NCBI GenBank assembly: GCA_018263175.1
Contig: JADFDB010000008.1
Span: 1 to 38,780 of the forward strand
Reading direction: 5' to 3'
Length of the DNA stretch: 38,780 nucleotides
From: Spirochaetota bacterium
GTDB lineage: Bacteria; Spirochaetota; UBA4802; UBA5368
Below, one piece after another: positions 1 through 38,780 of the stretch. The position numbers and the translations under genes are program-made. The notes beneath the pieces are model-generated. The model did not search any database. It was not told the origin of the DNA and saw only the letters and a program-made list of their open reading frames with translations. How positions within the stretch are numbered: position 1 is the first letter of the stretch; every line of letters begins with the position of its first letter.

Positions 1-1164
1 GGTGTCAATCACCGTGTGCATATCGCCCCACTCGAGCGCGACGCCATCGGTGTCCTTCGCAGTCAGGTCGCCCCTTTCGAAGGCCTCCATGGCCCAGGCG
101 ATCGTCGCGCCCGCGGAAATGGTGTCCATTCCGAGGTCGTTGCACACCCTGTTCGCCTTGCAGACCGCGGCCAGGTCGGCCGAGCCGACGAGGCTCCCGA
201 ACGATACGACCGTTTCATATTCCGGCCCCGGTCCCTCGGGAACGGCGAAGGGCCCGTCGTCGATCTTCACTATACGCTTGCATGCCACGGCGCAGTACGC
301 GCAGGTTCCCGTTCCCGTTAAATACGTTTCTGAAAGCGTGCTCCCGGTCAGCGCCTCTGCCATCTCCTCCGAGAAATTCGAGGTCCAGTTTTTAATCGGA
401 ACGTCGCCGGTGTACATGTGGCCCTCGAGGTTTCCGGGCGAGCCGAAATCGTGCAGCACCTGCGACATCAGGTAATCCTTGATCCGCGGGGTGAGCTCCT
501 TTACGAGCTCCTTCATGCGGGAGGGATCGGCGAGCGAAACGGCCCCGGTGTGCGGCTCAATCACGATCGCCTTCAAACGCTTCGATCCCATAACCGCGCC
601 TAGGCCGGCGCGCCCGAACGCGTGGTGCGCCTCGTGCATGATGCAGGCGAAGGGGACCAGGTTCTCGCCCGCGGGACCGATTACGAGCGAGCGTGCGCGG
701 GCGCCGTACGCTTCGCGGACCAGGGCGGTCGTCTCGGTAATCCCCTTGCCCCACAGTTTGCCGGCCTCGACGATCGAGATCGCGCCGCCCGAAAGAAGGA
801 GCATCGACGGGCGTTCGGCCTTTCCCGTAATAATCATACCGTCATAACCGGCATAGCGCAGGGCCGGCGCGAAGTACCCCCCGCATGACGAGTCCGCGAA
901 GGCGCCGGTGAGCGGCGAGCGGGCGGCGGCGCTCATCCTGCTGGCCCCCGAGAGCTTGACACCGGCCAGCGGCCCGTTCATGAAGATGAGCGGGGCCTCC
1001 GGGGAGAGCGCGTCGGCCGACATGTCGGCCATATCCATGAAGAGCTTCGCGGCGAGACCGCTGCCTCCAATAAACGCCCGGTACGCCTTTTCTGAAAGGT
1101 GAATGTCATCAACCTTTCCGCCCGTCAAATCAAACTTCGCTATTCTTCCGGTATTTGCGAACAT
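1..1164 (-). CDS. Aldehyde:ferredoxin oxidoreductase (AOR family), 3' end outside window
   Basis: The first 388 codons of an AOR-family tungsto/molybdopterin enzyme run off the left edge, so the ORF track misses it. The start MFANTGRIAKFDLTGG and the later GRAGLGAVMGSKRLKAI stretch are typical of the family's N-terminal pterin-binding domain. The Fe-S cysteines are at 288, 291 and 295 (CAYCAVAC), the same numbers as in Pyrococcus furiosus AOR as I recall them. The family oxidises aldehydes to acids with ferredoxin, and some members reduce acids; it is cytoplasmic and oxygen sensitive. The ATG at 1164 follows an AGGA-type ribosome binding site. It sits 27 nt downstream of the MFS gene and ends the visible catabolic gene train, so it may handle an aldehyde or acid of that pathway. 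The substrate cannot be read from the sequence. Confidence 0.93.
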   Translation of the reverse strand, partial: MFANTGRIAKFDLTGGKVDDIHLSEKAYRAFIGGSGLAAKLFMDMADMSADALSPEAPLIFMNGPLAGVKLSGASRMSAAARSPLTGAFADSSCGGYFAPALRYAGYDGMIITGKAERPSMLLLSGGAISIVEAGKLWGKGITETTALVREAYGARARSLVIGPAGENLVPFACIMHEAHHAFGRAGLGAVMGSKRLKAIVIEPHTGAVSLADPSRMKELVKELTPRIKDYLMSQVLHDFGSPGNLEGHMYTGDVPIKNWTSNFSEEMAEALTGSTLSETYLTGTGTCAYCAVACKRIVKIDDGPFAVPEGPGPEYETVVSFGSLVGSADLAAVCKANRVCNDLGMDTISAGATIAWAMEAFERGDLTAKDTDGVALEWGDMHTVIDT

Positions 1165-1191
1165 GTCATATCCTGCTCAAAAATTTTCGTA

Positions 1192-2433
1192 TCACGCTCG
1201 CTCCCGCGCGAACCGCGCCCTCCTGAGCGCCAGCACGCCGAAGACCGCGGCGAGCACGCCGAGTGCAATGTACAGCGCGAACGCGATGTGATAGCTCTGT
1301 GTCCAGTCGTGGACGTATCCTGACAGCGGAACCCCGATCGCCGAACCAAGTGTTGTAAAGACGTTGAGAAATCCATAGATGACGCCGAAATGCTTCTGCC
1401 CCAGGCACGAGGCGGTCATGAGCGGCGGGAGTACCGTGCGCACTGAAATGGCGAACCCGAAGAGCACATTGAAAGCAACGGCGACCCAGAAAACTGCCGC
1501 GCCGTAGAGCAGGCCGATCGAGACAGTCAGCCCGACGATGCACGCGATCAGGCTTTTCATCAGCCCGATCCGGTCGGCGAGATCGCCCATAACGAGCTTC
1601 CCGACCACCAGCACGGCCATGTGGAGCGACATGAGGGCCGCCGCGGTAGACGGGCTGATGCCGATGTCGGTAAGATAGGGAACGATATGGTGCAGCACGC
1701 CCATGTTGGCGATGGCGATGAAGAGAATCATTCCCGCCAGCAACCAGAAGGCCGGCGCGCGCAGGGCCTCCATCGCCGTGAACCCGGATGCCGCCGCTTC
1801 CTTGTGCGCGGCGCTGCCTGCCTCCGCGCCATAGGGCGCGAGACCCTTGTCCGAGGGTCGTACTCTCACCACGAAAAGCGCCATGGGGATCGTGCAGATC
1901 CCGACGATAATGCCCAGCGTCAGATAGGCGTTCTCCCATCCGTGATTTTCGATGAGCCAGTTCGAGAAGGGATTGAAGATGAAGCCGCCGATGCCCGTCG
2001 CCGCGAAGACGATCCCCATGGCGAGCCCCCGCTTTTCCTCGAACCAGTTGGTGACCATCATCGAAACGGGGATGATGTGTGTGCCGGCGCTTCCGATTCC
2101 CATAAAGATTGACAGGGTGTAAAACTGTGCGAGCGTCCTGCACTGAGAGAAGAGCGCGAAGCTCACGGTCATGAGCGTGGTGCAGATGCCCATGATTAGG
2201 CGTATGTCGTAGCGCTCGAGCAGCTTTCCCATGAGCGGCGCCATCACCATCATCGCGAGCGCGGCGATGGTGAAATAGAGCGCGAAGGAGCCCCGTGTGA
2301 ATCCGAGGCTTTCGATGACGGGCTTGAAAAAGACGCCCATCGAATTCATGATAATGCCGATACCGGCCAGATTGAGCAGGAATCCCGCGACGACGATCCA
2401 CCAGGCGTAATGAATACGACCCTTCTCAGCCAT
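1192..2433 (-). CDS. MFS transporter, monocarboxylate/oxalate-formate antiporter-like
   Basis: A 413-residue major facilitator protein with about 12 hydrophobic segments. The start MAEKGRIHYAWWIVVAGF is typical of the OFA/monocarboxylate-porter branch, and the loop NWFEEKRGLAMGI is a common feature of these carriers. It is an inner-membrane secondary transporter. By family it would carry an organic acid, and by context the substrate or product of the surrounding acyl-CoA pathway. The ORF track starts at a TTG (2439), but the GGAGGAGGG sequence lies only 1 nt from that codon and about 7 nt from the ATG at 2433, so ATG is preferred. A long A/T run precedes the ribosome binding site. Substrate identity is inference only. 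Confidence 0.9.
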   Translation of the reverse strand: MAEKGRIHYAWWIVVAGFLLNLAGIGIIMNSMGVFFKPVIESLGFTRGSFALYFTIAALAMMVMAPLMGKLLERYDIRLIMGICTTLMTVSFALFSQCRTLAQFYTLSIFMGIGSAGTHIIPVSMMVTNWFEEKRGLAMGIVFAATGIGGFIFNPFSNWLIENHGWENAYLTLGIIVGICTIPMALFVVRVRPSDKGLAPYGAEAGSAAHKEAAASGFTAMEALRAPAFWLLAGMILFIAIANMGVLHHIVPYLTDIGISPSTAAALMSLHMAVLVVGKLVMGDLADRIGLMKSLIACIVGLTVSIGLLYGAAVFWVAVAFNVLFGFAISVRTVLPPLMTASCLGQKHFGVIYGFLNVFTTLGSAIGVPLSGYVHDWTQSYHIAFALYIALGVLAAVFGVLALRRARFARERA

Positions 2434-2647
2434 AGCCAACCCTCCTCCTTTTTTTTTGTGTTATCGGAATCGCCGCATAACCGAGGAGCAACACCTATCG
2501 TATCCCCATGGAGCCCGTGTTTTAATAAAGCTCCTCGAACTCACCCTCTCCCCTCTCTTTGAACGAAAGAGAGGGGTATCCCGACAGGGAGCTCAATGCG
2601 TAGAGCCCGCTGCTAAACTAACTGTCGTCAAACGGTTATCGGCGGTC
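2434..2647. other. Intergenic gap with hairpin
   Basis: This 214-nt stretch separates the SCP2-like gene from the MFS gene. I see no convincing gene. The 65-residue plus-strand ORF in it is antisense to the operon and has no recognisable features. Its main content is the CCCCTCTCTTT hairpin listed separately. The gap is much longer than most others in this train, so an internal promoter or processing site for the transporter and AOR pair is possible. Confidence 0.5.
2550..2576. repeat. Dispersed hairpin element, copy 1
   Basis: Perfect inverted repeat with arms CCCCTCTCTTT and AAAGAGAGGGG (11 bp) and a 5-nt loop. The left flank reads ctcaccctct. The same architecture, a C-rich arm ending in CTTT and a mirrored AAAG arm ending in a G run, recurs near 34.0 kb and, shorter, near 26.5-26.8 kb. 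All copies lie between genes. It could act as a transcript end, an RNA stability element or a small palindromic mobile repeat. Confidence 0.7.
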
Positions 2648-3088
2648 TCATGATTTTTTGACGATCAACTCCTGCCTTCCCATCTCCTCGAGTGCGATCG
2701 GAAACATGTGGAAGGCCGGCTTGATCACCGGCAGGAGCTTGAGCATGGCCGTAACCTTGCCGCCCTGCTTGATGATCCCCTTGGTGATGCCCGCAATCGG
2801 GTTTTCAAGCCCGTGCCAGAAACGGTGCGAGTGGTCGGCCGGTTGTTTGGACCACACGTCGGCCGCGAGCTCGCAGGGTCCCAGGTAATACGTGCCGTAA
2901 AAACCCTCCTTCTGCGGCGGGTTTTTCAGGTCGATGGTGATCTCGGCGTCGGGATTGGTGTACATGAACTTGATGATGATTCCCGCTTTGGCCATCTTGG
3001 CGCCGATCTTCGGATCCTGAAGCACGCGGCCCAGAAAATAGCCGTATATCTTGTACAGATCGTCCGCGTCCTTATAGTACTGGCTCAT
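2648..3088 (-). CDS. SCP2-like (sterol carrier protein 2 fold) lipid/acyl-CoA binding protein
   Basis: A 146-residue soluble protein with no signal peptide or membrane segment. Its central part (PDAEITIDLKNPPQKEGFYG and a later GKVTAMLKLLPVIKPAF) resembles bacterial stand-alone SCP2 domains, in which a beta sheet with a helical lid forms a hydrophobic pocket. It probably carries a lipid or acyl-CoA, not acting as an enzyme. The start at 3088 is supported by AAGGAG 7 nt upstream. Its neighbours are a lactonase-like protein and acyl-CoA enzymes, which suggests the pathway substrate is hydrophobic. The fold call rests on overall pattern, as SCP2 proteins have no short catalytic motif. Confidence 0.65.
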   Translation of the reverse strand: MSQYYKDADDLYKIYGYFLGRVLQDPKIGAKMAKAGIIIKFMYTNPDAEITIDLKNPPQKEGFYGTYYLGPCELAADVWSKQPADHSHRFWHGLENPIAGITKGIIKQGGKVTAMLKLLPVIKPAFHMFPIALEEMGRQELIVKKS

Positions 3089-3174
3089 GTAATTCTCCTT
3101 TCATTGTATATGGTCGGTGTGGCAGGCCTTATCGTCGGGGCGTTCCCACATGCCGTGCGATTGAGCGTGTCCAG

Positions 3175-4284
3175 TCATCGTTCTGCGTCGTTCAGCTTTT
3201 TCCCGGGCAGAAGCGTGCAGTCCAGGAAGCGCCCGTCGTATACCGCCCCGACAAGCAGGCGGTCCCTCCACGCGGCAGCCGCGCTCGAACCCGAGAGCTC
3301 CGCGCCGTCGTTCAGGTACATCCGGCCGACGGCGTATCCTCCCTTTTCCAGCGAACGAATGCGAACCACCTCGGACGGGGAGCGCCTGGCGGCATCCTTC
3401 GAGTGCGCGACGAACGAAAGGAGCTTCGGGTGGCATCCGGCCCAGATCGACCCGTCCTCGTCCACGTCCAGGTTATCGACGCCGGTGCCCAGCGGCACGC
3501 TCTCCTTCTCGGTCAGCCCGCCTGTCTGGACGTTGCGCGCGTAGACGTGAACCTTGCGCCCGACGGTCGCTCCAACGTACAGAGTCGCACCGTCGGGACT
3601 GATCGCGATGCCGTTGGCGTAGGCGATCCCGCCGACCGCTTTTATAAATCTCCTGCCATCGTAATAAAGAATATGCGATATGGGAAGCTGGAGATAATTC
3701 TCAAGCTTCTTCCCCAACGCCGAGGTCGCCCCATGATCGATGCTCACATAGAACTGCCGCGGCCCCACGGCCAGGATGTCGTTCGGGCTCGAGAGCTCCG
3801 CACCCGTAACGGTCCCGCGGTGATACAAGCTTCCGTCGCGATAGGCGAAAATCTCGACGGTGCTCGAGCCCGTGGACTCGAAGAAGTGGCTGTCCATACC
3901 CATGTTGACGGCGAAGAGGAACTTTGTTCCGTCGGGGGCCCGGTACAGGTGTATGCCATGCGGGGTGAAGACCCCCTTGAAGTCGGTTTTAACCCGCACG
4001 GGTTTAGCACCGGGAGTCGTGAGCGAATAGGAGATGATCCCGGCGTTATGGGCCGTTCCCGCCATAGCGGCCCGACGGTCGGTAAAGGAAATGAGCGCCG
4101 TGCCGCCGGTTCGATCGATAACGATGTCCTCGGGCCCGGGGAAACCGGTTACGGGAACACAGCGATAAAGTGAGATTTGACTGATGCGCTTAAACTGTCC
4201 CGCGTTCCAGAGCGTCTTCACCGCGAACAGCGCTATCAATAGAACAGGAATCAGGATGATAAGGATTGTTTTCTTTGCTTTCAT
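3175..4284 (-). CDS. Paraoxonase/arylesterase-like lactonase (PON family), membrane anchored
   Basis: A 369-residue six-bladed beta-propeller hydrolase of the PON1 type, close to the usual length of about 355. Nearly every calcium and catalytic-site residue of PON1 is in register: E52-D53 (GPEDIVID), H109 (TPHGI), N168-D169 (SPNDI), N224 (YANGI), D270-N271 (VDNLDV) and the following GCHPK motif. The family hydrolyses lactones, with side activity on aryl esters. Residues 6-22 are a hydrophobic signal anchor without a clear cleavage site, so the propeller is probably outside the inner membrane. The ORF-track start 44 codons upstream is rejected because GGGGGAG precedes the ATG at 4284. It may open a lactone before uptake and CoA activation. 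Confidence 0.85.
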   Translation of the reverse strand: MKAKKTILIILIPVLLIALFAVKTLWNAGQFKRISQISLYRCVPVTGFPGPEDIVIDRTGGTALISFTDRRAAMAGTAHNAGIISYSLTTPGAKPVRVKTDFKGVFTPHGIHLYRAPDGTKFLFAVNMGMDSHFFESTGSSTVEIFAYRDGSLYHRGTVTGAELSSPNDILAVGPRQFYVSIDHGATSALGKKLENYLQLPISHILYYDGRRFIKAVGGIAYANGIAISPDGATLYVGATVGRKVHVYARNVQTGGLTEKESVPLGTGVDNLDVDEDGSIWAGCHPKLLSFVAHSKDAARRSPSEVVRIRSLEKGGYAVGRMYLNDGAELSGSSAAAAWRDRLLVGAVYDGRFLDCTLLPGKKLNDAER

Positions 4285-4328
4285 CACTTCTCCCCCGGTC
4301 CCGAGTCCCTCGGCGGCCGGATATTCCG

Positions 4329-5489
4329 TTATTTTCTCTGGTCGAACCTTCGTTCGAAGATCATACCCGCGACGCCTATTTTCAGCATCTGGATGGTCCC
4401 GCCGGCCACGCCCCACGCCTTGGCATCGCGGTACATGCGCTCGACCGGAAACTCGCCGCTGTAGCCGTAGCCGCCGAAAACCTGCATGGCCTTGTCGGTA
4501 ACCTCAACCACCATCTCGTTGGCGTAGGCCTTGGCCATCGATGCCTCGTAAATGGACGGCAGGCCCTGTCCGGCGCCGGATGCCGCCCTGTACACCAGGA
4601 GGCGCCCGGCATCGAGCTTCGTCGCCATGTCCACCATCAGGAACTGGATCGCCTGGAACTCGCAGATGGGCCGGCCGAAGGCGTGCCGTTCCATGGCATA
4701 GGCCTTCGCCTCGGCAAACGCCCCGCCCGCCACCCCCAGGCACATAGCGGCGTTGCCGCAGCGCTCGATGTCGAAGGTCCACATGAGCTTTCCGAAGTCG
4801 CCGGGCGGAACGACGAGGTTTTCCTTCGGCACGCGCACGTCGTCGAAGAAGAGGTCGCACGAGGGCATTCCGTGCAGGCCCATATAGCGTTCCTGTTTAC
4901 CGAAGGTGAAGCCCGGCATGCCCTTCTCGACAAGGAGACCGCCGATGGCCTTATATCCCTTCGCATCGCCGAAGCGCGTGTAAACCATGTAGTGGCTCGC
5001 GTGCCCGCCGCCGGTGATGAAGGCCTTTCTTCCATTGAGGATGTACGAGTCGCCGTCCTCGACCGCCTTCGTGCTGAGCGAGGTGAGGTCGGAGCCCACC
5101 TCGGGCTCAGTCATGCACACGGATACGCTGAGCTTACCGCTGCAGACGCCCGGAAGGATCCGCTTCTTCTGCTCGTCCGTGCCGAAAAGGTCGATGACCC
5201 GCACCGGCCCCACGTTCGATTCGAAAACCGGGGCCGCGATCATGGGGCTGAACTTCGCGAGCTCCTCGACCGCGAGAACCGCGTTCACCGCCGGCTGACC
5301 GCCTCCCCCGCACTCCGGCGAGAGCGTCATCCCCAGAAGCCCCAGGCCGCCGAAGCGATCGAGGAGTTCGTAAGGGAACTCGCTCGTCTCGTCGATCTTT
5401 TTGGCGAGCTCCCTGAAATTCTCCCGCTCCCCCATGGTGCGGAGCGTTTCCACCAGCATCTTTTGTTCTTCGCTTAACGTGAAATCCAT
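4329..5489 (-). CDS. Acyl-CoA dehydrogenase with isovaleryl-CoA-dehydrogenase-type active site
   Basis: A 386-residue FAD enzyme of normal length. It has an N-terminal helical domain, a middle beta domain (CMTEPEVGSDLTSL near 125-138 and the AFITGG stretch near 156-161) and a C-terminal helical bundle (FGGYGYSGEF near 338-347). The usual catalytic glutamate near the C-terminus (the YEGT motif) is replaced by VAGGTIQ, with G363 in its place. E242 in FDIER matches the alternative helix-G base of isovaleryl- and long-chain acyl-CoA dehydrogenases, so it is probably active, perhaps on branched or bulky acyl-CoA. A GGAG site precedes the ATG. It lies 30 nt downstream of the MmgE/PrpD gene. Electrons would pass to ETF, which is not encoded here. 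Confidence 0.9.
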   Translation of the reverse strand: MDFTLSEEQKMLVETLRTMGERENFRELAKKIDETSEFPYELLDRFGGLGLLGMTLSPECGGGGQPAVNAVLAVEELAKFSPMIAAPVFESNVGPVRVIDLFGTDEQKKRILPGVCSGKLSVSVCMTEPEVGSDLTSLSTKAVEDGDSYILNGRKAFITGGGHASHYMVYTRFGDAKGYKAIGGLLVEKGMPGFTFGKQERYMGLHGMPSCDLFFDDVRVPKENLVVPPGDFGKLMWTFDIERCGNAAMCLGVAGGAFAEAKAYAMERHAFGRPICEFQAIQFLMVDMATKLDAGRLLVYRAASGAGQGLPSIYEASMAKAYANEMVVEVTDKAMQVFGGYGYSGEFPVERMYRDAKAWGVAGGTIQMLKIGVAGMIFERRFDQRK

Positions 5490-5519
5490 GCCTTCTCCTG
5501 TCTCTGCCTTAAGTGTACA

Positions 5520-6887
5520 TTAAATTATGCGAGCGAGCTCCCCGATGTCGCGGAGCTTTTCCATTTCCATCACCATGTCGATGATCCTGTTTAGTTTTGC
5601 GGCGTCGCGCTTCCCGGCGAAACGGTGCAGCTTCGCCGCCAGGTCGTCCGCTTCCATCGGATCGCGCGGGTCACCCTTGGGAATGTCGGTCTGCTTTACG
5701 AAGCGCCGGCCATCTTTAAGGGCGATCTCGACGCGGCTCGACGTTTTGTCGGGGTAGGCTTTATTGAGCTCGTCGTCGGTGCGTATCGAGACGCGTTTCG
5801 CGAGCTCGAGCACCGCGTTATCGGCGATCCTGCGCTCGGTGAGCTGGCCCGGACCGAGGTCGCCGTCGAGAATGCAGGCGGCGACGACATAGGGGATGGA
5901 AAACTGCGCCGAGACAAAGCTCCCTCTCTCGAGAACTCCCTTGCCCACCGCGAGCTCCGCGATCCCGTAGGTGTGCACGGCGATCGAATCGACCTCACTC
6001 GCCTTGATTCCATGCTCCTTAACGAGCTCGAGGGCGGCCTGCGCCGCGCCGTGCGTGTGCCTGCACGCGGTATAGGGCTTGAAGTAGATGTCCATGATGG
6101 AATAGTGCTCGCCCAGACCCTCGGTGAGGCGCTCGACCTTCGGCTCGGCCTTTGCCGTTATCTGCGTGAAGCCGCCCTTGAGCGCCGAGCCCTCGAGCAC
6201 CTCGGGGCACCCCGTGATGCCCTTCGAGGCCAGGCCCGCCGCCATGATTCCGGCGCTCGCCGCCTGGCCGCCCTGCACGATCTTTATGGTGAAACCGCCC
6301 ATAAGCTGTTCGGCCATTGAAATAGGAAGCAGATATCCCGCGTTTCCGATCGCGTTCAGCATGCCCGCATTGTCCAGTCCCATGAGCTTCGCCGCGGCCG
6401 CCGCCGCGCCGAAGGTGCCGCAGGTGCCGGTGGGCAGAAAGCCCGAAAGCGTGTGCCACGGATGCATGGCCGCTGCGGGCCGGTCGGCCGCCTCGTACCC
6501 GGCCACCACCGCCTCGATCACCTCCTTCCCGCCGCGTTTGAGGGACTCGGCCAGCACGAATGCAACCGGCAGCACGGCGGAGACCGGATGGTTTCCCCCG
6601 AAACGAAGGCCGTCCTGCGCCTCTATCGCCTCGGCCGTGGTGCCGTTGATAAAGGCCGCGTTCTGCAGGCCGGTTTTAAACCCGCAGCCGAGCGCGCTCG
6701 CCGCCTTCGGCCCGCCGAGCGACTGCACGTAGTCGACGACCGAACGCACCGCATCAAGCTCCAGTGAGCCGTAGATGTTCGCGATGTAGTCGAGTACGCA
6801 GAGCTTGGCCTTGTGAATTACCTCCGGCGAAAGGTTCTTTATGGAAACATCATGGCAGAATTTCGCGAGTTTTCTGGTATGGTCCAT
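5520..6887 (-). CDS. MmgE/PrpD family protein (2-methylcitrate dehydratase-like)
   Basis: A 455-residue protein with the MmgE/PrpD layout: a large helical N-terminal domain (residues 1 to about 260) with the conserved GTTAEAIEAQDG and HPWHTLSGFLPTGTCGTFGA stretches, then a smaller alpha/beta domain starting around YKPYTACRHTHGAA-type sequence (FKPYTACRHTH here). Characterised relatives are 2-methylcitrate dehydratase, cis-aconitate decarboxylase and iminodisuccinate epimerase, so the reaction could be dehydration, decarboxylation or epimerisation of a hydroxy-acid. GGGAGG lies just upstream of the start. It is preceded by a very strong hairpin and followed by the acyl-CoA dehydrogenase. No prpB or prpC is in the window, so the methylcitrate cycle is not supported. 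Confidence 0.88.
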   Translation of the reverse strand: MDHTRKLAKFCHDVSIKNLSPEVIHKAKLCVLDYIANIYGSLELDAVRSVVDYVQSLGGPKAASALGCGFKTGLQNAAFINGTTAEAIEAQDGLRFGGNHPVSAVLPVAFVLAESLKRGGKEVIEAVVAGYEAADRPAAAMHPWHTLSGFLPTGTCGTFGAAAAAAKLMGLDNAGMLNAIGNAGYLLPISMAEQLMGGFTIKIVQGGQAASAGIMAAGLASKGITGCPEVLEGSALKGGFTQITAKAEPKVERLTEGLGEHYSIMDIYFKPYTACRHTHGAAQAALELVKEHGIKASEVDSIAVHTYGIAELAVGKGVLERGSFVSAQFSIPYVVAACILDGDLGPGQLTERRIADNAVLELAKRVSIRTDDELNKAYPDKTSSRVEIALKDGRRFVKQTDIPKGDPRDPMEADDLAAKLHRFAGKRDAAKLNRIIDMVMEMEKLRDIGELARII

Positions 6888-6910
6888 GATCTCGCCTCCC
6901 GTAAAATATT

Positions 6911-6954
6911 TCGGTTTAGAAGGGGCCGATTCTAATCGGCCCCTTCTAAACCGA
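6911..6954. other. Intercistronic hairpin, perfect 20-bp stem
   Basis: The arm TCGGTTTAGAAGGGGCCGAT is followed by a TCTA loop and its exact reverse complement. It fills the gap between the CoA-transferase beta gene and the MmgE/PrpD gene. In the direction of transcription the hairpin is followed by AAATATTTTAC, not a clean U run, so partial termination or protection of upstream mRNA from 3' exonucleases are both possible. Confidence 0.85.
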
Positions 6955-6968
6955 TGACGACATGCTGG

Positions 6969-7769
6969 TTATACGTATCCGCGCTTCTCGTATATCTTTA
7001 TCATCCTGAACGGATCGAGCACCTCGCGAAGGGCCTTGAGCTCCTCCGCGCGCGGGGGTTCCGTCTCGTGCACGTCGTCACCTACCTTGAGCTTCCACGG
7101 CGTGAGCTTCACGACCTCATCGACCGAAGTATCGGGGTGATAGCTGGCCAGGTACGCCTCCCTTGTCGCTTCATCGAAGCGCATGACCGCCTTGTTGGTG
7201 ATGATAACCTTCGGCCCGGTCCCGGCAGGCAGGCCCCACCGCTCACGCGCGCCGGGACCGTCCAGATAGCCCGGCGTGGTGATGAAATCGACGCGCTCGG
7301 CGAGGCTGCGCGTGTCGTGCAGCGCGATGATGAGCACGTGCTTCGCCAGCGCGCCGATCGGATTCGCCCCTCCCGAACCGGGAAGGCGGCTCTTCGGCTT
7401 ATGGTAATCGCCGATCGCCGTCGTGTTGATGTTGCCGAACTTGTCCACCTGGCTTCCCGAGAGGAAACCCACGTCGATCCATCCGCCCTGGAGGAACATC
7501 CCCATCACTTCGACCAGCCCGCCGATCATCGCCGCGCCGGGGTTCAGACACGGGTCGCCCACGGAGAGCGCCGGGCGCGTCGGCCGCGCATCGAAGACCC
7601 CGGACTCCTGGAGCATCGTCGCTCCGGGCGCGTGCGTGTACTTGGCGATATTCGCCGACATCGTCGGAAAACCGGTGCCCACGATGACGATATCGCCATC
7701 GCCAATCTCGCGGGCACCACAGCAGGCCATGAGTTCGGGTTTGATGTAGTCGTCAGGATGCGTGGTCAT
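6969..7769 (-). CDS. CoA-transferase family I, beta subunit (GctB-like)
   Basis: A 266-residue subunit of a two-subunit CoA-transferase resembling glutaconate CoA-transferase B. E55 in TMLQESGVFD falls at the position of the covalent catalytic glutamate of this family (E54 in Acidaminococcus GctB, from memory). The segment GFLSGSQVDKFGNINTTAIG is the conserved active-site wall. It would move CoA from a donor such as acetyl- or succinyl-CoA to a carboxylic acid. The steroid ring-opening hydrolase IpdAB shares this fold, so a hydrolase role cannot be excluded. The start at 7769 is chosen because GGAGG lies 7 nt upstream, inside the longer ORF of the track. It begins 13 nt after the alpha subunit stop. 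Confidence 0.85.
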   Translation of the reverse strand: MTTHPDDYIKPELMACCGAREIGDGDIVIVGTGFPTMSANIAKYTHAPGATMLQESGVFDARPTRPALSVGDPCLNPGAAMIGGLVEVMGMFLQGGWIDVGFLSGSQVDKFGNINTTAIGDYHKPKSRLPGSGGANPIGALAKHVLIIALHDTRSLAERVDFITTPGYLDGPGARERWGLPAGTGPKVIITNKAVMRFDEATREAYLASYHPDTSVDEVVKLTPWKLKVGDDVHETEPPRAEELKALREVLDPFRMIKIYEKRGYV

Positions 7770-7782
7770 GCTCGTTCCTCCC

Positions 7783-8718
7783 TCAAAATGCATAGCTCAC
7801 CGGGTATCCGTAATCGAACTTCGCCTGGAGCTTCTTGAACTGCGGGTAGCCGAACTTCTGTATGTATTTCTGTGTGTATTCAACGCGGTCCTTCACGCCG
7901 AAGACCCACTCTTCCAGAAACGCCTGAAATCCCTCCTCCGTGTTGGAGGCCTGCTGATAGGTATACCCGAAGGAGAAGTCGACGTCGTAGAAACCCGGCG
8001 TGTAGCCGGGGTGCGCGCCGAAGGGCTCCTCGGTGACGGCGGCCACCTTGAACGCCGGTACGATGGTGCGCGAGGGGTCCTTTCCTATCGTTTCGCGGCT
8101 GACGATGCGCTCGCAGCTCACGATCACCTTTTTCGCGGCGTTTGCGCCCCACTTGCAGTCGCCGCCGATGCCCCACATCTGCGCGTTTCCGTCCTCATCC
8201 GCCTGTTGAACGTGGATGATCGCCACGTCGGGCTTGAGCGCGGGCACGAGCATCACAGGGCTCCCGTCAAAGGGCGATTCGATCATTCTGTACTTGTTCT
8301 CACCCATGAAGGCCTTCACCTTCATGAGGTCGGTCCCCAGCATGTCCTTCACCGGTACGAACGGCATCCCCATGGCGCCGGCCATAAGCATGAGCGGAAG
8401 CGAGAGATTGGTGTATTCCTCGATCTCAATTTTGTGCGGAATGCCCTTCTCGAGCGAGCGTCGGTAACAGCGCGCGAGACCGTAGAGGCCGAGCGAAATG
8501 AACGTGGCGATAAAGCGTTTGACGCATCCGGCCCCGATCAGCATGTCGAAATCGTCGGCCGCGTTGCTGCGCGTCACCGTGAGATCCCGCTTCTTCTGCC
8601 GGATGATCTCGTGCACCGCGGCGAACGGCGGCCGGCAGATGTAGCCCCCGATAAAGAGAAAGTCGCCGTCGTTTACGAAGCGCTGGACCGCTTCGGACGT
8701 ACTCATCACCTTGCTCAT
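7783..8718 (-). CDS. CoA-transferase family I, alpha subunit (GctA/IpdA-like)
   Basis: A 311-residue partner of the following beta subunit. It has the N-terminal glycine-rich FIGGYICRPP segment, the DLTVTRSNAADDFDMLIGAG stretch, and the C-terminal half with HVQQADEDGNAQMWG typical of the alpha chain (compare HxxxaDxxGNa in the family). The subunits would form a cytoplasmic alpha2beta2 or larger complex. GGAGG lies 4 nt upstream of the ATG. The gene follows the glycyl radical enzyme across a 12-bp GC hairpin, so the two are cotranscribed but may differ in message level. Either a transferase (GctAB-like) or a ring-opening hydrolase (IpdAB-like) is compatible with what is visible. Confidence 0.84.
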   Translation of the reverse strand: MSKVMSTSEAVQRFVNDGDFLFIGGYICRPPFAAVHEIIRQKKRDLTVTRSNAADDFDMLIGAGCVKRFIATFISLGLYGLARCYRRSLEKGIPHKIEIEEYTNLSLPLMLMAGAMGMPFVPVKDMLGTDLMKVKAFMGENKYRMIESPFDGSPVMLVPALKPDVAIIHVQQADEDGNAQMWGIGGDCKWGANAAKKVIVSCERIVSRETIGKDPSRTIVPAFKVAAVTEEPFGAHPGYTPGFYDVDFSFGYTYQQASNTEEGFQAFLEEWVFGVKDRVEYTQKYIQKFGYPQFKKLQAKFDYGYPVSYAF

Positions 8719-8749
8719 ACTCCCTCCGATTCACACAGCGATGATGAAG

Positions 8750-8775
8750 CCGGAGGGCGCGGACGCGCCCTCCGG
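8750..8775. other. Intercistronic GC hairpin after the glycyl radical enzyme gene
   Basis: A perfect 12-bp inverted repeat, CCGGAGGGCGCG, with a 2-nt centre, starting 6 nt after the stop codon of the glycyl radical enzyme gene. No U run follows in the transcription direction, so a 3' end stabiliser or processing site is more likely than a factor-independent terminator. Confidence 0.8.
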
Positions 8776-8781
8776 TATGGG

Positions 8782-11163
8782 TTACAGTTCGAACTCGGTG
8801 CGGCTGATGATCTCATCCTGGGCGATCTCGGAAAGGCCCGTAAACTCGGCCGAATAACCGCTCACGCGTACCACAAGGTCGCGGTGCTTTTCGGGCTCGC
8901 GCTGCGCTTCGCGCAGTGTTTCGCTTTCGAGCATGTTGAACTGCACCTGCACGCCGCCCCTGCCGAAATAGGCCCGGATGAGCGAGGAGAGGTTCTCGTT
9001 CGAGATCTTCTTCCCCTGGAAGCGCATGTTTAGATTGACACCGTTATATGCTTTTATAAGCGGGAGCTTCGTCGCCGAGTTCATGAGCGCGGTCGGCCCC
9101 GAAACCGCGTTTCCCGTGGTCGGGGTGATGCCATTGCCGAGCACGTCGCCCGCATAGCGGCCGTCGGACGTCGCCCCGGTGAACGCGCCGAAGCTTATAT
9201 GAAAGCCCACCGAGAAGATTCCCGGCCAGAACCTTCCGCCGCGGAAATTCGGGTGACCCGCAACAACGTCGCAGTAATGCTCCATCACCTTCGCCGCCAT
9301 GGCGTCGACGTCGTCGTGGTCGTTGCCGTACTTGGGAACGCGGTGCAGAAAGTAGGCCCGTTTGTCGTCGACGTCCTGCCAGTCGTCGGAAAGCCATGCC
9401 GCGAGGTCGCCGACGGTAAATTTATTTTCGTCGAACACCGCGGTCTTCACGGCATACAGGCTGTCGGCCACGTTCGCGAAGCCCATCATCTGTACGCCGG
9501 TCGAGTTGTACACCGCGCCGCCGCGCGTGAGGTCCAGCCCCTTCTCGAGGCAGCCATCGATCATCGCCGAGGCGAAGGGCGACGGCACCTTTTCGGCAAT
9601 GGACCTGTCGAGGATCTCCATCCCCCGCGTCATCTGCCGCATGAAATGGCGCATCTGTGCGTCGTAGGCCTTCCATACGTCGTCGAACGAGGTGAATTCC
9701 GAGGGCTCGCCGGTCTCTATGCCGGTGCGATACCCGAAAACGTTGTCGATGCCGTTGGAGAGCGCGAGCTCCACGCACTTGATGCCGTTAAACTGCACCG
9801 CGAAGGTCGAGCCGAAGCTCTTTCCCTGGGCGTTGGCCTCCAGACAGCCGACCACGCCGTAATCGCGCGCGTCCTCGACCGTATGCCCCGCATCGACGAG
9901 CGAGCGCACGACCGCCTCGTCGTTGAAGAAGTGCATGAGCACCCCGTCGCGCGCATATTCGACCGCCCGGTTAAAAAATTCCGGCGGCGGATTCTTCGAC
10001 AGGCGCACGCCAAAATTGGGCTGCACCGTACGAACGTCAGCGTAGGCATCGAGCCCTATGTAGCTCAGCTCGTTAGTCGCGTCGGCGCCGTCCGGACCCA
10101 TGCCGCCCACGGTCACGTTCTGCGTGGTCTTGCCCTCGGTGCCCTCGCCGCCCGGAATGAAGGCCTCCTCGAGCACGTTCCAGATTTCGTTGGTCTTGAT
10201 AAAGAGAAGGGCCATGAGCTCGCGCGCCTTTTCGGGCGTGATGCGTCCCGCCGCGACATCGGCCTTGTAATACGGGTAGAGCACCTGGTCGATCCTTCCG
10301 AGCGAAATGGAATTCCCTCCGGACTCTATCTGAGAAATAAGGTGGATGAAATACACCGACTGCATCGCCTCGTGGAAGCTTTCGGCCGGATGTTCGGGCA
10401 CCCTCCCACAGACGCGGGCGATCTCGCGGAGCTCCGCCGCGCGTGCGGCATCGCGCTCTTTTTTGGCCTGAGCGAGCGCCGTGGCCGCGTAACGGCGCGC
10501 AAAGGATATGGCCGCGTCGCACGAGCGTATCATCGCGTCGTACAGAAGGCCCCTGTCTCCATCCCTTTCGGCAGGCGACAGACGCTCGAGCGCCGCTTTC
10601 GCGTCCTCAATAACGCCTTTGAGTCCCTTCGCGAGTACCCTCGAATGGTTCATGGTGAAATGCCCGATGCCGTAGGTGATCTCGAGCATCATCGTGAAGA
10701 TGTACTTGTCCATGTCCGTTGAGATGTCCTCAGGCAGCAACTCCTCGAGGCGGTTCTCCACGGTCTTCCCCTGCCAGAATGGGAGGATCTTCCCAGCGAG
10801 TTCCTCCTTCTCCTTTGCGGTGATGAGCGCGCGCTGCAGCACGCGGATGTCGAAGTTCTCGAGGTCGCCCTCGATCCAGCGCGACTTGTTTTCCGGGAAG
10901 AGCGGCGCTCCCTTCAGCTTCGAGGTGCGGCATCCGACGATGAGCTCGCCGTCGCGGATGATAACGCTGATCTTGTTCAGGATATGCTCAAGCGCGAGGC
11001 TCATGCGGCTCAGCGGATGCTTCTCCCAGTGCAGCTTCATCGACTCGGTGAGATAGCGGGCCCGTTCGATGCAGACCTCCTGGTGCGCGTCGATGATTTG
11101 CAGGCGAAGGCGCTCCACGCGGGAGGCCCCGACGGACGTACGTACTGCGTGCTGCGTATTCAT
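8782..11163 (-). CDS. Glycyl radical enzyme, PFL/dehydratase superfamily, substrate unknown
   Basis: A 793-residue enzyme with the ten-stranded-barrel architecture of the superfamily. The C-terminal radical loop RVSGYSAEF places the glycyl radical at G769. The thiyl cysteine is C440 in VVGCLEAN, with E442 following as in GCxE eliminases and arylacetate decarboxylases. True pyruvate formate-lyases carry a Cys-Cys pair, which is absent. After GCLE the eliminase signature GK(T/S)xGWHDA is replaced by GKSFGSTFAV, so I do not assign glycerol, propanediol or choline as substrate. The start has AGGAGG 5 nt upstream. The required radical-SAM activase is not adjacent and none is visible in this window. 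Neighbouring CoA-transferase and dehydrogenases suggest an anaerobic catabolic step such as dehydration, decarboxylation or C-C cleavage. Confidence 0.93.
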   Translation of the reverse strand: MNTQHAVRTSVGASRVERLRLQIIDAHQEVCIERARYLTESMKLHWEKHPLSRMSLALEHILNKISVIIRDGELIVGCRTSKLKGAPLFPENKSRWIEGDLENFDIRVLQRALITAKEKEELAGKILPFWQGKTVENRLEELLPEDISTDMDKYIFTMMLEITYGIGHFTMNHSRVLAKGLKGVIEDAKAALERLSPAERDGDRGLLYDAMIRSCDAAISFARRYAATALAQAKKERDAARAAELREIARVCGRVPEHPAESFHEAMQSVYFIHLISQIESGGNSISLGRIDQVLYPYYKADVAAGRITPEKARELMALLFIKTNEIWNVLEEAFIPGGEGTEGKTTQNVTVGGMGPDGADATNELSYIGLDAYADVRTVQPNFGVRLSKNPPPEFFNRAVEYARDGVLMHFFNDEAVVRSLVDAGHTVEDARDYGVVGCLEANAQGKSFGSTFAVQFNGIKCVELALSNGIDNVFGYRTGIETGEPSEFTSFDDVWKAYDAQMRHFMRQMTRGMEILDRSIAEKVPSPFASAMIDGCLEKGLDLTRGGAVYNSTGVQMMGFANVADSLYAVKTAVFDENKFTVGDLAAWLSDDWQDVDDKRAYFLHRVPKYGNDHDDVDAMAAKVMEHYCDVVAGHPNFRGGRFWPGIFSVGFHISFGAFTGATSDGRYAGDVLGNGITPTTGNAVSGPTALMNSATKLPLIKAYNGVNLNMRFQGKKISNENLSSLIRAYFGRGGVQVQFNMLESETLREAQREPEKHRDLVVRVSGYSAEFTGLSEIAQDEIISRTEFEL

Positions 11164-11238
11164 ACAAGCCTCCTGTTCGTCGATGGTGGTGCGAACAGGC
11201 CGGGGGGATCGGTTCTCTATGGTCGGCGAAGGGCCTGC

Positions 11239-11267
11239 CCGTACTGTTACAATACGGTGATAATCAC
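11239..11267. promoter_or_regulatory. Paired palindromes upstream of the glycyl radical enzyme gene
   Basis: Two abutting palindromes lie in the 119-nt gap before the glycyl radical enzyme gene. The first, CCGTACTGTTACAATACGG, matches its reverse complement at 8 of 9 pairs around a single central base. The second, GTGATAATCAC, is a perfect 5-1-5 palindrome. The unusually long gap and the palindromes suggest an internal promoter with an operator. No factor is identified; half-sites TGAT/ATCA recall FNR/CRP family sites but the spacing is wrong for them. Confidence 0.45.
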
Positions 11268-11282
11268 GGAAATACCACCTTT

Positions 11283-12113
11283 TTATACTTTTATGTCCAT
11301 GTGCTTCACGAGTATCGCGTCCCTGAGCCCCCGCGGCAGATAGTTGTTCAGCCAGAGAAAGAAGGTGCTCATAAAGTCAACCTGGTTGAATATCGCGGGT
11401 TTGTCCGTTTTAACGATCTTGAGAATTTTTTTAGCCGCGGCCTCGGGAGTGGGTGCGGTCTTGATGAGCTCGTCGTCGCGGGCGATGAAGCGCCGCGCGC
11501 GATCGCGGTAGGGCGAACCCTCCGGGGGAAGCACGTGAATCTTGGCGGCGAAGGTGGTGGACACCTGGGCCGGTTCGATCAGCGCCACCCGGATTCCGAA
11601 CGGGTCGACCTCGTAGCGAAGCGAACACATGAGGCCCGTAATGGCGAACTTACTCGCCGAATAGATCGACTCGAATGGAAAGGGGATGCGCCCGACGAGC
11701 GAGGACATGGCGATAAGCTTCCCCTTGCGCCGCTCACGCATCGAAGGAAGAAAGGCCTGGAATATGGCCGAAGCCCCGATAACGTTGATCTCGAGACATT
11801 TGAGTGCCTTCTCGAGATCAGCCTCTTCGAAGGGACTGAAGAAGCCTATTCCCACATTTGAAAGCACCGTGTCAACGCGGCCGAAGCGCTCGAGCACGCG
11901 GCTGCGAAAACGCAGAATACCCTTGCGGTCGGTAATATCGAGCGCCTCGAGATAATGGTCCCCGCCGATCGCGGCGAGCTCCTTTTCGAGCGACGCGATC
12001 CCCTTCTTATCGACATCGAACCCGGCGACGCTGTCCCCCGCCGCGGCGAGCATCTTCGCCACCTCGCGCCCCATTCCATCGCCCAGTCCCGTTATGACCA
12101 CCACCTGTTTCAT
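11283..12113 (-). CDS. Short-chain dehydrogenase/reductase (classical SDR)
   Basis: A 276-residue NAD(P)-dependent oxidoreductase. The cofactor motif TGLGDGMG is at 8-15, NVG at 86-88 stands where NAG is usual, the active-site asparagine is N110, and the catalytic Ser-Tyr-Lys are S138, Y151 and K155 (YSASK). D33 after the second strand (FDVD) favours NAD(H) over NADP(H). The C-terminal 40 residues (FFLWLNNYLPRGLRD) are amphipathic and hydrophobic, as in SDRs acting on membrane lipids or steroids. GGAGGG precedes the start. It sits between an extended SDR and the glycyl radical enzyme, so it probably oxidises or reduces a hydroxyl/keto group in the same pathway. Confidence 0.88.
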   Translation of the reverse strand: MKQVVVITGLGDGMGREVAKMLAAAGDSVAGFDVDKKGIASLEKELAAIGGDHYLEALDITDRKGILRFRSRVLERFGRVDTVLSNVGIGFFSPFEEADLEKALKCLEINVIGASAIFQAFLPSMRERRKGKLIAMSSLVGRIPFPFESIYSASKFAITGLMCSLRYEVDPFGIRVALIEPAQVSTTFAAKIHVLPPEGSPYRDRARRFIARDDELIKTAPTPEAAAKKILKIVKTDKPAIFNQVDFMSTFFLWLNNYLPRGLRDAILVKHMDIKV

Positions 12114-12150
12114 TTCACGCCCTCCTCTTTATCCACCGCTGTATTTGTTC

Positions 12151-12194
12151 GGTATGTCGTGCATACCTCCGACGACAGCCCCGCCGATGCGGGG
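12151..12194. other. Two small hairpins in the gap between the SDR genes
   Basis: GGTATG-TCGTG-CATACC (12151-12167) and CCCCGC-CGAT-GCGGGG (12179-12194) are both perfect 6-bp stems in the 104-nt gap between the epimerase-like gene and the SDR gene. Neither is followed by a U run in the transcription direction. They fit the pattern of hairpins between genes in this train. Confidence 0.5.
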
Positions 12195-12217
12195 ATAATA
12201 ACAAGCATTGAGATGCA

Positions 12218-13201
12218 TTATTTCTGCGCACGATACCACTCGCCCATCTGCCTCATGGACTCCCTGAAATCCGGATAGAGCATTTTGTACCCCGCCGCCT
12301 TGAGCTTCACATTGTCCACAACGTAGTCATCGTACAGATAGTTTACCGCGTCGTATTCTAAATCGGGGATGCTCCCTTTCCGCGCCGCCTTCGCCCCGTC
12401 GATCTTCGCGGCGATCTTCACCAGCCACAGGGGCAGATGCAGTTTCGGCGGTCTGGTGCCAAACGTCTTCGAGGCGAGAACGAGCGCCTCCTCGAGCGAG
12501 GGGTAGTAGTCCTCGGCGATGTTATAGGCCTGACCCACGGCCGAATCGAGATACGAGAGATGGTCCACCGCGCCCGCCACGTCCTCGGCGCGGATGTTTG
12601 AGAGGAGCTGTTTGCCGCCTCCCGGAATCGCCCCGATGTTCGTCGGGCGTGAGAAGGCCTTGCCGGCGCCGTCGTTGCAGCGCGGCCCGTAGACCGTGCA
12701 GGGCCGCGTGATGATGGCGGGAAGACCCTCCTTTATCCTGCGCCATACGACGTCCTCCCCGTCGCGCTTGCTGCGGCCGTATGAATCGGCCGGATCACGC
12801 GGTCCATCCTCAATGAAGGGTGTTCCCTTATAATAACCGTAGACGCTGGTGGAGCCCACGTGTACGTACCGTTTGACGCCGTTCTGCAGCGCAAGGCCGG
12901 TGATGCGCTCGACCCCCAGCACGTTGGTGGGATGGAGTTTTTCGTATGGCGTGGAAAAATTGCAGATGGCGCCGAGATGGAAGACGCGGTCAACGCCGCC
13001 CTCGAAGAGCTCGGGAAGCGTTTCGGGCTTCGTGAGGTCGGCGGGGACATATTCCACGCCGAGGCGGTCGAAGAACGATGTGTCCTTCCGGGGCCGCGCC
13101 GTCGCCCGCACGCGCACGCCCTTCTTCACCAGGTACTCGACCAGATGGCTTCCCATAAAACCGGCCGCGCCGGTCACCAGCGTGATCCCGTTGAATTGCA
13201 T
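12218..13201 (-). CDS. NAD-dependent epimerase/dehydratase family protein (extended SDR)
   Basis: A 327-residue extended SDR. It begins with LVTGAAGFMGSHLVEYL (the GxxGxxG nucleotide loop), followed by VFHLGAICNFS near 94-104, STSVYGYY and the catalytic Tyr-Lys in SYGRSK. The C-terminal half resembles 3-beta-hydroxysteroid dehydrogenase/dihydroflavonol reductase-type members more than sugar epimerases (AIPGGGKQLLSNIRAEDVAGA). Known substrates of this group are sugars, sterols, flavonoids and acyl compounds, so the substrate stays open. The AGAGGG site lies 1 nt from the ATG at 13207 but 7 nt from the ATG at 13201, so the latter is preferred. It is the first enzyme gene after the padR-like gene. 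Confidence 0.85.
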   Translation of the reverse strand: MQFNGITLVTGAAGFMGSHLVEYLVKKGVRVRATARPRKDTSFFDRLGVEYVPADLTKPETLPELFEGGVDRVFHLGAICNFSTPYEKLHPTNVLGVERITGLALQNGVKRYVHVGSTSVYGYYKGTPFIEDGPRDPADSYGRSKRDGEDVVWRRIKEGLPAIITRPCTVYGPRCNDGAGKAFSRPTNIGAIPGGGKQLLSNIRAEDVAGAVDHLSYLDSAVGQAYNIAEDYYPSLEEALVLASKTFGTRPPKLHLPLWLVKIAAKIDGAKAARKGSIPDLEYDAVNYLYDDYVVDNVKLKAAGYKMLYPDFRESMRQMGEWYRAQK

Positions 13202-13322
13202 ATCCATGCCCTCTTATATCGAATAATCTTGTTGCGAATCCTGGAGATACCAAGTTTGTCCCGGCCTGTGGCAGGGAAAACCGGCATCTTCCTGCGTTAT
13301 GCTCCAACTTCAATATACGCGC

Positions 13323-13889
13323 TTAGCTGATCACTGCACCTCGACGCCACTCCAGCTCTTCTTCGCCGCATCGCGCGATTTCATCCCTCGCATTGACGAG
13401 CCAGTCGAGATAGGTTTTGTTCAGGTTGAGGCCCATTTCGGCCATGAGGCGCACATAAACACCGTAGCCTTCCCATCGGGGCACGTTTTTCTGCCGCCGC
13501 TCCATCTGTTCCCGGTAAAAGGCGATCTGTTCGTCGATAATCCGAAGGGCGCTTTCGCGGTCGCTGAAGCCGAAAAAGATGAACCGCATCAGAAAGGGGT
13601 CCCTGAGGAACATCTGCCGCTCGGGCGAACTCTCTATCCACTCCTGGAAGGCGGCACGGCCGGCTTCGGTGATCGAGTAAAGCTTTTTATGAGGGCCCCC
13701 GTCCTCGGATGGCGCAAGCTCTACCATTGCAATAAATCCCTCCTCCTCCAGGGACCTGAGGCCGGGGTATATCTGGCCGTAGTTGACGGTCCACATGTTG
13801 CCGAAGTGCTTTTCAATATGCTCCTTGATGCTGTAGCCGTGCATATCCTTGTAGTGGAGCAACCCCAGAATGGCATTTTTAACCGACAT
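13323..13889 (-). CDS. PadR family transcriptional regulator
   Basis: A 188-residue regulator. The N-terminal winged helix is classic PadR (AILGLLHYKDMHGYSIKEHI, then YGQIYPGLRSLEEEGFI), and residues 90-180 form the helical PadR C-terminal dimerisation domain (FFGFSDRESALRIIDEQIAFY). The start at 13889 matches where PadR proteins begin; the 38 extra codons in the ORF track extend into AT-rich leader sequence. PadR proteins often repress their own operon and release DNA on binding an aromatic acid or other ligand. It lies 121 nt upstream of the catabolic train in the same direction and is its most likely regulator. That link is inferred from position. Confidence 0.92.
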   Translation of the reverse strand: MSVKNAILGLLHYKDMHGYSIKEHIEKHFGNMWTVNYGQIYPGLRSLEEEGFIAMVELAPSEDGGPHKKLYSITEAGRAAFQEWIESSPERQMFLRDPFLMRFIFFGFSDRESALRIIDEQIAFYREQMERRQKNVPRWEGYGVYVRLMAEMGLNLNKTYLDWLVNARDEIARCGEEELEWRRGAVIS

Positions 13890-14060
13890 TAAAGACAAAC
13901 CTCGACACTCATGATATAACAGAGTTGCTGCATAACCGGGAATCAAACCGGTTCTCCCCCGCCATAGGCGGGAGGAAGCCCATATCCGCAAGCCGTGAAA
14001 CAAGTCTATTAAAAATATATATATTAAAAGTATATAGCTGTCAACACATTAATTGTTGTG

Positions 14061-14076
14061 TGCAAAAAATTTTGCA
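14061..14076. promoter_or_regulatory. Inverted repeat, possible operator
   Basis: A perfect 7-2-7 palindrome TGCAAAAAATTTTGCA about 170 bp upstream of the padR-like start, next to the AT-rich block. It does not match the usual PadR ATGT-N8-ACAT site, so the binding factor is open. Confidence 0.4.
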
Positions 14077-14199
14077 TCAGCCCGTCAGGCGACAGATCCG
14101 GCCCAAATTATTTCGCCAGGTAAACGCTTTGCCGGAAACTACAGGGCACATTTGAGCGGGGCAAATTATCCGGCGGACAATGGTGTACGCTAAAGCTGC

Positions 14200-14228
14200 T
14201 TGACAGATGTTTAATGCAGTGATATGCA
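14200..14228 (+). promoter_or_regulatory. Candidate sigma-70-type promoter for the serine hydrolase gene
   Basis: TTGACA is followed after exactly 17 bp by TATGCA. The -35 element is a perfect match and the -10 a partial one. The direction and position, about 170 bp before the start codon, suit the serine hydrolase gene. Confidence 0.5.
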
Positions 14229-14239
14229 CTAAATTCAGC

Positions 14240-14257
14240 AAGTAGAACTTTCTACTT
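14240..14257. promoter_or_regulatory. Palindromic operator candidate just downstream of promoter
   Basis: A perfect 8-2-8 palindrome AAGTAGAACTTTCTACTT starts 11 bp after the candidate -10 element, so it would cover about +5 to +22 of the transcript. That is a classic repressor site position for the serine hydrolase gene. The factor is unknown. Confidence 0.5.
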
Positions 14258-14399
14258 CTTATGATTTCATGCCGTATCGTTAATACGGCAGCCGCATCTT
14301 TTCTATCCGGTAAATGCCTGTTGAGTTTAAATCGAGAGAATTGGTCGCAAAACAGACCATTTCGCGAAAAATTCACCAATCAAAGGAAGAGAGAGGGGA

Positions 14400-15611
14400 A
14401 TGAAAATGAAAAAAATATTCGGCTACCTGTTGCTCGGGGCGGTAATTCTTCTGGCTCTCAGGTATTTCACCTATGCGCCGGAAAAGCGTGAATACATGCG
14501 GCGGTTCGTTGCATGGAACCTTTCGGACATAGGCGACTATGCCCGCTTCCCCTCGATCGAGGTGAAAAACGCGCCACCGGTGTTTCATTTCAAAAATGCC
14601 CTCCGGGAGGACCTGTTCGGCACACTCGAGTATGACGTATCGGGGAAAAAGGTGAAGACCAGCCTGGACGAACTCAACCGCACGCAGGAATCGACCGCCT
14701 TTATCGTAATCAAAGACGACGGCATCCTTTACGAAAAGTACTTCAACGGCTATGCCCGCGACTCGATCAATACCTCCTTTTCCTCCGCGAAATCCTTTAC
14801 GTCGGCGCTCGTGGGGATCGCCCTCGCCGAGGAAAAGATAAAAAGCCTGGACGACCACGTTATACGCTATCTTCCAGAGCTGAAGGGCCGGGGACTCGAC
14901 GGACTGACGCTGAGGCACCTCGTAACCATGGGTTCCGGGATACGCTACACCGCCCGCACTCTTTTCGGCACCGACATCGACCTGCCGTCCTCGGACATGC
15001 CAATGGTGTATTACTATCCCAACCTGCGCAACCTCGCGCTGTCGGTTCAGCCCAGCGGCAGGCCGGTGGGGAAGTTCTTCTATTATAATGATTTTCATCC
15101 GGTGCTGATGGGCATCATCCTGGAGCGGACGACCGGAATGTCCCCGGCCAAATATCTCGAGGAAAAGATATGGAAGCACCTGGGTATGGAATTCCCGGCC
15201 TCCTGGAGCGTGGACAGCGAAGAGCACAAGACCGTCAAGATGGAGAGCGGCCTCAACGCCCGGGCCATCGATTTCGCAAAGTTCGGGCGCCTCTATCTCG
15301 AGCGTGGACGCTGGAACGGAAAACAGATCGTGCCCGAGCGGTGGGTAATGGACTCCATACGGCCCGACCCCTCCGACACGCGTGAATGGCTAAATGACAA
15401 CAAGTTCAAGGAGAGAAACGGTTATTACGGTTACTGGTGGTGGGGCCTGAAACGCGAAAAGGGCCTCTATGATGCAATGGCCCGGGGCCATCTGGGACAG
15501 CTCATTTTTATCCGTCCCGACAAAAAGGTGATCATTGTTCGAAATGGAAAGAGCCGGGCAAGCGTCGACTGGTGGCCCGGTATATTTCAGCAAATAGCCG
15601 ATCGGCTCTGA
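14400..15611 (+). CDS. Serine hydrolase, beta-lactamase class C fold (esterase/peptidase type)
   Basis: A 403-residue protein with an N-terminal membrane anchor (residues 5-21) and no lipobox, so the domain is probably periplasmic. The nucleophile motif SxxK is SSAK (S128, K131), the YxN-like motif is in FFYYNDFHP, and the third motif is GHLGQ in place of KTG, as in many esterase-like members. These enzymes include esterases, D-aminopeptidases and true class C beta-lactamases; the missing KTG and extra N-terminal 90 residues argue against antibiotic resistance. An upstream AAGGA gives 11-nt spacing to this ATG, while GAGGGG gives 7 nt to the ATG two codons later (14406), so either start is possible. 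It stands alone on the plus strand. Confidence 0.85.
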   Translation: MKMKKIFGYLLLGAVILLALRYFTYAPEKREYMRRFVAWNLSDIGDYARFPSIEVKNAPPVFHFKNALREDLFGTLEYDVSGKKVKTSLDELNRTQESTAFIVIKDDGILYEKYFNGYARDSINTSFSSAKSFTSALVGIALAEEKIKSLDDHVIRYLPELKGRGLDGLTLRHLVTMGSGIRYTARTLFGTDIDLPSSDMPMVYYYPNLRNLALSVQPSGRPVGKFFYYNDFHPVLMGIILERTTGMSPAKYLEEKIWKHLGMEFPASWSVDSEEHKTVKMESGLNARAIDFAKFGRLYLERGRWNGKQIVPERWVMDSIRPDPSDTREWLNDNKFKERNGYYGYWWWGLKREKGLYDAMARGHLGQLIFIRPDKKVIIVRNGKSRASVDWWPGIFQQIADRL

Positions 15612-15690
15612 GCCCGGCGCGCGCCCCGGGAAACGGTGCGCGCGGCATCCTCAGCCATCGCCTGTTTTAAGCGCATATCGTAAAAGGCCC

Positions 15691-15710
15691 CGGTAAGGGA
15701 CTTTTTACCG
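15691..15710 (-). terminator. Possible terminator after the CooC-like gene
   Basis: Immediately after the stop codon of the last operon gene, the minus strand reads CGGTAA, an 8-nt loop and TTACCG, then GGGGCCTTTTAC. The stem is short and the T run has only four T, so this is a weak candidate. It lies between two convergent genes, where a terminator is expected. Confidence 0.35.
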
Positions 15711-15711
15711 C

Positions 15712-16482
15712 TCAGATACCCCACGCGCGCAGACATCCCTTCATCGCCTCGAGCGCAGATGAGCCCTCGAGCTCGAAGACGGTCCCCCCCCGGACATCGT
15801 GCTCGCGAAGCGCCACGTCCTCCGGCACCCGCCCGAGAAGGCGGAGCCCCTCCGGTATGCGCGATCCCCCGGAGCCCCCGGCGACCGCCGCGCGGTTCTG
15901 AATGAATCCGGCGTTCTTGAATCGCACGGCCTCCCGCGCCACGTCGAGGAGCGTCTTCGCCACGGCCATGCCGCGCGCCGATTCGTCCGAAACGATCAAA
16001 AAATGCGTAACGCGCTCCATGACGCGGCGGTTGATCTGCTCGACTCCGGCCTCGCCGTCGATGACCACATAGTCGAAGTTGTCGGCGATCGAGGCGATGA
16101 TATCCTTCAGGAGATCATTCACCCGACAGTAACAGCCCTCTTTTTCAGGGCGTCCTATGGCCAGAAACGCGAGGCGGCCCCGCTCCTCGAGCGCACCGAA
16201 CAGCCGGTAATCGAGGCTCGCCACGACTTCGGCCATGTCCCCGCCCGTGCCCGCCTCCACTTCCCCGATGAAACGGGTGCGCACGTCATCGACCGTTATG
16301 CGCGGAATAAATCCCAGCGAGGCGGCGAGACCGGCCGCGGGATCGGCGTCGATGGCGAGTACCCGCGCCTCCGCTCTCTCGAGAAGAAGCCGGGTCAGAA
16401 AGGCGCTGACCGTGGTCTTACCCGCTCCGCCCTTTCCGCACACGGCAATCACCACCGCCGGTCCCTTCGTGTCATCGTGCAT
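15712..16482 (-). CDS. CooC/MinD-type P-loop ATPase, nickel-insertion-accessory-like
   Basis: A 256-residue ATPase. The deviant Walker A is CGKGGAGKTT (15-24) and the switch motif AIDADPAAGLAASLG follows at 43-57. A CxC motif, EGCYCRVND (C117, C119), matches the metal-binding dimer cysteines of CooC, which matures carbon monoxide dehydrogenase, and of the related AcsF. The VVIDGEAGVEQINRR segment is also CooC-like. It would bind a metal between two subunits and use ATP to deliver it. The start at 16482 has GAAGGA 8 nt upstream and overlaps the preceding CdhC-like gene by 11 nt, so the two are translationally coupled. The window itself encodes no CODH and no full-length acetyl-CoA synthase as a client. 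Confidence 0.82.
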   Translation of the reverse strand: MHDDTKGPAVVIAVCGKGGAGKTTVSAFLTRLLLERAEARVLAIDADPAAGLAASLGFIPRITVDDVRTRFIGEVEAGTGGDMAEVVASLDYRLFGALEERGRLAFLAIGRPEKEGCYCRVNDLLKDIIASIADNFDYVVIDGEAGVEQINRRVMERVTHFLIVSDESARGMAVAKTLLDVAREAVRFKNAGFIQNRAAVAGGSGGSRIPEGLRLLGRVPEDVALREHDVRGGTVFELEGSSALEAMKGCLRAWGI

Positions 16483-17212
16483 GGGGTTTATCCTTCGTGA
16501 GCACGTCGCGAAGCGCCCGCAGTCCGTCCACTTCGCCGCACACACCGGCATAGTCGCAGCCATTGCAATCGAAGCTCATTTCCTCCGACATCCTGTTCAT
16601 GGCCGAAATGAGCTTCGCCGCCCGCTCGCCGATCCGGCGAAGCATGGACACACGCGCGGACGTCGAGGTAACGAAGAGCAGTTCGACGGAGGTGATGTAT
16701 AGGTTCGAACGATACAGCTTCATGACCGCGGCCCCGAGGTTCGCAAGGCCCAGTCCCTTCCCCACGGCAAAGAGGCTCACCCTGCTCCATTCCCTCAGGT
16801 ACTGCGACGCGGCCCTCATCATGTAACCGTCCAGGCCCAGGCCGTGGCGCATGCGCTCGATCTCCCGGTGACGCTCGTAACAGTTGGCTTCATCGAAACC
16901 CGTTACGCCGAGCAGGACCACCTTCCCGAATGGAAGCGTTCCCCCCGCCGCCTCACCCAGGTCCGGGCCGGCGACCGAAACGATACCGTCGCGCACCAGG
17001 CTTCGGTCATTCGTCCACGTCAGAAACGAAACCGACTCGAGCCCAGGGGCGCCGAGCTCGAGCGCGGTGTCACATTTCATTACAATAGAACCCTTCTTCC
17101 CCGGCGGCCAGGCCGCATGGTCCGCTGAGCGGTATTCGCGATAGGAGGGTTCCGAGCGGGCTTCCTCAATAAAAGTCCTCAGCTCGACCATGATTTCCGT
17201 AAAAAGCTCCAC
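16472..17212 (-). CDS. Small CdhC/AcsB (acetyl-CoA synthase)-like protein with C-terminal Cys motif
   Basis: A 246-residue protein. From about residue 66 to 185 the pattern DGIVSVAGPDL...GGTLPFGKVVLLGV...YLREWSRVSLFAVGKGL...VELLFVTS resembles the middle domain of acetyl-CoA synthase (CdhC/AcsB), where GPD, the LPxGxVVxVxG strand, the W-R-S-A-KG helix and a final strand occur in the same order. It lacks the long remainder of that enzyme and its A-cluster region. A C-terminal C216-x2-C219-x5-C225 motif (DCNGCDYAGVCGEVDG) could bind Fe-S or another metal. The start is GTG at 17212 or ATG at 17191. It sits 6 nt after the second activase gene and overlaps the CooC-like gene. The relationship is my reading of conserved pattern and needs a profile search. 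Confidence 0.6.
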   Translation of the reverse strand: MELFTEIMVELRTFIEEARSEPSYREYRSADHAAWPPGKKGSIVMKCDTALELGAPGLESVSFLTWTNDRSLVRDGIVSVAGPDLGEAAGGTLPFGKVVLLGVTGFDEANCYERHREIERMRHGLGLDGYMMRAASQYLREWSRVSLFAVGKGLGLANLGAAVMKLYRSNLYITSVELLFVTSTSARVSMLRRIGERAAKLISAMNRMSEEMSFDCNGCDYAGVCGEVDGLRALRDVLTKDKPHAR

Positions 17213-17218
17213 GAAGCG

Positions 17219-18007
17219 TCAGCCTTCCACAGCGCCCATAAGCGCGTCCATCGCGATGAGCGCCGCGCCGAGCGCCCCATTTATCTGCGGATCCTCGATC
17301 TCGAGGAGCGAACAGCCAAGCGCCGCGCCGAGCGCCGCGAACATTCCTCGATTGCGCGCCACGCCGCCCGACATCACCACGGCCTCTTCCACGCCGATGC
17401 CCCGCGCGAGCGAGGCCGCCCGGCGGGCCACCGCGTGGTGCAGCGCGTTGACGATATCGGCCGTCTCCCTGCCCTCGTTTACGAGCGAAATTATCTCGGT
17501 CTCGGCGAAGATCACGCACTGATTGGAGAGGGTCAGCCTTTCGGTTGACCTCGCGGCGAGGTCCCCCAGCTCCTCGAGCGGCACCTCGAGCGCCTCGGCG
17601 ATGACCTCGAGGAATCGTCCCGTGCCCGAGGCGCACTTATCGTTATACGAATATTGAATCACCCGGCCGTCCGCGTTCATTCGTATGGCCTTGGCGTCCT
17701 GGCCGCCGATGTCGATGACGGTCCGCGCCGCGGGTGCCTTCCACAGCACGCCGCGCGCGTGGCAGGCGATCTCCGACTCTATAGCCTGCGCGAACGGTAT
17801 CCTCGCACGCCCGTACCCGGTGCCCACCGTGCGGTCGAGCCGCTCAATAGCCAGGCCGGCCCGGCCGAGCGCCGCGTCCATCGCCTCGACTGCCGACCTC
17901 TCCGGCGACGTTCCGCAGCGGACCACCGATCGTCCGGCGATCGCGCCGTCGGCGAGAATCACGACCTTTGCCGTAAGAGAGCCCACGTCGCAGCCCGCCG
18001 TTATCAT
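17219..18007 (-). CDS. 2-Hydroxyacyl-CoA dehydratase/benzoyl-CoA reductase-type ATPase activase, second copy
   Basis: A 262-residue BadF/BcrA/HgdC-family ATPase of the ASKHA fold. It has DVGSLTAKVVI at the N-terminus, DIGGQDAKAI near 99-108, and GGVARNRGMF near the C-terminus for nucleotide binding. The cysteines that bridge one [4Fe-4S] between two subunits are C125 (NDKCASGTGRF) and C164 (NQCVIFAE), near C127 and C166 of Acidaminococcus HgdC. ATP hydrolysis drives one electron at very low potential to the dehydratase/reductase partner. Its ATG overlaps the stop of the first activase (ATGA). About half its residues differ from that copy, suggesting a heterodimer as in BcrA/BcrD or two separate partners. 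Confidence 0.92.
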   Translation of the reverse strand: MITAGCDVGSLTAKVVILADGAIAGRSVVRCGTSPERSAVEAMDAALGRAGLAIERLDRTVGTGYGRARIPFAQAIESEIACHARGVLWKAPAARTVIDIGGQDAKAIRMNADGRVIQYSYNDKCASGTGRFLEVIAEALEVPLEELGDLAARSTERLTLSNQCVIFAETEIISLVNEGRETADIVNALHHAVARRAASLARGIGVEEAVVMSGGVARNRGMFAALGAALGCSLLEIEDPQINGALGAALIAMDALMGAVEG

Positions 18008-18795
18008 TTCACGCCTCCGGCCGCCTTTTCGTGCGCGATGAGCGCCGCGCCGAGCGCCCCCGCGAGCTGAGGGTCACAGCGCCGGATGGCCCTCAGCCGA
18101 AGGCCCAGTATGGTCTCGATCGCGGCCAGCACACCGCGGTTCTTCGCCACGCCGCCGGTCATGCAGACGTCGTTTTCAACGCCGAGGTTGTTCACGAGCA
18201 CGGCCATTCGTCCCGCCATGGCGTTGTTGATTCCGGCCGCGATGTCCTCGATGGGTACGCCGTCGTTCAGGAACTGAATAACGTCGGCCTGCGCCCACAC
18301 CGTGCACGCGTTCGCGAGGGTCACCGGGTTTTTCGCCCGCATCGAAAGCTCCCCGAGCTCGTCCAGGCCCAGGCCGAGCAGGCGCGCCATCACCTCGAGG
18401 AAGCGGCCTGTGCCCGAGGCGCACTTGTCGTTCGTGACGAACTTTACGACGGCGCCGGCAGCATCCAGTTTGATCGCCTTGCAGTCCTGGCCGCCGATAT
18501 CGATCACGGTCCGTGCCGAGGGAACCATCCAGCGCGCGCCTTTGCCATGACACGCGATCTCCGACACCGTCGCGTCGACGAAGCCTATCCGGTCCCGCCC
18601 GTATCCCGTTCCAACGCAAAAGCGCACCTCACCCCGGTCGATCCCCGCGGCGGTGCACGCGCCGTTCATCGCCTCCTCGGCCGATTCCTCAGGTTTCGTC
18701 CTCGACTTGATGAGCGAAAAGCCCAGCACCTTTCCTTCGCTCATCAGCACCGCTTTCGATGTGAGCGAACCGACATCGCAACCGCCGACAATCAT
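18004..18795 (-). CDS. 2-Hydroxyacyl-CoA dehydratase/benzoyl-CoA reductase-type ATPase activase, first copy
   Basis: A 263-residue ASKHA activase homologous to the next gene. The bridging [4Fe-4S] cysteines are C125 (NDKCASGTGRF) and C164 (NACTVWAQ). The nucleotide motifs are DVGSLTSKAVL, DIGGQDCKAI and GGVAKNRGVL. The start at 18795 forms an ATGA overlap with the preceding dehydratase-like gene and has GAGGAGG upstream; the ORF track's longer version starts inside that gene. It should receive electrons from ferredoxin or flavodoxin and pass them on with ATP hydrolysis. Having two non-identical activases next to two catalytic-type subunits mirrors the class I benzoyl-CoA reductase gene set. 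Confidence 0.92.
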   Translation of the reverse strand: MIVGGCDVGSLTSKAVLMSEGKVLGFSLIKSRTKPEESAEEAMNGACTAAGIDRGEVRFCVGTGYGRDRIGFVDATVSEIACHGKGARWMVPSARTVIDIGGQDCKAIKLDAAGAVVKFVTNDKCASGTGRFLEVMARLLGLGLDELGELSMRAKNPVTLANACTVWAQADVIQFLNDGVPIEDIAAGINNAMAGRMAVLVNNLGVENDVCMTGGVAKNRGVLAAIETILGLRLRAIRRCDPQLAGALGAALIAHEKAAGGVK

Positions 18796-20201
18796 GCCAG
18801 AATCCTCCTCACCTTCAGGAATTCCTCGAACCTCGCGCGCGTCGCCTCCCACGACTGGACCCTGTCGTCGAAGGCGTCCGAATACATTATATGAGTCGGG
18901 AACCCGGCCTTCTCCGTTTCACGGGCGAACGGCTTCAGCATGCCCCAGGTGTTCCGGCAGCCCGGCGTTCCGCTGTACACGACGAAATCGGCGCTGTACA
19001 TTCGGGCGAGAGAGAGCGTATCCTCGAGCCACATGTCCGGCGCGTCGAAGGGCCCGCGGATCGATTTGATCATGGGCATGCGCGAGTTCATGATCGCAAC
19101 GCTGTCGATCATGGAATCGAGGCTGGTCAGGTCGATCGAATAGGCGGATTCCTCCATGTGGTTTTCCTTCACGTGGGGAGCGTCGATCGACCAGTTACGG
19201 CTGAGGATGTTGCCCTGCAGGCTGATGCCGAGCTCCTCGGACATCCTCCACATTCGCATGTTATACGTATAATGATCGATATAGCAGAAAAATCCCCGGA
19301 CCCGCTCCACGCCGCCGGCGAGGCCGGAGACGCCGCGCTCCGCGTTCCGCCTCGCCATGGTCAGCATTGACTGAAGCATGTCGGTGCAGGGCTTCATGCC
19401 GGCGAAGAGAAAGCGCGCCGCGTAATTCAGGAGTGTAAAGGCGGGCGGGAGCGGGCTCGGAACGATCCGCCCCATCTCCTCCAGCTCGCCGATCAGCTCA
19501 TCCTGCTTTTGCAATTCCCGGAGCACTTCGGCCAGACGCGCCGCCTCGAGCCTCGTGCCCGTTTGCTCCTCGAGAAACGCGACAAGCGCGCGATAATCAT
19601 CGCGGTGATAGCGGTCATAGCGTTCCCCTTTCAACAGCGGCGGCATGTCGAGCTGGAAGAAGGGACGGTCGAGCCATTCGGCGGCGAATGCAAAGGCGTT
19701 CGCGTTGGTGTCGCACACACCGGGGGTGTCGGTCACCACCATGTCGATATCGACGCCGATTCCGGCGAGGTAGGCGCCAAGGCTCCCCCTCTGGGACGAG
19801 CATGAGGTCTCGGTAAAGCCCGCCTCGTTACAGAAGTCCAGGAACTCGGCGCTCCCCCTGCGATAAGTGAAGGTGAGGAACACCGTCATCACCTCCAGAC
19901 AGATCGGGGTTATGTCCATTGCGTAGAATATGACCGGGGAAAAGCAGAAGGAGGTGATGGCGACCTTCCGGCCCCGCTCTCTCGCCGTAACGATGTTTTT
20001 GAGGTATTCGGCGCAGGTCTTGATGAAATACCGTCCGGGCTCGCCGATGCCGAACACCGCATCGAGCATGCCGCTGAAGTAGGGGATATAGCGCAGCGCG
20101 TGCGCGTATTCCTTCTCCGTGCCGGCCATGAGTCTGGACGCGGCATCGTAAGTCGAATGGAGCATCCAATCGAAATGATATTCCTTCAGCGCTCGTCTCA
20201 T
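18792..20201 (-). CDS. 2-Hydroxyacyl-CoA dehydratase/benzoyl-CoA reductase-like subunit (HgdA/BcrB-type)
   Basis: A 469-residue relative of the catalytic subunits that hold an Fe-S cluster and accept the activase electron. Likely cluster cysteines are C86 (TSFCFSPVIFYAMD), C134 or C163 (SCSSQRG, VCDTNANAF) and C415 (GTPGCRNTW), matching the first, middle and last ligand positions of the family. The final stretch resembles the HgdA-type C-terminus (DDRVQSWEATRARFEEFL). The usual family motif CSYxPxE is changed to CFSPVIF. The track's extra 56 residues are arginine-rich out-of-gene sequence; the ATG at 20201 overlaps the preceding stop (ATGA). It probably pairs with the 384-residue subunit. The reaction (dehydration, aromatic reduction or other) is not decided. 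Confidence 0.85.
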   Translation of the reverse strand: MRRALKEYHFDWMLHSTYDAASRLMAGTEKEYAHALRYIPYFSGMLDAVFGIGEPGRYFIKTCAEYLKNIVTARERGRKVAITSFCFSPVIFYAMDITPICLEVMTVFLTFTYRRGSAEFLDFCNEAGFTETSCSSQRGSLGAYLAGIGVDIDMVVTDTPGVCDTNANAFAFAAEWLDRPFFQLDMPPLLKGERYDRYHRDDYRALVAFLEEQTGTRLEAARLAEVLRELQKQDELIGELEEMGRIVPSPLPPAFTLLNYAARFLFAGMKPCTDMLQSMLTMARRNAERGVSGLAGGVERVRGFFCYIDHYTYNMRMWRMSEELGISLQGNILSRNWSIDAPHVKENHMEESAYSIDLTSLDSMIDSVAIMNSRMPMIKSIRGPFDAPDMWLEDTLSLARMYSADFVVYSGTPGCRNTWGMLKPFARETEKAGFPTHIMYSDAFDDRVQSWEATRARFEEFLKVRRILA

Positions 20202-21352
20202 GCCGTCCTCCCCTGCCCGTCTATGCGCTCGAGGAAGGCGTCGAGCCGCATCTTGAGCCTCCCCGTCTCGACGAGCGGCCCGTACTCGCGTTCTATCCGC
20301 ATGCAGGGGACGCCCAGTGCCTCGAGGTCGCGTTCGAAGAGGCCGTTCTCGGCGCCGTGCAGGTCGCAAAAGCGTATGTTCTGGAGGATGACACCGTCGA
20401 CCGACGCGCTTCGTATCGTATCAACCAGTATTTCAAGACGCCGCCGGTAGTCGCCGTACATCCTTGGACAGTCGCTCCGGCGCAGATATCGCTCGGCCAG
20501 GGCGCGCACGGGATCGCGCCCCCCTTCGTCGACGCGATCGTTATGGAAACGCGCCCCGAAGCACAGGTTGTCGGCAACCACCAGCGCGCGCTCCCCTTCG
20601 ATCAGCCGCACGAACGCCGTATCGTCGCTCGCGCTGCCGACCAGCATGAGCCTGCGCCTTCCCTCAATGCCCCGCGGTACGGCGCGGTGCACGGCGATGA
20701 ATTCCTCCAGGAGTTCGTTATACGCATCCCTCGGAATGGCGCTTCCGGCGATGACGACCGAAAGCGCCTCGGCCCCCGTGAAGGGCGGCGCCGGAAGCCT
20801 GCGCATGCGCTCGAGCTCCTCGAGCAGCGAGCGTCCCCGGTTGTAGAGCTCGATCGAATCACGAAGCCGTTCCTCGGTTATACGCACGTCGAAATGACGC
20901 TCGACCGCCTCGATGAGCCGGCGGATCTCCCCTTCAAACCAGTCAACCGTATACGCGGCGAATTTATGGGGGACCGCGAAATGGAAGAAGAACTGCGGCA
21001 CTACGCCCGCAATGTCCTCCCCGGCCTTTCTCCAGCAGTCGTCCAGCCGCCGCATTGAATCGCAGCCGGGAACGATCACCACGCCGTCGAGAAAACCGAA
21101 CGCGCCTGTGCCCGCGAGCTGCAGCATGCATTTGGGCAGGCTGCAGATGAACGGGCCGAAATAGGTGTCCCCGATCGTGGTTTCGTCGGCGCCGTGGCCC
21201 CGTATCCTGTACGGAAGAATCCCCGCCGCGTGGAATATTTCGTCCGGCGCGTAGGAGCAGGTATAGCCGACAATCTTTTTCCCCTCCTCCTTCCACCTCT
21301 GCACGAACTCGTTGTTGAGCGTTTCCACCGCCCGCATCAATCGCACGCTCAT
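20198..21352 (-). CDS. 2-Hydroxyacyl-CoA dehydratase/benzoyl-CoA reductase-like subunit (HgdB/BcrC-type)
   Basis: A 384-residue protein with a standard family start: IVGYTCSYAPDEIFHAAGILPYRIRG, giving cluster ligand C32. C97 (VPGCDSMRR) and C329 (RFCDLHGAEN) complete a typical three-cysteine set. The two Rossmann-like halves are visible around 85-110 and 318-350. The size is close to BcrC and BzdN (about 380). It begins directly after the stop of the upstream unknown gene (TAA then ATG), with GGGGAGGA as ribosome binding site inside that gene. It is expected to form a heterodimer with the next gene product and to be activated by the two ATPases. Double-cubane cluster proteins belong to the same superfamily and are an alternative. 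Confidence 0.88.
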   Translation of the reverse strand: MSVRLMRAVETLNNEFVQRWKEEGKKIVGYTCSYAPDEIFHAAGILPYRIRGHGADETTIGDTYFGPFICSLPKCMLQLAGTGAFGFLDGVVIVPGCDSMRRLDDCWRKAGEDIAGVVPQFFFHFAVPHKFAAYTVDWFEGEIRRLIEAVERHFDVRITEERLRDSIELYNRGRSLLEELERMRRLPAPPFTGAEALSVVIAGSAIPRDAYNELLEEFIAVHRAVPRGIEGRRRLMLVGSASDDTAFVRLIEGERALVVADNLCFGARFHNDRVDEGGRDPVRALAERYLRRSDCPRMYGDYRRRLEILVDTIRSASVDGVILQNIRFCDLHGAENGLFERDLEALGVPCMRIEREYGPLVETGRLKMRLDAFLERIDGQGRTA

Positions 21353-22819
21353 TTATTCCTCCCCGCCGCACAGGGCCTTCCGGAGAGCCGTTCGCGCCAT
21401 CAGCATGTCATCCCCATCGCCCGCGGCGGCGATGAGCTCCGCGGCGGCCATCATTACCGGCGGCACCACCTCGGGCGCGATGGGCGCGACCGCCCGCGCA
21501 AGATCTTCCATAAGCCAGCGGGCGCTCTGTCCGACCTCGCGGCCATCGAGTGAGCCGATGACCTGCGCGGTGAAGCCGGCAAGCAAACCGGGGCGCAGAT
21601 CGTGCACGCGGTTGAGCAGCTCGAGAAAACGCCCGAGCGCCGAGGCGAGCTCCTGCGCGTCGACCGCACCGAGGGCGCGCGTGAAAACGCCGGCAAGATC
21701 CTCGTCGGAGAGGGCCCTCTCCAGGCAATCAGTCCCGCGGCCGAACCTCCTCACTCCACGGCCCAGCCGGTCAAAGCGCTCCGCGAGGAGCGCGCGCAAC
21801 AGCTCGGGGCGTTCCACGAGCATCCCGATGAGGCGCCCGCGCGTCTGCTCGAGCGCATCCGCCGTCATGGCACGCGCTTTGACGAACGCCTCTACATCGA
21901 TCGTCCGGGCGGCATCCTCCACGAAGCCCGCGACGTCTTCGGGAAGGCGCGGCCGTCCCTGCTCGCCGATGAGCTCGCTGCCCGTAAACAGCTTCCTCAG
22001 AAGCTCGGTCGCTTCATTGATGAGCGCGCCCATGCGTTTGCCGTCCGCCTCCCGCATCAGCGAGAGCACGACATCGGCCAGAAGGTCGGGGGCCAGCCGG
22101 TTGAGCGGCGCAAGCGACACGCACGCCGCGTCCAGGGCCATGTTCATGATGGACGGCAGGATGGAAAGAATACACACGACCTTGGCCGGATACCTCCAGA
22201 GCTCCTCGTTGACGGCCCCGAGCAGGGCCACGGCATCGGCCGACGACGAGTCAACGCACTCCTTCAGTTCGCCGAAATCGGTCGCCTCTATCCACTCGCG
22301 CAGGTGCGGCGTGATCAGTTTCGAGAAAAAGACCGGATCGGCTTCGTGCAGCCCGTTTATAATGCGGATGATCGAGCCGAGCTGCCTCCCGAGCGTGCCG
22401 CCGGGGCGCGCCCGTTCCAGGCAACCCGATACGATCCTCCGCCGCTCGTCCGGCGGCAGCGACTCCATACCGCCGAGCAGGGACTCCACGGCCCCGAGCA
22501 GCCCGCCGGCAAGGCGCGGCGCGAGCCCCGCGGCATCGCGAAGCACGGCGGGATCGGCGCAGATTTCGGCAACGCTTCGGCGGGGACCACCGGACCGATT
22601 CGAAAACCCCCATTCAATTAATTTCGTGATAACAGAAGCCAAGCCCCGCCTGAACATGCCTTCGCCCGCCCAGACGCCGAGAACCGCCGGCGCGGCCTCG
22701 GTGAGGAACGATCCGAACTCGCGGGTGCCCGCCAGGGCGGACGCCAGTCGGGCCATCGCGCCGTCGGCCTCAGTCTCGGCCGAGCGGTCCGTCATTTCCA
22801 TCTGCTCGTATCCCGTCAT
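21353..22819 (-). CDS. Helical protein of unknown function, inside the activase operon
   Basis: A 488-residue soluble protein, very rich in Ala, Leu, Arg and Glu, with no signal peptide. It appears to consist of many amphipathic helices, for example LSDEDLAGVFTRALGAVDAQ and LASALGRFLELLNRVHDLR, suggesting a repeat-helical scaffold of HEAT or armadillo type. One more hydrophobic helical patch is AKVVCILSILPSIMNMALD. Few cysteines are present and none form a metal motif. I do not recognise the family. The start at 22819 follows GGAGGGGG; the track's longer start overlaps the TetR gene. It abuts the HgdB-like gene, which indicates a tight functional link, possibly as structural partner or lid of the complex. 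Confidence 0.75.
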   Translation of the reverse strand: MTGYEQMEMTDRSAETEADGAMARLASALAGTREFGSFLTEAAPAVLGVWAGEGMFRRGLASVITKLIEWGFSNRSGGPRRSVAEICADPAVLRDAAGLAPRLAGGLLGAVESLLGGMESLPPDERRRIVSGCLERARPGGTLGRQLGSIIRIINGLHEADPVFFSKLITPHLREWIEATDFGELKECVDSSSADAVALLGAVNEELWRYPAKVVCILSILPSIMNMALDAACVSLAPLNRLAPDLLADVVLSLMREADGKRMGALINEATELLRKLFTGSELIGEQGRPRLPEDVAGFVEDAARTIDVEAFVKARAMTADALEQTRGRLIGMLVERPELLRALLAERFDRLGRGVRRFGRGTDCLERALSDEDLAGVFTRALGAVDAQELASALGRFLELLNRVHDLRPGLLAGFTAQVIGSLDGREVGQSARWLMEDLARAVAPIAPEVVPPVMMAAAELIAAAGDGDDMLMARTALRKALCGGEE

Positions 22820-22868
22820 AGCTGCCCCCTCCACTGCCTTTCGCCCGGCATTCCGCACATCGCCTCCC

Positions 22869-23462
22869 TCAGGCGGGAGCGCGCCTTCGGGCCGCCTTTT
22901 TTCCGGGTCCGGCCGCGCCCGCCCCGACGACGCCCCGTAAAAGCCCGAGCTGTTCATTGAAATCCACGCTCCCCGGCGCGAGGAGCGAGTGGTACATGAG
23001 TCCGATGAGCGAAATGAATATAAATGACGCGGTCTTCGGCCTCACATGCAGGTAGGCGGCGATAGCCTTCCGATAGGTGTTGGAAAAGCGTATCAGGGCC
23101 TCCTGTCCCGGCTGTGCATCGTTAGAGCGGTAAAAGTCGACCGCGAGCAGCATAATGTTCTGATAAAAGGCACGGTTGCGGCCCCAGTGCGCGGCGATCC
23201 GATTGTAAATCTCGTCCGGGTCGCGAAGCGGGCGTATCTCCTTAAGTATCTTCTCGATATCCAGTTTGCTCTCCTGCTCGAAGAGCTGTTCGAATATGTC
23301 CTTCTTCGCCGGAAAATAATGATATAACGTCCCGGTTGACACGCCCAGTTCCCCGGCGATCTCGCGCATGGTTACGTTGGCGTACCCCTTTCGGCTGAAA
23401 AGCCCGAAGCACCCCGCGAGGAGCTCCCGGCTGTATTCATCGCGATCGACGATCTTGGGCAT
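22869..23462 (-). CDS. TetR/AcrR family transcriptional regulator
   Basis: A 197-residue regulator. The N-terminal helix-turn-helix is typical (FGLFSRKGYANVTMREIAGELGVSTGTLYHYFPAKKDIF), and the remaining helical domain would bind a ligand. The C-terminal 25 residues are basic and alanine-rich. The ATG at 23462 overlaps the stop of the GMC oxidoreductase gene (TGATG), so it is the second gene of the operon and is cotranscribed. It probably represses the operon through an inverted repeat upstream of the GMC gene (24927-24954). The ligand could be an acyl-CoA as for many TetR proteins near acyl-CoA genes. Confidence 0.92.
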   Translation of the reverse strand: MPKIVDRDEYSRELLAGCFGLFSRKGYANVTMREIAGELGVSTGTLYHYFPAKKDIFEQLFEQESKLDIEKILKEIRPLRDPDEIYNRIAAHWGRNRAFYQNIMLLAVDFYRSNDAQPGQEALIRFSNTYRKAIAAYLHVRPKTASFIFISLIGLMYHSLLAPGSVDFNEQLGLLRGVVGAGAAGPGKKAARRRAPA

Positions 23463-24802
23463 CAGCGCCCACCCCTCCGCCCGCCGGTTTTTTTCGTCCG
23501 TTTTCCGGGCACGGCAAGGTGGCGGGCGAGGCGCTTGCCCAGGCAGACCAGCGTGAGCACCGGGGGAAGCCCCCATGGCTCGGGAATGACCGAGCAGTCG
23601 CAGACGTACAGATTTGCGACGTCCTTAACCTTCAGGTTCGAATCGAGGATGCGACCTATCCGCACCGTTCCGCCGGGATGGGCGGCGAGTTTCCACGTGG
23701 TGTACATCCCCCTCGCCCCCGCGTGGGAGAGGATGTTACGCGCGATATCGGCCCCCTTGCGAAGCCTCTCCCTGTCGGCCGGCGTAAGCTCTTTGCGCAC
23801 GCCGCCGCTGTCGGTGAGCCTTCCGGCGAGGTCGTCCCGTATCTTCACCATGATGCGTACTGTTTTTCGCGACTGGAAAATCTTAAAAAAGCGCAGCGAC
23901 ATCGCCGCGAACATGCGGTCCAGCATGGTTTGCAGCGCGAGGTCGGTCATAACGAAACCCTCTCTCGCGAAGATACAGCCCGCGCTCATTGGGATCTCGT
24001 CCCTTCTGCGGCGCACGTCCTTAACAGTGCCGCATACGGTCACGAGCGGGTCGAAGAAGAAATCGTACCCGGCCTCGCGCAGGCCGCTCTTTCGTAAAAT
24101 TACCGGTGAGCCTATGCCCCCCGCCGCTATGACCACCGTGTCGGCAAAGATGCTCCGGCTGCGGCCGCACGCCGTATAGCTCACCCCGACGGCCCTTCCG
24201 TTTTCGATGATCACCCGGTCCACCCTGGCCCCGTTTACGAGGACCGCCCCGGCCTCGACGGCCTCGTCCATAAGCATGCGCGCGCTCCATTTAACGCCGT
24301 GCGGATCGCCGTAATAGCCGAAGCGGTAGCCGCTTTTCCACCGGTCCTGGTACATGAACTTGGGCAGCCCCTTCCAGTCGTAGCCGAGCGCTCTCGCACT
24401 CTCCATAATGCGGCGCGCCATCGGCGTCATCATTTCGTCCTTAAGCGGCGCTATCGGAAGCTCGGCCCTCGCCTCGCGCTCCTCGCGGCGCACGTCGATA
24501 CCGTATTTTCGAAGCATCTCGTGCGGGACCGGGAAGGCGGTGGCATAGTAGAAGACGGAGCTCCCCCCGGTGACGATCCCGCGCACCATCGCGAGAAGGT
24601 TCGGCGTAAACAGCAGCGACCTGCCGGGAACGAGCTGCCACCGGAGATACTGGAGGAAGCTCCCGCGCACCGGCGCGCCGGACCCCCATTCGAGCACCAG
24701 CACGCGCCGGCCTTTTTTCGCGAGCTCCCGCGCGACGCTTGCGCCGCCCGGCCCGGAACCGGCAATTATGGCGTCATACCGTTCGGACGATGTATTTCCC
24801 AT
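23462..24802 (-). CDS. GMC-type FAD-dependent oxidoreductase
   Basis: A 446-residue flavoenzyme. The FAD-binding GSGPGGASVARELAKKG is at 15-31, the second FAD region TGGSSVFYYATAF corresponds to the family's GGSS/GGT loop, and the C-terminal catalytic region has AAHPGGTVRIG and DCSVIPEPWGLPPVLT. GMC enzymes oxidise alcohols such as long-chain alcohols, sterols, choline or sugars. In an anaerobe the electron acceptor would be a quinone or another carrier, not oxygen. There is no signal peptide. The track's GTG start is 3 nt before an ATG that has GGGGAGG at 5-nt spacing, so 24802 is used. It leads the nine-gene operon and may supply its substrate. Confidence 0.88.
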   Translation of the reverse strand: MGNTSSERYDAIIAGSGPGGASVARELAKKGRRVLVLEWGSGAPVRGSFLQYLRWQLVPGRSLLFTPNLLAMVRGIVTGGSSVFYYATAFPVPHEMLRKYGIDVRREEREARAELPIAPLKDEMMTPMARRIMESARALGYDWKGLPKFMYQDRWKSGYRFGYYGDPHGVKWSARMLMDEAVEAGAVLVNGARVDRVIIENGRAVGVSYTACGRSRSIFADTVVIAAGGIGSPVILRKSGLREAGYDFFFDPLVTVCGTVKDVRRRRDEIPMSAGCIFAREGFVMTDLALQTMLDRMFAAMSLRFFKIFQSRKTVRIMVKIRDDLAGRLTDSGGVRKELTPADRERLRKGADIARNILSHAGARGMYTTWKLAAHPGGTVRIGRILDSNLKVKDVANLYVCDCSVIPEPWGLPPVLTLVCLGKRLARHLAVPGKRTKKTGGRRGGR

Positions 24803-25056
24803 CACGACCTCCCCATTTTCCGTAAACCTTCGGCAAAGCGCGCTTTACCGCGATTTCCGAAAGTCCCGTATGTGTTCACCGCGCGGACACCGGACGAGTA
24901 TGACGGAAAGGCCGCGGTTTTCAAGCTTTTTATATCATATGTTCGATATAAAAATAGCCTAAGACGATCTTTCATTTGACATTTTGCCAAACCCGTGCAT
25001 TCTCTGCAATGCCGGCGTGTCGAAACGTCCGGCTATACCGCCCGAGGAGCCCGTCC
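24803..25056. other. Divergent intergenic region between GMC and EAL genes
   Basis: This 254-nt gap holds the promoters of the leftward nine-gene operon and the rightward EAL gene. Its AT-rich centre (24920-24980) contains the inverted repeat listed next. TTGACATTTTGCC (24975-24987) resembles a -35 element for the plus strand but no good -10 follows at the right distance. No gene is supported in it. Confidence 0.5.
24927..24954. promoter_or_regulatory. Inverted repeat, candidate TetR operator for the activase operon
   Basis: Perfect 10-bp arms TTTTTATATC and GATATAAAAA are separated by 8 bp. It lies about 125 bp upstream of the GMC start in an AT-rich promoter-like stretch. Its size (28 bp) is normal for a TetR-family site and the TetR gene is second in the operon. 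The assignment is by position and symmetry only. Confidence 0.5.
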
Positions 25057-26430
25057 ATGCCGCGAGGAAACATCCTTATCGTCGGCGCGCCATCGCCGAA
25101 GAGCGATCAGCTCGGCGCCCTCCTCCGCGAGCACGACTTTACCGTCACCGAACTTCCGTTCGACCAATCTCCGGAACTTATCGCTGCCGGGGAGCGGTTC
25201 GACCTTGTGATCTATTATCTTGACGAAGCGATCGCCGCGAACTGTGCGCCGGACGATCTGCCCGGCATGCACGACGCGCCATCCCTCGCCATCGCCCCCG
25301 CCGCGGCCGATTTCGACTATCTTCTCGACTGTCTCAGGCGCGGCATGGGAAACTTCCTCAACCTTCCCTACGGCAAGCGCTCGCTCGTCAGGCGCATCGA
25401 GGACATCATCGGCGCGGGAGGACCGGCCGCCCGGGAAGACGACGAAAAGCTGCGGCTCCTGATACCGCATGGCAACAGCGCCGAAACGATCGAGCTCGGA
25501 AAGAAACAGCTTGTCGATTTTATCGTTTCGTCGCTGGAAAACTCCATACACCAGACCAGGATGCTCCGATCGCACGGCACCCGCAGGCTCGTCCGGGAGA
25601 CCAGAGCACAGCCGGAGAGCGCACAGTCATCGTCCGCGCGCGCCCGAGAGAAGCTCGTGCTCGAGCAGGAGTTGATACGCGCAATAGAGAAGGACGAGTT
25701 CGAGATGTTCTATCAGCCCATCGTCGATATGTCGGCGGGCGGTATAACCGGCTTCGAATCGCTCATCCGCTGGCGGCACCCTGAGCGAGGCTACGTCTCG
25801 CCCACGGAATTCATCCCCTTTGCGGAGGAGTCGGCGCTCATCCTCTCCCTTGGATTCATCGCGATCGAGAAGGCATGCCGGCAGCTTCGCGAGTGGCACG
25901 ACACCTGCCCGGAGGCCGGGCTCCTGAACGTATCCATCAACCTCTCCACCGTACAGTTCATCCATCCCGAGCTTGCCGAGCGGATAGACGATATCGTACG
26001 GGAGAGCGGCGTGCGGCACGAGCTCGTCCGCTTCGAGATCACCGAAAGCGCACTGATGGCCGACATGGATTCGGCGAACATGATGCTTTTAAAGCTCAAA
26101 TCGATGGATTTCAGGCTGTACATGGACGACTTCGGCACAGGTTACTCCTCGCTGAGCTATCTGCGGCATTTCCCGATGGACGTCATCAAGATCGACCAGT
26201 CGTTCATCAAATGGATGGGCGTGGACGACGAAAGCCACGTCATCGCCAAGACCATCGTCGACCTGGCCCACAACCTCGGAAAGCTCGTAGTCGCCGAGGG
26301 CATCGAGACCGGGGAACATCTAACGATGCTGCGCGGTATGGGCTGCGACTACGGCCAGGGCTACCTGTTCTCGCCGCCCCTCTGCGCCGCCGACGCGCGG
26401 GTGCTGCTGGAGAAGAAGCCGCGCTGGTAG
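25057..26430 (+). CDS. EAL-domain cyclic-di-GMP phosphodiesterase with degenerate receiver
   Basis: A 457-residue cytoplasmic protein. Residues 1-118 resemble a response-regulator receiver but lack the acidic pocket (ILIVGAPSP for ILIVDDD) and have no phospho-acceptor Asp at the usual place (DLVIYYLD). A linker with a helical segment follows, then an EAL domain from about 198 to 450. Catalytic residues are present: E234 (ESL variant of EAL), N295, E327, D357-D358 (DDFGTG), K378 (KIDQSF), E414 (EGIET) and Q434. It should therefore hydrolyse cyclic-di-GMP. GAGGAG lies 7 nt before the ATG at 25057; the track start 27 codons upstream lacks one. It is a single-gene unit. Confidence 0.9.
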   Translation: MPRGNILIVGAPSPKSDQLGALLREHDFTVTELPFDQSPELIAAGERFDLVIYYLDEAIAANCAPDDLPGMHDAPSLAIAPAAADFDYLLDCLRRGMGNFLNLPYGKRSLVRRIEDIIGAGGPAAREDDEKLRLLIPHGNSAETIELGKKQLVDFIVSSLENSIHQTRMLRSHGTRRLVRETRAQPESAQSSSARAREKLVLEQELIRAIEKDEFEMFYQPIVDMSAGGITGFESLIRWRHPERGYVSPTEFIPFAEESALILSLGFIAIEKACRQLREWHDTCPEAGLLNVSINLSTVQFIHPELAERIDDIVRESGVRHELVRFEITESALMADMDSANMMLLKLKSMDFRLYMDDFGTGYSSLSYLRHFPMDVIKIDQSFIKWMGVDDESHVIAKTIVDLAHNLGKLVVAEGIETGEHLTMLRGMGCDYGQGYLFSPPLCAADARVLLEKKPRW

Positions 26431-26449
26431 AAATCCTCGCGCCTCCGGA

Positions 26450-26688
26450 CCGGTTAACGACGCGACCTCCTGTCGCAACGTCGACATTAGCACACCCTGT
26501 GCGTCACAGATCCCTTTCAATAAAGGGGAATCATATTCATGTACTGGTTAGTTTCCGTAACATGAACAAATCCTCTCAGCCGCTGGGCCGGCTAACGACG
26601 CAACCTCCTGTCGCAACGCCGGCATTAGCACATCCTGTGCGTCACAGATCCCCTGTATTAAAGGGGAGCCTGATTTAAAATACTGGTT
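26450..26688. repeat. Two tandem ~100-bp repeat units, period 138-139 bp
   Basis: Unit 1 (26450-26549) and unit 2 (26588-26688) share long identical blocks such as CCTCCTGTCGCAACG and CCTGTGCGTCACAGATCCC. Differences are scattered single bases, so the copies are old. Each unit folds internally: GCGAC-CTCCT-GTCGC in unit 1, GCACA-CCC-TGTGC, and a CCCTTT/AAAGGG-type hairpin at its right end. They end in TACTGGTT. This looks like a small non-coding mobile or palindromic repeat family, not a CRISPR. Confidence 0.85.
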
Positions 26689-26735
26689 GCCGTTTAAATG
26701 GGGGGAAAAAACATCATGCCTCGAGGCTCTCTTCG

Positions 26736-26766
26736 GGTGATCCCCCTTTACCAAAGGGGGATCACC
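26736..26766. repeat. Perfect 14-bp-stem hairpin between the EAL gene and pcnB
   Basis: GGTGATCCCCCTTT, loop ACC, then AAAGGGGGATCACC. The GATCCC-CTTT core matches the right end of both tandem units just upstream. It begins 14 nt after the pcnB stop codon, so it could also serve as the transcript end of pcnB and of the convergent EAL gene. Confidence 0.8.
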
Positions 26767-26780
26767 AGCGGTGCGGGGAT

Positions 26781-28178
26781 TTACGCCGAGGCGCCGCCGG
26801 ACGGCTGTTCCTGCGGGCGTTTTTTCCTCGGCCTGCGCGGGCGGCGCCGTTTGGGCTTTGGCGCGTCCTCATCGGCCGAATCCGCGCGCGGCTTGACGAC
26901 CGGCTCACGGTCGCGCCGCACGGCTTCGGGCCGGGCCGGCTTGCTGTCGACGGCCTCACCCTGGGTATGAGCGAAGCGCCGCCAGTAGGCGAGCTGTTCG
27001 GCGTGTTCGCCCGTCGCCTCGACGAGAATTTCGAAGAAAAGCATGGCCTGCGAAAAGTACGCGTTGCCCGCGAATTTTTTCTCGAATCTCTTCCAGTTTT
27101 TACCGCCGCCCGGGCGCATGAGGATCATCTGGCGCGCGGCCGTGTTGCAGATATTGTCCCACTCCTGCCGGGGAAGGCGCATCTTCGCAGCCATCTCGCC
27201 GAAGCGTTCTTTAAGGAGCATAAAGGCCTCCTGGAAGGACTGCCTTCCGCCGTCGGTACCCGTGGCTTCAGCGAACAGGTCGTATAAAAGCGCGGTGACA
27301 AGCACACAGACCGGCAAGTCCTCGCCCTTCGCACGGCGACGGTCCACCACCGCAAGGCGGGCGAACAGGGCCTCGTGGTAGCGCTTGGGCGCGAGCTCGG
27401 GCAGCCATTCGCCGAGGAGACCGAATCGTATGAGGTTGCGTATGGTCCCTTCGGAGGCGCCGCAGCGGAGAATCTTGAAAAGCTCCTCGCGCAGGCGCTG
27501 ATCGTTCGCCTCCCTGATGAGCGGCGCGCACGATTTCGCCGCTTTGAGGTCGGCCCCTGAAGGCTGAAAATCGAGCTGGGCGCAGAAGCGGGCGGCACGG
27601 ATGATGCGCACCGGATCATCGGCGAAGCGCGTTTCGGGATCGCCGATCGAGCGAAGGAGCTTCTTTTCGAGATCGCGCAGGCCGCCGGTGTAATCGATGA
27701 CCGTGGAGTCGGCGCTGTTGAAATACAGGGAATTGACCGTGAAATCGCGCCTCTGCGCGTCTTCTTCTATGGAACCGAAAACGTTGTTGGCCGCGTACCG
27801 CCCCGCGTCCTGCACCTCCTGCGGGTCGACGGCAGCGCGGAACGTGGCCACCTCCACAAAGCGGTCGCGGCTCATGTAGACGTGCGCGAGGCGAAACCGC
27901 CGCCCGATGAGATAACAGCGCCGGAAGAGCTGCTTCACCTGCCGGGGCCGCGCCTCGGTGGCTATATCGAAGTCCTTGGGCTTTTTGCCGAGCAGGAGGT
28001 CGCGGACGCAGCCTCCCACGAGGTACGCCTTATAGCCGCCGCGCCTGATCCTCGCCAGGATTTCGAGCACTTCGGGATCGATGGAGCCCCTGGACATCAC
28101 GTGCCGCTCGGCGGGGAGTACAATGGGGTATTGTTTACGGAAAATGGACAGAACGGAGATCATTGGGCGTGCCGGCAT
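26781..28178 (-). CDS. pcnB: Poly(A) polymerase I (PcnB) / tRNA nucleotidyltransferase family
   Basis: A 465-residue class II nucleotidyltransferase. The catalytic region is YLVGGCVRDLLLGKKPKDFDIAT with the metal-binding Asp pair, followed by GRRFRLAH, FGSIEEDAQRRDFTVNSLY and DPVRIIRAARF. These blocks match Escherichia coli PcnB very closely, including the IVLPAERHVMSRGSI lead-in, which supports an early start (28178 or the ATG at 28163). The last 60 residues are highly basic (KPKRRRPRRPRKKR), as in PcnB, for RNA binding. It adds poly(A) tails to RNA 3' ends and promotes decay. CCA-adding enzymes share the fold, but the PcnB-specific N-terminus and tail favour poly(A) polymerase. No strong ribosome binding site is visible for either start. 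Confidence 0.92.
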   Translation of the reverse strand: MPARPMISVLSIFRKQYPIVLPAERHVMSRGSIDPEVLEILARIRRGGYKAYLVGGCVRDLLLGKKPKDFDIATEARPRQVKQLFRRCYLIGRRFRLAHVYMSRDRFVEVATFRAAVDPQEVQDAGRYAANNVFGSIEEDAQRRDFTVNSLYFNSADSTVIDYTGGLRDLEKKLLRSIGDPETRFADDPVRIIRAARFCAQLDFQPSGADLKAAKSCAPLIREANDQRLREELFKILRCGASEGTIRNLIRFGLLGEWLPELAPKRYHEALFARLAVVDRRRAKGEDLPVCVLVTALLYDLFAEATGTDGGRQSFQEAFMLLKERFGEMAAKMRLPRQEWDNICNTAARQMILMRPGGGKNWKRFEKKFAGNAYFSQAMLFFEILVEATGEHAEQLAYWRRFAHTQGEAVDSKPARPEAVRRDREPVVKPRADSADEDAPKPKRRRPRRPRKKRPQEQPSGGASA

Positions 28179-28285
28179 TCTTTATAGAGTATGGATGACA
28201 TTGTGGAGTCTGCTTTTAAATTTGTCAATCCCACCACGGATTATTATCGTCAATTTGAGTATAGCACATGACCGTGCCGGATCCA

Positions 28286-29245
28286 CTATTCGCGAAACCA
28301 GCGATCGAGCATGGGCTGATACCACGAGCCGAGATGCGGCCCGTCGATATATCCGCAGTGCCCGCCGAAAGGCTGCATGATGACGCGGCTGCGCTCGTTC
28401 GTCTCGACCGCGTAAAAATCCTCCGCCGGCACCACCGGATCGTCATTCGCCATGAGCACGGTGAGCGGCACGCCGGCGCGGTCGATAAAGCCCACCCCGA
28501 GCGTGTAGTGCCCGAAGTAGTCGGCGGCGTCGGCGTAGCCGGAGTAGCGGCGTACGAGCGTTTCCGTGATGTCCATGCAGGTGTTCATGCCGAGCATATC
28601 GGTAAAATCGTACCGCTTCGGGAAAAGCGCCTGTTTCTTCCGGAGCGAGCGCTTCCATTTTTTAAGGAAATACATCCGGATGAGCGGCGTCCGATCGATG
28701 GCGAGGGTACTCGCCAGCGGATCGAGCGGCGGGTTGATCGCGACGATATGGCGAAGCTCCGGGATGGGGGCCTCTGCACAGCGGGCCGCGATGCGGACGG
28801 CAAAGCTTCCGCCCAGGGAGAAGCCGACCAGAAACGACCGCTCGCCGAGGCCCGCCGCATAACGAACCGCCGCGAGATTCTCGTCGATAAGCGTACCGAG
28901 GAAAAGGCCCTCGTTGAGGTGATGGCTGTCTCCGTGGTCGCGGTAGTTGAGCCTGAACACGTCGTAGCCGCGCGCGTAGAGGTACTCGCCCGTGCTGAGC
29001 ACGTAGGCCGAACGGGCGCTTCCCTCCCAGCCGTGCATGATGATGACCAGGCCCTTCGAGGGGCCGCCATGCCGCCGCGAAAGGAACCCCTGCAGGCGGA
29101 CGCCTCCTCCGGCGTCGATGATCAACTCCTCCTCCGCCGCCGCGAGGGCCGTGAGGCGGGGATTGCGGAATCCGCTCGAGTTGAGCACCGACTGCAGGAG
29201 TGCCGCCCGCAGATAGCACGGGGGCTTAAAATCACCCTCAATCAT
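28286..29245 (-). CDS. Alpha/beta hydrolase, YheT-like
   Basis: A 319-residue alpha/beta hydrolase. The triad is S143 (GFSLGGS), D269 (NDDPVVP) and H296 (GGHCGY), and the oxyanion segment is IMHGWEGSARS. The N-terminus (PPCYLRAALLQSVLNS) and the order of motifs resemble the YheT/UPF0017 group of predicted esterases. It begins at 29245, overlapping the end of the acyl-CoA dehydrogenase gene by 8 nt; the track's start 12 codons earlier is inside that gene. It is the last gene of a beta-oxidation operon and may release acids from esters or act as an acyl-CoA thioesterase. The natural substrate of the group is not established. Confidence 0.85.
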   Translation of the reverse strand: MIEGDFKPPCYLRAALLQSVLNSSGFRNPRLTALAAAEEELIIDAGGGVRLQGFLSRRHGGPSKGLVIIMHGWEGSARSAYVLSTGEYLYARGYDVFRLNYRDHGDSHHLNEGLFLGTLIDENLAAVRYAAGLGERSFLVGFSLGGSFAVRIAARCAEAPIPELRHIVAINPPLDPLASTLAIDRTPLIRMYFLKKWKRSLRKKQALFPKRYDFTDMLGMNTCMDITETLVRRYSGYADAADYFGHYTLGVGFIDRAGVPLTVLMANDDPVVPAEDFYAVETNERSRVIMQPFGGHCGYIDGPHLGSWYQPMLDRWFRE

Positions 29246-31043
29246 CGAAATGCCCGGCCTCCATCTCGACGGTCGGAGCATCCGGGCTCATGAGCCGGAG
29301 GGCAAGCCCCTCGACGGCCGGCAGCTCGTACTCGAAGAAGTAGCGCATGGTAAAGAGCTTGCCCTCGAGAAATGTACGGCCGTCACCCGAGGCGCCCGCA
29401 TCGAGTGCCCGCTGCGCGACAACGCCCTGCATAAGCCACTGCCACGCGATGCAGATTACGCCCGCCATCTCCAGATACAGGGTGGCGTCCGCCAGGAAGC
29501 GGTCGATCTCGCCCTTCATGGCGTGTTCGACGAGTGAAGCGGTCACCTTCTTCTGAAGTTCGACCGTCTCTTCGAGCCGGGCCGCGCGGCCGGCAAGTCC
29601 CGCTATGGATTTCGCTTTTGCCGTCGTCTGCGCGATCTCTTCCAGGTACAGGCCGAAGGCCTTCCCGTTCTTCATCGTCACCTTGCGGCCGAGCAGGTCC
29701 ATCCCCTGGATGCCCGTGGTGCCCTCGTGGATCGGGTGGATGCGCGCGTCGCGCATGTACTGCTCGACCGGGAACTCGTCGCTGTACCCATAGCCGCCCA
29801 GGCACTGGATGGCCTGGCTCGTCGAGACTACACCCATCTCCGAGGGATAGCTCTTGACGATGGGCGTCAGGAAATCGAGGAGGATCTCACTACGCTCGCG
29901 CTCTTCGCCCTCGCCGGAAAGATGCAGGTCGAGGAGCTTCCCGGCGTAGATCATGAGCGAGAGCGAGCCCTCCGCTATCGCGCGCTGCTTGAGGAGCATT
30001 CGTCTGATGTCGGCGTGTTCGATGATCGGGATCTGGGGCTTTGCCGCGTCCTTCTCGGTGAGCCTGCGCCCCTGCAGGCGCACCTTTGCGTATTCGAGCG
30101 ACGCGTAATAGGCGGCCGTGGCGATGGCGGTGGCGCCCATGCCGACGCCGATGCGCGCCTCGTTCATCATCTGAAACATGTACGAAAGTCCGCGGTTCTC
30201 CTCCCCGACCAGGTAACCGCGGCAGTCGTTCTCCTCGCCCATGCTGAGCTGGGCGATCGGGGAGCCCCGGTAGCCCATCTTATGATAACAGCCCGTGCAG
30301 TTGACGTCGTTGAACTCGAGCTTCCCGTCCGCGGTGACCCGTTTCTTCGGCACCACGAAGAGCGACAGGCCCTTAACGCCGGCCGGGGCCCCCTTCACGC
30401 GCGCGAGCATGAGGTGCACGACATTGTCGGCACAGTCGTGATCGCCCGCCGAGATGAAGGTCTTCTGGCCCCTGACGAGGTAATGGCCCTGCGGCGCCGG
30501 CTCGGCCGATGTCCTGACGTCGCCGAGGGAGCTTCCGGCCTCGGGCTCGGTAAGCGCCATGGTGCCCTGCCACTCGCCGGAAACCATTTTTTCGGCATAG
30601 GTTTTCTGAAGCTCCGTCGATCCGAACGAATGGATGAGCCTGGCAGCCCCCGAGGTAAGCTCCGGGTAAACGCTCAGCGAGTAGTTCGCCGCGGCCATCA
30701 TGAACTGGCAGGCGAAGAATACGGACACCGGGATCTGCTGGCCGCCCATCGCGTACGGAAAGACCGCGTTGATCCAGCCGCCCTCCCCGGCGATCCGCAG
30801 GTAATCTCTCACCGCGGGATGCACCGTAATGCCGCCGTCCGCGAATCGCGGCGGGTTGCGGTCCATTTCCATATAATACGGATACAGGTGCTCGGTCGCG
30901 ATCTTTTTGGCCGTGTCGAGCAGTATATCGAAGGTCTCCCTTCCGTGATCCGCGTAATACGCGGAGCCCGCCAGAGACGCGACGTCGTGAACGTCGTACA
31001 GGGTGAAACGAAGGTTCCGTTCGCTGAAAAATTTCTCCGCCAT
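29238..31043 (-). CDS. Large acyl-CoA dehydrogenase (DmdC/FadE-like, ~600 residues)
   Basis: A 601-residue FAD enzyme. It has an extra N-terminal helix segment, the dehydrogenase core (MALTEPEAGSSLGDVRTSA at 162-180, ISAGDHD at 197-203, CLGGYGYSDEFPVEQYMRDAR at 414-434) and a C-terminal extension of about 140 residues. The catalytic base is E440 in IHEGTTGIQGMDLLG, the normal position. The architecture matches the 3-methylmercaptopropionyl-CoA dehydrogenase (DmdC) and related medium/long-chain dehydrogenases; the sequence alone does not fix the substrate, and a simple fatty acyl-CoA is as likely. AAGGAG precedes the start. It performs the first oxidation step in an operon that also has a crotonase and an enoyl-CoA reductase-like flavoenzyme. 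Confidence 0.93.
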   Translation of the reverse strand: MAEKFFSERNLRFTLYDVHDVASLAGSAYYADHGRETFDILLDTAKKIATEHLYPYYMEMDRNPPRFADGGITVHPAVRDYLRIAGEGGWINAVFPYAMGGQQIPVSVFFACQFMMAAANYSLSVYPELTSGAARLIHSFGSTELQKTYAEKMVSGEWQGTMALTEPEAGSSLGDVRTSAEPAPQGHYLVRGQKTFISAGDHDCADNVVHLMLARVKGAPAGVKGLSLFVVPKKRVTADGKLEFNDVNCTGCYHKMGYRGSPIAQLSMGEENDCRGYLVGEENRGLSYMFQMMNEARIGVGMGATAIATAAYYASLEYAKVRLQGRRLTEKDAAKPQIPIIEHADIRRMLLKQRAIAEGSLSLMIYAGKLLDLHLSGEGEERERSEILLDFLTPIVKSYPSEMGVVSTSQAIQCLGGYGYSDEFPVEQYMRDARIHPIHEGTTGIQGMDLLGRKVTMKNGKAFGLYLEEIAQTTAKAKSIAGLAGRAARLEETVELQKKVTASLVEHAMKGEIDRFLADATLYLEMAGVICIAWQWLMQGVVAQRALDAGASGDGRTFLEGKLFTMRYFFEYELPAVEGLALRLMSPDAPTVEMEAGHFDD

Positions 31044-31112
31044 GGCAATGGTCTCCTTTCCGTTCGGCTTCTACTGTCATCCGGCGCCGCGCGGGGCCGG
31101 AATTCCCGGATA

Positions 31113-31841
31113 CTATTTCGGCTTCATCATCTCCGACATCTTCTCCACCCACTTCTTGAACTCGCTCCGCTCGTTGGCGTAGGCCTGCTCCAGCGTGGCA
31201 TGGTTCCGGTACTCGATGACCCCTTTGACGGTCATCATCATCTCCCGGTTCACCGCGCATATCTGGGACGCGATCTCCATGACGCGCGGCATGAGCTTTT
31301 CGGCCGGAACGACCTCGTTCACCAGTCCGCAGTGAAGCGCCTGTTCGGCGTTGATGTACTGACAGGTGAGCGACATCTGCTTGGCCATTCGCCGGCCGAC
31401 CGCCTGCTGCAAAAGCTGGGTCATTCCCCACCCTGGGTGTATGCCGACCTTCGCGTGCGTGTCCCCGAACACGGCGTTCTCGGAGGCGATCAGAAAATCG
31501 CAGTTGAGCGCGATCTCGAAACCGCCCGTAATGGCGTGCCCGTTGATCGCGCCGATGACCGGCTTGTGGCACGCGCCGATAACGTCGGGATATTCCTTTC
31601 CGTCGCCGCGCGGATCGAACAGGTCTTCCTTGCCGAGCACCGAAAGGTCGATCCCCGTGCAGAAGGACTTGCCGTTTCCGGTGATGATCGCGACCGTGAT
31701 GGCATCGTTACGCGAGACCTCTTCGATCGCGTCGAAGAGCATCGCGAGCAGTTGCTGGTTGAAGCAGTTGCGCTTTTCAGGACGGTTGAGCGTGATGACG
31801 GCGATGCCGTTTGCGGACTCGAACAGTAACGGTTTTTCCAT
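31113..31841 (-). CDS. Enoyl-CoA hydratase/isomerase (crotonase family)
   Basis: A 242-residue crotonase. The oxyanion-hole segments are SFCTGIDLSVLG (59-70) and INGHAITGGFEIALNCD (99-115). E109 matches the first catalytic glutamate of rat enoyl-CoA hydratase, while the second (E164 there) is replaced by H129 in GDTHAKVGIHPGWG. That variant is common in bacterial paralogues and leaves hydratase, isomerase or hydrolase activity open. GGGGG lies 5 nt before the ATG at 31841, so the 9 extra codons in the track are dropped. It sits 66 nt after the Fe-S flavoenzyme gene and 69 nt before the acyl-CoA dehydrogenase gene. Confidence 0.9.
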   Translation of the reverse strand: MEKPLLFESANGIAVITLNRPEKRNCFNQQLLAMLFDAIEEVSRNDAITVAIITGNGKSFCTGIDLSVLGKEDLFDPRGDGKEYPDVIGACHKPVIGAINGHAITGGFEIALNCDFLIASENAVFGDTHAKVGIHPGWGMTQLLQQAVGRRMAKQMSLTCQYINAEQALHCGLVNEVVPAEKLMPRVMEIASQICAVNREMMMTVKGVIEYRNHATLEQAYANERSEFKKWVEKMSEMMKPK

Positions 31842-31907
31842 ATATTCCCCCTTATCGTACGCGGGCACCCTGTGCCCGTACTCCGGTCTCCATTGCGCGA
31901 CCCGCCG

Positions 31908-33839
31908 TTAAATCTCCCGCCCGGCCTTCGCTCCCTCGTGGACGGCCTCGATCAGCCTGCGCGGCTGAATCGCGTCACCCACGACGATGCACGGGCATCC
32001 GCCCCCGGCACATGCCTCCTCGAGCACACGCTCCGAATGCGCGCCGAGCGCCGTCACGACCATGGCCGCCGGCTCGGACCGCTCCTTTCCATCGAGCTCG
32101 TACACTACTTCGCCGGCGCCGATCGAGCATACCCTGGCGTTCAGCACGAGCCTGCCACCTTTTTTGAGCCTGCGGTGCAGCCAGTAGCCGTGGGCGGTAA
32201 AGGCCGGCACCGGAGGGGCGGCACTCATCTCGAGTACGCTCACCGCGGCGCCCCGCTCCATCAGAAAATCGGCGGTCTCCATGCCCACGTAGCCCGCGCC
32301 GAGCACCACGGCAGGGCTTTTAATTTCGGCCTTCCCGGTAAGCACGTCGCGCGCGTCGTGCACGATGGCGCCGTCAATCCCCGGAATCGGCGGCACCGCG
32401 GGGAGCGCGCCCGAGGCGAGGATCACCGCCTCCGGCCTTTCGGATGCGATCATCGCTTCGGTTACCGCGGTCCCATAGCGCAGTTCGACACCCGCCTTCT
32501 CCGCCGTCCGGCGCGCCCAGCGCGTCCATTTCGCCAGGCCGTCTTTATGCGGAGGCCTGCTCGCCGAAACGAGCTGTCCGCCGGGCTCCGCATCGCGCTC
32601 GAACACCGTTACGCGATGTCCGCGCGCGGCCGCTTCCATCGCGGCCGAGAGCCCGGCGGGCCCCGCGCCGATCACCCACACGTTTTTCGGCGCATCCGCC
32701 TTTTCGCCGGTGCGCAGGTATTCATAGCCGCAGTCCGGGTTGATGCTGCAGGTCACCGCACGCATCTCGAAGTTCAGCCGGTCAATACAGCCCTGGTTGC
32801 AACCGAGGCACCAGCGGATGTCGTCGTACGCGCCGTTGTGCGCCTTGAGGAGCACGTCCGGATCGGTCAGAAGCTGCCGGCCGAAGCTTATGAGGTCGGC
32901 GTCGCCGCGCGCAATCGCGGCATCGGCCGTGCGCGGATCGGTGATCCTGCCGACGCCGATGACGGGCACCTTCACAACCTCCTTTATTTCGCGCGCGCGG
33001 AACAGGTTGAACCCCTCCTCCATGTCCGATGACGCGATGGTGAGGCCGCCCGGCGTGGAATAAACGCCGAGCGATACGTGCAGCGCGTCGGCGCCCGCCT
33101 CCACGAGCCGCGGAGCGAGCCACTTCATATAAGAAAGATCATATCCGCCGCGGACGAGCTCGTCGGAGGAAACGCGGATGATTAGCGGGAAGTCCGGCCC
33201 GACGCTCGATCGCACGGCGCGGAGAACCTCGATCGCGAAGCGCGCGCGGTTCTCGTCCGAACCGCCGTACGCGTCGGTGCGTTTGTTCGAGAACGGCGAC
33301 AGGAACTGGCACACGAGATAGCCGTGCGCGCCGTGGATCTCGACCGCATCGAAGCCGGCGTCGCGCGCGCGGCGGGCGGCCTCTGCATAGGCGCGGACCA
33401 CTTCATCGATGCGCTCGACGGTCATGGCCTCGCAGGGCTGATTGAGAATGACGCTCGGCACATCCGACGGGGCCTCCGGCAGCGCGCCAGCGAAGTCTTT
33501 CATCGTCTCCCTGCCGGCGTGATGCAGCTGGAGCGCTATCGCCGATCCCGCGGCGTGGACGGCCCCGGCAAGCGCCGCGAGTCCGGGGATGTGATCGTCG
33601 CTCCATGCTCCGATCTCCGCCGGGAAACCCTTTCCGCGCGGGTCGACCGCGCAGACCTCGGTGATGACGAGCCCCACGCCTCCCCGCGCACGCCGTTCGA
33701 GGTAGCGGACAAGACGCTCGCTGACCGTGCCGTCCCGATTGCCGTAGCCGGTACCCATGGGCGGCATTACCGCGCGGTTTTTCAGATGAAGAGAGTTGAT
33801 CGTAACGGGAGAGAATAGATGTTCGAGCTTCCCGCTCAT
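31908..33839 (-). CDS. NADH:flavin oxidoreductase, 2,4-dienoyl-CoA reductase (FadH)-like
   Basis: A 643-residue three-domain enzyme. Residues 1-340 form an old-yellow-enzyme TIM barrel with FMN and the active-site HGAHGYLVCQFLSP motif. A [4Fe-4S] site follows with C344, C347, C351 (CLGCNQGC) and C364. The C-terminal part binds FAD (VIGAGPAGLSAA at 389-400) and NAD(P)H (VVLGAGYVGMETADF). The layout equals Escherichia coli FadH and trimethylamine dehydrogenase. It would reduce a dienoyl-CoA or other unsaturated compound. GGAGG is 5 nt before the ATG at 33839, so the track's first four codons are dropped. It heads the operon downstream of the TetR gene. Confidence 0.9.
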   Translation of the reverse strand: MSGKLEHLFSPVTINSLHLKNRAVMPPMGTGYGNRDGTVSERLVRYLERRARGGVGLVITEVCAVDPRGKGFPAEIGAWSDDHIPGLAALAGAVHAAGSAIALQLHHAGRETMKDFAGALPEAPSDVPSVILNQPCEAMTVERIDEVVRAYAEAARRARDAGFDAVEIHGAHGYLVCQFLSPFSNKRTDAYGGSDENRARFAIEVLRAVRSSVGPDFPLIIRVSSDELVRGGYDLSYMKWLAPRLVEAGADALHVSLGVYSTPGGLTIASSDMEEGFNLFRAREIKEVVKVPVIGVGRITDPRTADAAIARGDADLISFGRQLLTDPDVLLKAHNGAYDDIRWCLGCNQGCIDRLNFEMRAVTCSINPDCGYEYLRTGEKADAPKNVWVIGAGPAGLSAAMEAAARGHRVTVFERDAEPGGQLVSASRPPHKDGLAKWTRWARRTAEKAGVELRYGTAVTEAMIASERPEAVILASGALPAVPPIPGIDGAIVHDARDVLTGKAEIKSPAVVLGAGYVGMETADFLMERGAAVSVLEMSAAPPVPAFTAHGYWLHRRLKKGGRLVLNARVCSIGAGEVVYELDGKERSEPAAMVVTALGAHSERVLEEACAGGGCPCIVVGDAIQPRRLIEAVHEGAKAGREI

Positions 33840-33933
33840 GCTTTCCTCCATGTTAAATAGCTTTCACACTGTCGATACGTCGCCCTGATCATTCCGCGTC
33901 CATTGAGTGTTCTGCCATGAGGAGACGGAACAG

Positions 33934-34033
33934 CTCACCCTGCCCCTCCTTTCCATAAAAGACAGAGTGCCGACTCCCATCAATAAGCTGTTACCTGCCA
34001 CTCCCCCTTCTCTTTCGTTTAAAGAGAAGGGGG
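33934..34033. repeat. Dispersed hairpin element, copy 2, with a degenerate half copy
   Basis: At 34003-34033 a perfect 13-bp stem CCCCCTTCTCTTT, loop CGTTT, is followed by its reverse complement. At 33934-33953 a half copy reads ctcaccctgcccctccttt, very like the left flank of copy 1 at 2540-2560. The element lies between the TetR gene and the FadH-like gene and could attenuate read-through from the regulator gene. Confidence 0.7.
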
Positions 34034-34046
34034 CCGGGGGGATGAG

Positions 34047-34643
34047 TTATTCCGGCCCCAGCAGGGTCATTACCGTCCGCTTCATGTCGCGGCGGTACGA
34101 TTCCGCGTCCTCGTCCCTCACGTAGAAGTGCTTGAAGTGACGGTACCCTTCGAGCAGCGACATCACGATCTCCGCCGTTCTCTGAGGATTGCGTCGGTCG
34201 ATGATCCCGGCCTCGCCAAGCGCCCGAAACTCTCCGGCGAGGAACTTCTTATAGAGCGCGTACAGGCGCCTGACGCGCTCGTCGATCTCCCCGTTTCTGA
34301 AGCTGATCGCGATTACGGAAAAATCGGCAGCGATCTCGGTCATGCGGTACCATTCGTCGCCCACCAGCGTGTCCACGAGCCGCTCGAGGCGCCGGGCCCG
34401 GTCCGTGGTGCGCGATTCCATCCCCTGAATCAGAACGCCATATTCCCGGACGATATGGTCCACGGCCGCTATGATCAGCTTTTCCTTGGTGGAAAAATAG
34501 TGTATGATGAGGCTCGGGTGAATCCCCATCCTCTTCGCTATTTTTGCGATGGAGGCGCCTTCGATGCCCTCTTCTATCAGTATGTCGTAAAAGTTCTTGA
34601 GTATCTCGGGCTTTCGCAGCTCGGCGTTCTGGCGTGTTTTCAT
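34047..34643 (-). CDS. TetR/AcrR family transcriptional regulator of the beta-oxidation operon
   Basis: A 198-residue regulator. The helix-turn-helix lies at about 12-58 (ILIEEGIEGASIAKIAKRMGIHPSLIIHYFSTKEKLI), followed by a helical ligand domain with FYVRDEDAESYRRDMKRTV at the end. It is the first gene in the direction of the FadH-like, crotonase, acyl-CoA dehydrogenase and hydrolase genes. A perfect inverted repeat lies 11 bp upstream of its start codon, which strongly suggests autoregulation. By analogy with FadR/PsrA-type TetR proteins the ligand may be an acyl-CoA. It is separated from the operon by 207 nt containing the hairpin repeat, so the operon may also have its own promoter. Confidence 0.93.
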   Translation of the reverse strand: MKTRQNAELRKPEILKNFYDILIEEGIEGASIAKIAKRMGIHPSLIIHYFSTKEKLIIAAVDHIVREYGVLIQGMESRTTDRARRLERLVDTLVGDEWYRMTEIAADFSVIAISFRNGEIDERVRRLYALYKKFLAGEFRALGEAGIIDRRNPQRTAEIVMSLLEGYRHFKHFYVRDEDAESYRRDMKRTVMTLLGPE

Positions 34644-34653
34644 GGCGACGGCA

Positions 34654-34691
34654 TCCTGCTAATTAACTGTATATTCAGTTAATTAGCAGGA
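34654..34691. promoter_or_regulatory. TetR-type operator, perfect 16-bp arms
   Basis: TCCTGCTAATTAACTG, a 6-bp centre TATATT, and the exact reverse complement of the arm. It ends 11 bp before the TetR start codon. On the minus strand TTGACA lies just beyond it (34703-34698), so the palindrome would cover the -10 and start site of the regulator promoter and block it when bound. Confidence 0.8.
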
Positions 34692-34724
34692 CATCCACTG
34701 TCAACAATAAAATCGCACAAATTA

Positions 34725-34753
34725 TTGACCTCCCGCGAATTAAGCTGTACGAT
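34725..34753 (+). promoter_or_regulatory. Candidate promoter of the sensor kinase genes
   Basis: TTGACC, 17 bp, TACGAT on the plus strand, about 100 bp before the first kinase start codon. It is separate from the palindrome on the other side of the same 213-nt divergent gap. Confidence 0.5.
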
Positions 34754-34856
34754 CGCCGCAATTAGTTCAACTATACAACGCTGACACATGTCGTAGTGAG
34801 GCGGATCGATCGAAGTGATTGGCCGCATGGAGGCCTGTGGACCGCAAGGGAGCGGA

Positions 34857-36290
34857 ATGCCGAAAGCACACATCGTACTCATTAAAAGCACCATCGACAT
34901 GTCTCCTTCGCTCGTCGACACCCTGCGCTCGAACGGCTATCGGGCCGAGATTGTTCCCGCCGGGAGCGACATCGTCAAAACCGCCGACGGGCGGAACCCG
35001 GACATCGTAATCGCCGGGGATTCGGCCGAATCGTCGAGCGCGCTCGAGGCGGCGCTCTCCCTTCGCGACCGCTGCCAGGCGCCGATCATCTGGCTCTCCG
35101 CGAAGATCGACGACGCGGACCGGGCACGGGCCGCCCTGGTCCCTCATCTTACGATCATCTCTCCGCCCTGCACCAACTCGGACCTGATGTACGCAATCGA
35201 AACCGCCCTGCTGAGCCGGCGCCGCGAGCAGGAGCTGATAAAAAAAGCGGACCTCTACCGGCTTATCGTCGAAAGCGCCAACAGCATCATACTGCGAATG
35301 GATACATCGGGCACCGTGCTGTACCTGAACGACTTCGGGCTGAAATTCTTCGGTTTTACGAAGGATGACCTCTCCGGCAGAAACGTCATCGGCACCATCG
35401 TTCCCCCGGTCGATTCCGCGGGGAAGAACCTCGCCACGATGATCACCGATATAGGCAAAAACCCCGACCGTTACGTGAACAACGAAAACGAGAACATGCG
35501 CAGCGACGGAAGCACGGTCTATGTCGCCTGGACCAACCGCGCGATCCACGACGAAAACGGCGCTCTGAGCGCCATACTCTGCGTGGGCAACGACATCACG
35601 GCCCGCAAGCAGGCGGGAGAAGCGCTCGAGCGCTCCCTCGAGGAAAAGAGCACGCTCCTTCGGGAACTCCAGCACCGGGTAAAGAACAATCTCACGATAC
35701 TGTCCATGCTCCTCTCTGTTGAGGCGAGAGACCTCGGGGAGGGAAACGCCAGACGCATCATCAACGATGTTCAGAACCGCATCAAGACCATGGCGACGCT
35801 CTACGAAAGCCTGTACTCGGCCGGAAACCTCACACACCTGGAGCTGAACGGCTATATCGAACACCTCGCACGCACGCTTTTTAAAACCTTCACGATGGAG
35901 CGCCAGAACATACGGCTCGTCACGAGGCTCGACGCGATGCGGATCGACCTCAAACGCGCCGTGCCCGCGGGACTCATCCTGAACGAGCTCCTGACCAACG
36001 CGGCGAAGTATGCCTTCCAGGGAAGGGGGTCGGGGACCATCACCGTCAACCTGCGCGGAGAAAACGATATGGCCGTGCTCAGCATTTCGGACGATGGGAT
36101 CGGCCTGCCGGATGGTTTCGCACTGGACAGATCGGCCGGCACCGGCCTGAAGCTCGTCGGCACGCTTTCCCGTCAGCTCGGCGGCGATTTCACGATCGAA
36201 AGCGGAGCCGGAACCACGGCGAGGATCGGCTTCCCGCTTCCGCAGCAGGAGCCAGGCGCCGCCGTACGCGCCCCGGACGGCCATGGTTAA
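34857..36290 (+). CDS. PAS sensor histidine kinase (HisKA_2 type) with degenerate receiver
   Basis: A 477-residue cytoplasmic kinase. Residues 1-120 look like a receiver lacking the acidic pocket and the phospho-acceptor (IVLIKST, PDIVIAGDS). A PAS domain spans about 132-250 (LYRLIVESANSIILRMD to VGNDITARKQ). The phosphorylation motif of the HisKA_2 group is LLRELQHRVKNNLTIL with H273, and the ATPase domain has NELLTNAAKYAF, DDGIGLP and GTGLKLVGTL. No membrane segment is present, so it senses an internal signal. The ATG at 34857 follows GGGAGCGGA; the GTG used in the track lacks a good site. It precedes the hybrid kinase by 111 nt. Confidence 0.92.
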   Translation: MPKAHIVLIKSTIDMSPSLVDTLRSNGYRAEIVPAGSDIVKTADGRNPDIVIAGDSAESSSALEAALSLRDRCQAPIIWLSAKIDDADRARAALVPHLTIISPPCTNSDLMYAIETALLSRRREQELIKKADLYRLIVESANSIILRMDTSGTVLYLNDFGLKFFGFTKDDLSGRNVIGTIVPPVDSAGKNLATMITDIGKNPDRYVNNENENMRSDGSTVYVAWTNRAIHDENGALSAILCVGNDITARKQAGEALERSLEEKSTLLRELQHRVKNNLTILSMLLSVEARDLGEGNARRIINDVQNRIKTMATLYESLYSAGNLTHLELNGYIEHLARTLFKTFTMERQNIRLVTRLDAMRIDLKRAVPAGLILNELLTNAAKYAFQGRGSGTITVNLRGENDMAVLSISDDGIGLPDGFALDRSAGTGLKLVGTLSRQLGGDFTIESGAGTTARIGFPLPQQEPGAAVRAPDGHG

Positions 36291-36401
36291 TTATTTGACC
36301 GATCGTGCCGGTTCAAGGCGTATCGATGTGCGGCAGGGTAAGGCATCGCCGGGCAAACTCGTGTTCACGGTACACGTCCTCAATAGCGTTCGGCGGTCAC
36401 G
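36291..36401. other. Short gap between the two kinase genes
   Basis: This 111-nt gap has stop codons in the frame of the second kinase and no clear promoter, terminator or repeat. The kinases are probably cotranscribed. Confidence 0.5.
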
Positions 36402-38780
36402 GTGAACACCCGTATCCTTATCGCCGGCAACAATCACGAAACCGCAGCGCGCTGCGCGGAAATCCTCGGCCCGCTGGGTTACGAGATCCGCTCAGTATCG
36501 GGCACCATCGAAGCCGTCATCGGAGCCATCGAGACGGACAGACCCGATCTCGTCCTCATGGACATCTCCATCCCCGCAGACGGCATCGGGATGGAGGCCG
36601 TCCGTTCGATCGGCAGGCGTTATGACCTTCCGCTCATCTATCTTGCCGGCGACGCCGGCGCCGATACCATCACGAGGGCGCGCGACACGGGCCCCTACGG
36701 CTACATCCTGAAGCCCGTAAAGGACCACGATCTCGTGTCGAACATCGATTCCGCCCTGCACCGGCATCAGCTCGAGAGGGAGCTCCGGGAGAGCGAGTTG
36801 AAATTCCGGACGCTTACCGAGCATAACAACGCGCCCGTGTACGTGATCCAGGGAGAGCGTTTCGTGTACGTCAACGGGGCCTTCACCCGCCTGCTGGAAT
36901 ACTCCGCCGACGAATGCTACCGCATGGCCTTCTGGGACGTCATGCATCCTGAATACAAAGAGCTTACGAAAGAGCGCGGCATCGCGCGCCAGCGCGGAGA
37001 CAAGGTGCCGGACCGCTATGAGGTCAGGCTGCTCACGAAAACGGGCCGCAGCCTCTGGGCCGAGCTGAGTGTGGCGCTCATCGAATACCAGGGCAAACCC
37101 GCCTCGCTCGGAACGGCGATCGACATCACCGGAAGCAAGATGGCCGAGGAGGCCCTGCGGCGCTCCGAAGAGCAGTACCGCCTGCTCGTTGAAAACGCGA
37201 ACGAGGCCATCGCGGTATTCCAGGACATGATGATCCGTTTCGCCAACAGAAAAATGTCCGAGGCCTCCGAATATCCCATCGACGAGCTCATTGGACGATC
37301 GTTCCTCGATCTCATCCATCACGATGACCGCGATCTCGTGGTCCAGAACCACCTGCGGCGCCTCCAGGGCCGGGAGATCCCGGAGTTGTACTCGTTCAGG
37401 ATCGTAACCAAAAGCGGAGAGGTAAAATGGGCGGAGATCAACACCGCCTTCATCGACTGGGAGGGAAGGCCCGCCGTGCTCTCCTTCCTTACCGACATCA
37501 CCGTACGGAAGATGATGGAAGAGGAAATCCGCAGCCACAACCAGCGGCTCGAGTACCTGCTTGCCGTCGCCAAGATCGGCATCGACATCATTGACGAGGA
37601 CTACAACATCCTCTACGTCGACCCCGGATGGACTAAAATCTACGGGGATTATCACGGTAGAAGATGCCATGAGTACTTCATGGGCCGTGCCGAGCCCTGC
37701 GACAACTGCGGAGTACCCGAGGCAATCGCGGGCCGGCGCACCGTCATAAAGGAAGAGGTCCTCGTAAAGGAAAACAACCGCATCGTCGAGGTACACACCA
37801 TCCCCTTCGAAGAGGGAGGACGGACGCTCGCGGCCGAGTTCAATATCGACATAACCGAACGCAAACGGCTGGAACAGCAGCTCGTACACGCGCAAAAGAT
37901 GGAGAGCGTCGGACGCCTCGCCGGCGGCATCGCGCACGACTTCAACAATATCCTTCAGGCCATCATAGGACTTTCACACATCGCCCTGTCCGAGGCGTCG
38001 GCCAGCCGCCCGCCGACCGAGGAGCTGGAACAGATCCTCACCGCGTCGAAGCGCGCGACCGCGCTGGTCAAACAGCTTCTCGCCTTCAGCAGCCGGCAGA
38101 CGATGCGTTGCGAGCACCTCGATCTCAACGCCATCATCGACGAGATGTCGGAAATGCTGCGGCGGATCATCGGCGAACACATAGAGCTCCGGACCGAACC
38201 GGCCGGCGGCCTGTGGAGCGTTTACGCGGACCCAGGGCAGATAGAGCAGATCATCATGAACCTCTGCGTCAACTCGCGCGACGCCATGCCAAACGGCGGA
38301 TCGATCGTTATACGCACTGCCTTTACACACCTGACGCCGGACCAGTCCCACCGCACGCCCCGGCAGGCGGGTGGGGATTACGTCATGCTCAGCATCAGCG
38401 ACACGGGGACCGGGATGGAGGAGGAGGTCAGCGAGCACGTGTTCGAACCATTCTTCACGACCAAGGAGGTCGGCAAGGGCACGGGGCTGGGGCTTGCGAC
38501 CGTATATGGAATCGTCAACCAGCACGAGGGATGGATCGAATTCGAGAGCTCCGTCAAAACGGGAACGACCTTCCGCATATACCTGCCCGCCTCCGGGGAG
38601 CACCCGCCCCGGCAGGCCGAAAAACCGCCGGGCGCCCGCAGGCCGTCGAGCGGCGCGGGGACCATCCTGCTTGCCGAGGACGATGAGATGGTTCGGACCA
38701 TGGCCGTAAAGATCCTCATGAATGCCGGCTACCGTGTGCTCACCGCCGCCGACGGAATCGAGGCGCTCGAGATCTTCCGG
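36402..38780 (+). CDS. Hybrid sensor histidine kinase REC-PAS-PAS-PAS-HisKA-HATPase-REC, 3' end outside window
   Basis: An open frame of 793 codons runs off the right edge and is missing from the ORF track. It starts at GTG 36402, since an in-frame TAG lies just upstream (36384) and no ATG is available; the ribosome binding site is weak. Order of domains: receiver 1-120 with phospho-Asp D54 (PDLVLMDISIP) and YILKPV, PAS near 137-250, PAS near 258-375, PAS near 385-490 with a CDNCGVPE cysteine pair, HisKA with H512 (GRLAGGIAHDFNNIL), ATPase domain (NLCVNSRDAM, DTGTGMEEE, GKGTGLGLAT), and the start of a second receiver (TILLAEDDEMV) cut before its Asp. It is cytoplasmic. The two kinases may form one phosphorelay; the output is unknown. 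Confidence 0.93.
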   Translation, partial: MNTRILIAGNNHETAARCAEILGPLGYEIRSVSGTIEAVIGAIETDRPDLVLMDISIPADGIGMEAVRSIGRRYDLPLIYLAGDAGADTITRARDTGPYGYILKPVKDHDLVSNIDSALHRHQLERELRESELKFRTLTEHNNAPVYVIQGERFVYVNGAFTRLLEYSADECYRMAFWDVMHPEYKELTKERGIARQRGDKVPDRYEVRLLTKTGRSLWAELSVALIEYQGKPASLGTAIDITGSKMAEEALRRSEEQYRLLVENANEAIAVFQDMMIRFANRKMSEASEYPIDELIGRSFLDLIHHDDRDLVVQNHLRRLQGREIPELYSFRIVTKSGEVKWAEINTAFIDWEGRPAVLSFLTDITVRKMMEEEIRSHNQRLEYLLAVAKIGIDIIDEDYNILYVDPGWTKIYGDYHGRRCHEYFMGRAEPCDNCGVPEAIAGRRTVIKEEVLVKENNRIVEVHTIPFEEGGRTLAAEFNIDITERKRLEQQLVHAQKMESVGRLAGGIAHDFNNILQAIIGLSHIALSEASASRPPTEELEQILTASKRATALVKQLLAFSSRQTMRCEHLDLNAIIDEMSEMLRRIIGEHIELRTEPAGGLWSVYADPGQIEQIIMNLCVNSRDAMPNGGSIVIRTAFTHLTPDQSHRTPRQAGGDYVMLSISDTGTGMEEEVSEHVFEPFFTTKEVGKGTGLGLATVYGIVNQHEGWIEFESSVKTGTTFRIYLPASGEHPPRQAEKPPGARRPSSGAGTILLAEDDEMVRTMAVKILMNAGYRVLTAADGIEALEIFR

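Follow-up and report, generated by a model that had tools for sequence, protein, structure and literature searches.

The window analysed here, a 38,780-nt stretch that makes up contig C230 of a 2.65-Mb Spirochaetota genome (73% complete), carries a nine-gene operon on its minus strand (about 15712–24805) with two activase genes and two genes for different catalytic subunits at its centre. With a probability of roughly 0.6, we consider this operon to encode a BCR/HAD-family reductase that depends on ATP, operates at very low potential, is laid out like class I benzoyl-CoA reductase (BCR) and probably acts on a CoA-linked substrate other than benzoyl-CoA. It belongs neither to class I BCR nor to the 2-hydroxyacyl-CoA dehydratases, and is best called a new BCR/HAD-family clade with a distinctive conserved operon rather than a benzoyl-CoA reductase. 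No described case of this gene combination was found in the literature searched, and identifying the substrate would uncover a step that is common in sulfate reducers and syntrophs but has so far had no assignment.

Gene content of the operon and its surroundings

The operon is larger than the four genes first noted, and its order on the minus strand is GMC oxidoreductase, TetR, F5, F2, F4, act1, act2, CdhC-like and CooC-like. The first gene (23462–24805, starting at ATG 24802 or GTG 24805) encodes a GMC/FAD-dependent oxidoreductase (PF00732/PF05199), and its stop codon is overlapped by the gene for a TetR-family regulator (22869–23465, PF00440; probable start ATG 23465), whose length of 198 aa agrees with that of its counterpart in a congener (198 aa). 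F5 (21353–22819; 488 aa if translation begins at the likely start, 22819) is an orphan protein with no Pfam or NCBIfam match; its AlphaFold model is all alpha (pLDDT 84, pTM 0.63), and no PDB structure matched its fold at E ≤ 0.001.

The central four ORFs are all intact. F2 (20198–21352; 384 aa, PF06050 282 bits) is a BzdN/BcrC-type subunit and predicted carrier of an [8Fe-9S] double-cubane cluster, and F4 (18792–20201; 469 aa, PF06050 145 bits) is a divergent active-site subunit of the BcrB/BzdO/HgdA type with a predicted [4Fe-4S] cluster, both being assigned to PF06050 (HGD-D) by Pfam profile search. The paralogous activase subunits act1 (18004–18795; TIGR00241 250 bits) and act2 (17219–18007; TIGR00241 236 bits) are BadF/BadG/BcrA/BcrD-type ATPases that score well over the cut-off of PF01869/TIGR00241 in the Pfam and NCBIfam profiles. 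An earlier note on this DNA had described two different activases and two different catalytic subunits joined by ATGA overlaps, a gene content mirroring BcrABCD/BzdNOPQ. Both points hold: ATGA is found at the F2/F4 (..GCATGAGA..), F4/act1 (..GCATGATT..) and act1/act2 (..AAATGATA..) junctions, act1 and act2 share 50% identity, and F2 and F4 share 26% (local alignment, 245 residues). The operon ends with a CdhC-like gene (16472–17212) encoding a stand-alone acetyl-CoA-synthase domain with a C-terminal CxxCx5C motif (PF03598 34.5 bits, above the gathering threshold of 24) and a gene for a CooC-like P-loop ATPase with a CxC motif (15712–16482; CbiA/MinD-type Pfam matches).

Elsewhere in the window, a PFL2-3 glycyl radical enzyme (8782–11118, minus strand) scored 678.5 bits against TIGR01774 (cut-off 678.2) and missed every specific equivalog. 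Its gene neighbours are a CoA-transferase-like pair (6969–8718), an MmgE/PrpD-family gene (5520–6887) and an acyl-CoA dehydrogenase (4329–5489), and this neighbourhood (4329–11118) is possibly a catabolic cluster. A BaiCD-like Fe-S flavoenzyme gene (31908–33851, minus strand; 537 bits, under the equivalog cut-off of 825) adjoins genes for an enoyl-CoA hydratase and an acyl-CoA dehydrogenase. The same genome also contains a separate and far more typical HadBC-like pair (locus L060, G000:C199, 1–2398, minus strand; NF052455 304.6 bits, NF052456 236.6 bits). In addition, a 1436-aa ORF with two TIGR00241 activase domains (L064, G000:C185, 3269–7579, minus strand), which adjoins a 923-aa ORF, presumably resembles the multidomain plasmalogen synthase PlsA/PlsR.

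Distribution and accessory genes

The operon is present at about 90 loci, all in strict anaerobes; 78 loci were located in the named-genome collection (Desulfobacterales, Syntrophales, Spirochaetota and others), and the carriers include the cultured Desulfatibacillum alkenivorans and Desulfoluna limicola. Of the 393 genomes sampled within Spirochaetota, 16 had the gene, and these all belong to one order. The same operon is found in Spirochaetota and Desulfobacterota, and the order of its core genes is the same across 15 related genomes with small variations (a missing TetR gene, for example); conservation of the arrangement across phyla excludes chance. A search of plasmids gave one weak, partial match (27%).

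When only loci with enough flanking DNA around F4 were counted, F2 was near F4 in 59/62, F5 in 56/58, the CdhC-like gene in 44/49 and the CooC-like gene in 45/49. Of 61 loci, 57 had two activases near F4, which departs from the single homodimeric activase of 2-hydroxyacyl-CoA dehydratases. The GMC gene was present in 36 of the 48 loci with enough upstream sequence, and is replaced by two acyl-CoA-dehydrogenase-like genes at Smithella-type loci. The regulator is of the TetR, GntR/FCD or AraC type depending on the locus and the operon is multi-copy in several isolates, which together suggest inducible catabolism.

At 17 of 37 loci the operon is followed by F2b-F9-act3, a further subunit pair together with a single activase (for example L077, 14565–18125, with equivalents elsewhere), and F2b too carries all six double-cubane cysteines. 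Several loci have a single F2 but two F4 genes in tandem (L109, 8519–11404; L117, 10001–12818), suggesting exchangeable active-site subunits.

Both genes at the end of the operon encode proteins with invariant cysteines. C117-x-C119 and the P-loop lysines K17/K22 are retained in 53/53 CooC-like proteins, and C216, C219 and C225 at the C-terminus of the single acetyl-CoA synthase domain are invariant in 34 CdhC-like orthologues. CooS, the catalytic subunit of CODH, was absent over cut-off from 8 of 16 operon-bearing genomes (the truncated match in the window's own genome not being counted), with six CooS-negative genomes 94–99% complete (G012, G016, G021, G028, G031 and G035). Since the CooC-like and CdhC-like proteins are retained without CooS, they do not simply serve CODH/ACS. 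To our knowledge, conserved partners of these two kinds accompany no other BCR/HAD system.

Cluster ligands and active-site residues

In the BzdNO structure, the [8Fe-9S] double-cubane cluster of BzdN is bound by six cysteines, with Arg53, Arg267, Arg290 and His330 nearby (PMC11971306). BzdN was also the best PDB match of F2, in which C32, C70, C97, C264, C295 and C329 align with the six cysteines and R49, R268 and H332 with Arg53, Arg267 and His330. These residues are kept in 66–67 of 67 F2 proteins, the equivalent of Arg290 being variable, and on the strength of its ligands F2 is predicted to carry an [8Fe-9S] double-cubane cluster. Four of the six cysteines are present in HadC and three in MbdN, and DCCP has all six without the Arg53 and His330 equivalents. 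As the ring reductase subunit MbdN lacks the double-cubane cluster, and DCCP, which is not known to have a natural substrate, possesses it, cluster type is no proof of CoA-thioester reduction.

In BzdO, a [4Fe-4S]-OH2 cluster is held by Cys95, Cys128 and Cys380, and the acid/base residues are Glu65 and His131 (PMC11971306). The corresponding C134, C163, C415 and catalytic E103 of F4 are retained in 88/88 proteins; the three cysteines and the HGD-D fold place F4 in the BCR/HAD superfamily (PF06050), and from the ligands its cluster is predicted to be a [4Fe-4S]. The His131 position is occupied by Asn in 88/88 proteins (N166 in F4). This substitution is not diagnostic, because the ring reductase subunit MbdO has Phe at this position and HadB also lacks the histidine. 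The thioester-contact residues of BzdO (Tyr97, Gln274 and Tyr298) are not conserved in F4, Tyr97 being replaced by Ser/Ala, and this counts against a CoA-thioester substrate.

The earlier note had considered it unusual that F4 has CFSPVIF in place of CSYxPxE, a contrast that compared non-equivalent subunits. The motif belongs to subunits of the BcrC/BzdN type and is present in F2 as CSYAPDE, its Cys being a predicted double-cubane ligand, and the loop equivalent to that of F4 reads STSVFPQE in HadB and SGSAWALD in BzdO, neither of which has CSYxPxE. The motif is not normal in BcrB/HgdA-type subunits, and its absence from F4 is not in itself odd. What is unusual in this active-site loop is a fourth invariant F4 cysteine, C86, which is new with respect to the relatives compared and aligns, with a one-residue uncertainty, to Val38 of HadB, the residue after Ser37. 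Replacement of the active-site serine (HadB S37, BzdO S44) by C86 was considered and rejected: F85 falls on S37 and C86 on V38 according to each of three MAFFT modes and both HMM alignments, and our claim is therefore limited to a new Cys in the loop. F4 also has an N-terminal extension of about 55 residues relative to BzdO. The predicted structure of F4 (pLDDT 88, pTM 0.90) gave TM scores of 0.70–0.83 to BzdO and HadB, and MbdO matched about equally well.

Both cluster cysteine motifs could be seen in the act1 sequence. The two activases are kept family-wide and formed sister clades (support 98/94; 100/99 for act1 and 100/99 for act2) apart from MbdP and MbdQ, in a tree where the MbdP branch is long and the rows did not include BcrAD/BzdPQ. 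This two-activase design and that of MbdPQ therefore probably have separate origins.

Phylogenetic placement, function and known systems

Trees of the catalytic subunits were built with reference sequences of solved structures taken from HMMER alignments (aligned parts only; Thauera BcrBC, HgdAB and FldBC were left out). F4 formed one clade, with F9 closest and long branches between the two; the operon F2 rows formed another, which joined F2b, and one extra F2 paralogue (L076) grouped with F2b. Placement well inside ordinary dehydratases, which the earlier note had named as the outcome that would overturn its proposal, was not obtained for either subunit: constrained trees uniting F4 with HadB-type rows (p-AU 0.01) and F2 with HadC-type rows (p-AU 0.0006) were rejected. 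This result bears on the rival view that the enzyme is a 2-hydroxyacyl-CoA dehydratase whose second activase is an unusual addition; F4/F2 would then dehydrate a 2-hydroxyacyl-CoA via a ketyl radical, and ATP would be used for activation only. Membership of the same superfamily, the weak sequence matches of F4, which point to HadB, its equal fold similarity to HadB and BzdO, and the missing histidine in HadB itself are all consistent with such an enzyme. We nevertheless regard it as unlikely, given the rejected nesting, the two double-cubane cysteines constant in F2 but missing from HadC, the family-wide retention of two activases and the presence of a much more HadBC-like pair elsewhere in the same genome (contig C199).

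F2 obtained its top NCBIfam score from the double-cubane model (171 bits, cut-off 350), the CooC- and CdhC-like partners indicate metal chemistry and the BzdO thioester contacts are lost, so that the operon might act on no CoA substrate at all, either as a DCCP-like small-molecule reductase or as an ATP-driven reductive activator of another metalloenzyme. This seems improbable, since DCCP is homodimeric and works with a single type of activase whereas the operon has an invariant asymmetric pair including a three-cysteine [4Fe-4S] subunit, and the operon contains no conserved target metalloenzyme. A distinctly doubtful and more radical proposal is that the catalytic cluster of F4 differs from those of known BCR/HAD enzymes, for instance an all-cysteine [4Fe-4S] cluster with C86 or a heterometal cluster (such as Ni) that would be loaded by the dedicated CooC-like ATPase together with the CdhC-like protein; sulfate reducers and syntrophs would then have a new ATP-driven reduction.

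A true class I BCR for benzoate or a close analogue is already largely refuted and highly improbable despite the two catalytic and two activase subunits and the BzdN double-cubane ligands of F2, because both subunits fall under every BCR equivalog cut-off in NCBIfam (F2 135 bits, cut-offs 421–454), F4 has no BcrB/BzdO match at E ≤ 0.001 in these profiles, Tyr97 and His131 are not kept, F4+BzdO and F2+BzdN clades were rejected (p-AU 0.002 for each), and the ring-opening 6-oxocyclohexenoyl-CoA hydrolase (TIGR03200) was over cut-off in 0/20 genomes. On this last result a benzoate pathway was rejected, and, as the earlier note had observed, the other genes of a benzoate operon are absent.

For the ATP-dependent reductase that we favour, electron flow would probably resemble that of class I BCR. 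The activases act1 and act2 would pair as a heterodimer bridged by a [4Fe-4S] cluster, and their ATP hydrolysis would drive electrons, probably from ferredoxin, into F2. Electrons stored on the predicted double-cubane cluster of F2 would move on to F4 and its three-cysteine [4Fe-4S] cluster, the proposed site of substrate reduction. The substrate is probably a CoA thioester that is unsaturated or contains a ring but is not benzoyl-CoA. CoA thioesters are the default substrate type of the superfamily; no gene marker of the substrate was found, and the aromatic or alicyclic substrate that the earlier note had suggested is an unproven candidate. The CooC-like ATPase and Cys-rich CdhC-like protein probably help to mature the clusters or to deliver electrons, and an adjacent oxidation step is probably carried out by the GMC oxidoreductase or, at Smithella-type loci, by the two acyl-CoA-dehydrogenase-like proteins. 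Strict anaerobes usually avoid the stoichiometric ATP cost of class I chemistry (PMC11971306), which counts against a reductase.

Among known systems, the last two genes share sequence motifs with CooC/AcsF and the acetyl-CoA synthase beta subunit (PF03598), but are encoded without CODH/ACS, even in nearly complete genomes lacking CooS over cut-off. DCCP and DCCP-R (6eno, 7yyl) resemble the operon in the six double-cubane cysteines and an ATP-dependent activase, whereas DCCP is homodimeric and lacks both an F4-type subunit and the Arg53 and His330 equivalents found in F2. HadBC and its activator HadI (3o3m, 4eht) share the fold, the cluster cysteines (C84, C117 and C346 of HadB) and Glu55 of HadB, but two of the six double-cubane cysteines are missing from HadC, the activase is a single homodimer and the tree placement was rejected. 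The 3-methylbenzoyl-CoA reductase MbdONPQ (9g87, 9gai) also combines a heterodimeric catalytic part with two activases, although MbdN has only three of the six double-cubane cysteines and the activases MbdP and MbdQ do not group with act1/act2. BzdNOPQ (8s02) likewise has two catalytic and two activase subunits, the six double-cubane cysteines and a three-cysteine [4Fe-4S] subunit with the catalytic Glu. The operon differs from it in forming clades of its own, in the His131 to Asn and Tyr97 to Ser/Ala replacements, the extra invariant Cys and the N-terminal extension of F4, and in having CooC, CdhC, GMC and F5 partners without a ring-opening pathway. It makes up a second heterodimeric lineage, separate from that of BzdNO, in which this double-cubane ligand set occurs, and it is widespread in strict anaerobes, for which class I chemistry is held to be too costly in ATP.
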